A stretch of DNA of 42,106 nt, from positions 1 to 42,106 of IMG/VR virus record IMGVR_UViG_3300020185_000103; one strand, 5' to 3'. Positions 1 through 42,106 of this stretch are shown piece after piece. Source of the stretch: a virus. How positions within the stretch are numbered: the first letter of the stretch is position 1; the number at the start of each line of letters is the position of its first letter. The position numbers were made by a program, and so were the translations under genes. Under the pieces are notes generated by a model. That model saw only the letters and a list, made by a program, of their open reading frames with translations, did no database searches and had not been told where the DNA came from.

Positions 1-1201
1 CACTAGTAATAGCAGTTTGTGCGGCTGTTGCAAGTGTTCCTGTAATATTACCACTTGCAGCAAGAGCGCCACTAATGTTTACAATGCCAGATCCGTTTGG
101 CTTCAATTCTATGTTTGCGTTTGTACTTGTATTTTCAATAGTATTTGCAGCACTGTTAATTTTAATATTGCCGAACTCTGGTGAACTAGAAAGTGCAATG
201 TTAACATCATCAGTATTTTGTGTAAGAATTACATTGCTATCGCCTGTAATACTTCTAAAACGTAACTCAACACCTACTTTTTCTTTAAACAGTCCTACGC
301 TGTTTGCAACTGGTCTGTTAATAACTCGGTTTGCTTCACCACCTGCTGCGCCTGGCAGTTCTGCTAGTTCAATTTTACCCGATGATGAATTATATACTAA
401 CCCAAATCCATTAGTGAGTGTTCCTAGTGTTATATCGCTGAGTTCATCAATACTAGTTGCTTGTATTTTTGTAAGCACCCTAGCGTCTGTATAATATAAA
501 TTTGTTTGTTCTGGTAAGTCTGCTGTACTAACTTGGTTTGTGCCTGTGCCAAAATCAATATGTGTGTCGTCAATGCCGTCTGTTTTAATTGTTACTGCGC
601 CAGTACTAACCGTAAAGTGATCTGAGCTAAAACTAGCTATACCTTTATTGCTAGCAGTTGCATCTTCTGCACTAATTGTTAGAGTATCACCTGATTGAGC
701 TGTGTCAATGCCTTCGCCGCCTGATACTGTTAGTGTGTCTCCCAAGTCAATAGCAGTTGACCCAGTGTCTCCTGATAGTGTTATAGTACTGTTTGCAATA
801 CTAGAGTTAGGAATACTTGCAAGAGCAATAACGCCTGTTCCTGATGTATATGTAACACCTGTTGCTGTTGTGGCGCTAATATGTGTGCGTACTTCTGATG
901 CACTGGGGCCTGTATAGGTTAGTACGCCAGTACTGTTATTATAACTTAAACTTCCGTCACCGCCTGCATCAGTGACACTAATTGCAGCTCTAGATCTTGC
1001 ATCAGTATAATATAAATTAGAACCTTCTGTAATATTTGCGCTAGTCAGTGTAATATTTGCACTGGTAGCGGGTACTCCATTAACGGTTTTCACATAGTTT
1101 GCTTCAACAGTAGTCATCCTACCATTAATGTCAGTGAAGTTACCGTCCATTTCTTCAAACGTTATGGGTGATGTCTTTTGACTGCGAAGTACTATTGCCA
1201 T
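1..1201 (-). CDS. Tail fibre-like structural protein, 3' end cut by window edge
   Basis: The reading frame is open from an ATG at 1199-1201 to the window edge, giving 400 codons and no stop, so the C-terminus is missing. The start MAIVLRSQKTSPITFEEMD, followed by a statement-like 'GNFTDINGR', resembles the N-termini of fibre and structural proteins of marine T4-like phages. The body is low in charged residues and rich in Ser, Thr, Gly, Ala and Asn. It contains two copies of a NLYYTDAR motif (near residues 63 and 232), which recurs in phage fibre shafts. An AAAGGT Shine-Dalgarno lies 9 bases before the ATG, and a late-promoter-like AATAAATA lies just upstream. It follows the giant structural gene by 33 bases. 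Fibre or virion surface role is inferred from composition, repeats and position; receptor specificity cannot be judged. Confidence 0.7.
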   Translation of the reverse strand, partial: MAIVLRSQKTSPITFEEMDGNFTDINGRMTTVEANYVKTVNGVPATSANITLTSANITEGSNLYYTDARSRAAISVTDAGGDGSLSYNNSTGVLTYTGPSASEVRTHISATTATGVTYTSGTGVIALASIPNSSIANSTITLSGDTGSTAIDLGDTLTVSGGEGIDTAQSGDTLTISAEDATASNKGIASFSSDHFTVSTGAVTIKTDGIDDTHIDFGTGTNQVSTADLPEQTNLYYTDARVLTKIQATSIDELSDITLGTLTNGFGLVYNSSSGKIELAELPGAAGGEANRVINRPVANSVGLFKEKVGVELRFRSITGDSNVILTQNTDDVNIALSSSPEFGNIKINSAANTIENTSTNANIELKPNGSGIVNISGALAASGNITGTLATAAQTAITS

Positions 1202-1220
1202 GTTAGCTTAACCTTTATGT

Positions 1221-1228
1221 TATTTATT
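1221..1228 (-). promoter_or_regulatory. Possible T4-type late promoter (AATAAATA) for the fibre gene
   Basis: On the minus strand AATAAATA lies in the short gap between the giant gene's stop and the fibre ATG, about 20 bases before the start codon. It differs from the T4 late -10 octamer TATAAATA at the first base only. Position and match suggest a separate late start for the fibre gene, but A+T-rich DNA makes chance matches plausible. Confidence 0.4.
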
Positions 1229-1234
1229 TCCATT

Positions 1235-4200
1235 TTATTGTTGTTCCTCAATGTAGCCCTCGGCAACATAATCATCTACAATATAGCTATCAGCACTAAG
1301 TTCTACTAGATAATTTGGTATAATCGCTTCACAGTCCTTGAGGAATTGTGCATTTAAACCAGCAGATTGTTGCAAGCCAAGGCCGTTTGCAGCCGTTCCT
1401 GTTCCTAGATCATACCAGGTATTTGTGTGAGTGTTTGTTTGTGGTAAACGTTCGTCTTCGCTACTATTAACAACTGTTGTTCCTACTCTATGTTCTGTAG
1501 CAAACCTTGTTCCGCCTGTGCCACGTCTAATATTTGTAACATAGTTGTTTGTTGTATCTATTTCCCAGTAAGTAATGCGTTCGTTGCCTAAAAATATAAC
1601 TCCAGGAAATTTACTTGTTGGTGTTACTGTAGTAAGCACACTTGCATCTTTAACATAGATTTTAGTATCTGCAGGTTTAAGTTCCACGCTAAGTTTAGTT
1701 GAAGTGTCTGCACACAGCCTAAAGTACTCAGTTTCGCCTAACATGTTATAGAATACTCTAAATCCTGTTGTTGGTTGCACTATATTTTCACTAATACTAG
1801 TTACAGTAATGATACTGTCAGCATCCAATGTTACACCATCAAAGTTACTTAGATCCAGTCTACCTGTGCCATCTACACCATATTGGCCTGGATGCAATTT
1901 TGTACCATTAACTGTAACCCAGAGATAGTTAAGGTTACTAGTTGCTGTCAGCGTTCTATCTAACCTATATCTTGCCTGTGCGGTACCAGCTTCTGTTAGT
2001 CCATCGTATTCGTTGCTATCGTAAGCAATTCCATCATAATCAAAAGCAACAATTGTAATATCAGTGCCCAACCCTTTGAATACCTGTGTTTGTATTCTAA
2101 GCGGATCATGGTTACTAAACATTGTTACTACTAGTTCGTCACCATTACTAATACTAATCTCTTCGTTAATATAAAGGTTAGTGCCGTCTGTAGTGTATTC
2201 ACCATTGTTATAATAAACAATTAGGCTATCACCAGACGTGAGTGCACTGTTTAATTGAACTGCACGGTAATCTGTGCCTGCGCCATCCTGGTCAGCAGTA
2301 ACACTATCAGCGTCTACAGTAGTTACACTGCTATCTGCCGTAACGTCAAATGCCTCAGCCAATGTAGTTACATTATAGTCCTGATATCTGTTAAGGTTTA
2401 TTGTTTGGTTTGTACTCTTTTTAATATGTGCAACACCAATCTGTCCATCAATTGTATTTGCAATTGTTTCACCTTTACTAATTGGTGCTCTATAGTAAGT
2501 CGTACTACCATCTAATGTGTAGTGGCTAGCATTTGTTGGAGTAAGTCTTATACCGTTGAGCTCTACAATAATATTACCTTCTAGTGGTTCTCCATACTGC
2601 ACAGTTTCACCAATAGAAATTGTTCTATTACTGCCATCTAAAGTAAATGTCTTTTGTACTGGCTTTGTAAATGGCAGTCTGCCAGCAGCGAGTGAGCTTG
2701 TAAGGAAGTGCAACTCTTGTCCGTTCCCGGGAACTATACTTATAAATGATACAACTGTGCGTCCATCTACCTCTGTAAATGTAAAGTTTGTTGTTTCTTG
2801 GCCATCCACTAGTACTTGCATTTGTGCTACACGAGTAAATGGAATCGCAAGAGCATATGCTAGTGTACTACCATCTGCAATAATTGTTTCTTCATGTGTT
2901 AGTTTTTCGCCTGTTGATCCGTAACCGTATATAAAAATATTACTATTGGCTGCTGGTGCAGTATCAAATACTATTTCTCTAGTTTCATAATCAAGAGTAA
3001 AGTTACGCTCTGGTGTGCTACCTAAATAAGCAATTACTAGTGTAACCTGATCTGCTTGTATATCGCCTGCATAATTATATCGTTTAGTGCTACCGTCACC
3101 TAAATATGTTCTGTAAGTAATTGGGAAACTATTACCGTCGGCCTCAAAGTCATCACTTGGATCAGTATAAATCTCCATGTCGAGTGTATCAAATACTCTG
3201 CCTGGCACAACTTCTTCTGGTGCATGACTATTGTATTCGTCTACAAAAGCGCCGCCATCTATGTTAATATCTTCTGGGCGTGTACCTAGTGCGAGGTCTT
3301 TAAATGTACTGCTTATTGTAGTATCAAATGCACTTTGACCACTGAGTACACGTAATCCATCTACATCAATTTCAAAATCGTCAAAACCTAATGTGTCAAA
3401 GTTTGCACTGTCAAATCCTGGCTCTTTATCAAAGCCTACCCCACCAACTCTTGTGCTAGTGTAATCAGTGCCTTCTTGTAGTAGAGCTAAGTCATCACCA
3501 ATCATTCCAGTTAATGGTACATAGTATGCTTCTATTCTATCTGCTGCACTTGCTACATTTTCGTCAGCATATGCAACAAACACTACTGTGCCCGTGCTAT
3601 CTTCAGTACTAAACGTAGCACCTGTAGTTGTTCCGTCCGTTACGTGGACTTGATAAAGTTCTTGCACTTTTGTGTCTGGATTCTGATATACTACTAAATC
3701 TTCATACGCAAATGCAGTGTTAGCGGACCATGTTTTAATATTACTACTGTATGTAATCCTGTCAAATTTAAGTGTTGTATCAAATTCACGGTGTGTGTCA
3801 TTTTTAATACGTGGGAGTAATACACAGCCTGTGCCTGCTGTACCAGTGTCAATTGTTATTGTTGGGGTCTTGGTATAGCCACTTCCTTTGTTTAGCACCT
3901 GTGCGCTAACAATACTATCACCGTTTGAGATTGCTTGTACAGTTGCTTGTGTGCCTCCAACTAAATCTGGCAAACTCACTGTTACTTCAGGATTAGATGT
4001 GTAGCCTGTGCCAGCAGCATATATTTCTACTGTGTTTAGGTAATAGCCGTAGTTGTCAGCCCAGGGCTTGTTGGGTCCGGCAATCCTTGTAATATAATCG
4101 CCTTGGTAGTCTCCACTTGGTTTGCGGAAGTATCCCAATTGCTCATCGTAAAATGTATGAACGTCAAAGTCTGTTATGTCTCCGTCAAAATTGTCATTTC

Positions 4201-7200
4201 CGTCATATGCTGTAATGTATTCTCTAATTTTAGTATGGTACGGTTTTACTTCTTGAATAAATTGTTCAATGAACAGACTGTTATCGTTTTTATATGTAGG
4301 ATATTGATTTAGATCTCTCTGCTTGTGTATAGTTTTAATAAAGCTGCTTTTAAACACCCAATCAACACCAAAGTTTTGTTCATGTAGGCTATACTCAATT
4401 AATCTAAAGAATAGTGTGTTAAAAAGTAGCCGTTGTTCATTAATAAAGATATCATTTTTGATGGTGTTTAATAGTTGACGTAATTCAACCTGTGGGATTC
4501 TATCAAATTGTCCAAAGTCAAAGTTGCTATTATCATAACCAACATAACTACCATAAGTGGCATTACTATAGTCCCAGATAGTATCACGTAGTTTTATTGT
4601 GCCACGCTCAATGACAACCTCGTCCCAATTAGCACCTTTTTTACAAAACAAACTAAAGTTGCCATCATCATTGGAAAGTACTTTTGCAATCTGTCCTTCT
4701 GTTGCTTGGGTAAGTGTTAATAACTGTGGTTCGTTAGTCACCTGATAGTTAGGAACTGTATGCACATCATAACCGGTTGCATACCAAGTTACGTAATCCC
4801 AGTAGCGAGCAGTGTCATATCCTTGTATTTTGCGTAGGGTCCAGGATTTCTGATCTCCTTCACCCTCAAGAATATATATTGTCCACTGGTTATCAAAGTT
4901 AGTATCTTGTTCCACTAACACTAGATATCCTGCACTAAGTATTTCAGTGTTTAAATAATCTCTAGTTGTTATGTCAGCAACTTTCTGATTCCATTCCCCA
5001 CTATTTTTTGTTGGGATCGGATCGCTGACTGTAAAGCCAGTAATAACATTGTTACGCACAATGGGCAACTTTGCAAATTCTTTATTAACAAAATCTACCA
5101 TCACTTTAGCAGCTTCTTGTCTATTAACAAACATTGTTTGTCTTGGACGTATACCTATTCCGTATTTTTCGCCAGCACTCAGTGTGGGATCTGGAATAAT
5201 GTTACTCTGGATATCTGCACCTGACATGCTGTCTACAATTTTATTCCAGATTCTATTAGGTATGATTTGATCTGGATCCCCTTCAGCAACTAAATCAAAT
5301 TCACTATGTAGCACTCCGTCATTTCGGAGTTTATCATAATTTATAGCAACAATAGTATTTTTATCGTTAAGATCAGGTTTTATATTATTAAGCATAATTG
5401 AATTATTACTAATTAAACTTATAAATTTAATACCAGCAGTTATTGGATTATTAATTTGTGCTTGAATGCCATTAGTACTGATTGAGCGTACTTCATTATT
5501 AGGATAGCTATCTTTGTTTGTTACCCAATAATAGTAAAGTGTCTTAGTAGTATTACTAATACTATTGAATTGTAGATTTTGGCTGTAAGCACTGTCATCT
5601 GGATATAGCGGAACACCTTCGCCACCATTGGCAACATATTCGCTTGGCAATACCTGACTTTCTACCCATTCGCAAACTACAATTTCGCTTCCTGGGAAGA
5701 ACGCATTCCAATTATTTCTACGATATGCTAATTCACCTTGTTCGTAATCTAAAATACGGCACTGTGTGATATCCCACCAAGTTTTACTCACGTATTCATT
5801 ATTCCAGGCATTATTAGCATTGACCTGTAGGCGAGCACTGTTACCAATACTATAAATTGCGGGATCGTACTCTGTTACAAAATTTAGCTCTGCCTGGGCC
5901 CGTCCTGGTAGTTTACCTTTGGCAATGTCTATAGTATCAAGAAAACTTATAATTTGCTGATTGCGTTTATCATATGTGATAACTCTGTTGACACTATTAA
6001 TGTCTACTTTATCATCTTGAGTACGCAGCGTATTCCACACCCCGGTTCTAGTAGTATTAGTAAATTCATAAGTACTGCCGCCATTTGCTTTGAACTGGTC
6101 GTCGTTTTTACTACCTACATAAATCCTGTTATCTAATACAGCAATTGCACAGCCAAAACTGTCGAAATGGTCAATCGTTGTACTACGCAACTGTTGTCCG
6201 TATGCATATAGTGGACTGTTATTTACGCCAGCAACTCCGGCTGGTTCTAATAGTGCATACACATATGCAGCACCACTTTCGTTAACATTTTCTATATATT
6301 GCGTACTGCCGTTGTCAAAAGTTGTAGTTTCTATTGTACTAACAACATCAAATCTTGTTGGCAACAGTGTAGTTGCTTTATCACTTGATACAACAAGCGT
6401 TTGTGCAGCATTGTTTCCGGTTGGGGTAAATCTATCAAACCTAACATCCAGCCCAAAGTTTTCGTTATCGCTACCATTTGGATTATCAAATCGTTGTGTC
6501 ATTACAAAAGGTTCAAAGTTTAATTTACTAGTACTCTCATAGTCAGCACCTGTGCCTGGACGCACACTTAGCTTAGTATTCGTTGTTTTATTTGTACTAC
6601 TAATTGTTAGTAGATTTCCTGCAACACTAGTTGTTACTTCACTAATATTTTTAGCATCGATAGTTGCTTTAACTGTGGCAGGATCACTTGTATTAGTTAG
6701 TGCAACTTCTACGTTGTTAATAAAGATAGTACTACTAGCATCAGTATCAAAACTTGTTGCTTTTGTTGTGGTGTTGCCAAATCTCCTCGCTTCGTCTATA
6801 AAGACGTAAACAGATCCTGTGTTTACATTAACACTATCTTCACCAGGCGCACCAACAGCAATTATTGCACCATATGTGTCTATACCAACACTCCAGCCAA
6901 ACAACTCTGAGTCCGATTTTAGTTCACTAGCTAACAATCCATAATCATCACCTTGTGCACTATCTTGTACTTTATTCCACTGTCCAATATATACTTCAAT
7001 TATATCTCCAGCACTGGGAATAAATTGTGTACTAATAGTATTTCCACTTCGACGGTATCTATTTGCACTACTGTCGCTAGTAAATCCACCAAATGCGCCA
7101 GTTGCCGCCAACATTGTAGTGCCATTAACTTCAATAAATTCCATATTATCTGGTATTGTGCCAGTTGTAGTAAAATCTGTTGTAGTGCCATCACCAATAA

Positions 7201-10200
7201 ATCTTTCAATCTCTTGATGGTAAATGCTAATACTGCCTGCTTTGTTAACACTAGAACTATCGTGCGGGGCTCCAACTACTAGGGTTTGTCCAATAGCATC
7301 TACTGCAATACTGTGGCCAAATCTGCTTGAAGCCGTACCGCTAATTCGATGTAGGAACTTAAAGTGACTACTGCGCCTAACAACAACGACAAGACTAGCA
7401 ACTGGAACACTAATGAACGTTATATTGCTTCCGCTAACAGTATAGTCAGTTACGTTTAGGTAAGTTTTTCCGTTTCTATCCTGTACTAGTAATTCGTCTC
7501 CACCAACAGGAGTAAACCCAAGAGAGTAAGTACTAGTACTTCCATCACATGTAAGTGTTGCAATATTATCGTCAGTAACTGCATGAGTAGTCAAACTATA
7601 CATATACACTTCGTCACTGCCAGGTGATCCAACAAATAAAAATCTATCATCATTACTAATTGCTAAACTATAGCCAAACTCATCATTTTGTGCCCCAATA
7701 CTAGGAACAATGGCTTGTTTGATATTAATGTCACCTGTTGTGGTTCTGTTGTAAATGAATACTGCGCCTCTGTTTGTGTCTGTACCTGGAGCACCAACTG
7801 CTACCCATTCTTTACCATAAGCTACACTATCTGCAAACCCGCCCAGCGTACTGCTAATACTACTAATAGTTTTTTCGCCTGTTTCATTAAACGTACCATT
7901 TTCATCTTTGGCAAAGTTTACAACAGTTGTTCTGCCTGGACTTCCTGATATAAAAGTCAGCCCATCTGCACTAACGTCTACACTAGCGCCTTGTTGATCA
8001 CTAGCACTAACACTGTTTGCACTAATTTGCGTGTTTGCATCATAGGGATTGCGTTTGTTAAATACTGCCCATTTTCCTGTACTAGTAGAATCTACCCAAA
8101 TCTTTTCGTTAGGCGCCCAACCATAAAGTGGATTAGTTGTTGAAATTAGGTTAGGAGTGGCATAACGCACACTTTCTAATTTAAACAACGGCAGCAGTGT
8201 GTTATCAATGGCATCAACAGTTAAATTCTCGTCAATGACAGTGAATTGCGTAGGAGATTGCACACTAGTTATTTTGTAACACCCTTTAACAATGTTACTT
8301 CCTTTAACAATAATGTAATCATCTTTAACAAGTCCATGATTGCCATCTGTACTAAAAGTAATCTGTGGTGCTACATTTTGTTCAACAGTTATAATATTTA
8401 CTGCTGTTTCACTAACACGCAACATATCCCAGGTGCTATTACGGCTAGCAACCCATATTTTATCAGCACGGCCAATTGTATCAATTTTGTTAGTAAGTTC
8501 AGTCTCTAACTCGTCAATACTGAATACAGTAAGATCAACATCATCTAACCTTGGAAAGCCTGCGCTTAGTAAGTCATTTTTAACTGCACCAGTGGCCCGA
8601 TCGAGGAAAATATTTTTAGTATAGTTATCGGGTTTTTTATATATGTTTTTTTCTATAACTCCAATAACATCAGCGTCTACAGCCTCACCATTATCAATAA
8701 GTTGCAAATTAAATGGATTTTTCTGTGCATTAGCTTCATCAATTTCAAGTTCAATCACCTGGTTGCTGCTAATACTTCCATACTCGCCTACTCTAAATCC
8801 CCACTCTTCGTAAACATTAATTTCTTGCTCAAGATTGGTTAACTTAGCTTTGATAAGTTTGTCTAGGGCCGCTGTGGTGCCTTTATTTTTAAGCATGCCC
8901 TGATAGAATTTTATCTGACTTGTGTCATCTAAGCCTAAGTTTTCTAAATATTCTCTATTTCTAAATCCTATTTGTCCTTTGCCTGCCTTGTCTGTAGCAC
9001 TTTCTAAATTGATACTGTCAGTATCATAAAAACTTTGGAAACTGTTGGCTTTGGATGCTGTGTTTTGTAGCAGTCCTGTCTTCATATTTTTTACAAGCAA
9101 CCAGTTGGCATTATCAAATGTTATTGATCCAGTATGATCTTTGCTTGCTACATATATTTTGTTTCTGAAACTTACTGTATCTGCACGTTTGTAATCCTGT
9201 TGTGACTGCCAAACGTCTACAGTGTCCTGACTTAGTGTACTGCCAGGTGCCTGTAGTGTGCCATTCCAATTGCCGCTACGTGTGCCAACAATTTTAAGTC
9301 GTTCCTGTCTGTTACCGAGTGAGGGTTGATATATTATGTCATTAAAGATTGTAATGTTATCAAAAACAAGTACGTGTTCATACTGCACAGGATCCAATTT
9401 AGCACTATACATATACTCGTTTTCGTTGTTAACAGACACAATGGTTTTATTATCGATTCTTTCAACATTATAATCTTTTACTTTGATAGGAGCACTGTTG
9501 TTATTTCGTAGTGCAATAGTTTTAGAAAGATCAGCAACTGTTGTAAGAGGTCTGTCAATAGTGAGCTGTTGTAGGCCTGGACTGATACTCAACACAGTGC
9601 CGGGTTCCCAGTTTTGTTCAATCCAAAGACCAAATTCATCTATCCCAGTATTAAAGTCCAGTAGTTTGCCATTTGAGTTTTGTGATTCAAATGTAATACC
9701 CTTATAATTAAGGTAGCGATTGTACGCATTAAGGAAGTCTGCAACCTGATTAATACTTGTAAACAGTGTATTATACGGTACTAATGCAATTTCTCTTTTA
9801 AAGTCATCATAAAGTGTAAATGTTCTAGAACCAATAGTCTTTAGTCTTACATTTTGACTACGCTGACTTGGTATAATTCTAAAAACAGGATCATCTATAT
9901 CAAACCCTTTAACTTCGTAGCCATTAACACGTTTAATAATATTAACACCACTATAAAACACTCTATCAAGTGGCTGGCTCTCCTGTAGATGCACTGCTAG
10001 GTTTTCATCAGGTAAAAAGATGTTTTGATTAACACTACTAGGGCTCGCTACTTCTATAATAACTTTAAGTTGTGATTTATCTGTAAACCCTGCAACCTTA
10101 TATGCAAGATTTTGAGTTAAGTTTTGTATACGTGTTTGCAAGTCACTTTTATTCTTGCCATAACCTGTCATATAGTTTTCTAAAAATTGGTTGTAACCTT

Positions 10201-13200
10201 CTACACGATTAACTACACCATTGTCTGTTACACCATTAATTCTTAAGTCATTTATTTTGGGTCTATATGTTCTATCTTTTTGTAGTATTTGATCGTAGTC
10301 TGCATTGTAGGAAAAAAGATTTGTATCAAATAACAGTGTAAAATATTTACTAGGTTTAATAAGTGCACCAGCAATTTGACATGCAAACGCCCACTCACTG
10401 CTGCGTAACCAAGCATTTTCAACTGGACCACCGTCACCGATACGCCAACTGTTTCTATGAGCATTGTCGCCACCACTACTACTCGTAACACTATCAATAG
10501 GACTTACTAGGTTGCCTTGTGCATCAACAGGCAACATATCTAGTATGCCAGTACGTTTAATTTTAGCATCTACTGTATAAGTGGTAGACGTGCCGTCTGC
10601 ATAAATTTTACCGTCACGTAAATCTTCCCAGAGCACAGTATTACCGGCAGTGTATGGCGCTGGTCCATAACGTTGCTCCCACCAGGTGGGTTTAATATTA
10701 TATCCAAACATTTCCCAGGGGGTACTGTGTGGGGTGTCAGTATCATATAGCCAACGGTATGCCCCTCTCCAGTAACCAGGAAGTCTCCACTTATTGGTAA
10801 ATGTGGTATTAGAATAGTTCCAAGTGAAGGTATCATCGCTATTAAAGCCATTGTTGGTTGTATAGTCTAGTCTGTTCTTGTATGCCCAGCTAGCAAAATA
10901 TTTCCTATAGATGTTAACAAATGTATTTCTATCCCCTAGGGTATTTCTAAAATAGCCAGGAATAACATCAGCCCAATCAAACAAATCTCTGGTATAAGTT
11001 GTTTTTATATTATTAAAGATACGTTTTTCTAGTTCCAGGACGATATCGTCTCGCATGTCACCATATCCTACCCAGATACTTCCGTCATGCCCTTTTACGA
11101 CTGTCTGACTGGTACTGTAGCTATCGTCAGTGTATTTTTGAGGATACCACTTGGGCCATAGCCCCATCTTAGTGGGAGTAGGTGGCACAAAACTACCATT
11201 GGTATTATTATACTCTACAATTTGTAACTCATCACCCACTAGGGTAACGTAGTTTTTACTTAATTGGATAGCAATCTTGTTGGTCAAGATTGTGTAATCC
11301 TGTTCATTTACTAGTAGAATAAACTCATTATTTCTTTTAATGTATACTAGAATAGCTTGATTACTGACGGTATTTGCTTTGTACTCTGTAGTGAATTCAA
11401 ATTCTCTTTGTTTAGTATCATCTATCTGGTGATAAACTGCGTTTTTTTGACTACCCCAGGCAATCATATCCGTATAAAAGAATGGGAAAGTATCAGTCTT
11501 GGTTCCTGCCATATGGCTAATAATAGTATCCACTGCATCTTTGGGACTACGTAAATCTATATCTAAAGTGTTTATGTTATCCAAAAACTTAGTTTTAAAT
11601 CGGGTATATTCTTCCATACTATAACGCATTGCAGTTTCAAAGTTAACATCTTTGCTTGTAAGCAAGTACTGAGGAAGTATGTTGCCTGCACTATGTTGCA
11701 ATATTTTGCCAGGATATTTCTTATAGTCAATGTCACGAATATTATTTGATCCCAAGCTGTTGCCAACCAGTGTTGGAATATTTGTTGCTAATTCTGTTAA
11801 ATGGTTACGTGCCTGGCCTACAGTAATCTCAGTAAAATCTTCGTTATTAGCATTGTTTTCCAAGTTAAGTGGCACGTCGTAATAACCCAGGGAATTAACT
11901 GTAGGACTAATAACTTTGATTGTAACAACATCACCTTTATTCAGTGCATCAGTAAATGTTACAAAATATTTGTCATTAATAGTTACTTCTGTATATTTGC
12001 TGGGATCGACAAACAAATTATTTAAATAAACTTTGAGTGTGCTGAACCCGGACATTTCAGTCTTGGCACTGCCTATTTCAAAACTATAAAATTCTGTGTC
12101 GATATCATACTGGACAATTTGCCATTGTTCACTTGGGCGCATAACCTTACGCCAACCATTTTCTAAGGTACGTTTGGTAGTACCGTCAGATTGTTTTTTA
12201 AATTTGTGTACGTGTCCACTTTTAACAATTAAATTTGTAGCACCAGTGTCAGATTTAGTATACTGGAATGTGTCTTTAATATAGTTGTTTTCAAAGACAA
12301 TGTCTCCAATGGAATCAAAGTTTTTATATGTTAACGCAAATCCTAACTCGGTGTCTGCACTGCCAGTTGTAGCTCGTTTGTAGCTCAACAATTTGTTGCC
12401 GACAAATGTACTGCTTGGATATTTGGTACCATCACTGAAACTAGTGTGTGTAGCGTCGAATATATCAAACAATGGGTCCTGATTAATTTTAGTTTTTTGC
12501 TGTGCTGAAACCCAACCCGAAGTTGTATCTTTAAAATGGTATGCTTTGCCTTGTACACCCGTACCAAAGTTACTAACTAGTACGTCTCCAGGCTCAATTG
12601 TATCAATGCGTTCTAGTACAATAATTTTACTAGTAGTACTGTCGTTATCCTCATCTACTTTTTTAACCTGATAGACATTTTGTCTAGTGTCTGGGTCTTG
12701 CGTAAACACAACGGTAACACCAGGAGTCAGATTGAATTGCTCACTAAAGTATCCAACAGTGCCGTTTACATTACTAAGTGCATCCGTTTGCGTAACATCA
12801 ATCACATCAACATAACGTTTACCATTTGTACCATAGTTAAATAATTGTAGTCCTGCATCAAATTCGATAATTGGCCGTTTTGCTCTGGCAGTTTCTTCAA
12901 TTGTTGGATTGAATCCATTTAATGCCGCAGTTGCTTCAATAACTCTGCGGTGGAACCAACGGTTGTATCTGCTCCAAGCATTCAAGTCAGAGCTAGCTCT
13001 GTTAATTAATATATAATCTTGTAAAATTGGGGCGTCTTTAGTTTGCTCTAGTCCTCCGTTATCAAACGGATCACTGTCGTATCCGTTAACAAGAGTTTCT
13101 GAATACGGCTCAGGTGTTTTTAGGCTATCAACTTTGACTAGTTGAATGTTTGTGCCTACTCCCTCTACATACCATTCTCCTGCATATGTGCCTGGAATAA

Positions 13201-14671
13201 CGTCTGTGTTAAATTCTACTTTTAGCCCATTAATAAAGTTTACGCCATTGGGACTAGCATAACTGGATTGTCCTAGTATATCGTCTACTACGTTAATTCT
13301 TGCATTATTGCCAGGCTCTACTAAAACAATCTTACCAAAGCGTGTTGCGTCTATACCATCTTGGTAGAACAATGTATCTTGTATTGCTGTAATAGGCGGG
13401 ATAAGGGATAGGAATCCTTCAGCAGTTCTTTCAAACTCTCTATTACCATATTTAACGCCACTTTTGACGCCTACTTTTTTAAGTCTATCAATATCCGCGA
13501 GTCTAGTAAGTTGGATTGTGTCTGTCCCGCTAATATTAACGATGTTTACACGAAAGACACCATACCGTTCGTCAAATGTAAGTGTTGTGGTTGTATCAAA
13601 TGATCCCTGGGAGAGTGTTACTGGATCTGTGTTGCTGTCATAACCATAGCTGTCATACAAGCTGCCTTGTTCCCATTCGTCAGCATCTGGATCAGTAGTA
13701 GCAAAAATAATTGTTTTACCATCAATTTGTGTGACGCCGTCGATACCAGTATAATGCTCTGCAAAAAAATCACTAAGTACTCGGTTTTGTAATTCTTTGT
13801 ATGTGTGGTGTGTTGCAAAGTCAACTGTGTGTTGCTGTACCATTTCTACAACACGATTTTGACTATCAATAGTTGGTACTCGCCAAGTAATTGTGCCAAC
13901 TTCTGCACCATTATTTGTAACACCTACTACTTCTCTGGTGCTTACATTTCCTTGTGTAGTACTTTCTCCACTAAGCCCACGCTCAGTTTGAATCCAAAAA
14001 GGTGCGCCGTCTTGTTCTACTTCAAACGTGTATTCTCCGCCCCTAGCAAGATAAAGTGTTGGATTAGGGTTACTTGTACTGTTGTCAAATCTATAGAATG
14101 GCTCGCCAATTTTAATTTCTGTTTGCACCCCATCAAAGGGCTGCGCATCAAAGTTGGTGCTATCAAACGGATAGCGTTCGTAATTTACACTTTCCCTGAG
14201 TACTTTAAAACTATCCTGTGTGTCAACTGTACTACTAAAAACTTGTACACTATCTGGACCCTCTGGTAGCCAAAAATATTCACCATAGTTAACTAACTTG
14301 TCGTAATCAACAAAGCTACCCCAGTTGTAATAGTCTTGAGCAAATAAGTCTGTAGTTTTTGTACTGTTTCCATTGTAGTAATTTACTGCATTCAGCATAT
14401 CTGTGTACATGTGTACTGAATCGATCTTTTTATTACTATCTTTATAAACTACTGCTGGCTCTAACTGAAAATTTTGCCGTTCAACAGTGGTCTCTTGCAG
14501 ATAACCATCACCAACCACATAACCAGCAGAATTTTTCCTACCTATATAGCTATTGATCTTTACAGGCGCTGGTTCGCTTATCAGCTGATCAAGCGTGGCG
14601 TTAAGGAATTTTTTATTCTTACTACTCCTGAAAATTTCAGGCAGTAGTGTAGAACTTTTTCTAGTAGCCAT
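1235..14671 (-). CDS. Giant (4478 aa) virion structural protein, probable baseplate wedge/fibre component with FG-GAP propeller
   Basis: This single uninterrupted frame follows gp6 with a TAATG overlap, so it is translationally coupled to the wedge gene. The N-terminus (LPEIFRSSKNKKFLNATLDQ, then IGRKNSAGY and QLEPAVVYKD) matches, from memory, a conserved large structural protein of marine T4-like phages. It lies where T4 has gp7, which is only about 1030 residues. Visible modules are: beta-sandwich 'DGST..Y..' repeats throughout; a CBM5/12-like segment near 1825-1855 and another near 3647-3700; about seven FG-GAP-type repeats near 2225-2860 (for example FGYSLAISNDDRFLFVGSPG and FGHSIAVDAIGQTLVVGAP); and paired GTGYTSNP/GSGYTKTP repeats near 3550-3620. 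No enzyme motif or membrane segment was seen. A baseplate-anchored, surface-exposed adhesin is my inference. Confidence 0.75.
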   Translation of the reverse strand: MATRKSSTLLPEIFRSSKNKKFLNATLDQLISEPAPVKINSYIGRKNSAGYVVGDGYLQETTVERQNFQLEPAVVYKDSNKKIDSVHMYTDMLNAVNYYNGNSTKTTDLFAQDYYNWGSFVDYDKLVNYGEYFWLPEGPDSVQVFSSTVDTQDSFKVLRESVNYERYPFDSTNFDAQPFDGVQTEIKIGEPFYRFDNSTSNPNPTLYLARGGEYTFEVEQDGAPFWIQTERGLSGESTTQGNVSTREVVGVTNNGAEVGTITWRVPTIDSQNRVVEMVQQHTVDFATHHTYKELQNRVLSDFFAEHYTGIDGVTQIDGKTIIFATTDPDADEWEQGSLYDSYGYDSNTDPVTLSQGSFDTTTTLTFDERYGVFRVNIVNISGTDTIQLTRLADIDRLKKVGVKSGVKYGNREFERTAEGFLSLIPPITAIQDTLFYQDGIDATRFGKIVLVEPGNNARINVVDDILGQSSYASPNGVNFINGLKVEFNTDVIPGTYAGEWYVEGVGTNIQLVKVDSLKTPEPYSETLVNGYDSDPFDNGGLEQTKDAPILQDYILINRASSDLNAWSRYNRWFHRRVIEATAALNGFNPTIEETARAKRPIIEFDAGLQLFNYGTNGKRYVDVIDVTQTDALSNVNGTVGYFSEQFNLTPGVTVVFTQDPDTRQNVYQVKKVDEDNDSTTSKIIVLERIDTIEPGDVLVSNFGTGVQGKAYHFKDTTSGWVSAQQKTKINQDPLFDIFDATHTSFSDGTKYPSSTFVGNKLLSYKRATTGSADTELGFALTYKNFDSIGDIVFENNYIKDTFQYTKSDTGATNLIVKSGHVHKFKKQSDGTTKRTLENGWRKVMRPSEQWQIVQYDIDTEFYSFEIGSAKTEMSGFSTLKVYLNNLFVDPSKYTEVTINDKYFVTFTDALNKGDVVTIKVISPTVNSLGYYDVPLNLENNANNEDFTEITVGQARNHLTELATNIPTLVGNSLGSNNIRDIDYKKYPGKILQHSAGNILPQYLLTSKDVNFETAMRYSMEEYTRFKTKFLDNINTLDIDLRSPKDAVDTIISHMAGTKTDTFPFFYTDMIAWGSQKNAVYHQIDDTKQREFEFTTEYKANTVSNQAILVYIKRNNEFILLVNEQDYTILTNKIAIQLSKNYVTLVGDELQIVEYNNTNGSFVPPTPTKMGLWPKWYPQKYTDDSYSTSQTVVKGHDGSIWVGYGDMRDDIVLELEKRIFNNIKTTYTRDLFDWADVIPGYFRNTLGDRNTFVNIYRKYFASWAYKNRLDYTTNNGFNSDDTFTWNYSNTTFTNKWRLPGYWRGAYRWLYDTDTPHSTPWEMFGYNIKPTWWEQRYGPAPYTAGNTVLWEDLRDGKIYADGTSTTYTVDAKIKRTGILDMLPVDAQGNLVSPIDSVTSSSGGDNAHRNSWRIGDGGPVENAWLRSSEWAFACQIAGALIKPSKYFTLLFDTNLFSYNADYDQILQKDRTYRPKINDLRINGVTDNGVVNRVEGYNQFLENYMTGYGKNKSDLQTRIQNLTQNLAYKVAGFTDKSQLKVIIEVASPSSVNQNIFLPDENLAVHLQESQPLDRVFYSGVNIIKRVNGYEVKGFDIDDPVFRIIPSQRSQNVRLKTIGSRTFTLYDDFKREIALVPYNTLFTSINQVADFLNAYNRYLNYKGITFESQNSNGKLLDFNTGIDEFGLWIEQNWEPGTVLSISPGLQQLTIDRPLTTVADLSKTIALRNNNSAPIKVKDYNVERIDNKTIVSVNNENEYMYSAKLDPVQYEHVLVFDNITIFNDIIYQPSLGNRQERLKIVGTRSGNWNGTLQAPGSTLSQDTVDVWQSQQDYKRADTVSFRNKIYVASKDHTGSITFDNANWLLVKNMKTGLLQNTASKANSFQSFYDTDSINLESATDKAGKGQIGFRNREYLENLGLDDTSQIKFYQGMLKNKGTTAALDKLIKAKLTNLEQEINVYEEWGFRVGEYGSISSNQVIELEIDEANAQKNPFNLQLIDNGEAVDADVIGVIEKNIYKKPDNYTKNIFLDRATGAVKNDLLSAGFPRLDDVDLTVFSIDELETELTNKIDTIGRADKIWVASRNSTWDMLRVSETAVNIITVEQNVAPQITFSTDGNHGLVKDDYIIVKGSNIVKGCYKITSVQSPTQFTVIDENLTVDAIDNTLLPLFKLESVRYATPNLISTTNPLYGWAPNEKIWVDSTSTGKWAVFNKRNPYDANTQISANSVSASDQQGASVDVSADGLTFISGSPGRTTVVNFAKDENGTFNETGEKTISSISSTLGGFADSVAYGKEWVAVGAPGTDTNRGAVFIYNRTTTGDINIKQAIVPSIGAQNDEFGYSLAISNDDRFLFVGSPGSDEVYMYSLTTHAVTDDNIATLTCDGSTSTYSLGFTPVGGDELLVQDRNGKTYLNVTDYTVSGSNITFISVPVASLVVVVRRSSHFKFLHRISGTASSRFGHSIAVDAIGQTLVVGAPHDSSSVNKAGSISIYHQEIERFIGDGTTTDFTTTGTIPDNMEFIEVNGTTMLAATGAFGGFTSDSSANRYRRSGNTISTQFIPSAGDIIEVYIGQWNKVQDSAQGDDYGLLASELKSDSELFGWSVGIDTYGAIIAVGAPGEDSVNVNTGSVYVFIDEARRFGNTTTKATSFDTDASSTIFINNVEVALTNTSDPATVKATIDAKNISEVTTSVAGNLLTISSTNKTTNTKLSVRPGTGADYESTSKLNFEPFVMTQRFDNPNGSDNENFGLDVRFDRFTPTGNNAAQTLVVSSDKATTLLPTRFDVVSTIETTTFDNGSTQYIENVNESGAAYVYALLEPAGVAGVNNSPLYAYGQQLRSTTIDHFDSFGCAIAVLDNRIYVGSKNDDQFKANGGSTYEFTNTTRTGVWNTLRTQDDKVDINSVNRVITYDKRNQQIISFLDTIDIAKGKLPGRAQAELNFVTEYDPAIYSIGNSARLQVNANNAWNNEYVSKTWWDITQCRILDYEQGELAYRRNNWNAFFPGSEIVVCEWVESQVLPSEYVANGGEGVPLYPDDSAYSQNLQFNSISNTTKTLYYYWVTNKDSYPNNEVRSISTNGIQAQINNPITAGIKFISLISNNSIMLNNIKPDLNDKNTIVAINYDKLRNDGVLHSEFDLVAEGDPDQIIPNRIWNKIVDSMSGADIQSNIIPDPTLSAGEKYGIGIRPRQTMFVNRQEAAKVMVDFVNKEFAKLPIVRNNVITGFTVSDPIPTKNSGEWNQKVADITTRDYLNTEILSAGYLVLVEQDTNFDNQWTIYILEGEGDQKSWTLRKIQGYDTARYWDYVTWYATGYDVHTVPNYQVTNEPQLLTLTQATEGQIAKVLSNDDGNFSLFCKKGANWDEVVIERGTIKLRDTIWDYSNATYGSYVGYDNSNFDFGQFDRIPQVELRQLLNTIKNDIFINEQRLLFNTLFFRLIEYSLHEQNFGVDWVFKSSFIKTIHKQRDLNQYPTYKNDNSLFIEQFIQEVKPYHTKIREYITAYDGNDNFDGDITDFDVHTFYDEQLGYFRKPSGDYQGDYITRIAGPNKPWADNYGYYLNTVEIYAAGTGYTSNPEVTVSLPDLVGGTQATVQAISNGDSIVSAQVLNKGSGYTKTPTITIDTGTAGTGCVLLPRIKNDTHREFDTTLKFDRITYSSNIKTWSANTAFAYEDLVVYQNPDTKVQELYQVHVTDGTTTGATFSTEDSTGTVVFVAYADENVASAADRIEAYYVPLTGMIGDDLALLQEGTDYTSTRVGGVGFDKEPGFDSANFDTLGFDDFEIDVDGLRVLSGQSAFDTTISSTFKDLALGTRPEDINIDGGAFVDEYNSHAPEEVVPGRVFDTLDMEIYTDPSDDFEADGNSFPITYRTYLGDGSTKRYNYAGDIQADQVTLVIAYLGSTPERNFTLDYETREIVFDTAPAANSNIFIYGYGSTGEKLTHEETIIADGSTLAYALAIPFTRVAQMQVLVDGQETTNFTFTEVDGRTVVSFISIVPGNGQELHFLTSSLAAGRLPFTKPVQKTFTLDGSNRTISIGETVQYGEPLEGNIIVELNGIRLTPTNASHYTLDGSTTYYRAPISKGETIANTIDGQIGVAHIKKSTNQTINLNRYQDYNVTTLAEAFDVTADSSVTTVDADSVTADQDGAGTDYRAVQLNSALTSGDSLIVYYNNGEYTTDGTNLYINEEISISNGDELVVTMFSNHDPLRIQTQVFKGLGTDITIVAFDYDGIAYDSNEYDGLTEAGTAQARYRLDRTLTATSNLNYLWVTVNGTKLHPGQYGVDGTGRLDLSNFDGVTLDADSIITVTSISENIVQPTTGFRVFYNMLGETEYFRLCADTSTKLSVELKPADTKIYVKDASVLTTVTPTSKFPGVIFLGNERITYWEIDTTNNYVTNIRRGTGGTRFATEHRVGTTVVNSSEDERLPQTNTHTNTWYDLGTGTAANGLGLQQSAGLNAQFLKDCEAIIPNYLVELSADSYIVDDYVAEGYIEEQQ

Positions 14672-17600
14672 TAGTAACTATACCCTCCGCTGTTGGTAAT
14701 GCCAACGGTGTTATTTACTGTGAGTCTATTTGTGGTGGTTGCAAGTGTACTAGTACCTGTGCCACTTGCGCTTTCTGTTATAACGTTGCTAGCAGCTTCA
14801 TTTACAACAATGCCACTGGCACGTAGTTGTGATGCTGTTATAACGTCAATTATATCAACGTCACTTACTTGAGCAGCACTAATAAAAATTTCATCGCTCT
14901 GACTTTGTATTTGAAATAAACTACCAAAACTTGCAGTACTAGCACGAGGAACAATAATAATACTAAGCACATCTGGTGCTAGTACATTATGTAAGTATGC
15001 ACTCAGTTCACTAAAGTAAAATGTGTCGCCAAAGTCCCAGTTTTCTATTGCAAAATATCGGTTTATTGCACCAATGGCCTTGGCTTTAATTTCGTTATCA
15101 CTTATTAGTGTGCTTTTGTTCTTTACAATTTTAAAACTTGCTTGCAACTCTGGTTGTGCTGCATTGCCAAACAACGGCCTGTATGTAACACTATTAAAAA
15201 CAATTGTGTCACTTATACTTTTATATTGATCCAGGGATCCATATGCGTCTCTAAGTTCTGTAGTTGTTGGCTTGGTTGGCTTTTGCGTACTGCCTGTTAT
15301 ATCTTGTATAAAGTTCCTATAGTCATTGTCATAAACTGTTGTTAGCATAAACATGTCTATGATGTTTGTAGGACTTGGGTCAATACGTCTGTTGTTTGGA
15401 GAGTTGTGCGTATACTGGAATAACAAGTCACTACGACCAGTTTTAGTGATATAGTCAGTACTTTCTGTAATAATTTTTGCATTAGTTGCATCAATACTCA
15501 GTATGTAAAACTTGGTGGTACTTGTAATATAAAATAATTGCCCACTATTAAAACTGTTTTTAGCAGCTTCAATATCTGCCAGACTGGCATAGGATACGTC
15601 AATACTTGTGCTTGGTATATTTTCAAGTCGTTCAAAGCCATCTGTGTCTAGGTATGTTTTATAAAATACAACCTTGCTACTTGCATTTGTGTCAGGGGCA
15701 ACAACTTTATTAAAAACTTCAGGATCATCTACTACGCCGTCATCGTCCTGATCAGGAAAAGTTACTTTAATTTTTTCACTAAGAACGTAACCGTCTGTTT
15801 CTATAATCTGATCGTCTACATTCATAATATAGTTGTTATTAAGTGCATTGCTACTGTCAGGTTGGCTGTTAACTTTAAGTATGGTTACTTTGTCTCTAAT
15901 AGTTTTGCTAGTTCTAGGATCAAATATTTTTAGGTCCTTGTCAAAGTAAAATCGTGTTTCCAGGAAACTCTCAAATATATATGACAAACTTCTGTAATTT
16001 ACAGTATATGTACTGCCGTCATTGGTAAACTTAAATAACCAACTAGCATCTCTGTTGAGATTTTGTTCATTGCCAGCATAGTCTAGACTAAATGTATTAG
16101 TTTGATCTAAATTAGCGCCTGTGATAATTACCCAGGCGTTTGTATCATAATCATATCTTAATCCAAATGTTTTAAATGTCAGTACATTATCTACAATTGT
16201 CTGTCTAATAGCACTTGGTAGCACAGTATTCCAGGGAGCAATTATACTGTCGAGTACTGCATCACTTGGAATATTTTCACTAAGTGAAATTGGTCCTTGC
16301 CCAGTTGCTAGATTGCCTGCGCCTTGGTTAATACCATCGTCAACCACCGTTGAAATTCCGCTCCAAATATAATCTTTAGTATTTGCTGTGCCACTTGTGC
16401 CTGTAATAAGTGCGTTACTAAGATCAAACACTTTACCAGCTGGTGCTGTAAATTTAACAAGGCTGCCTTGTTTAACATGCTTTAGGTTACTACTAGTAAA
16501 CCCACCAATGGACAATGGACCATCACTAACTGCATTCTTAAAGTACCCAGTACAAGCGCCACTGCCTTGCGTACTGCGATTCCAATCTACACCTAAATTA
16601 GTAACACTAACAAAAGGATAATTCTCGTAGTAATAATGCAATGTTTCTTTGTTTTGGACCACTGGTTCTAAATTTTTACTAATAATGTTACTGATATCGC
16701 CGGCTGTTGTAAAAGTAAAAGTAAAGTTTTTAAGTACATCTTCGTAATAGAAAATTCCGTCTTCTGCAACAATATTAGTACTAGAATATTTTCCAGTAGT
16801 ATCTCTAACGTCTAGGTATCTACTGACCCCACTCGCAGTTCTATTAATTGCTTTTGTTTTAATAACATTATTAAAACTAGTAAAGGGGAAAATTTGATAA
16901 TCTTCACCCGTAATCATACGCTGCTGTGTATAATATTGTTGCTGCGCCTTTTGTTTTACATCATTTAAATTTTCTCTTGAGCTTGCATTAGCTACAGTAT
17001 ACTCTAAACTGAGACCCACAGTAAGCGTTTCAATTTGTCCGCTATGACTTATATATGGAATATCCAAACTTATATCTGGTACATCTTGGGGAGTAATTTT
17101 ATAAGTTAAACCGTTGCCAGTTCTAAAATACGCACGAAAATTTCCAACCGGGATATCACTGAACACCCCATCCCCAAACGAGAGGCTAATTTGGTCTGCT
17201 GATCTGCTGTTTACTGCAAATTGTGTATTGCTGTCTTTGGCGAGGCTGTTATAGATTACATTAGTTCCATTAATAGCAGGGACCTTAATCCATTGCTCGC
17301 CTTCTAAACCATTTTCATCAAGTTGGTATAACCAAACATCATTGTTATCAATACTATTAGTATCCAATTCAACAATACGGTTGGGCAAACTTTCATTTAT
17401 GCTGAAGTCTACAGTTTGCAGTTGGCCTTGTTTAAAATAAAAGAAGAAGCCATTGTTTTGACTGGCAAACCCTTGACTGTCGTTTTTGTAGATACAATTT
17501 AGTGTATTCCCAGGTCTTGGACTTACCTCATATAAAAAGTTTGTATTTGCATGAGTCCCGTTTACGATCTCAAACCCAAATGTATTGCCGCCGAGTTCTG

Positions 17601-18207
17601 TTTCAAAAGGGTAAACACTCACAGTATTAGGTACAATACTAATCTGATATTCATCCGTGGGGATGCCTACTATAGTTGTACTAAGGGAAGGATTACCAAA
17701 TCTCTGAGTTTTATTAAAACTAGCATTTAGGATCGTTGTAAACTGTTCCAAGAAGTCAGGGTTTGTATTATCGCCCCAAAAAATCTGTGTGTTTTGCAAA
17801 TTACTGCCGTTGCTATCAATAACATTTTCTGTGGTTTGCACTGACTGAAATTTAAGTAAACCACGTGCAACTTGTGCACGTTTAGGCTGATAGTTAAGCA
17901 TTTTCGCAATTCGAAGAATACTATCTCTACGTTCTGCGGTTTCTAGGAAATTTTCTCTAGCATTTAAGTCTGCACGAAAACTCAGGCTTTGTGCAATATA
18001 TGCAATAAGATCAATAAGTGCAATGTATTCACTGCTCTCAATGTAGTCATTAAAATCCTCAGGATAATATGTCCTGAGATAGTCTATCATTGTTTTTCTT
18101 ATAGTTTGAAAGTCGTAGGCCTGGAAATCTATTTCCCTAAAGGTTTCATAGACTTTAGTCCAGTCTTCGCTAGCAAATAAGTTACTCTGTCGTGCAGTTG
18201 ATGCCAT
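14671..18207 (-). CDS. 6: Baseplate wedge subunit gp6
   Basis: T4 gp6 forms the inner ring of the baseplate and links wedges. The conserved core is clear near residues 52-95, with the run YIESSEYIALIDLIAYIAQS followed by LSFRADLNARENF and LETAERRDS, a hallmark of gp6 in T4-like phages. A baseplate-J-like C-terminal region near 1030-1090 (AIGAINRYFAIENWDFGDTF) supports this. At 1178 residues it is much longer than T4 gp6 (about 660), with extra beta-rich middle segments. The ATG at 18207 has a CATAAATA late-type octamer about 22 bases upstream. The stop overlaps the start of the giant structural gene by one base (TAATG). Identification is strong; the function of the extra length is unknown. 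Confidence 0.93.
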   Translation of the reverse strand: MASTARQSNLFASEDWTKVYETFREIDFQAYDFQTIRKTMIDYLRTYYPEDFNDYIESSEYIALIDLIAYIAQSLSFRADLNARENFLETAERRDSILRIAKMLNYQPKRAQVARGLLKFQSVQTTENVIDSNGSNLQNTQIFWGDNTNPDFLEQFTTILNASFNKTQRFGNPSLSTTIVGIPTDEYQISIVPNTVSVYPFETELGGNTFGFEIVNGTHANTNFLYEVSPRPGNTLNCIYKNDSQGFASQNNGFFFYFKQGQLQTVDFSINESLPNRIVELDTNSIDNNDVWLYQLDENGLEGEQWIKVPAINGTNVIYNSLAKDSNTQFAVNSRSADQISLSFGDGVFSDIPVGNFRAYFRTGNGLTYKITPQDVPDISLDIPYISHSGQIETLTVGLSLEYTVANASSRENLNDVKQKAQQQYYTQQRMITGEDYQIFPFTSFNNVIKTKAINRTASGVSRYLDVRDTTGKYSSTNIVAEDGIFYYEDVLKNFTFTFTTAGDISNIISKNLEPVVQNKETLHYYYENYPFVSVTNLGVDWNRSTQGSGACTGYFKNAVSDGPLSIGGFTSSNLKHVKQGSLVKFTAPAGKVFDLSNALITGTSGTANTKDYIWSGISTVVDDGINQGAGNLATGQGPISLSENIPSDAVLDSIIAPWNTVLPSAIRQTIVDNVLTFKTFGLRYDYDTNAWVIITGANLDQTNTFSLDYAGNEQNLNRDASWLFKFTNDGSTYTVNYRSLSYIFESFLETRFYFDKDLKIFDPRTSKTIRDKVTILKVNSQPDSSNALNNNYIMNVDDQIIETDGYVLSEKIKVTFPDQDDDGVVDDPEVFNKVVAPDTNASSKVVFYKTYLDTDGFERLENIPSTSIDVSYASLADIEAAKNSFNSGQLFYITSTTKFYILSIDATNAKIITESTDYITKTGRSDLLFQYTHNSPNNRRIDPSPTNIIDMFMLTTVYDNDYRNFIQDITGSTQKPTKPTTTELRDAYGSLDQYKSISDTIVFNSVTYRPLFGNAAQPELQASFKIVKNKSTLISDNEIKAKAIGAINRYFAIENWDFGDTFYFSELSAYLHNVLAPDVLSIIIVPRASTASFGSLFQIQSQSDEIFISAAQVSDVDIIDVITASQLRASGIVVNEAASNVITESASGTGTSTLATTTNRLTVNNTVGITNSGGYSY

Positions 18208-18228
18208 AATTTAACAATCCATTTTAAG

Positions 18229-18236
18229 TATTTATG
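18229..18236 (-). promoter_or_regulatory. T4-type late promoter octamer (CATAAATA) before gp6
   Basis: On the minus strand CATAAATA lies 21 bases upstream of the gp6 ATG, in the 49-base gap after gp25. One base differs from TATAAATA. gp55-type sigma factors recognise this octamer as the only core promoter element, so an internal late start for gp6 and the giant gene is plausible. Confidence 0.5.
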
Positions 18237-18256
18237 GCATTAATTATCTACTAATA

Positions 18257-18652
18257 TTATAAAATCTCACTGGAAGTATTCATTACTCCGTCTACGTTTA
18301 AAAACGTAACAAGCATAGTTTCTGTTTGATTTTGTTGAACATATAATAAACTTACTTGGGCACCGATACCATTTCCTTGTGGCAACTCGTCTACAATAAG
18401 TTCTTGTAGTTCTACCCTGGGATCGTAGTCGATTACTTGTTGAATTTCGTCTAATATTAAATTTTTAGTATCTTCTGTTAGTGGATCCATGATAATATCT
18501 TGAATACTAGTACCAAAGTTTGCATTCATTAGTTTTTCACCGCGACGAATACCGAAATTATTCAGCAAGTCACGTTTAATCAACTCTATATCTTCGAGTT
18601 TACTGCCAGTAAACTCACTGCCTAGTGTACTATATCCTTTGTATAATGCCAT
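18257..18652 (-). CDS. 25: Baseplate wedge subunit gp25 (GPW/gp25 family)
   Basis: The 131-residue length matches T4 gp25 (132). The family signature is visible: LLNNFGIRRGEKLMNANFGT, then MDPLTED, then LILDEIQQVIDYDPRVEL, ending in a beta strand pair. gp25 is the conserved sheath-initiator-like wedge component shared by contractile tails, type VI secretion and R-type pyocins. It sits between gp5-like spike and gp6, as expected for a baseplate block. The ATG at 18652 follows GGGTAAATACGAT; no strong Shine-Dalgarno is visible. Confidence 0.95.
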   Translation of the reverse strand: MALYKGYSTLGSEFTGSKLEDIELIKRDLLNNFGIRRGEKLMNANFGTSIQDIIMDPLTEDTKNLILDEIQQVIDYDPRVELQELIVDELPQGNGIGAQVSLLYVQQNQTETMLVTFLNVDGVMNTSSEIL

Positions 18653-18681
18653 ATCGTATTTACCCGTTACATACCCATATT

Positions 18682-21195
18682 TTATAATGTGCCATCTTTT
18701 TCTCTGCGTTTTATTTCTTTTAATAGGGCGCCTTTGGTTAATCCAGTCTCTGCTTTTATTCTATTAACTTGTGCTCTGCGATCTGCTGCGGCCTGTAATC
18801 TACGGGCGTTTCCTGCTGCTGCTTTAGCCTTCATTTCGGGAGTTTCTACCCTAGTTCTAGTAGTTGATCCGCCACCAGATACAGTTGTTGTTGTTTGAGC
18901 CGTAGTGCCTCCGCTAGTTGTAACTTTAGTAGTAGTTTCATTTTTTCCAGGAACAACTGTTGTACGTACTCCAGTAGATGGAGCGTCTCCACTAATATTT
19001 TCATACCAGCCTGCACTGTAACCTAGGCCATCTTCAGTACTGCTTTGTTTATTTGCTGCAACACCAGTGAAAAAATAGTCGTCGTAATAGCTAGTCATAT
19101 CATTATTATCCGGCACTATAGTAGTACCTGCTAGCGGCCTAGGATCAATATAGTTTCCTTGTCTATAATCTGCTGCAACACCGGCATCGCCGCTGGCATA
19201 TGTTACCATAGTCATACCTGCGATTGTGTCTTCATCGTCAAACTCGTCAATAGCACCACTGTCGTATGCATCCTGCATACTGTTAAATGTATCAGCATAA
19301 AACATATTTTCCTGAGTAAAATCATTGCTTAAAAAATCACTTACACTACTGATACCATCCTTGCCAGTCCACAACTTACTATCTGTCAATTGACCGTTAA
19401 ATAGTGCTTCAGGACGAACAAATCCATTTTTTTGTAAATTTTCAACAGTTGCCCCAAATTTGCCAACTGCGCCTGTTACACTGTTTACAAAATTAGGCAC
19501 CCCACCACTTCCAGCTAAACTGGTTACTCCTGCTGCAAGGTTACGTGTAACTTTGCTGTTAAGTGGTCCCATTGCTATCCCAGCCGCATTTTGTTGAACT
19601 ATACTAAGTGCTGGAATTAGTTTGTCGTTTGTATTAGCTAGTGCTCGCTCTATACCTGCCTTGCCTAATTTCTCTTTGCCTTTTGGTATAGCTGGCGTGA
19701 GGTCTGCACCGCTTTTTATATCGTCAATATTAGCAGCATCGTAAACAGATGGAGTCGTTGCTACGTTATGGTTTTTATACGGCTCATGAGTAGGAACTCT
19801 GTCTACAGTGGTTGGCAACTCTTTGCCACTATTATAAAATCCTTTCGCATCAGGCGTAGTATCTTCTAGGGTCAATTGTACTGCTTTTTTTTGCTTTCCA
19901 GCACCAGCCGCCGAGCTTTGTAGCGCAACACAACTGCCTTGTATAGCAATAGTGGCTCCTGCTTTTAGATTCATACCACTGCTTGCTTGTATGTTTACAC
20001 CACCGCCACTTTTTACATGAACGCCAGAACCGCCATGAATAAATGTGGCTCCCTTGTCACTGTATAGGTTTGCCATACTAGTGCCTTCAAGGTGTAGGTT
20101 GGCACCTGCTACTATCTGTACAGTTTGACCTGCATGCATTTTAATATTTTGATCTGCATGCATGTTAATATTTTTACTTCGTAAATTTATATTAGTCTGA
20201 CTGTAAATGTCCAGCTGGCCCTTGCCGTCAATTTGTATCCAGCTAGTACCGTTACTGTTAGCAATGTAGATTAAATCTTCAGTATCATGTAACAGTATTT
20301 GATGGCCGGCGGATGTACGGAAACGCATAAGAGAACTGTTGCCTTCAATATCACCGTCATCCATAACTAGTGCATGGCCTTTGGCGCGGGCATGTCTTGC
20401 TTCCACACCCTTTGCGTCTATTTCACTAAGATTGCCGCCATCGCTGAGAGTTTTATTAACACTGGGCTTGTCTTCAATTTTTTGTCCGCCAGGGAGTAAT
20501 CTGCGCCCCTTTGTACTAATTCCAAACACTTCACTGGGTGTCTCTCTGGTGTAACTACTAGTTGATAGTCCTCTAATCTCATCCTGATCCAATCCCTGTG
20601 CTTTTAAAAATCTAGCAGTATGGGTATCCAGCGCACGTTTGGGTGTTAAAAAGTTAGTAATCTTACCAACATCATTATCAGTATCGTTAAACTCCAGCGT
20701 TGGTGCCTTATCGTGTCTAACTAAATTAGGATTTTTTGTAAAGTTCTCACTTGCGCTACTTTCAGGTAGGCTTTGTATCATATACACATCAGGCGCACAA
20801 GCAAAATAATAACCATCAGCATTTCTGCCCTCAGGAAATACACAAAGTACTCTAGTCCCAATATCAGGTGCGCCGAACGTTATACCACTGGTATTTTTTA
20901 CTGCTTCTACTGTGTCACCAGTAGCGTCGATTGATTTACCACTGGAATTGGTTTGTGAAGTGCGACTATAAAAAGGCGTAGCGTACTTTACACTACGCCA
21001 TTGAGTTTTATCTTCTTCTCTGGCTTGATCACTAAAGGTAGGCACAAAAACCATCATTGTGCCAGAACGAGTGGGGTGGCTGTTTACTTTAACAACACCA
21101 ATAACAACACCTTTGTCTTCCCGTACGCCCCGGACCTCTTGTGTTTTAAAGTCCTGGTCACCGCCTTTAGCGCCACCTCTTCTATTAGTTGGCAT
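18682..21195 (-). CDS. 5: gp5-like baseplate hub / central spike protein, no recognisable lysozyme domain
   Basis: The N-terminal part (about residues 25-140: GVVIGVVKVNSHPTRSGTM through APDIGTRVLCVFPEG) looks like the OB-fold hub domain of gp5/VgrG proteins. Residues about 315-425 are the spike: short alternating strands such as GQLDIYSQTNINLRSKNINM and HADQNIKMHAGQTVQIVAGA, typical of the gp5/VgrG triple beta-helix. The phrase RVPTHEPYKNHNVA follows, as in marine T4-like gp5 proteins. The region between OB fold and helix, where T4 gp5 carries its lysozyme, shows no lysozyme motif that I can recognise. The last 80 residues are Thr-rich and then strongly basic and helical. AGGAG lies 7 bases before the ATG. 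It would form the membrane-piercing needle at the tail tip. Confidence 0.88.
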   Translation of the reverse strand: MPTNRRGGAKGGDQDFKTQEVRGVREDKGVVIGVVKVNSHPTRSGTMMVFVPTFSDQAREEDKTQWRSVKYATPFYSRTSQTNSSGKSIDATGDTVEAVKNTSGITFGAPDIGTRVLCVFPEGRNADGYYFACAPDVYMIQSLPESSASENFTKNPNLVRHDKAPTLEFNDTDNDVGKITNFLTPKRALDTHTARFLKAQGLDQDEIRGLSTSSYTRETPSEVFGISTKGRRLLPGGQKIEDKPSVNKTLSDGGNLSEIDAKGVEARHARAKGHALVMDDGDIEGNSSLMRFRTSAGHQILLHDTEDLIYIANSNGTSWIQIDGKGQLDIYSQTNINLRSKNINMHADQNIKMHAGQTVQIVAGANLHLEGTSMANLYSDKGATFIHGGSGVHVKSGGGVNIQASSGMNLKAGATIAIQGSCVALQSSAAGAGKQKKAVQLTLEDTTPDAKGFYNSGKELPTTVDRVPTHEPYKNHNVATTPSVYDAANIDDIKSGADLTPAIPKGKEKLGKAGIERALANTNDKLIPALSIVQQNAAGIAMGPLNSKVTRNLAAGVTSLAGSGGVPNFVNSVTGAVGKFGATVENLQKNGFVRPEALFNGQLTDSKLWTGKDGISSVSDFLSNDFTQENMFYADTFNSMQDAYDSGAIDEFDDEDTIAGMTMVTYASGDAGVAADYRQGNYIDPRPLAGTTIVPDNNDMTSYYDDYFFTGVAANKQSSTEDGLGYSAGWYENISGDAPSTGVRTTVVPGKNETTTKVTTSGGTTAQTTTTVSGGGSTTRTRVETPEMKAKAAAGNARRLQAAADRRAQVNRIKAETGLTKGALLKEIKRREKDGTL

Positions 21196-21205
21196 TGATT
21201 ACTCC

Positions 21206-23989
21206 TTATAGTCCAATATTATCATTATCGAATCCCGATTGGGTATCTGTTTCGGTTGCATCTCTCTCAGTAAATTGCGTGTTAATAAAGTCTCGCATCT
21301 GATTGCCTGCTTGTTGTATTTCAGACACAACAGTAGTTGCAGTCTGATTTAATTCCTGACCTAGCTTTGGAATAACATTAGTTGCAATATTAGTTATTGA
21401 GCTATCTGCAGCGTTAGTTAGTCTTGCAGAAATTGTATTTGGGACTAATCCGGATGTTACGCTACCTAGTAATGATAACAAAAATTGGTTTTGAGTGTCA
21501 AGTGCAACCTGTTTACGCTCTCTGTTTTCAAGGCTTTCTTTACTTCTAGCAATCTTTCCGGCAATAGGTTGCACTTTAGTTCTGAACGAACTAATACTTT
21601 GAGTAAATACTCCCCCACTCATTGAGTTGCTTACTGAAATAACCTGATATACTCCATTAAACTCTGATGTCCCGTATTTTTTATTAATATTAGGATCAGC
21701 AAACCCAGTCAACTCATCATAATCAGTTGGTGTTTTAAAATTTAGTTGAATATAAGGAGGGGTTAGATCATAATTAATTGTGCCATCTGGCATAAAGGGA
21801 GTACTGTAAACTGTGTTATTATTTCCCTGTGCTTGGAAAAAACTGTCGCCGGTAGGCAGGAAAGCAGGATCACCAATTATATCTATATCAAGCATCAGCA
21901 TATCACTACCATCACTGAGAATAGTACCCATAAGATCTTTAGCACGTTTGTCTTGAACCGTCTCATCGTTGGCAATATTTTGTCCATGAGGACTTTGTGG
22001 TACTTCTTTAATTTGTGGACTCAGAGTATTAGGAGTCTTGTCGCTTACAGGATTGCCTGTGCCCATTTGAACTGCTTGATAGTAGGCCATGTTAAAGTCC
22101 AGTCTACAGTTTAGAACATGCTTATTTTCACCTGTAAAGATGTAGTCATAAATTTTATGAACGCCTGCTCCTTTGGGCTTTGTGTTTGGTGCCCAGGGAT
22201 AGTCGTTGTAAAACACACCAGATGTTTGCACTGTCCAAGTAATCTCAAACTTATACTTTCCTTGTTTTTTATCCCAGCCTATAAAGTCTGTAATTTGAGG
22301 ATTAACTTTAAACCATTTTATCGGAGTGTCAGTCTCAGTTTTGTTAGCTGCGGCCTGGTTGAGCGGCTTAATATTATCTTTTAAATAAGAGCTTGCTACA
22401 ATAATATAGTTAATTAGGTTAACAACACTGGTCCCAGCATTAATTTTAAATAGTTTTTTATCTTTTGTAAGATTTACCTTGCCTTTCATTACACTGCCAT
22501 ACTGCTGATAAACATTTTTAGTTTTTTGTGTTGTGTTAAGGGCGTCTATGCTCGAGCCTATTAGTTTGCTGTCCATTATATCATCAGCAATATTAAATAC
22601 CCATCTTTCTGCTATTTCAGAACTTGCTGGAACAGTTATTTCTTTTTTGGTTTTGGGATCTTTGACTTTGCTTGGTCTAGTTTGTGCTTTATAGTGATTG
22701 TTTATTGATTCTGGTAAGTTAACGGATCTCTCACCCAATACGTCTTTTGTTTGTGTAATAAAATCTTCACTAGTTGCATCTTCGCTGTCGTCTGGTATTC
22801 TAGTGGTTTCTGTTGTTACTAACTGCGCTACTCCTCCAAGAACATCTCCAACAGTCCCAGCACTAACTTGTACGTTTACGGGAATGGTAGCACGTAATGT
22901 ACTAAACACATCATGATGGTAGGGCACAGCAGTAACCCTATAATTTGTTCCTGTAGCGTCTATACTAAACGCCAGGTCAAGGATTTTAATAGGTATATAT
23001 TTAGGCGTTACTACATTATTACTTGGCTTGCCTAGATCGTCATATCCTTTAAATTTTATCTCTAGCAAATATGGAGTATTCAAATAACTCTGTTCTTCTT
23101 CTAAACTAAGCTCACTTTGTTTCTTTAATCTTTCTATAAGTGTACACCCATTTGGTTCAGCAATATTAAACTTTATATTAATTGCATTTGTGTTGCCAGT
23201 GCGTGTACTAGGACTTCCTCCAATGTTATCAAAAGTTATGTCGTCAATAAAAAACTCAGTGTTCTGAAATTCTTCAGCTAGTTCTCTATCTCCTCCAGTG
23301 CCGCCTTGCCGTATAAGCAAGGCCTTGGCTACTTGCGCTACATTTTTAGGCGCTTTCAGCATTTTTACGTAATCTTTTGGTTTTAGCATATAGAGTGCAA
23401 CGTTATATGTGTAACTACTAAAATTGTCTAACTCATTTGGTCTAGGATTAATTTTTACATTTAAGTCTGCTTGTAGTCCAGCGCCTTTGCCTCTGGTTTT
23501 TTTACTTGCAGCTGATTTAGCAGCTTGTACTGTGGTTCCAGTTTTGTTACCACTACTATTAGTGGGAGATTCGTCGCCCTCGTCTACTGAAAAGGATTCA
23601 CTTAATTCAGTTTGACTTGGATTTGTGTCAAATTCTCCGCCAGGACCTCCAGATTGTACTGGCGTTCCAATAGTGTCAGTGTTAGGTGATCCTGGCTCAT
23701 CGACATCATTGTTAATAATGTCATTAGTGTTAGGTATAGGAGGATTAGGTGGTGGTGTGACAAGATTTTCATCACCTATTCCAGGCGGAGTCTGAGGTGG
23801 CGGCGCAGGGGGCAAGGCATCTCCAAAACCACCAAGATCAAAAGGTTGTAAGGTACCCTGTCCAGGACTGCCGTACACATCATCAATACTAAAGAGTTCA
23901 ATTGTGCCATCTTTTTCAGCAGCGTCTATAACTTCTTTAGGAATTTTATCAAATGGTGTGCCGACGAAGTCTTTAAGAGTCAGTGCCAT
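21206..23989 (-). CDS. Large baseplate hub protein, probable gp27 functional counterpart
   Basis: The gene lies directly upstream of the gp5-like spike with a 10-base gap, the place where a hub ring that holds the spike is expected. The N-terminus (residues about 45-100) is Pro-rich and disordered (DALPPAPPPQTPPGIG). Next comes a low-complexity Ser/Thr/Gly/Glu stretch. From about 175 a folded beta-rich protein begins (YNVALYMLKPKDYVKMLKA). Near the C-terminus, GVYQVISVSNSMSGGVFTQS resembles the closing segment of hub and LysM-type tail proteins. At 927 residues it is more than twice T4 gp27 (about 390). Identification rests on position and general style rather than a clear signature. AGGA lies 7 bases before the ATG. 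Confidence 0.6.
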   Translation of the reverse strand: MALTLKDFVGTPFDKIPKEVIDAAEKDGTIELFSIDDVYGSPGQGTLQPFDLGGFGDALPPAPPPQTPPGIGDENLVTPPPNPPIPNTNDIINNDVDEPGSPNTDTIGTPVQSGGPGGEFDTNPSQTELSESFSVDEGDESPTNSSGNKTGTTVQAAKSAASKKTRGKGAGLQADLNVKINPRPNELDNFSSYTYNVALYMLKPKDYVKMLKAPKNVAQVAKALLIRQGGTGGDRELAEEFQNTEFFIDDITFDNIGGSPSTRTGNTNAINIKFNIAEPNGCTLIERLKKQSELSLEEEQSYLNTPYLLEIKFKGYDDLGKPSNNVVTPKYIPIKILDLAFSIDATGTNYRVTAVPYHHDVFSTLRATIPVNVQVSAGTVGDVLGGVAQLVTTETTRIPDDSEDATSEDFITQTKDVLGERSVNLPESINNHYKAQTRPSKVKDPKTKKEITVPASSEIAERWVFNIADDIMDSKLIGSSIDALNTTQKTKNVYQQYGSVMKGKVNLTKDKKLFKINAGTSVVNLINYIIVASSYLKDNIKPLNQAAANKTETDTPIKWFKVNPQITDFIGWDKKQGKYKFEITWTVQTSGVFYNDYPWAPNTKPKGAGVHKIYDYIFTGENKHVLNCRLDFNMAYYQAVQMGTGNPVSDKTPNTLSPQIKEVPQSPHGQNIANDETVQDKRAKDLMGTILSDGSDMLMLDIDIIGDPAFLPTGDSFFQAQGNNNTVYSTPFMPDGTINYDLTPPYIQLNFKTPTDYDELTGFADPNINKKYGTSEFNGVYQVISVSNSMSGGVFTQSISSFRTKVQPIAGKIARSKESLENRERKQVALDTQNQFLLSLLGSVTSGLVPNTISARLTNAADSSITNIATNVIPKLGQELNQTATTVVSEIQQAGNQMRDFINTQFTERDATETDTQSGFDNDNIGL

Positions 23990-23990
23990 G

Positions 23991-24296
23991 CTATAGTCCT
24001 AGTGCTTGTTCTAGTGTCTCTTGCTTTGGAATATAAATTTTAAGTCCAACTTCAAAATCATATATTGGATCTAGTAGAGTATTAGGATTACGTATCTGAA
24101 ATACCCACCAGAGATTGGAGTTATTGTACAGGTCAGCAGCAAGTAGGTCTGGACGATTTTTATATGTTTGAGTAATAGTAAAAATTACATCATCGTCTAA
24201 TTTTGGGATAGGCCTAAAAGTCATGACATCTAAATAGTTGCCGTGCATTTCTGTGTTTGCATAAGGACTATCTTGCTCGTATTCAACTGTTGCCAT
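23991..24296 (-). CDS. 53: Baseplate wedge subunit gp53-like (LysM-like)
   Basis: This 101-residue protein has the gp53/LysM-type tail signature: TYKNRPDLLAADLYNNSNLW, then WWVFQIRNPN and GLKIYIPK. T4 gp53 (about 196 residues) joins wedges around the hub and carries a LysM-like fold in this part, so this copy corresponds to little more than that module. It overlaps the upstream gene by one base (TAATG), with a GGAGGT Shine-Dalgarno, and ends one base before the hub gene start, showing tight coupling. The short length is the only odd point. Confidence 0.75.
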   Translation of the reverse strand: MATVEYEQDSPYANTEMHGNYLDVMTFRPIPKLDDDVIFTITQTYKNRPDLLAADLYNNSNLWWVFQIRNPNTLLDPIYDFEVGLKIYIPKQETLEQALGL

Positions 24297-25150
24297 TATG
24301 GAGTACCTCCTAGTCCTCTGCTACCACCAACTAATCTACCTTTGGCATAGTTTTCCAAACTAAATCGTTGTTGTGCGCTGCGACTAACAACCGGTTGTAG
24401 TGTAACGTTAATTGTTATAAGTGTAGGCACTCGTGTCATATTGCCAATTGATCCGCTGCCTGGTTGCAGTGGTGTATCGATGTAGTCAACGTTGCTTTCA
24501 AAATCCTGTACTGTGTTTGTAATTACAACTGGCACGCTCTTAAACATGTGGACTCCATGCGCACTAAATCTTAGCACCGGTGGCGGCGTGCCTCTGTTTT
24601 GGTCTGTACCGTAAAAACTTTTGGTTGCACTCTTTAAGAACCAGAGTGTAGCCAGCAAGTATCTGGCCTCGTCTTGGTTATTTGCTGTAAATTGACCTAC
24701 AACACTAATTTGGTCAACTGAGCTCATTCCATAGCTCTGTTGTGTATAGTTTGTGTGACTAGGATTCTGTCCGGCATAACTTGCACTGTAACTAACGTTT
24801 ATATTTGGGGTATATGGCCAAACTACGCCATCTGTTTGTCCTAGTGGTGCCATAAGTTGATTACTGCCATCTTTATAAAATAATGGACCACTTTGTGGAC
24901 TTAGTGCAAGTCTTGCACGTATGTCATTTTCAGCATTAAAACTTACGTTTGCTTGTGTGTTGCCCCCGGAACTAGCACCGCCTGGGTTTAACGCATTGGA
25001 AAGTAACCTCTCCGCTTGACTTCCTATAATGGACCTGGCACTCTTTGCAATAAAATTATCACCAGGAATAGCACGATTTAGCCCTTCATCAACAATTCTT
25101 GTTGATCTACTAAATATCTTGTTCCCTAGATTGTCAAACAAATTTGCCAT
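24296..25150 (-). CDS. Baseplate tail-tube junction protein (gp48/gp54-like)
   Basis: First gene of the minus-strand structural block. The 284-residue length is close to T4 gp54 (320) and gp48 (364), which cap the hub and initiate the tail tube. Recognisable stretches include WPYTPNINVSYSASYAGQNP, then YTQQSYGMSSVDQISVVGQF and DEARYLLATLWFLKSATKSF, which have the tone of tube-junction proteins of marine T4-like phages. It is followed by gp53-like and hub genes. I cannot separate gp48 from gp54 by eye. AAAGGG lies 7 bases before the ATG, and an exact TATAAATA late octamer sits 28 bases upstream. Confidence 0.6.
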   Translation of the reverse strand: MANLFDNLGNKIFSRSTRIVDEGLNRAIPGDNFIAKSARSIIGSQAERLLSNALNPGGASSGGNTQANVSFNAENDIRARLALSPQSGPLFYKDGSNQLMAPLGQTDGVVWPYTPNINVSYSASYAGQNPSHTNYTQQSYGMSSVDQISVVGQFTANNQDEARYLLATLWFLKSATKSFYGTDQNRGTPPPVLRFSAHGVHMFKSVPVVITNTVQDFESNVDYIDTPLQPGSGSIGNMTRVPTLITINVTLQPVVSRSAQQRFSLENYAKGRLVGGSRGLGGTP

Positions 25151-25167
25151 TATATCCCTTTTATAAT

Positions 25168-25196
25168 TTGCTATTTGTATTTATAGACAGTATAAT
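25168..25196 (+). promoter_or_regulatory. Sigma70-like promoter for the gp55-gp47-gp46 operon
   Basis: TTGCTA (25168-25173) and a perfect TATAAT (25191-25196) are separated by 17 bases, the ideal spacing for host sigma70. The predicted start is near 25203, before an AAAGGA Shine-Dalgarno and the gp55 ATG at 25221. Early or middle expression of the gene for the late sigma factor fits T4 biology. Confidence 0.6.
25178..25185 (-). promoter_or_regulatory. T4-type late promoter (TATAAATA) for the baseplate block
   Basis: An exact match on the minus strand to the T4 late -10 octamer recognised by gp55. It is 28 bases upstream of the first ATG of the 25-kb minus-strand baseplate and fibre block, a typical leader length. 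It lies within the spacer of the divergent plus-strand sigma70-like promoter. Confidence 0.8.
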
Positions 25197-25220
25197 AGTA
25201 GTATATTATAAAGGATTAAC

Positions 25221-26027
25221 ATGCGACGTAAAAAATATCTTAATAACAAAGACCTGTTAAAGGAAATACACAAGTCCAAAAATTCTTTTAGTAGCTATGT
25301 AGATGAAGACAGAGATCATCAGTATGACATTATTTTACCCAGCTTAGAGCGGGTAAACATTCGCACAGTTGCACAGGCTAAACGTAATCGTGCCGATAGG
25401 CTGGGCAAACGGGCTTATGAAGAAGCTGTACTGCAAGGCCAACAGGTAAAACAAGCACAGTTTGCAATTGACTGGAAAAAAATAGACAAGTATGATCTAG
25501 TATTTAGAATTATGTCCTACGACCATATTCCACTTGAACCTGGCAGAAAAAAGAATCCTAAAACAGTAATGGATCATCATGTTAAACTCAACTTTCCTCC
25601 CTATCAGCATTTTAGATTTGATGAAAACAACGAATTAATATGTGTGGGCAAAAGCCACTGGACTGGTGGTATGGAGAACGGACACTTTACCACAGAAGGT
25701 GGCGAGATAACAAAAAACCTGGCAATGATGTTCCTAAAACTTGTGGAGAGGTATGGCACCAGATACAACTGGCGCAACTACACCTACAATGATGAAATGC
25801 AGGGCACTGCTATAACTCAGTTGTGCTATATGGGATTACAGTTTAATGAAGATAAAAGTGACAATCCTTTTGCTTACTACACTGCAACCATTACCAACAG
25901 TTTTACCAGAGTACTTAATCTGGAAAAGAAGGGCCAGAATATCAGAGACGACATACTGGAACAGAACGGACTGAATCCTAGTTACACTAGACAGTTTGCC
26001 AACACTGACACAAAAAAATCAGAGTAA
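25221..26027 (+). CDS. 55: Late-transcription sigma factor gp55, with internal insertion
   Basis: gp55 replaces host sigma on RNA polymerase and directs it to TATAAATA late promoters. The N-terminal KKYLNNKDLLKEI parallels T4 gp55 NNKELLQAI. The later segment from about residue 165 (KNLAMMFLKLVERYGTRYNW, YNDEMQGTAITQLCYMGLQF, KSDNPFAYYTATITNSFTRV) aligns with the T4 core (KNPHAYITQACFNAF). Between them about 125 residues have no counterpart in T4 gp55 (185 aa in total). The C-terminus (TRQFANTDTKKSE) lacks the hydrophobic/acidic sliding-clamp-binding tail (SLDFLYE) of T4. First gene of the plus-strand operon; AAAGGA lies 6 bases before the ATG. Exact late octamers in the window are consistent with an active gp55. 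Confidence 0.88.
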   Translation: MRRKKYLNNKDLLKEIHKSKNSFSSYVDEDRDHQYDIILPSLERVNIRTVAQAKRNRADRLGKRAYEEAVLQGQQVKQAQFAIDWKKIDKYDLVFRIMSYDHIPLEPGRKKNPKTVMDHHVKLNFPPYQHFRFDENNELICVGKSHWTGGMENGHFTTEGGEITKNLAMMFLKLVERYGTRYNWRNYTYNDEMQGTAITQLCYMGLQFNEDKSDNPFAYYTATITNSFTRVLNLEKKGQNIRDDILEQNGLNPSYTRQFANTDTKKSE

Positions 26028-26030
26028 AAT

Positions 26031-27041
26031 ATGAACTTATTTAAACGAGCAATATTCTTCACGGATATTCATTTTGGTTTGAAAAGCAATTCACGCACAC
26101 ACAACCAGGATTGCTTAGACTTTGTAGATTTTGTTATCGAGCAGGGTCGTGCAAATAATTGTGAAACTTGTGTATTTTTGGGTGACTGGCATCATAACCG
26201 TGCTAGTATCAACATTAGTACACTCAACTACAGTATACGTGCATTTGATCGACTAAGTGAAGAATTTACGCAGGTTGTATTTCTTCCTGGCAATCATGAC
26301 GAGCACTATCGCGATACTAGAGAAATGAATAGTGTAGCCTGGCTTAAAAAATATGATAACATTAGGCTGTATGATGATATTACAGTAGAAGATGATGTTT
26401 GTGTTATGCCCTGGCTGGTTGGCAAAGAGTTTGCTCAGGTGTCAAAAATTGAATGCAAATATATGTTTGGGCATTTAGAATTGCCTAGCTTTTATATGAA
26501 CGCAATGGTGCGCATGCCTGATGTGAGTGATCTTAAGCGTGAGGATTTAAAAAGTGAAACGGTGTTTACTGGTCACTTCCATAAACGTCAAACAGCAAAA
26601 AATATTACATACATTGGTAATAGTTTCCCACACAACTACGCGGATGCTGGTGATGACGCTCGCGGCGCGATGGTGCTAGACTGGGGCGGTGAGCCTGAAT
26701 ATATTGAATGGCCCGACGCCCCAAAGTATCGCCGCTTTTTATTAAGTGATGTACTTGAAAATACAGACACTGTTTTGAAGCCAAACATGTATTGTCGTGT
26801 TGAACTAGACGTTGACATTAGTTATGAAGAAGCAAATTTTATTAAGGAACAATTTATTCCAGAATTTGGATTACGAGAACTTAGTATTATCCCCAGGGTA
26901 GGCTCAGAAGAGCATGCTCTTAGTTTTGAAGGAGAAGTAAACTTTGAAAGCGTAGATAGTATTGTCACTTCACACCTAACACAATTGGACAGTCCGCAGT
27001 ATGACAAAAGTCTTATGTTAGATATTTACAGGAATCTATAA
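26031..27041 (+). CDS. 47: Recombination endonuclease subunit gp47 (SbcD/Mre11-like phosphoesterase)
   Basis: gp47 is the nuclease subunit of the gp46-gp47 complex that resects DNA ends for recombination-dependent replication. All calcineurin-like phosphoesterase motifs are present: D12-x-H14 (FFTDIHFG), G51-D52-W-H54, G87-N88-H89-D90, GHLE at 147-150 and GHFH at 181-184. The length of 336 residues is close to T4 gp47 (339). It starts 3 bases after the gp55 stop, and its own stop overlaps the next ATG (TAATG). That next gene is a radical SAM enzyme, not gp46, which is the unusual point here. Confidence 0.95.
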   Translation: MNLFKRAIFFTDIHFGLKSNSRTHNQDCLDFVDFVIEQGRANNCETCVFLGDWHHNRASINISTLNYSIRAFDRLSEEFTQVVFLPGNHDEHYRDTREMNSVAWLKKYDNIRLYDDITVEDDVCVMPWLVGKEFAQVSKIECKYMFGHLELPSFYMNAMVRMPDVSDLKREDLKSETVFTGHFHKRQTAKNITYIGNSFPHNYADAGDDARGAMVLDWGGEPEYIEWPDAPKYRRFLLSDVLENTDTVLKPNMYCRVELDVDISYEEANFIKEQFIPEFGLRELSIIPRVGSEEHALSFEGEVNFESVDSIVTSHLTQLDSPQYDKSLMLDIYRNL

Positions 27042-28576
27042 TGCCACAGATTAACTTAGTAGAGTTTCATACCAACGGAAAAAACTGGTTATATAACTCT
27101 ATTAAGGCTCATAAACAAGAGAATATCCCTGATGATTTTCGACTAGAAGTCTTGTACAATGAATATGACATATTTAACGATTTGACTAACCCAGGGATAG
27201 CTCTTGTTGCATTGCACGAAATACTGTCACTGCTAGATTTCCCTTTATTTTTTGTTACCATAACAACTACCAATACTAATATTCACCCACAATTATTGTA
27301 TTGTGTTGATCATTTTACTAATGAAATAGATTCTATTTCATATAACATAATACCCGGAACTTGGGAAAGTCGTGAAAATGATAAGGACACACTATGTATA
27401 TTGCCATGGATTCACACGTATGTTAACCCACAGGGACAGGTTGGTCCATGCTGTGAGTTTAACGATAAGTTCGAGTTAGGCAACATTAACGACGACAGTT
27501 TAGAAAATATTATCAACAACGAGCCATACAAGAAGTTACGATTAGACTTATTGAATAAAAAGCGTCCTGACATTTGCAATAATTGCTGGTCAAGAGAAGA
27601 CAGTAATCTGACTAGTAGACGATTAGATAGTAATCGTAATTGGAAAAAGTTTATGGATATTCCAACTAAGCAAACTAGCCCAGACGGAGAGTTTACAAAT
27701 TTTAAATTAAAGCATTTAGATATTAGATTGAGCAACGTCTGCAATTTTATGTGCAGGATGTGTAGTGGAAAGTTTAGTAACAAAATAGCAAATGAAGAGA
27801 ATAGGTTATACGGCTCTACTACATATTTGGATAACTTAGTTATCGACAAGAGCACGTTGTTAACTTATATAGAGAACAACTTAGATCATATAGAAAGTGT
27901 CTATTTTGCAGGCGGTGAGCCAATCTTAAATCAAGAGCATTATAAAATACTTGATATCTTCATCGATAATAAATTAGATGTGGCGGTTACCTATAATACA
28001 AACTTCAGTATGTTGCGTTTTAAAGATTATGACTTACTGGATTACTGGAGTAACTTTACTAATATTGAGATTGGAGCCAGCATAGATGTATTTGGAAAAC
28101 AAGCAAATTACATCAGACACGGTGCAGAATACGAGGTTTTAGAACAAAACTATCATAAAATAAAAGACCTTCCAAATATAAAATTTAAAATAACAAGCAT
28201 CTTGCATCTAATGAATGCTTATAATCTGCCTGTGCTACAAAAACACTGGTTAACAAACTTAGGGTTATCTGCATCTAACATGAGGGTTAATACTGTTATA
28301 ACCCCTAATCATTTGCAGCTAACAGTTCTTCCAGAACAATTTAAACAGGAATTGAACCTGGTGTATGAAGATCATATTTCCTTCTTGTCATCGTTAAATG
28401 ACACAGATCACTTAGTGTCCTACTGGACTAAAGCATTAAAATTTATGAATAGCAGGGATGATAGTTATATGTTGCCGGAATTCTTTAGGCTCAATGATAA
28501 CAAAGATCGTGCTAGAAATCAAAATTTTGAAGAGTTTTTTCCAGAGTTTTCGTTATTGCGTTCTCACTCAAAATAA
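27041..28576 (+). CDS. Radical SAM enzyme with N-terminal SPASM/twitch-like Cys cluster
   Basis: A 511-residue protein inserted between gp47 and gp46. The radical SAM 4Fe-4S motif CX3CX2C is at C234, C238 and C241 (CNFMCRMC), followed by GGEP at 291-294 for SAM binding. Ahead of this core, C119, C137, C138, C179 and C182 (LPWIHTYVNPQG, GPCCEF, CNNCWSRE) form a SPASM/twitch-like auxiliary cluster site. This N-terminal placement is typical of proteins annotated 'twitch domain-containing radical SAM' in phages and cyanobacteria. Residues 1-110 are a separate domain I do not recognise. It is coupled to gp47 by a one-base overlap and ends 13 bases before the chosen gp46 start. Reaction and substrate are unknown; SPASM-type relatives often act on peptides. 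Confidence 0.85.
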   Translation: MPQINLVEFHTNGKNWLYNSIKAHKQENIPDDFRLEVLYNEYDIFNDLTNPGIALVALHEILSLLDFPLFFVTITTTNTNIHPQLLYCVDHFTNEIDSISYNIIPGTWESRENDKDTLCILPWIHTYVNPQGQVGPCCEFNDKFELGNINDDSLENIINNEPYKKLRLDLLNKKRPDICNNCWSREDSNLTSRRLDSNRNWKKFMDIPTKQTSPDGEFTNFKLKHLDIRLSNVCNFMCRMCSGKFSNKIANEENRLYGSTTYLDNLVIDKSTLLTYIENNLDHIESVYFAGGEPILNQEHYKILDIFIDNKLDVAVTYNTNFSMLRFKDYDLLDYWSNFTNIEIGASIDVFGKQANYIRHGAEYEVLEQNYHKIKDLPNIKFKITSILHLMNAYNLPVLQKHWLTNLGLSASNMRVNTVITPNHLQLTVLPEQFKQELNLVYEDHISFLSSLNDTDHLVSYWTKALKFMNSRDDSYMLPEFFRLNDNKDRARNQNFEEFFPEFSLLRSHSK

Positions 28577-28589
28577 AGTACAATTACAT

Positions 28590-30347
28590 ATGTTTAAACT
28601 AAACACACTAACCGTACGGAACTTTATGAGCGTGGGCAATCAAACCCAGGCTGTAGACTTTGACCGTAGAGACTTAACTCTTGTGCTGGGTGAAAATTTA
28701 GATCAAGGAGGTGACGACTCAGGCGCCAGAAATGGCACGGGTAAAACCACAATCATCAATGCACTCAGTTATGCTCTCTACGGTCAAGCATTAACTAATA
28801 TTAAAAAAGATAACCTAGTTAATAAGACCAACGGCAAGTCTATGATGGTTACTGTTGACTTCGAGTTACACGGCATCACGTATCGTATTGAACGTGGTCG
28901 TAAGCCCAACGTACTCAAGTTTATGGTTGGTGAAGTTGAAACTGAAGAACAACAAGGCGACAGTAGAGAAACGCAACACTATATTGACAAATTATTGCAC
29001 ATGAGTCATGAGATGTTTAAGCATCTTGTTGCGCTTAACACTTACACGCAACCATTCCTTAGTCTAAGTGCAAATGATCAGCGTGATATAATTGAACAGA
29101 TGCTGGGCATCACTCTGTTAAGTGAAAAGGCAGATGCACTTAAAGAGCTGTGTAAAGAAACAAAGAACATGATTACTGAAGAAGAGTATCGTGTTAAGGC
29201 AGTTGAAGACGCAAACAAGCGAGTTGAAGAGCAGATTGATAGCCTTCGGAAAAGACAGAAGCTCTGGCATGCAAAACGCGATGAAGATGTTGCTAGCCTT
29301 AAGGACGGTATTGATGGTCTAAGTCATGTTGATATTGACAGCGAGCTTGCTAATCATAAGTTACTTGACGGATTTTACGAAAATCAAAAGAAACGGCAAG
29401 AAGCAGAGCGTTGGATTGTTGGAATTGACACTGATAATACTAAGCAAGAAAAGTTAATCCTACGTCTAGATAAAGAAATTGCACTACTTGAAGAACATAA
29501 ATGCAGTACGTGTGGCCAGGAAATTCATGACGGCAAGCAGGAAGAAATTTTGGCTAGTAAAGTAGCGACAAGACAAGAAGCAACTATGTCTATACTTGCT
29601 AATGAAACGCAACGTGCGGATCATTTAGAAATATTAAGTGAAGGTGTGTTGGGAGTTGCTCCAAAAGTATTTTATGATACAATTGATGATGCATATAACC
29701 ACCGTAGTAGTTTGGATAGTTTAGCAAAAGAGCTAGAAAATCGCAGTAATGAAGCTGATCCATACGCAGAACAAATCGTGGAGATGACACAAACTGGCGT
29801 TGAGCCTGTTGACTGGAATACAGTTAACGAACTAGTACGTATACGAGATCACCAGGAGTTCTTGTTAAAACTATTAACAAACAAAGACAGTTTCATACGC
29901 AAACGTATTATTGATCAGAACTTGCAGTTCTTAAATGCTCGATTAACTCATTATCTTGACAAGATGGGATTACCTCATTCAGTTCGTTTTATGAACGACT
30001 TAGGTGTGGAAATACAGGAACTGGGACGGGATCTAGACTTTGACAACCTTAGTAGAGGAGAGCGTAATAGACTTATTTTAAGTTTAAGTTGGGCGTTCCG
30101 AGACGTTTGGGAAAGCCTATATCATCCTATCAACTTGTTGTTTATTGACGAAGTTGTTGACAGCGGAATGGACGTTAGTGGAGTTGAGAGTGCACTAGCA
30201 GTACTTAAACAGATGGCAAGAGAACGTAACAAGAGTATTTGGCTTGTGTCACACAAAGATGAACTAACTGGTAGAGTTAACAATTTGCTCAAGGTTGTAA
30301 AAGAGAATGGATTTACTAACTATGACACTGATGTTGAGATGGTATGA
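28590..30347 (+). CDS. 46: Recombination endonuclease subunit gp46 (SbcC/Rad50-like ATPase)
   Basis: SMC-type ATPase that partners gp47 in DNA end processing. Walker A is at about 45-53 (GARNGTGKT), a zinc-hook CSTC at 305-308 sits between coiled-coil arms rich in Lys and Glu, the ABC signature begins at about 487 (LSRGERN), Walker B is near 515-520 (LLFIDE), and an H-loop histidine follows (LVSHKDE). The 585 residues match T4 gp46 (560). I chose the ATG at 28590 because MFKLNTLTVRNFMSVG is the true family N-terminus. An in-frame ATG at 28458 would add 44 unrelated residues read across the 3' end of the radical SAM gene. The stop overlaps the next ATG (ATGA). Confidence 0.95.
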   Translation: MFKLNTLTVRNFMSVGNQTQAVDFDRRDLTLVLGENLDQGGDDSGARNGTGKTTIINALSYALYGQALTNIKKDNLVNKTNGKSMMVTVDFELHGITYRIERGRKPNVLKFMVGEVETEEQQGDSRETQHYIDKLLHMSHEMFKHLVALNTYTQPFLSLSANDQRDIIEQMLGITLLSEKADALKELCKETKNMITEEEYRVKAVEDANKRVEEQIDSLRKRQKLWHAKRDEDVASLKDGIDGLSHVDIDSELANHKLLDGFYENQKKRQEAERWIVGIDTDNTKQEKLILRLDKEIALLEEHKCSTCGQEIHDGKQEEILASKVATRQEATMSILANETQRADHLEILSEGVLGVAPKVFYDTIDDAYNHRSSLDSLAKELENRSNEADPYAEQIVEMTQTGVEPVDWNTVNELVRIRDHQEFLLKLLTNKDSFIRKRIIDQNLQFLNARLTHYLDKMGLPHSVRFMNDLGVEIQELGRDLDFDNLSRGERNRLILSLSWAFRDVWESLYHPINLLFIDEVVDSGMDVSGVESALAVLKQMARERNKSIWLVSHKDELTGRVNNLLKVVKENGFTNYDTDVEMV

Positions 30348-31222
30348 GCAGAGAAATAAAAGTATTACATTTGGAAAGCACTGACGTATGCCAAGCAGCA
30401 TGCCCGTTATGTGCTCGTGAAACTAATCCAGAGTTTAATAAAAACATAAAGAATCACTTACGTATTGATCAGTTGCTAGAGCATTTTGACGACAATGCTA
30501 TTGCTAAATTAGACAAGGTGTTTATGTGTGGCAATTATGGTGATCCAGTTGCTGGGAAGCATACACTAGACATTTTTAAATACGTCCGTAATATTAATCC
30601 TAGTATAACACTTGGTATTAACACAAACGGTGCGTTGCAGACTACTACATGGTGGTCTGAAGTAGGCAAATTATTTAATAACCCTAATGATTATGTGGTG
30701 TTTAGCATTGACGGACTAGAAGACACAAACTCTATATATCGTGTAAACGTTATATGGGAAAAAGTTATGAACAATGTCAAAGCATTTATTGATGCTGGCG
30801 GAAATGCTCACTGGGATATGCTAATTTACCGGCATAACCAACATCAGGTTGATGCTGCAGAGCAGTTATCCCGAGACTTGGGGTTCTCATGGTTTCGGGC
30901 CAAAGTTTCAAAAAGAACCCCTATTGCTGGATTAGAACAGCCTGATGATTGGGCTGATCCATTGCCAAATACTGGCCCAATTAAATGCCATGTTTTAAAT
31001 GAACAGAGTGCATATATTGACGCACAGGGCAGATTATATCCTTGTTGCTGGTTAGGAAATAGTTTAGATGTTTTAATTAGTGATATCAGTGAAGTAGAAA
31101 AAACTTGGAATACAGATAATCCAAATCCTACTTGTAAGTTAGCATGTTCTACTAGTAACTCTGTAAGTAGATTTACAGATCAATGGAGAAAAGAGATCCA
31201 AATAATGAAAGACGAATCATGA
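30344..31222 (+). CDS. Radical SAM protein (second of three), SPASM-like C-terminus
   Basis: 292 residues. The cluster motif CX3CX2C is at C16, C20 and C23 (CQAACPLC), right at the N-terminus. The usual GGEP is replaced by CGNYGDP (62-68). NTNGA (93-97) and FSIDG (120-124) follow at the positions of later SAM-binding strands. A C-terminal SPASM-like set is visible: C215, C234, C235, C264 and C268 (YPCCWLGNS, CKLACS). It overlaps gp46 by four bases (ATGA) and overlaps the next radical SAM gene in the same way. Sequence parallels with that neighbour, including GDP, INP, TNG, TWW, DG and YRVN in order, show the two are paralogues. Substrate unknown. Confidence 0.82.
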   Translation: MSREIKVLHLESTDVCQAACPLCARETNPEFNKNIKNHLRIDQLLEHFDDNAIAKLDKVFMCGNYGDPVAGKHTLDIFKYVRNINPSITLGINTNGALQTTTWWSEVGKLFNNPNDYVVFSIDGLEDTNSIYRVNVIWEKVMNNVKAFIDAGGNAHWDMLIYRHNQHQVDAAEQLSRDLGFSWFRAKVSKRTPIAGLEQPDDWADPLPNTGPIKCHVLNEQSAYIDAQGRLYPCCWLGNSLDVLISDISEVEKTWNTDNPNPTCKLACSTSNSVSRFTDQWRKEIQIMKDES

Positions 31223-32253
31223 GTAACTTAGCTCTCGAGCATTGGCACATTGAAGTAAGTAGTATTTGTACTTTACAATGCCCAAGATGTACTCGTGCAG
31301 AAGTTCCTGAAACACTGTTAAATCGTAGTTTAGATTTAAAGTTTTTTCAAGAGCAGATTGGTCAAGAAAGAATATCTCAAATAAAAAAAATTAGTTTCTG
31401 TGGCGATGATGGTGATCCGATTTATGCTAAACAGTTTATTCAAATTGTTGAATGGATTAAGAGAATAAATCCAGCTATACAGTTACTAATTATAACAAAC
31501 GGAAGTTATAAAACAGAAACATGGTGGAAGTCACTATCAGATATACTTAATGAACATGACGAGATCCACTGGAGTCTAGATGGCTGGGACCAAGAAAGCA
31601 ATAGTAAGTATCGTGTTAATTGTAATTGGGAAAGTATAATATCTGGATTAACTACTTTTGTCAAACACAACCAAGTAACTTATACTGTAATTGCATCAAT
31701 AGCATTTAGATTTAATGAACTGGATCTTGAAAATATACACAATTTAGCAAAAATACACACTATTGACTGCTGGCAACTTACTAAAAGTACAAAATTTGGC
31801 AGTAAATATCCTGACGCATACGGCAGTAACGACTTGCTTGAGCCACTTAACTCAGATCTTGTTGCTGACGGTCATCGATTTGAAAGAGTCCAAACTATAC
31901 TAAGCGACAAAGTTCGGCCTGGATCAGATCTCAAAGAACTATTTTGGAATCGTGCTTTAGAACTAAATCAAAGCAATGAGTACCCTGCTTTATGTTATAT
32001 AGGAAACAAGGGAGTGTTTTTAAAAGCAACAGGAGAATTTTATCCGTGTTGCTGGACTGCACTACGTTATCCACATAATAAAAAATGGAATGATCTTGCA
32101 GAAACTAAGTTTAACATGTATAATAATACATTAGATAAAATACTCCAAGACGAGTGGTGGCAAACAGGTTTTAAGAAATTTGATAATTTAGAATGCCAAA
32201 CAAAATGTATTAAAAGTAAACTTTTAGATAAATCTCACGTAACTGAGTGGTAG
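31219..32253 (+). CDS. Radical SAM protein (third of three), paralogue of the preceding gene
   Basis: 344 residues from the ATG at 31219, which overlaps the previous stop as ATGA. An upstream in-frame ATG at 31183 lies within the previous gene and adds 12 polar residues, so it is less likely. CX3CX2C is at C17, C21 and C24 (CTLQCPRC), and CGDDGDP at 61-67 stands in for GGEP. TNGS and LDGW follow. A C-terminal SPASM-like cysteine set (LCYIGNKG, YPCCWTALRYP, CQTKC) is present. It shares order and spacing of motifs with the preceding radical SAM gene, consistent with tandem duplication. It is followed by a 48-base gap and then the GIY-YIG gene. Function unknown. Confidence 0.82.
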   Translation: MSNLALEHWHIEVSSICTLQCPRCTRAEVPETLLNRSLDLKFFQEQIGQERISQIKKISFCGDDGDPIYAKQFIQIVEWIKRINPAIQLLIITNGSYKTETWWKSLSDILNEHDEIHWSLDGWDQESNSKYRVNCNWESIISGLTTFVKHNQVTYTVIASIAFRFNELDLENIHNLAKIHTIDCWQLTKSTKFGSKYPDAYGSNDLLEPLNSDLVADGHRFERVQTILSDKVRPGSDLKELFWNRALELNQSNEYPALCYIGNKGVFLKATGEFYPCCWTALRYPHNKKWNDLAETKFNMYNNTLDKILQDEWWQTGFKKFDNLECQTKCIKSKLLDKSHVTEW

Positions 32254-32301
32254 ATTCAGAAATATGCAAATTTAACATTCGCAAATGATATATAAAAGAC
32301 G

Positions 32302-32739
32302 ATGACAAATTGGATAAAGTCTGACGGGGTAACATTAACTGAAATTACAAAACTTCCTGAAGATGTAGTAGGGTTTGTTTACTTGATTACTAACAATACT
32401 AATGGCAGACGATACATTGGCAAAAAACTGGCACAATTTAAGAAAACGAAACCACCGCTTAAAGGCAAAAAAAACAAACGGCGCACTACTGTAGAATCAG
32501 ACTGGCGCGATTATTATGGCTCATCAGACGCACTAACGGCAGACATCGAAGCACTCGGCAAAAGCTGCTTTAAACGTGAGATACTCTACTATTGTTACAG
32601 TAAAGGAGAGTGTTCTTACATTGAAGCAAGAGAACAGTTTAGGCATAAAGTATTAGAATCAGATGAATGGTATAATGGACACATACGTGTTCGTGTTCAT
32701 CAGAGTCAAAAGATACTTACAGAATCAAATCAAGACTAA
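32302..32739 (+). CDS. GIY-YIG nuclease-like protein
   Basis: A 145-residue protein with the GIY-YIG core: FVY at 25-27 and YIG at 38-40 (GFVYLITNNTNGRRYIGKK), then a basic stretch (about 42-61), WRDYYGSSD (68-76), REIL (92-95) and a candidate catalytic glutamate in YIEARE (107-112). This fits a minimal GIY-YIG domain. Members are known as homing endonucleases (T4 Seg family) and in repair or host-DNA degradation. No DNA-binding extension is visible, which argues against a full homing enzyme. It precedes a hairpin-rich non-coding region. No clear Shine-Dalgarno; the 48-base leader is A+T-rich. A mobile role is possible but not shown. Confidence 0.7.
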   Translation: MTNWIKSDGVTLTEITKLPEDVVGFVYLITNNTNGRRYIGKKLAQFKKTKPPLKGKKNKRRTTVESDWRDYYGSSDALTADIEALGKSCFKREILYYCYSKGECSYIEAREQFRHKVLESDEWYNGHIRVRVHQSQKILTESNQD

Positions 32740-32946
32740 CTGGCTCACCTAGAACCCTTACCATCAGCACATAAGATTGATCCATCAGTTATTATTGGAT
32801 TGTGGAAAAAGTAGGCGCTCCCTACACACGTACACGTTGTTTCTGTGAACCCTGGGTTCGACGTAGAATGACCTGCTGACATTCGAACAACACATATTAC
32901 TCATGAAAACCCTTTAGCACCAGGAACGAAGCGAGGGGTAATATGT

Positions 32947-32981
32947 AGTATAACGCATAAAACAGTTTTATGCAGTATAAC
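32947..32981. repeat. 19-base inverted repeat flanked by AGTATAAC direct repeats
   Basis: GCATAAAAC (32955-32963) and GTTTTATGC (32965-32973) form a perfect inverted repeat about one central A. It is bracketed on both sides by the 8-base direct repeat AGTATAAC (32947-32954 and 32974-32981). The arrangement could be a protein-binding site, a hairpin inserted with a target duplication, or part of the larger structured region. Confidence 0.7.
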
Positions 32982-33129
32982 ACATATGATGTCGACGTAG
33001 GTTGGGAAAGGTCAGAGCCCAATGAGTAGTGTAAAACACCTACTTCCGGATGCTGGATAAACGACGGTAATGTCACCAAAATCGACGGAACCTTGGATTG
33101 GTTCCGTCTGACTGAAACACTTTGGTAAT

Positions 33130-33165
33130 ATCAAATTATAAGAGATCAAATTATAAGAGATCAAA
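33130..33165. repeat. 15-base tandem repeat, 2.4 copies
   Basis: ATCAAATTATAAGAG occurs at 33130-33144 and 33145-33159, followed by a partial ATCAAA at 33160-33165. The repeat lies in the loop between the arms AAACACTT and AAGTGTTT. It is too short and too few in copy for CRISPR. Confidence 0.85.
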
Positions 33166-33283
33166 CACGGAACGTTAGTGAAGTGTTTGGATGAACGTTA
33201 GTTCATCCGTTTAGGTTGACAGAATCATATAGTAAGTTATAATAAGAGTATTGTCCAGGTGTAAATACTAAACCTAAAACGGA

Positions 33284-33535
33284 ATGTATATGGATGCTAA
33301 AGGAATGTATATGGATACTATAGATAAAAGAACAAAAAGCGAAGTTGAAGCTGCTTTTATTGAATTTGTTGACAAAATCCAGGACTTAGGATTTAAATTT
33401 GATTTATTTGATAAGGTAGAACTCACGTATATCAAGGGTGATGCAGTCTTAAGCCCACATAGCATAGGCAATAAACTTACTTTACGTGCTGAAGAGTACG
33501 TATCAAGTGATAATAAAAACCCCCCGACCACTTAG
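33284..33535 (+). CDS. Small protein of unknown function with duplicated start region
   Basis: Up to 83 residues; I do not recognise the family. The first 42 bases are a near-perfect duplication of a 21-base unit, giving MYMDAKG-MYMDTID. Each copy carries GGA six to seven bases before an ATG (33290 and 33311). The second copy has the stronger AAAGGA site, so the functional start may be 33311 (74 residues). The body is a helix (KSEVEAAFIEFVDKIQDLGF) followed by short strands (KVELTYIKGDAV) and an acidic/polar tail. There is no signal peptide or membrane segment. It ends tail to tail with the minus-strand gene, with a 4-base overlap. Last gene of the plus-strand operon. Confidence 0.5.
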   Translation: MYMDAKGMYMDTIDKRTKSEVEAAFIEFVDKIQDLGFKFDLFDKVELTYIKGDAVLSPHSIGNKLTLRAEEYVSSDNKNPPTT

Positions 33536-33744
33536 AAGAACGGCAATCCGCTCTTCTTGGTAGTTTCAAGATTATCTTTAATAATTTCTTCTATAATTGG
33601 AATATCGTTTACACCTAGATTCAGTAGCTCGCTGTAACTGAGACCGCCCCGCATGTACCAGCATGCCTCCAAGAGCCTCTTCTTAAATTTTCTCGTATCC
33701 TGATCATAACCATCCAGTAATTTCTGGATTTCGTCAGAGCTCAA
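33532..33744 (-). CDS. -1 frame extension of the gp26-like protein, probably made by frameshift
   Basis: A 70-codon frame from TTG at 33744, lying two bases past the gp26-like stop and in its -1 frame. There is no ATG and no Shine-Dalgarno before the TTG (upstream TCCGTATCCTGACC), so independent initiation is unlikely. The frame is open upstream through the slippery site, giving a predicted fusion of 302 gp26 residues, then RIRILT, then these 70 residues, about 378 in all. The sequence includes ACWYMRGGLSYSELLNLG and ends TTKKSGLPFF; I recall similar short ORFs downstream of gp26 in marine T4-like phages. It would be the minor, extended isoform, as in lambda gpG/gpGT tail chaperones. Confidence 0.65.
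   Translation of the reverse strand: MSSDEIQKLLDGYDQDTRKFKKRLLEACWYMRGGLSYSELLNLGVNDIPIIEEIIKDNLETTKKSGLPFF
33534..33557. terminator. Hairpin at the convergent gene junction, possible terminator
   Basis: AGAAGA-a-CGG (33534-33543) pairs with CCG-c-TCTTCT (33548-33557) around a CAAT loop, with one internal mismatch. It sits exactly where the plus-strand operon and the minus-strand gp26-type genes end against each other. On the minus strand it is followed by GGGGGG and TTTTTATT about 13 bases away, so a weak terminator is possible. On the plus strand there is no U-run. Confidence 0.35.
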
Positions 33745-33771
33745 GGTCAGGATACGGATTCGAAAAAATTT
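33694..33771 (-). promoter_or_regulatory. Predicted programmed -1 ribosomal frameshift signal
   Basis: On the minus strand AAATTTTTTC (33771-33762) contains two overlapping slippery heptamers in the gp26 frame, A_AAT_TTT and T_TTT_TTC. After a 5-base spacer (GAATC) comes the arm CGTATCCTGA (33756-33747), which pairs perfectly over 10 bp with TCAGGATACG (33703-33694). Inside its 43-base loop a second hairpin forms: ATCCAG (33729-33724) with CTGGAT (33717-33712), loop of six. Slippery site, spacer and nested stem match known -1 frameshift elements. The zero-frame stop (TGA 33749-33747) lies within the stem. Confidence 0.8.
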
Positions 33772-34667
33772 GATTGGTCAAACGTAAATGGTGTTGTATA
33801 ACTGTGCTGACAGTCAGGACACTGTGTGGGGATGTCTTTTTCAGGCACGCCGTCGTTAATTTCCTTCTGATGTTTCTGGACAACATCAATGATTTTCCTG
33901 TCAGCACCCTCAATAAACTCATTAAGGAACAATCTGTCAGATACCAGGGTTCCATCCGGCATTTCAATATACTCTACAGTTTCTGCCATCTGTCGGACGT
34001 GTAGTCCAGTAAGTTTGGAAAAAACTTCATTAAATTGTTTGAGTTTTTCTTCTTCAGTTAAATCAGTAGCATTAACAACTGCAAGCATGCGTTGTTGTTC
34101 AAACTGTTCCATGTTATTGGAATTAATTGCACGATATGTTGCAGGTTTAAGTTTTACTCTTAGATCTCGGTATTCAGTCATATGGTCATAACCAGATATG
34201 TCTACTTGCATGTCAATAAATCTGCGTAAATCTATCTCGTATTCGTTTGTTTCACTACAACCAGGGCATGCACTGGTGTATTCCATCTGTTCGCCATAGC
34301 TGGCAATACGGATACCTATAAGAATAACATCAAAGTCACAAACTGGTATTTCCCAGGCATCTTTAATATTTGGTATACAATGCTCAATAACATCTACTAC
34401 TGCCTGACCATTTAGCAATGCATCAGGACTTTTAAGTATAAGTTCGTCTTTGGTGCTCATTGCCAGTACTGGTAGTTCGCCATTAGCTGGCATATCAATG
34501 CTACCAGGTTTCCAAAATTTACCCTTGCTGGGTAAACTAAGGTAAATCTGTGGTGTTCTCATATATCCACTAAGTGGATTACCAGATTGCTGTGGTTGCA
34601 TTTGTGCTCGTTGCAGAGTCTCCTGCATAACTTTTAGTTCTTCTGGTGTGGGGGATTCTATGCTCAC
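33747..34667 (-). CDS. 26: gp26-like baseplate/tail assembly protein (T4_baseplate family)
   Basis: 306 residues. The central segment (PQIYLSLPSKGKFWKPG, then ELPVLAMSTKDE and CDFDVILIGIRIASYGEQME) and the paired CxxC motifs, C134/C137 (CPGC) and C283/C286 (CPDC), match the T4 gp26 / T4_baseplate family. The cysteines probably bind zinc. T4 gp26 (208 residues) is assigned to hub assembly. A poly-Gln/Pro-like linker precedes the domain at about 20-35. The ATG at 34667 is served by a TATAAATA late octamer 43 bases upstream. The C-terminus carries a -1 frameshift signal at codons 300-302, so a longer isoform is expected. It is divergent from the tape-measure-like gene, which fits a tail assembly chaperone. 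Confidence 0.78.
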   Translation of the reverse strand: MSIESPTPEELKVMQETLQRAQMQPQQSGNPLSGYMRTPQIYLSLPSKGKFWKPGSIDMPANGELPVLAMSTKDELILKSPDALLNGQAVVDVIEHCIPNIKDAWEIPVCDFDVILIGIRIASYGEQMEYTSACPGCSETNEYEIDLRRFIDMQVDISGYDHMTEYRDLRVKLKPATYRAINSNNMEQFEQQRMLAVVNATDLTEEEKLKQFNEVFSKLTGLHVRQMAETVEYIEMPDGTLVSDRLFLNEFIEGADRKIIDVVQKHQKEINDGVPEKDIPTQCPDCQHSYTTPFTFDQSNFFESVS

Positions 34668-34710
34668 TGTGTCATTCTCCGTGGTAAATACATTATATAT
34701 ACCGTAGTTG

Positions 34711-34718
34711 TATTTATA
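34711..34718 (-). promoter_or_regulatory. T4-type late promoter (TATAAATA) for gp26-like gene
   Basis: An exact TATAAATA on the minus strand, 43 bases before the gp26-like ATG, in the 76-base gap shared with the divergent tape-measure-like gene. I see no equally good octamer on the plus strand in this gap. Confidence 0.75.
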
Positions 34719-34743
34719 TGCGTATATAACCAGGATTTAGTAA

Positions 34744-36801
34744 TTGGCAGTCACAGTAGATATTCCAGGAGTTGGAACAGTTGTTGCAGATAATGCTGCT
34801 CAAGATAGCACTCTTAGCAGTATTTTAGCTGCCATTAAGTCACAATCTGGTGATGGCGGCGCCGCTGATAGTCAGGGTGTGCAAGCACTTAACTCACGCT
34901 CACGACAAGCAGGAAGCAGTATAACCAAACTATCAGGTAGTTTTGGTGGACTAAGTGAGACTGTGGCTGCTACCGCAGGCGGAATGTCTAGGGTAGGCCG
35001 TGGTATGTCCAGCCTAATGGACTCCATGACCCGGTCTGCTAGCAGATTTGGCAGTATCACAGGCGAAAGCATGGCACAGTCCATGGGAGAAATTAACCGT
35101 GTGATGAGTTCGGCTGCCCGTGCAATACCAGGTGTCGGCGCGATCCTCGGTCCCCTAGCAGCTGGTGTGGGACTCATAAGTGGTGCTATGGCCAAGCAGA
35201 TGGATGCATATAATACCGCAGCTCAGAGTGGGTTTAGTTTCGGGTATAGCATGGATAACATGCGTACCATTGCAAACGATGCTAATCTGTCTATGACTCA
35301 GCTTACCAACGTAATGCAAAAAAGTAGCAGTGCTATGTCATTATTTGGTGGTGGCACTACTCAGGGAGCCAGACAGTTTGCCAAACTAAACAAAACTGTG
35401 CAAACAGACGTTGGCGGTGCATTGTTAAGTATGGGCGTAGGATTTGAAGAGCAGGGTGTAAGAACTGCTGATACTATTGAACGATTAATGTTAGCTGGTA
35501 TGAGTATGGACGAAATCGCCAGAAGTGGCGACATGGTAGCCAAAGAAACCCTGAAACGAGTAGGAATAGAAAGTCAGTTAGCTAAAATTAATGGCACCAC
35601 ACTACAGCAAGAGCGAGAAAAAACAAAAGCAGCTCAACAAGACGCTACGTTACAAATGACTCTACATGGACTCAAGGGTAAGGAAAGGACCCAGATGAGG
35701 GATTTATACAATCAAATGGAAGAAACAGCACCTGGTATGGGAAGAATGGCTCTAGAATTTCATAAATTTGGTACGATTACTTCAAAACAAAGTGCTCAGC
35801 TAACGCAGATGTATCCCACTATGACCAAAGAAATTGAAAATTATACAAAAGGAATAAAAGCCGGCACTGACACTAGAAGTATTACAGAATTTCTGGCTAG
35901 TCTTGATAAAAGTGCTATTGACAGAGAAACGGCATCCGCCGCTGATTTAGGATCGCAATTGGCCCTCGTGGGTCACAGCGCCGGCGGCCTGTCCGAAACA
36001 CTTCAAAAATCCTTTTTAGGAATAAAAAAACTAGGTACACAATTAGGTCCAGAAGGTGCTCTTAATAAAGTTATCCAAGACCACACTGAACTTATGAAGG
36101 ATGCTGGTAAAGTTACAACCGCTATGATGAACCATGCGAAGATGCTGCATGATACTGGTGTTGAATTAAGCAAGGCTATGACAGCCGCTATCGATGGACC
36201 TATGGGCGATCTGGTTAGGAAAGCTAATTTAGGGATGCTGACAATAATGAAACTGACCGCAGAGGGATCTGGGGTGATTGTTGAGTCTATTAATAGCCTA
36301 TTGAAGAAGCTTCCAGGTTCTTCAAATGTCTTTACTCCAACAGCAACGACTACAAATGATTCCGATGATGCAGATGCAGCAGACAGTGGTACTCCAGAGG
36401 CAACACGGCGCACGGGGTCACTGGGAGCAACTGGTAAATTACTGGAAGACTTTGGTAGTGGTACACGAGTAATGCTACACGGCAATGAAGGAGTCATAAC
36501 AGAAAACCAAATGTCCAACATGTTTTCCAATGTAAACGCTTTTAGAGAAGGCACCTTCAGCGGGATGGCAGACCAAATGTCTAAAGTGATGCAAGCGATC
36601 AAAGATGGCGCCACAACAGAAGAGACTATGGGACAAATAGAACAAATCGTTCCAAGTACCAATGTTGTACATCTGTCAAGCCAGGACAGAGAACTACTAA
36701 GCGAAATTGCTGCAGGCAATAGTATGATTGCTCAAAGTGTTAATAAGGTTGGTATGCGGCAACTAGAAGCCCTTGATGAAGTTAAAATGAACACAGGTTA
36801 A
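34744..36801 (+). CDS. Probable tail tape measure protein (gp29 role)
   Basis: 685 residues starting at TTG 34744, with AGGA 8 bases upstream and no nearby in-frame ATG that keeps the N-terminal MAVTVDIPGVGTVVAD. The protein is Ala/Gly/Ser/Met-rich and mostly helical. It has one hydrophobic segment at about 120-142 (AIPGVGAILGPLAAGVGLIS) and a long helical centre, followed by an Asp/Ala/Thr linker near 535-560 and a C-terminal helical domain. This is the usual look of tape-measure proteins, and the length suits a T4-sized tail (T4 gp29 is 590). It neighbours the gp26-like gene with the frameshift signal, the classic chaperone/tape-measure pairing, though here divergent. Assignment rests on composition and context. 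Confidence 0.55.
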   Translation: MAVTVDIPGVGTVVADNAAQDSTLSSILAAIKSQSGDGGAADSQGVQALNSRSRQAGSSITKLSGSFGGLSETVAATAGGMSRVGRGMSSLMDSMTRSASRFGSITGESMAQSMGEINRVMSSAARAIPGVGAILGPLAAGVGLISGAMAKQMDAYNTAAQSGFSFGYSMDNMRTIANDANLSMTQLTNVMQKSSSAMSLFGGGTTQGARQFAKLNKTVQTDVGGALLSMGVGFEEQGVRTADTIERLMLAGMSMDEIARSGDMVAKETLKRVGIESQLAKINGTTLQQEREKTKAAQQDATLQMTLHGLKGKERTQMRDLYNQMEETAPGMGRMALEFHKFGTITSKQSAQLTQMYPTMTKEIENYTKGIKAGTDTRSITEFLASLDKSAIDRETASAADLGSQLALVGHSAGGLSETLQKSFLGIKKLGTQLGPEGALNKVIQDHTELMKDAGKVTTAMMNHAKMLHDTGVELSKAMTAAIDGPMGDLVRKANLGMLTIMKLTAEGSGVIVESINSLLKKLPGSSNVFTPTATTTNDSDDADAADSGTPEATRRTGSLGATGKLLEDFGSGTRVMLHGNEGVITENQMSNMFSNVNAFREGTFSGMADQMSKVMQAIKDGATTEETMGQIEQIVPSTNVVHLSSQDRELLSEIAAGNSMIAQSVNKVGMRQLEALDEVKMNTG

Positions 36802-36839
36802 ATTAGGTTAAATAGTAAGGTTATATTAGGTTAAATAGT
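36802..36839. repeat. Two 15-base direct repeats before the portal gene
   Basis: ATTAGGTTAAATAGT occurs at 36802-36816 and 36825-36839, a 23-base period. A partial third copy, AGGTTAAAT, precedes them at the end of the tape-measure-like gene. Each contains TTAAATA, which matches six of eight positions of the late octamer when the preceding base is counted, so a weak late promoter for the portal gene is possible. Confidence 0.7.
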
Positions 36840-36860
36840 GAAAAGGTGTTATAATAAGTT

Positions 36861-38600
36861 ATGAGTTGGAAAAAACATTTTAAAGTTGTTAATCAGAGTC
36901 CGCTATCAAACGCAGGACCTAGTAGCAGTAATAGTGACGTAAAGTTCGGAAACTATGCAAGCCAGTTGCCTGAGGTTTATGTTGGCCATCCAAACCGTAT
37001 TGAGCGTTACAGCCAGTATGAGAACATGGACGTTGACAGTGAAATCAACGCCGCACTGGATATTCTTGCAGAGTTTTGTACTCAGTCAAACGAAGAGAAT
37101 AACACTGGATGGGATATTCACTTTCATGAAGAGCCCAGTCAAAACGAAGTAGAAACAATCAGCAAGCAGTTGATCAACTGGAATAACCTTAACGACTTTA
37201 ATCAGAGGTTGTTTAAGATGTTCCGTAACACACTAAAGTATGGCGATCAGGTGTTTATTCGTGATCCAGAAACATTTGAACTGTTCTGGGTTGACATGAC
37301 CAAAGTCACAAAAATTATTGTAAATGAGAGTGAGGGCAAACAGCCTGAGCAGTATGTTTGCAAAGACATTAATCCTAACTTTCAAAACTTAACTGCCACA
37401 CAAGCTACACATGCTGATGATTATCATCGTCAGGGCGATCACAAACAGACTGGATATGTACAGCCCAGTAATGTGTACACCAGTGCTGGTTCTATGAGCG
37501 GCGGCAGATTTGATAATGCTATTAACGAAAAAGCTATTGGCGCAGAACATGTTGTTCATGCCACGCTAACAGAAGGTTTAGACACAAACTGGCCCTTTGG
37601 TAACAGCATACTAGAAAACGTATTCAAAGTTTTCAAACAAAAAGAATTACTAGAAGATGCGATTATTATCTATCGTATCCAACGTGCTCCAGAACGTAGA
37701 GTATTCTATGTTGATGTTGGTGACATGCCAGCACACATGGCCATGGCTTTTGTTGAGCGTGTTAAAAACGAGATACATCAGCGACGTATTCCAAGCACAA
37801 CAGGCGGTGGTACCAACATCATGGATACCACATACAATCCATTAAGTACAAACGAGGATTACTTCTTTCCTCAAACAGCAGAAGGCAGAGGGTCAAAAGT
37901 TGAGACACTGCCTGGTGGTACAAACCTAGGCGAAATTGACGACCTCAAATACTTTACAAACAAACTATTCAGAGGATTGCGTATCCCAATTAGTTACTTG
38001 CCAACGGGACCAGACGAAGGCGCCACGGGGTATAACGATGGCAGGGTAGGCACAGCTCTTATTCAAGAGTATAGATTTAATGAATATTGTAAGAGACTAC
38101 AACGTCTTGTTAGTAAGACATTTGACAGAGAGTTCAAAATGTTCTTGCGTTGGAGAGGACTAGAGCTTGATAATGCTAGCTTTGAATTACGCCTTAACCC
38201 TCCACAAAATTTTGCTAAGTTCAGAGAAACTGAAGTAGATAATGCTAAGATTAGCACATTTACTGCACTTGAGGGGTATCCATTCTTTAGTAAACGCTTC
38301 TTATTAGAAAGATACTTGGGACTAACAGAAGAAGAACTTGCACAAAACTCACGACAGTGGGCTGAAGAAAATGACGAACCAGAAACTGACACGCCAAACA
38401 TGCGTAGTGTTGGTATTACACCAGGTGGCATCGAAAGTGATTTGGATAACTTTGCTATGCCTGATGTGCCAGAAGAGGGTGGTGGAGAAGAGGGCGTAGA
38501 AGCGCCAGAAGGAGAAGGGGCCAGCGCACCAGGAGGTCCAACCGGATCAGCACAAAGCCCAATCCCAGGAACACCACCGCCAACTGAAGTTCCAGCATAA
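36861..38600 (+). CDS. 20: Portal vertex protein gp20
   Basis: gp20 forms the dodecameric portal through which DNA is packaged and to which the tail joins. The protein is unmistakably gp20: HPNRIERYSQYENMDVDSEI, NAALDILAEFCTQSNEEN, RNTLKYGDQVFIRDPETFEL, AEGRGSKVETLPGGTNLGEI and FRGLRIPISYLPTG are the stretches used as a marker in marine myovirus surveys. The length of 579 residues exceeds T4 gp20 (524) mainly through a C-terminal tail rich in Pro, Gly and Glu after about residue 520. No strong Shine-Dalgarno is present; TTATAATAAGTT precedes the ATG. It is followed after 8 bases by a small conserved gene. Confidence 0.97.
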   Translation: MSWKKHFKVVNQSPLSNAGPSSSNSDVKFGNYASQLPEVYVGHPNRIERYSQYENMDVDSEINAALDILAEFCTQSNEENNTGWDIHFHEEPSQNEVETISKQLINWNNLNDFNQRLFKMFRNTLKYGDQVFIRDPETFELFWVDMTKVTKIIVNESEGKQPEQYVCKDINPNFQNLTATQATHADDYHRQGDHKQTGYVQPSNVYTSAGSMSGGRFDNAINEKAIGAEHVVHATLTEGLDTNWPFGNSILENVFKVFKQKELLEDAIIIYRIQRAPERRVFYVDVGDMPAHMAMAFVERVKNEIHQRRIPSTTGGGTNIMDTTYNPLSTNEDYFFPQTAEGRGSKVETLPGGTNLGEIDDLKYFTNKLFRGLRIPISYLPTGPDEGATGYNDGRVGTALIQEYRFNEYCKRLQRLVSKTFDREFKMFLRWRGLELDNASFELRLNPPQNFAKFRETEVDNAKISTFTALEGYPFFSKRFLLERYLGLTEEELAQNSRQWAEENDEPETDTPNMRSVGITPGGIESDLDNFAMPDVPEEGGGEEGVEAPEGEGASAPGGPTGSAQSPIPGTPPPTEVPA

Positions 38601-38608
38601 ATAATACT

Positions 38609-38833
38609 ATGAAATTAAAAAGCCTAATAGAATCAGACAAAAAGCAGAATCCTTTGCAAGTACACCCAAAGGAAGATATGTCTGTTGCACAAAAAACCGA
38701 TACTCGTAAGACCAGACTTACACTAGAGCAGATAAACCGATTGCGTATGCTAAGTGATGTAAAAATTACTGAATATGCTAAAGAATTAACTAATATAAAA
38801 AAGCAATACTCAGTACCTGTAGCAGCTGAATAG
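38609..38833 (+). CDS. Small conserved protein between portal and prohead core
   Basis: 74 residues, basic and helical, with a core RLTLEQINRLRMLSDVKITE. I recall short ORFs with a similar 'LTLxQINRLR' core between gp20 and the core genes in marine T4-like phages, but no function is known to me. T4 carries small prohead core genes (67, 68) in this position, so a minor head role is possible. It starts 8 bases after the portal stop, which suggests coupling, and is followed by a strong terminator, so it is the last gene of the portal transcript. Confidence 0.65.
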   Translation: MKLKSLIESDKKQNPLQVHPKEDMSVAQKTDTRKTRLTLEQINRLRMLSDVKITEYAKELTNIKKQYSVPVAAE

Positions 38834-38879
38834 ATAACTATAATAATTCGCAAGTTGGGATTAAGGCGCCAACATGTAC

Positions 38880-38913
38880 GTCCACTTAGAAATAAGATGG
38901 GCGGTTTTTTTTT
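38880..38913 (+). terminator. Rho-independent terminator after the portal operon
   Basis: GTCCACTTA (38880-38888) pairs with TAAGaTGGGC (38893-38902) around a GAAA tetraloop, with one bulged A and one G-T wobble. GG and nine T follow (38905-38913). This separates the tape measure-portal transcript from the head-core and capsid genes. Confidence 0.78.
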
Positions 38914-39000
38914 GACTTTTAACAAAAATAGTAATTATTCTTTGTATAGTAAATTTTTTGAGCTCAAAACAGGGCATATTACCCTAAAATTTTTATAAAC

Positions 39001-39008
39001 TATAAATA
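39001..39008 (+). promoter_or_regulatory. T4-type late promoter (TATAAATA) for the head-core/capsid operon
   Basis: An exact TATAAATA 37 bases before the ATG of the acidic core gene and about 90 bases after the terminator. It would drive the acidic core protein, gp21, gp22 and gp23. The 211-base gap around it also contains a 14-base palindrome, TTTTGAGCTCAAAA (38956-38969). Confidence 0.82.
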
Positions 39009-39045
39009 AAATTATACATTTGCCTTATAACGAAGGAGTCGTAAA

Positions 39046-39747
39046 ATGTCAGATAAATTTAACCAGCTCATTGAGCTACTAATTGCAGAAGATACAGATA
39101 AAGCAGAAGAGCTTTTCCACGAAATCGTAGTAGAGCGCAGCCGCGATATTTACGAAACCCTTATTGACGAAGAAACTGTTGATGAGGAAGAAGTTGCTGA
39201 AGACGAAGCAGAAGCAGTTGAAGAGAGTGATTTTGACGAAGAATTAGGCGGAGATGCTGCCGACGATATGATCGACGACATTGAAGCTGACGAACAAGGT
39301 TTAGCAGTAGAAGATGACGAAGCCGACGACGAAGAGATCGAAGATCGTGTTGTTGACCTCGAAGATGCACTTGACGAACTCAAAGCAGAATTTGAGAAGA
39401 TCATGGGCGGAGACGAAGAAGAAATGGACATGGACGGCGAAGAAGAGCCAGAGATGGACATGGACATGGATATGGACGCTGACGAAGAGCCAGAGATGGA
39501 CATGGACGCTGAAGAAGAAGATGAAATGGAAGAAACTTTTGTACGTGAGTACACTGAAAAAGTTGCTACTCCATCTAATTCTGAAGAAGGCGATGCAAGC
39601 TCAGGCCCAGTTGCTAAGAAGAATGACATGGGCGGCAAAGTAGCTAGCTCAAGTGGTTCAGCAGCAGAGTCAGGCGGAAGTGCACCTAAAGCAGCCGTAC
39701 AAACAGACGCAGCCGATCCAAAAGGCGCAACGATGAGCAAAGCGTAA
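39046..39747 (+). CDS. Very acidic prohead core protein (gp67/gp68-like)
   Basis: 233 residues with an extreme Asp/Glu content. The N-terminus (SDKFNQLIELLIAEDTDKAE, then VERSRDIYETL) is a short helical domain I associate with core proteins of marine T4-like phages. Residues about 45-165 are acidic, with Met-Asp repeats (EEPEMDMD twice) coded by a 24-base DNA repeat at 39442-39465 and 39484-39507. The tail is Ser/Gly/Ala-rich. It lies directly before the protease and scaffold genes, the place of T4 core genes 67 and 68. It is probably incorporated in the prohead core and cleaved by gp21. AAGGAG lies 9 bases before the ATG. Confidence 0.65.
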   Translation: MSDKFNQLIELLIAEDTDKAEELFHEIVVERSRDIYETLIDEETVDEEEVAEDEAEAVEESDFDEELGGDAADDMIDDIEADEQGLAVEDDEADDEEIEDRVVDLEDALDELKAEFEKIMGGDEEEMDMDGEEEPEMDMDMDMDADEEPEMDMDAEEEDEMEETFVREYTEKVATPSNSEEGDASSGPVAKKNDMGGKVASSSGSAAESGGSAPKAAVQTDAADPKGATMSKA

Positions 39748-39761
39748 GATAAGGCAATAAT

Positions 39762-40385
39762 ATGAACTATCTTAGAGAACACCTAACTTTCGATCAAGCT
39801 GGAATCGTTACTGAGACTGCTAATGAAGGCAAGGATCTCTATATGAAGGGCATTTGTATTCAGGGAGGGGTAAAGAACGCCAACCAGCGTGTTTACCCTG
39901 TCTCTGAGATTTCTAACGCCGTTATGCAGCTCAATGATCAAATAAAAACAGGCAACAGTGTGCTTGGTGAAGTTGATCATCCCGACGATCTTAAAATTAA
40001 TTTAGATCGCGTCAGCCATATGATTACTGAAATGTGGATGGATGGACCAAACGGTTACGGAAAGTTAAAAGTATTACCTACTCCAATGGGAACTTTAGTA
40101 AAGACCATGATGGAGAGTGGAGTTAAACTAGGCGTTAGTAGTAGAGGAAGTGGCGAAGTCAACGAATCTTCTGGTAACGTATCTGGTTTCGAAATTGTCA
40201 CAGTAGATGTTGTGGCACAACCAAGTGCCCCGAATGCATATCCTAAAGCCATATATGAAGGCTTATTGAATATGCGGAATGGGCACAATGCATTAGAAAT
40301 TGCTCGCGAAGCAGGGAGCAATAACAAAGTGCAAAAATACTTGAAAGATGAGGTAACTCGTCTTATCAGGGACTTAAAGATCTAG
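39762..40385 (+). CDS. 21: Prohead core protease gp21
   Basis: gp21 cleaves scaffold and capsid proteins during head maturation. The 207 residues match T4 gp21 (212). Conserved segments include QRVYPVSEI, LGEVDHPDD (with His73 as the likely catalytic histidine), GVKLGVSSRGSG (with Ser126 or Ser127 as the likely nucleophile) and VDVVAQPSAPNAYP near 148-162. These fit the herpesvirus-assemblin-like prohead protease fold. It lies between the acidic core gene and gp22, with gaps of 14 and 9 bases, in the conserved T4 order. Confidence 0.95.
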   Translation: MNYLREHLTFDQAGIVTETANEGKDLYMKGICIQGGVKNANQRVYPVSEISNAVMQLNDQIKTGNSVLGEVDHPDDLKINLDRVSHMITEMWMDGPNGYGKLKVLPTPMGTLVKTMMESGVKLGVSSRGSGEVNESSGNVSGFEIVTVDVVAQPSAPNAYPKAIYEGLLNMRNGHNALEIAREAGSNNKVQKYLKDEVTRLIRDLKI

Positions 40386-40394
40386 GAGACTATA

Positions 40395-41495
40395 ATGCTA
40401 GATACTATCAAACCACTTTTAGATAGTGACCTAATTAATGAGGAAACTAAGTTAGAAATCCAGGAAGCCTGGGACTCAAAACTTACAGAAACTCGTGAAC
40501 TGGTTAGGGCAGAACTCCGTGAGGAGTTTGCTCGTCGATATGCGCATGACAAATCCGTTATGGTTGAGGCCTTGGATCGTATGGTGACTGAAAATCTCAC
40601 AAAAGAACTTGAAGAGTTTGCTCATGAAAAGAAAGCAATCTCAGAAGATCGTGCTAAGTTTGTTGCTAAGATGCAAGAAACATCAAGCACTTTTGACAAG
40701 TTCCTAGTAACCAAGCTAGCAGAAGAAATTAAAGAACTAACTCAAGACCGCAATGCACAGGCCGTATCTGTCGGAAACCTTGAAAAGTTCGTTATTGAAA
40801 GTCTAGCAAAAGAAATTGGAGACTTCCAGGAAGATCGTAACGATGTTGTAGAAACAAAAGTACGTCTTGTTAAGGAAGCTCGTGAGCAGTTTGCAACCCT
40901 CAAAGATAAGTTTATTGAGCGGTCAGCAAAAATTGTTCAGGAGTCAGTTGCTAACAATCTAACAAAAGAACTAACTCAACTCAAAGAGGATATCGAAGCA
41001 GCCAAAGAAAATACCTTTGGACGCAAGATCTTTGAAGCATTTGCAAGTGAATTTAGCGGAAGCTATCTCAACGAAAATAAAGAAATTCGTGAACTAGAAG
41101 CAGTACTTAAAGTAAAAGATGCTGAACTAGTTGAAAGTCAAGCAGCAAACGCAGAAAAGATGCAGATTATTGAGAGTAAAGAGCGTCAAGTAGAAGCCAT
41201 TACAGAAAGCGTTACACGCAAAGAAACAATGGACAAACTTCTATCTAAGCTCAATAAGGATAAGGGCGCAATTATGCGTGACCTTCTAGAAAGCGTACAA
41301 ACAAGTAAGTTACAACCCGCTTTCGAACGTTATCTACCTGCAGTACTAGACGGTGCTGCACCCAAGGCTACTAAGAAAGTAATTTCTGAAAGCCGTGAGG
41401 TAACAGGAGATAAACAAACAAAAACACAACCGGCTGTAGAAAAATTGGATGATACTAATATTATTCAACTACGCCAGTTGGCAGGCCTAAAGTAA
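40395..41495 (+). CDS. 22: Prohead scaffold protein gp22
   Basis: The main internal scaffold of the prohead, later degraded by gp21. The 366 residues are almost wholly charged coiled coil, with repeating 'LTKEL..F..DR..' units (for example TENLTKELEEFAHEKKAISE and ESLAKEIGDFQEDRNDV). The short C-terminus, IIQLRQLAGLK, is typical of marine T4-like gp22. It is longer than T4 gp22 (269), perhaps through duplication of the coiled-coil repeats. AGGAGA lies 6 bases before the ATG. It is flanked by gp21 and gp23 as in T4. Confidence 0.93.
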   Translation: MLDTIKPLLDSDLINEETKLEIQEAWDSKLTETRELVRAELREEFARRYAHDKSVMVEALDRMVTENLTKELEEFAHEKKAISEDRAKFVAKMQETSSTFDKFLVTKLAEEIKELTQDRNAQAVSVGNLEKFVIESLAKEIGDFQEDRNDVVETKVRLVKEAREQFATLKDKFIERSAKIVQESVANNLTKELTQLKEDIEAAKENTFGRKIFEAFASEFSGSYLNENKEIRELEAVLKVKDAELVESQAANAEKMQIIESKERQVEAITESVTRKETMDKLLSKLNKDKGAIMRDLLESVQTSKLQPAFERYLPAVLDGAAPKATKKVISESREVTGDKQTKTQPAVEKLDDTNIIQLRQLAGLK

Positions 41496-41516
41496 GGTAC
41501 CAAAGGAGACAATAAA

Positions 41517-42106
41517 ATGTCAGATGTACTATTAGAAAGCCGTTGGGATGAGACCAAAGACGCCCTACTTGAGGGCCTTGAAGGTTCACGTCGCAGCAGC
41601 ATGTCAGTTGTCCTAGAGAATACTAAGAAGTATCTCGCAGAGGCAGCATCAACCGGCGCAACATCAAGCGGAAACGTAGCAACACTTAACCGTGTTATCC
41701 TACCAGTTATCCGCCGTGTTATGCCAACAGTTATCGCCAACGAAATCGTTGGTGTTCAACCAATGCAGGGCCCAGTTGGCCAGATTCACACTCTACGTGT
41801 TCGTTATGCTGAGTCTGTTACATCAACAGCTAGCTCACCATTCGATACAGACACAGTAGCTGGTGATGAAGCACTAAGTCCATTCAAGATTGCAACAGCA
41901 TATTCCGGCACAACCAGTGCAACAAGCACAACAGGTCGTGCAGGTGCTACTGCTGGTATGGAAGGTGACGGTGGTAACCAGATCTCAATCCAAATCTTGA
42001 AGCAACCAGTAGAAGCCAAGACACGTAAGCTACAGGCTCGCTGGACATTCGAAGCCGCACAGGACGCACAGTCCATGCACGGTATCGATGTTGAGGCAGA
42101 AATTAT
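41517..42106 (+). CDS. 23: Major capsid protein gp23, 3' end cut by window edge
   Basis: The first 196 codons of the capsid gene, open to the window edge. The segment NRVILPVIRRVMPTVIANEI, then VGVQPMQGPVGQIHTLRVRY, is the conserved start of mature gp23 in T4-like phages. KKYLAEAASTG aligns with the T4 maturation site FLTE-AE, so gp21 should cut after Glu42, giving a 42-residue propeptide (65 in T4). AAAGGAGA lies 6 bases before the ATG, a strong ribosome binding site fitting the most abundant virion protein. Confidence 0.97.
   Translation, partial: MSDVLLESRWDETKDALLEGLEGSRRSSMSVVLENTKKYLAEAASTGATSSGNVATLNRVILPVIRRVMPTVIANEIVGVQPMQGPVGQIHTLRVRYAESVTSTASSPFDTDTVAGDEALSPFKIATAYSGTTSATSTTGRAGATAGMEGDGGNQISIQILKQPVEAKTRKLQARWTFEAAQDAQSMHGIDVEAEI

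Follow-up and report, generated by a model that had tools for sequence, protein, structure and literature searches.

Organization of the gp55-gp47-gp46 block

The window, a 42-kb fragment of a large marine bacteriophage, carries three radical SAM (rSAM) genes interspersed with those for gp47 and gp46 (Table 1). Gene coordinates confirmed the order gp47-rSAM1-gp46-rSAM2-rSAM3, all on the plus strand; three of the junctions are overlaps (1, 4 and 4 bases) and one is a 13-base gap, so that a preliminary description of this DNA was right on the layout in every detail. The overlaps also support the tight packing and the probable co-expression that it proposed. Its five-gene run proved too short as an estimate of the block, however, which begins with gp55 and extends 3′ to a SegE-type gene; gp55 likewise sits before gp47 in most of the blocks surveyed below. 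The window record contained three PF04055 (radical SAM) matches above the cut-off, with E-values of 4.0e-12, 1.8e-9 and 1.7e-8 and no internal stops. The nearest relatives of gp47 among named phages were PA5oct and its kin (48.8%). The candidate promoter 5′ of gp55 constitutes weak evidence, since 42 sites were found compared with 31.6 in shuffles, and an Rfam search of the window gave no match to a riboswitch or other known RNA.

Table 1. Features of the block and its borders in the window.
Feature	Position	Strand	Evidence and remarks
Candidate sigma-70-like promoter 5′ of gp55	25168-25196	+	10/12 matches
gp55-like late sigma factor	25221-26027	+	phrog_12791, E = 2e-76; first gene of the conserved block
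gp47 / SbcD-like nuclease subunit	26031-27041	+	phrog_100, E = 3.6e-70
rSAM1, slot B cargo	27041-28576	+	GT-B-half-like domain and SPASM/twitch at the N-terminus, followed by the radical SAM core
NT module of rSAM1	27041-27394	+	residues 1-118; hmmsearch homology with the N-terminal domain of GT-B-type cargo in slots A and B
SPASM/twitch auxiliary cluster region of rSAM1	27395-27589	+	residues 119-183; PF13186, 1e-15
gp46 / SbcC-like ATPase subunit	28590-30347	+	phrog_77, E = 5e-99
rSAM2	30344-31222	+	radical SAM, C-terminal twitch-like cysteines; PF04055, 39.9 bits
rSAM3, slot C cargo	31219-32253	+	PF04055, 30.6 bits
SegE-type GIY-YIG gene	32302-32739	+	PF19835, E = 3.6e-36; usual 3′ border of the block

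Cargo slots in related phages

Related uncultivated jumbo phages conserve the gp55-gp47-gp46-SegE block and, within it, three slots for optional cargo. From 227 sequences, window included, we removed 3 copies of the window, 52 sequences without both genes and 35 exact duplicates, which left 137 blocks, among which near-identical contigs persist because only exact duplicates were removed. Counted with profiles of the rSAM1, rSAM2 and rSAM3 types, which leave other rSAM kinds (e.g., one in contig L101) outside the count, rSAM genes occupied slot A in 7 blocks, slot B in 13 and slot C in 99. The preliminary description had called for a search for the same trio next to gp46/gp47 in other phages; all three types occurred together in just 5 of the 137 blocks. 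In the gp47 search, 47 of 66 complete gp47-gp46 loci carried no rSAM gene of these types, and in the jumbo phage PA5oct gp55, gp47 and gp46 follow one another without any insertion. Both the gp47 search (best 80 of 355 matches) and the rSAM3 search (best 80 of 171) are biased to near relatives because the best 80 were returned, and one match table of the survey holds the best among 203 matches. Other cargo comprised glycosyltransferase, sulfotransferase, methyltransferase, dehydrogenase (SDR), esterase-like and AMP-binding proteins and some endonucleases, and DNA-repair genes were absent; SGNH-, amidinotransferase- and asparagine-synthase-like cargo was identified by eye, and a DUF6071 match lay slightly below the cut-off.

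Homologues of rSAM2 lay directly 3′ of gp46 in 60 of 65 loci, and those of rSAM3 inside the gp46 block in 73 of 80 loci (best 80 of 171 matches). When positions were compared by hand on 30 long contigs, 27 of 31 strong matches to rSAM2/3-type genes were at gp46. This linkage goes beyond chance and, for these two types, refutes the reading as randomly scattered cargo that the preliminary description had set against its own.

Exchange between lineages

Between the window and contig L004, rSAM1 (93% amino acid identity, pS 0.14) and rSAM2 (90%, pS 0.23) were closely similar, while gp47 (pS 0.72) and gp46 (pS 0.66) were synonymously near-saturated. Contig L006 shares rSAM2 with the window at pS 0.22, compared with 0.74 for gp46. 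Identity changed stepwise at the gene borders, and recent exchange was not detected for rSAM3 (pS 0.82). Mantel correlations with gp46 were 0.48 for rSAM2, 0.63 for rSAM3, 0.74 for gp47 and 0.84 for gp55. Judged by these substitution levels, rSAM1 and rSAM2 have moved between phage lineages far later than the adjoining gp47 and gp46. The three rSAM genes are cargo, as shown by empty sites, variable occupancy and the recent exchange of rSAM1 and rSAM2; this exchange, the empty slots and the rarity of the trio indicate mobile cargo on a probable common transcript and not a part of the nuclease.

Architecture of the three radical SAM proteins

The CX3CX2C motif previously noted in all three proteins was borne out by alignments: C234/C238/C241 of rSAM1 were invariant across 22 sequences, and C16/C20/C23 of rSAM2, found in the same columns of rSAM3, across 18. 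Extra SPASM-like cysteines, also described before, were present in all three, but the SPASM/twitch match of rSAM1 is N-terminal (C119, C137/138, C179 and C182, kept across 22 sequences), and a Pfam search gave no SPASM match in rSAM2 or rSAM3. The latter two, about 25% identical in alignment, carry C-terminal PCCW and C-x3-C motifs that do not vary among 18 sequences. Despite its SPASM/twitch match, rSAM1 is not of the plain SPASM type, as it has an additional N-terminal domain of approximately 115 residues. Its PF04055 match, over the cut-off, scored 29.5 bits in one search and 26.9 in another, and its residues 116-504 belong to NF033640 (N_Twi_rSAM; 349.7 bits, curated cut-off 170), a family to which rSAM1 adds the N-terminal GT-B-half-like domain and whose model name gives no function. 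In contrast, rSAM2 reached only 39.7 bits with this model, and matches of rSAM2 and rSAM3 to curated families naming a function were all far under the cut-off. Neither TIGR04317 (tungsten cofactor oxidoreductase rSAM maturase; 46.4, 52.3 and 54.0 bits, cut-off 380) nor NF038283 (prokaryotic viperin; rSAM1 30.1 and rSAM3 20.5 bits, curated cut-off 180) was reached.

The predicted structure of rSAM1 (mean pLDDT 85.5) had among its fold neighbours two enzymes acting on sugars or nucleosides, BlsE (Z 13.0, rmsd 3.5, 218 aligned) and, with 232 aligned, DesII (Z 12.0, rmsd 4.3); both tied with SPASM peptide/protein maturases, and the fold comparison does not tell the two groups apart. A match to a BtrN-like aminocyclitol dehydrogenase covered residues 116-183 only (E = 0.0013).

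The N-terminal module of rSAM1 and the GT-B cargo

The NT module of rSAM1 matched the N-terminal domain of the GT-B cargo in hhalign with a probability of 98.3 (E = 1.8e-14; controls, probability 0.1). A cobalamin-binding role was considered for this domain and rejected, as no Pfam B12-binding match was obtained and the strong profile match was to the GT-B cargo instead. Counted from the listings, the module was carried by an rSAM protein in 9 blocks, by a fused GT-B in 6 and by a split GT-B in 10, and in all 25 blocks carrying it at most one copy was present. The slot-A/B cargo bearing it showed the two Rossmann domains of the GT-B fold in a model with pTM 0.86, for which all 50 listed VIA rows were glycosyltransferases or sugar synthases (Z 11.4 to 8.6), headed by T4 BGT (Z 11.4, rmsd 4.5, 273 aligned). 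Foldseek E-values for the model were weak (best, 4.9e-4), and a sequence search for solved relatives gave none up to E = 1. From its modelled fold, this cargo is predicted to be a GT-B glycosyltransferase.

Radical SAM arrays and bacterial relatives

The same phages have further rSAM arrays beside glycosyltransferase-like and carbamoyltransferase genes. The 20 array stretches were picked for their rSAM matches. Array enzymes also match NF033640, there are several GT-type paralogs per array, and glycosyltransferase-type proteins are the commonest around the arrays, the label "GT2-like" resting on PF13641 and PF10111 matches under the cut-off. Neighbours in arrays and slots include AMP-binding, amidinotransferase-like, carbamoyltransferase and asparagine-synthase-like proteins. 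GT-B, sulfotransferase, SDR and carbamoyltransferase genes were found in relatives and not in the 42-kb window; any glycan genes or array of its own are out of view because the window is a fragment.

On Bdellovibrionota chromosomes, the rSAM types of the window adjoin each other and glycosyltransferases. Among the 30 of 35 loci examined (L360-L364, with weak matches, were excluded), rSAM2-type and rSAM1-type genes occurred together in 13, and several loci had glycosyltransferases; the NT module was not found in these 30 loci. Our search of open-licence PMC papers found no literature on Bdellovibrio with rSAM and SPASM.

Discussion

On balance, we favour by a little the view that the cargo rSAMs are radical enzymes of a phage-encoded pathway of sugar or glycan modification, with substrate and reaction inferred. 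Their genes would ride the gp55-gp47-gp46 operon for expression and for its homologous crossover targets, and not for work on DNA ends. The N-terminal half of GT-B enzymes contacts mainly the acceptor, and rSAM1 may for this reason be aimed at an acceptor: its NT module would place the radical SAM centre at the acceptor to which the alternative GT-B cargo would add a sugar. There, rSAM1, with one auxiliary [4Fe-4S] cluster, could oxidise, epimerise or otherwise rewrite sugar C-H bonds, and rSAM2 and rSAM3, with their twitch-like auxiliary cysteine set, might carry out later steps on the same product. The likely outcome would be that a polysaccharide on the host surface is changed or a glycoconjugate decorated, for example to block rival phages. 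A tentative extension, which we consider possible though doubtful, is that the GT-B acceptor half is a swappable adapter that adds a sugar when joined to the donor half and rewrites the same acceptor when joined to the rSAM1 core, the gp46/gp47 operon being the site of exchange by homologous crossover.

The preliminary description had suggested a function shared with the DNA-end complex. A role of the rSAMs in DNA repair, or in modifying DNA ends or gp46/gp47, is very improbable: the genes overlap and the position of rSAM2/3 3′ of gp46 is conserved, but most gp47-gp46 loci lack rSAMs of these types, the PA5oct block is empty, the trio is rare, rSAM1 and rSAM2 were exchanged independently of gp46/gp47, and the Mantel correlations with gp46 were lower for rSAM2 and rSAM3 than for gp47 and gp55. 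In addition, slot cargo consists mostly of sugar-type enzymes, and Bdellovibrionota keep the same rSAM types in loci with glycosyltransferases. It is unlikely, although less so, that the three proteins are SPASM-type maturases that put a crosslink, epimer or oxidised residue into a phage or host protein; the PF13186 match, the tie of the rSAM1 fold with anSME, SkfB, CteB and SuiB and weak profile matches to peptide maturases speak for it, but none of the curated maturase models reached its cut-off, and the identified neighbours are mainly sugar-type enzymes and not peptidases or exporters. A precursor peptide gene would need more space than the 13 and 48 bases left between genes of the block, which agrees, for the block, with the earlier remark that none is obvious; one may lie elsewhere.

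Hypermodification of DNA, in which rSAMs and GT-B cargo would decorate phage bases, seems to us quite unlikely. It is favoured by the DNA glucosyltransferases T4 BGT and AGT at the top of the VIA rows for the GT-B cargo and by T4 a-gt, which lies between 47 and 55, in slot A as the GT-B cargo does in relatives, and adjoins a homing endonuclease; unlike the block, T4 a-gt acts on hydroxymethylated DNA and is accompanied by no rSAM. Carbamoyltransferases belonging to the 5-carbamoyloxymethylcytosine-forming family were present in 21 of 30 long contigs. According to PMC8670742, this family co-occurs with the thymidylate synthase/dCMP hydroxymethylase family in modified contigs and adjoins glycosyltransferases, among others, in unmodified ones. 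The thymidylate synthase/dCMP hydroxymethylase family (PF00303) was found in only 4 of our 30 contigs, which are fragments, and the multiple GT-type paralogs per array also argue against DNA as substrate; a TET/JBP search gave 0 of 30 contigs, but its controls gave no signal either and it carries no weight. Decidedly unlikely, too, is a secondary-metabolite pathway whose product, a diffusible sugar/amino-acid compound, would benefit the infected cell, one of the possibilities raised for a cluster in a jumbo cyanophage (PMC7824862, section 3.4.10). The AMP-binding, amidinotransferase-like, carbamoyltransferase and asparagine-synthase-like neighbours would suit it, but a complete assembly line was not seen in the block, and glycosyltransferase-type proteins prevail around the arrays.

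With regard to known systems, the literature provides several parallels. Campylobacter phages CP220/CPt10 have one interchangeable cluster with five rSAM genes, glycine amidinotransferase and nucleotide-diphospho-sugar transferase domains, interpreted as a boost of host metabolism; unlike in the window, gp46/47 are absent from the region shown, and the proteins are about 23% identical (PMC2853527). In pelagimyophages, rSAM cassettes also come and go among glycosyltransferase genes, which were interpreted as changing the LPS O-chain, but they do so in a tail-fibre hypervariable region and not in the gp46/47 operon (PMC7029224). A marine T4-like viral genome is similarly very rich in rSAM genes (12), discussed there as Fe-S metabolism, with no mention of gp46/47 linkage in the passages on it (PMC5332604). 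Jumbo cyanophage capsule/secondary-metabolite clusters have a similar set of glycosyltransferase, carbamoyltransferase, 2OG-oxygenase and methyltransferase, and a text search of PMC7824862 did not return the term "radical SAM". Among open-licence PMC papers (titles, abstract starts and passages), no report tying rSAM to gp46/gp47 was found.

If the proposal of sugar-directed rSAM enzymes with a GT-B adapter is true, an enzyme in which a GT-B half-domain steers radical SAM reactions would represent a new architecture. The abundant rSAM genes of marine phages have so far been read as Fe-S metabolism or as a general metabolic boost, and this locus offers a testable alternative, namely radical enzymes directed to sugars by a borrowed glycosyltransferase domain. 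Since cargo is traded at fixed positions in a core recombination operon, the gp55-gp47-gp46 slots can be scanned for phage fitness genes, and the locus connects phage and Bdellovibrionota enzymes that lack an assigned function.

Gene organization of the gp47-gp46 locus

In this linear virus record of 42,106 bases, three radical SAM enzymes (rSAM1, rSAM2 and rSAM3) are interleaved with gp47 and gp46, and the gene order, overlaps and single gap reported in the preliminary description coincided exactly with the mapped coordinates. The block is flanked by gp55, ahead of gp47, and by a SegE-type GIY-YIG gene after rSAM3; it is probably co-expressed, with a candidate promoter upstream of gp55. Among named phages, gp47 is most similar to its counterparts in PA5oct, a jumbo phage, and in the kin of that phage (48.8%). 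The CX3CX2C motif previously noted in all three enzymes was confirmed, along with a radical SAM domain in each. rSAM1 is a member of NF033640 (349.7 bits; cut-off, 170), with its SPASM/twitch region N-terminal to the core and, at the start of the protein, about 115 further residues, hereafter the NT module. rSAM2 and rSAM3 are related (about 25% identity), and PCCW and C-x3-C are invariant near the C-terminus of both.

Features mapped in the window
Feature	Position	Strand	Remarks
Open reading frame	1235-14671	-	4478 aa; close to baseplate genes
gp47	26031-27041		1-base overlap with rSAM1
rSAM1	27041-28576		13-base gap before gp46
gp46	28590-30347		4-base overlap with rSAM2
rSAM2	30344-31222		4-base overlap with rSAM3
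rSAM3	31219-32253		Last of the three rSAM genes
SegE-type gene	32302-32739	+	Pfam, SegE GIY-YIG endonuclease; PHROG 447, 'NAD synthetase', a label that looks wrong for this gene
Sigma-70 consensus	33216-33243	+	Perfect (TTGACA, 16 bases, TATAAT); lies in a 544-base gap that follows the SegE-type gene
Small ORF	33284-33535		Downstream of the sigma-70 consensus; without family matches

A conserved block with positions for optional cargo

Relatives of the three rSAMs and of gp47 were gathered from IMG/VR, and gene order was mapped by profile search. The constant part of the resulting 137 blocks was gp55-gp47-gp46, usually with SegE next, and cargo was located between gp55 and gp47 (slot A), between gp47 and gp46 (slot B) or past gp46 (slot C). 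The three rSAM types occupied slots A, B and C in 7, 13 and 99 blocks, respectively, and any slot in 100 of the 137, a value that is not a natural frequency, as the sample was partly collected with rSAM queries. Searching with gp47 gave 80 loci; gp46 was complete in 66, of which 19 carried an rSAM. PA5oct shows the same arrangement with empty slots. In T4 (NC_000866, 36444-40157), slot A is occupied by a-gt and the homing endonuclease mobB, and slot B by 46.1 and 46.2. Other slot cargo comprised a sulfotransferase, a Methyltransf_24 enzyme, short-chain dehydrogenases, an AMP-binding enzyme and other rSAMs. Visual inspection added homing endonucleases and proteins resembling SGNH enzymes, amidinotransferases and 2OG-oxygenases (the last with an NCBIfam match under the cut-off). 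In one group of contigs (L127-L147), a PDDEXK_15 endonuclease-like gene takes the place of SegE past rSAM3.

Linkage of rSAM2 and rSAM3 to gp46

The preliminary description had viewed the trio as tightly coupled to the recombination operon. Our survey upheld the linkage of rSAM2 and rSAM3 to gp46 but not the trio as a unit, since no more than 5 of the 137 blocks contained NT-bearing rSAM1, rSAM2 and rSAM3 together. The rSAM2 search gave 65 loci: the gene stood directly past gp46 in 60 and within 4 kb in three; of the remaining two, one (L067) has it split into two frames, still past gp46, and one (L068) elsewhere. For rSAM3 (80 loci), 50 were direct, 23 within 4 kb and seven without gp46 in view. 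rSAM3 overlapped gp46 by four bases in 26 of 31 blocks, and the junction of rSAM2 with gp46 was eight bases in 40 and four bases in nine of 60. When positions were compared by hand in 30 long contigs of related phages, 27 of 31 strong matches to the rSAM2/3 profile (at least 246 bits) lay no more than about 2.5 kb from gp46. The other four came from G002 (two matches), G003 (one) and G012 (one), the last being a contig in which no gp46 was found. Several contigs had weaker matches at other sites, and the same 30 contigs held 203 rSAM matches in total, so most phage rSAMs sit elsewhere than gp46. A few phages carry rSAM2/rSAM3-type genes distant from gp46 (L124-L126 and L068, the last sharing its stretch with rSAM1-type genes).

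Recent exchange between lineages

Recent exchange has occurred in this marine group. Between the window and locus L004, synonymous difference (pS) was 0.72 in gp47 and 0.66 in gp46 against 0.14 in rSAM1 and 0.23 in rSAM2, and nucleotide identity rose from about 0.72 in gp47 to 0.92-0.97 across rSAM1, and again from 0.60-0.75 inside gp46 to about 0.95 in rSAM2. rSAM1 and rSAM2 were therefore traded, one on each side of an old gp46. L163, closely related to L004 (gp47, 98.8%), showed the same low divergence for rSAM1, and a third lineage, L006, has rSAM2 in common with the window (pS 0.22, against 0.74 for gp46). The low pS of the first 50 gp46 codons was also observed in the comparison with L006, which is without rSAM1, and may thus reflect constraint rather than co-transfer. 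L069 is a counter-case, with rSAM2 (pS 0.63) and gp46 equally old. rSAM3 showed no recent exchange (L070, pS 0.82). Mantel correlations with gp46 were all positive (gp55 0.84, gp47 0.74, rSAM3 0.63, segE 0.57 and rSAM2 0.48) and reached by none of 500 permutations, and in most block pairs the rSAMs were less alike than gp46; recent exchange is therefore not shown for every pair.

A module common to rSAM1 and GT-B-type cargo

A search with a profile of the rSAM1 N-terminus showed that further cargo of slots A and B carries this domain; on iteration, the search converged with 34 ORFs. Profiles built independently for the rSAM1 form and for the non-rSAM form matched each other with a probability of 98.3 (E 1.8e-14; two controls, 0.1). 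In the non-rSAM form a C-terminal domain follows, encoded either in the same gene or in the adjacent one. The model of a fused form (L109, pTM 0.86) matched GT-B glycosyltransferases from end to end: each of the 50 VIA rows listed was a glycosyltransferase or a sugar synthase (Z 11.4 down to 8.6), led by T4 BGT (Z 11.4, rmsd 4.5, 273 aligned), with modest E-values from Foldseek itself. A GT-B fold is thus predicted for the fused cargo. Strands and helices of the module follow one another in the same order in the rSAM1 model, at a confidence below that of the core. Each of 25 NT-bearing blocks had exactly one copy, carried by rSAM1 (9), fused GT-B (6) or split GT-B (10).

Gene company and putative function

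At least four NF033640-like rSAMs were present in 16 of 20 array stretches of the long contigs, which had been picked for holding rSAM matches. Arrays inspected closely also contained a carbamoyltransferase (PF02543/PF16861; in 21 of 30 long contigs), a weakly GT2-like protein and GT-B-type proteins. Comparable sets occur in Pelagibacter phage Mosig and in Campylobacter phage CP220 (PMC2853527). Bacterial relatives of rSAM2 were mainly in Bdellovibrionota MAGs; the 30 bacterial loci examined held an rSAM1-type gene in 13, an rSAM3-type gene in four, all three in two, a close relative of the GT2-like protein in five and the NT module in none. No such companions were seen around rSAM2 relatives in Microcoleus loci. 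rSAM2 relatives in a Pacearchaeota (L330) and a Pelagibacter (L356) MAG bin may be misplaced phage DNA.

Published work already describes phages rich in rSAMs, rSAM cassettes and phage glycan clusters (PMC2853527, PMC5332604, PMC7029224 and PMC7824862); our literature search found no report of the gp46/47 site for rSAMs, of rSAM exchange at fixed positions or of a fusion between an rSAM and half of a GT-B enzyme.

The fold search with rSAM1 was neutral, with BlsE (Z 13.0), anSME (Z 12.8), SkfB, CteB, SuiB, MoaA and DesII (Z 12.0) practically tied, and sequence searches against solved structures led from rSAM2/3 to MoaA (E 2e-4) and from rSAM1 to the BtrN twitch region (E 0.0013). A role of the rSAMs and GT-B cargo in DNA modification keeps weight, because DNA glucosylation is the activity linked both to the closest fold matches of the GT-B cargo and to the T4 slot. 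However, the dCMP-hydroxymethylase/thymidylate synthase family, whose co-occurrence marked modified contigs in the DNA-carbamoyltransferase discovery study (PMC8670742), was present in only four of 30 contigs.

Overall, the evidence points to sugar or glycan chemistry. GT-B enzymes hold the acceptor mainly by their N-terminal half; in rSAM1, the NT module would likewise bind the acceptor, and the radical SAM reaction would act on a glycan target, presumably to the benefit of the phage.

Follow-up and report, generated by a model that had tools for sequence, protein, structure and literature searches.

The short tail assembly chaperone of phage lambda, gpG, is accompanied by a minor form extended in the -1 frame, gpGT (PMC5009743), while gp26 and gp51 of T4 are described as hub assembly chaperones (PMC3004832). 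The concept of a frameshift from TAC-N to TAC-NC is attributed to Vladimirov, Gautam and Davidson (2022, Virology 566:9-15) in two papers through which that work is cited here (PMC10885494; PMC12846349). According to these citing papers, poly-T is a known -1 signal in T4-like TAC-N genes (PMC12846349), and some T4-like phages carry short and fused long TAC genes instead of frameshifting (PMC10885494). The same arrangement, with GTTTTT as the slip sequence, was reported in the Vandenendeviridae, represented by phage Adele (PMC12846349), where TAC-N has its poly-T -1 site close to the 3' end, all relatives keep the -1 frame open, and the downstream ORF is misannotated as hypothetical. An earlier note on the DNA analysed in this study knew of no described frameshift for gp26 of T4-like phages; as far as the citing papers report, it had already been published for the TAC-N gene class, poly-T sites included. 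Since TAC-N frameshifting is published, the gene described below is regarded as a well-supported further case of a known mechanism.

The window analysed here is a stretch of viral DNA of 42,106 nt (IMG/VR record IMGVR_UViG_3300020185_000103). As summarized in Table 1, its minus strand contains a gene for a 306-aa protein, which was found to match PF12322 at 1.5e-16 (61 bits against a cut-off of 24.5, Pfam) and phrog_150 at 4.8e-18 (PHROG). In addition, comparison of the zero-frame family profile with the gp26 family profile using hhalign gave 97%. These matches corroborated the gp26-like assignment of the earlier note, and its minus-strand coordinates all agreed with the sequence, including those of the 5-base spacer, the perfect 10-bp stem and the nested 6-bp hairpin. 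By analogy, the product of the 306-aa gene would be the short form, TAC-N, of a T4-like tail assembly chaperone pair made by -1 frameshifting, and we hold this reading as a whole with high confidence.

Table 1. Coordinates of the chaperone locus and its divergent neighbour in the window.
Feature	Position	Strand	Basis or remark
306-aa zero-frame product, putative TAC-N	33747..34667	(-)	T4 gp26/gp51 family, PF12322 T4_baseplate; phrog_150
-1 frame extension, putative TAC-C, 78 residues and stop	33532..33768	(-)	Conserved and open up to its end, or to the contig end, in all loci
Slippery heptamer T_TTT_TTC	33762..33768	(-)	In-frame in 101/101 loci, 89/89 distinct proteins
Overlapping heptamer A_AAT_TTT	33765..33771	(-)	Present in the window, not conserved
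5-nt spacer GAATC	33757..33761	(-)	Read from the sequence
5' arm of predicted stimulatory stem, CGTATCCTGA	33747..33756	(-)	Perfect 10 bp with 33694-33703
3' arm of predicted stimulatory stem, TCAGGATACG	33694..33703	(-)	Complementarity, and compensatory changes at five pairs across relatives
Nested hairpin	33712..33729	(-)	33729-33724 pairs with 33717-33712; seen in window sequence and fold
Divergent neighbour, 685 aa, candidate tape measure protein	34744..36801	(+)	Positional conservation

The comparison covered 101 loci including the window, corresponding to 89 distinct proteins and reaching down to about 28% identity. A scan of IMG/VR with the window protein retrieved 11 loci, with identities of 95, 76 and 54%, the best 80 of more than 590 matches were kept from a scan with the alignment, and nine jumbo phages from an annotated phage collection (L013-L021) were included. 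When IMG/VR was searched with T4 gp26, near-identical T-even phages and one more distant phage were recovered, and nothing else.

The minus-strand sequence from 33771 to 33762, AAATTTTTTC, contains two overlapping zero-frame heptamers, A_AAT_TTT and T_TTT_TTC, and no other X_XXY_YYZ heptamer was present in the 306-codon gene. The earlier note had proposed both as slippery heptamers. T_TTT_TTC was found in the zero frame in all 101 loci checked (the window and the best 80 of the more than 590 IMG/VR matches among them), whereas A_AAT_TTT was absent from many of them. Alignment of the junction in relatives, to which the note had pointed, likewise showed T_TTT_TTC and the -1 frame to be conserved and the stem to be covarying, A_AAT_TTT again being the exception. 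Because A_AAT_TTT is not conserved, T_TTT_TTC appears to be the functional site family-wide, the overlapping heptamer being most readily read as incidental or auxiliary. Relatives without the heptamer but with a good ATG and a Shine-Dalgarno had been named as evidence that would speak against frameshifting; every one of the 101 loci checked keeps the heptamer.

Throughout these loci, T_TTT_TTC sits 1-11 codons ahead of the zero-frame stop, the position of which is variable. The codon before FF specifies N, S, D, H, T, Y or A, yet ends in T in all loci checked, compared with a T frequency of 36% at third positions gene-wide, and FF was likewise invariably encoded by TTT-TTC. Conservation of FF by itself was considered as the cause of the T run and was ruled out by this invariant third base together with the TTT-TTC choice. 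At the equivalent FF, T4 gp26, which does not frameshift, reads G_TTC_TTT, and its long form has a gene of its own.

The -1 frame was open through the slip site and up to 33532 on the minus strand. In the window, TTG codons were the only -1 starts before the conserved M of WYMRGG, and no Shine-Dalgarno was found at these TTG starts, which reproduced the description of the -1 ORF in the earlier note. Together, the zero frame and the -1 extension amount to about 378 aa; the 306-residue protein and minor isoform of about 378 residues that the note had predicted agree with the comparative evidence. An open -1 extension was found in 101 of 101 loci checked (again with the best 80 of the more than 590 IMG/VR matches among them), measuring 72-79 codons wherever the contig covers its end, and a few contigs stop inside it. 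Retention of both the heptamer and the -1 ORF in all 101 loci greatly exceeds chance. The TAC-C of the window reads FFRIRILTLSS...WYMRGG...KKSGLPFF, and the motif order of the family is FFRxRLL...WYMRGG...NLETTKKSGLPFF. In the -1 reading of the loci checked, FFRxRLL was kept almost throughout, and the WYMRGG and NLETTKKSGLPFF blocks were kept in most loci, less so in the jumbo phages. The zero-frame tails differ among loci (FFG*, FFESVS*, FFVQSF*, FFGFSFSLPNQKK*). The extension was predicted to be all-helical in a confident model (pLDDT 89.7), and PDB fold searches with both predicted models gave no match below E = 0.4 and matched no solved chaperone.

T4 gp26 and gp51 each match PF12322 end to end, gp51 having 48 extra C-terminal residues. 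The fused profile of the window family aligned with gp51 end to end (81%), and the profile of the extension alone matched the gp51 C-terminus weakly (1%); when the extension was compared with T4 gp51 or gp26 by single-sequence profile, no useful result emerged, and family profiles were needed. The short and long forms fit a TAC-N/TAC-NC pair, by analogy with lambda gpG/gpGT. The T4-like pair likewise belongs to the gp26/gp51 family of PF12322 and comprises a short and a long form, although in T4 itself each form has its own gene (26 or 51) and no slip is used. The 2022 abstract of Vladimirov and colleagues is said to state that frameshifting is conserved in several T4-like groups and that T4 uses genes 26 and 51. 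The Vandenendeviridae, for their part, are a different phage family with GTTTTT, whereas the window family has T_TTT_TTC_G and a covarying stem.

The 85 nt after the slip site of the window were predicted to fold at -24.7 kcal/mol (z = -4.6), and none of 200 shuffles was equally stable. Across the loci, the 80 nt downstream of the slip site gave a mean fold z of -3.27, compared with -0.11 in control windows from the same genes (p = 1e-30). In a search covering stems that start 2-12 nt after the heptamer, an uninterrupted stem of at least 7 bp was present in 80 of 88 loci, as against 34% of control windows. The stem signal was weak in a minority of loci, and the close relatives L006 and L010 had weak folds. 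The position of the 5' arm was nearly constant, while the 3' arm occupied several positions across loci, with partner sums of 79 in 31 loci, 72 (the window's own) in 8 and 47 in 8, and smaller groups at 59 and 41. In alignments composed only of IMG/VR loci and the window, compensatory changes were observed at five pairs in each of two tested stem registers, and the covariation score of these registers was reached by none of 500 shuffles. These compensatory changes are better evidence for the stem than the percentage paired, which is biased upward because class members were chosen for pairing in that register.

These distinct partner positions raise the possibility, which we put forward tentatively and at somewhat less than an even chance, that the same stimulator repeatedly arose anew within a broad clade of marine T4-like and jumbo phages, its 5' arm staying in place and its 3' partner taking distinct lineage-specific positions (sums 79, 72, 47, and probably 59 and 41). 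The 5' arm would then be fixed because R-x-R-L-L coding is needed right after the slip. No description of a stimulator with a fixed 5' arm and a shifting 3' arm was found in the literature examined, in which Vladimirov et al. (2022) was represented by citing papers; a stem of this kind would be a new detail of the frameshift signal.

The locus thus displays the features of a -1 frameshift, namely a conserved in-frame heptamer near the ORF end, a conserved open -1 frame and a downstream RNA structure, and three other origins of its layout were weighed against it. Two ORFs in adjacent frames look like a frameshift error, as would result from sequencing or from degradation of a gene into one broken ORF. 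The same layout, however, recurred in isolate phage genomes as well as in dozens of assemblies made independently; since independent genomes share it, an assembly error is excluded, and we give this origin a negligible probability. Production of the long form by transcriptional slippage on the T6 run would agree with the six-T homopolymer present in all loci checked. Six T is nevertheless short for efficient polymerase slippage, the run always reads TTTTTTC in one frame, and an RNA stem with compensatory changes lies downstream at ribosomal spacing, all of which make a transcriptional origin highly improbable.

The -1 ORF could also be a separate small gene whose translation restarts where that of the gp26-like gene terminates (termination-reinitiation coupling). 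Several annotators indeed call a separate gene for the -1 half, an ATG shares bases with the zero-frame stop or lies right next to it in 121Q, Phosso, Atu_ph07, XbC2 and some contigs, a minority in which such coupling is conceivable, and the ATG located at most 4 codons from the slip site in 12 of 89 could be used as well. Reinitiation would, however, leave the poly-T site without a need for conservation, and the -1 coding (FFRxRLL) is conserved upstream of any possible start. Moreover, no ATG occurs in the first 36 codons in 19 of 87 loci, the window offers TTG only, and in PA5oct none of ATG, GTG and TTG occurs ahead of the conserved C-terminal part. Because only 5 of 87 loci offered a start accompanied by a Shine-Dalgarno-like motif within the first 36 codons, we consider reinitiation improbable.

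The -1 programmed frameshift predicted in the earlier note is favoured by the conserved slip site, the open and conserved -1 frame and the covarying stem, and it is very likely, judging from these sequence comparisons, that the gene makes a short and a minor, approximately 378-aa long chaperone form by -1 frameshifting at T_TTT_TTC. The occurrence and frequency of slippage, like the chaperone role, are inferred. In the proposed mechanism, most ribosomes would produce the 306-aa short form, TAC-N, while a minority would slip by -1 at U_UUU_UUC, where the tRNAs on UUU and UUC would re-pair with UUU and UUU, aided by the mRNA stem beginning 5 nt downstream. After the slip, 76 residues past FF would be read in the -1 frame to give a TAC-NC of roughly 378 aa with a helical domain added at its C-terminus. 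The analogy to the lambda gpG/gpGT pair suggests that the short form may coat the tape measure protein and that the long form may in addition recruit the tail tube protein; both would be absent from the virion.

In the jumbo phages L013-L021, the -1 half has been annotated as a hypothetical protein of its own, in many cases begun at an internal ATG (GAP32_242, CBB gp249), and in PA5oct it is without annotation; this is a systematic misannotation. In jumbo and marine T4-like phages, the small ORF that annotators call hypothetical or overlook would accordingly be the second half of a tail assembly chaperone. Production of both forms from a single gene in relatives would also support the view of T4 26 and 51 as a short/long pair split in two, and the loci offer a large natural alignment for the study of frameshift-stimulator evolution.

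In lambda, the G/GT genes immediately precede the tape measure gene and share its strand, whereas the candidate tape measure gene of the window is divergent from the chaperone gene. This neighbour is conserved, about 700 aa, with a hydrophobic segment, and its relatives occupied the same divergent position in 38 of the loci checked (the best 80 of the more than 590 matches among them). Pfam and PHROG scans of it gave no tape-measure match, and we infer that it is the tape measure protein.

Elsewhere in the window, a single ORF of 4478 aa at 1235-14671 (-) adjoins a gp6-like baseplate gene, and the part encoded by 1235-4000 gave no Pfam match. Three radical SAM ORFs, two of them with SPASM matches (27041-28576, 30344-31222 and 31183-32253, all (+)), flank an SbcC/gp46-like gene at 28458-30347 (+), an unusual density for a phage. 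The ORFs at 27041-28576 and 28458-30347 overlap by 119 nt, and the true start of the gp46-like gene may be further in. The ORF at 32302-32739 (+), with a single small ORF between it and the chaperone gene, was revealed to encode a SegE-like GIY-YIG homing endonuclease family protein (PF19835, 3.6e-36), and segE of T4 likewise lies near the gp25/gp26 region.
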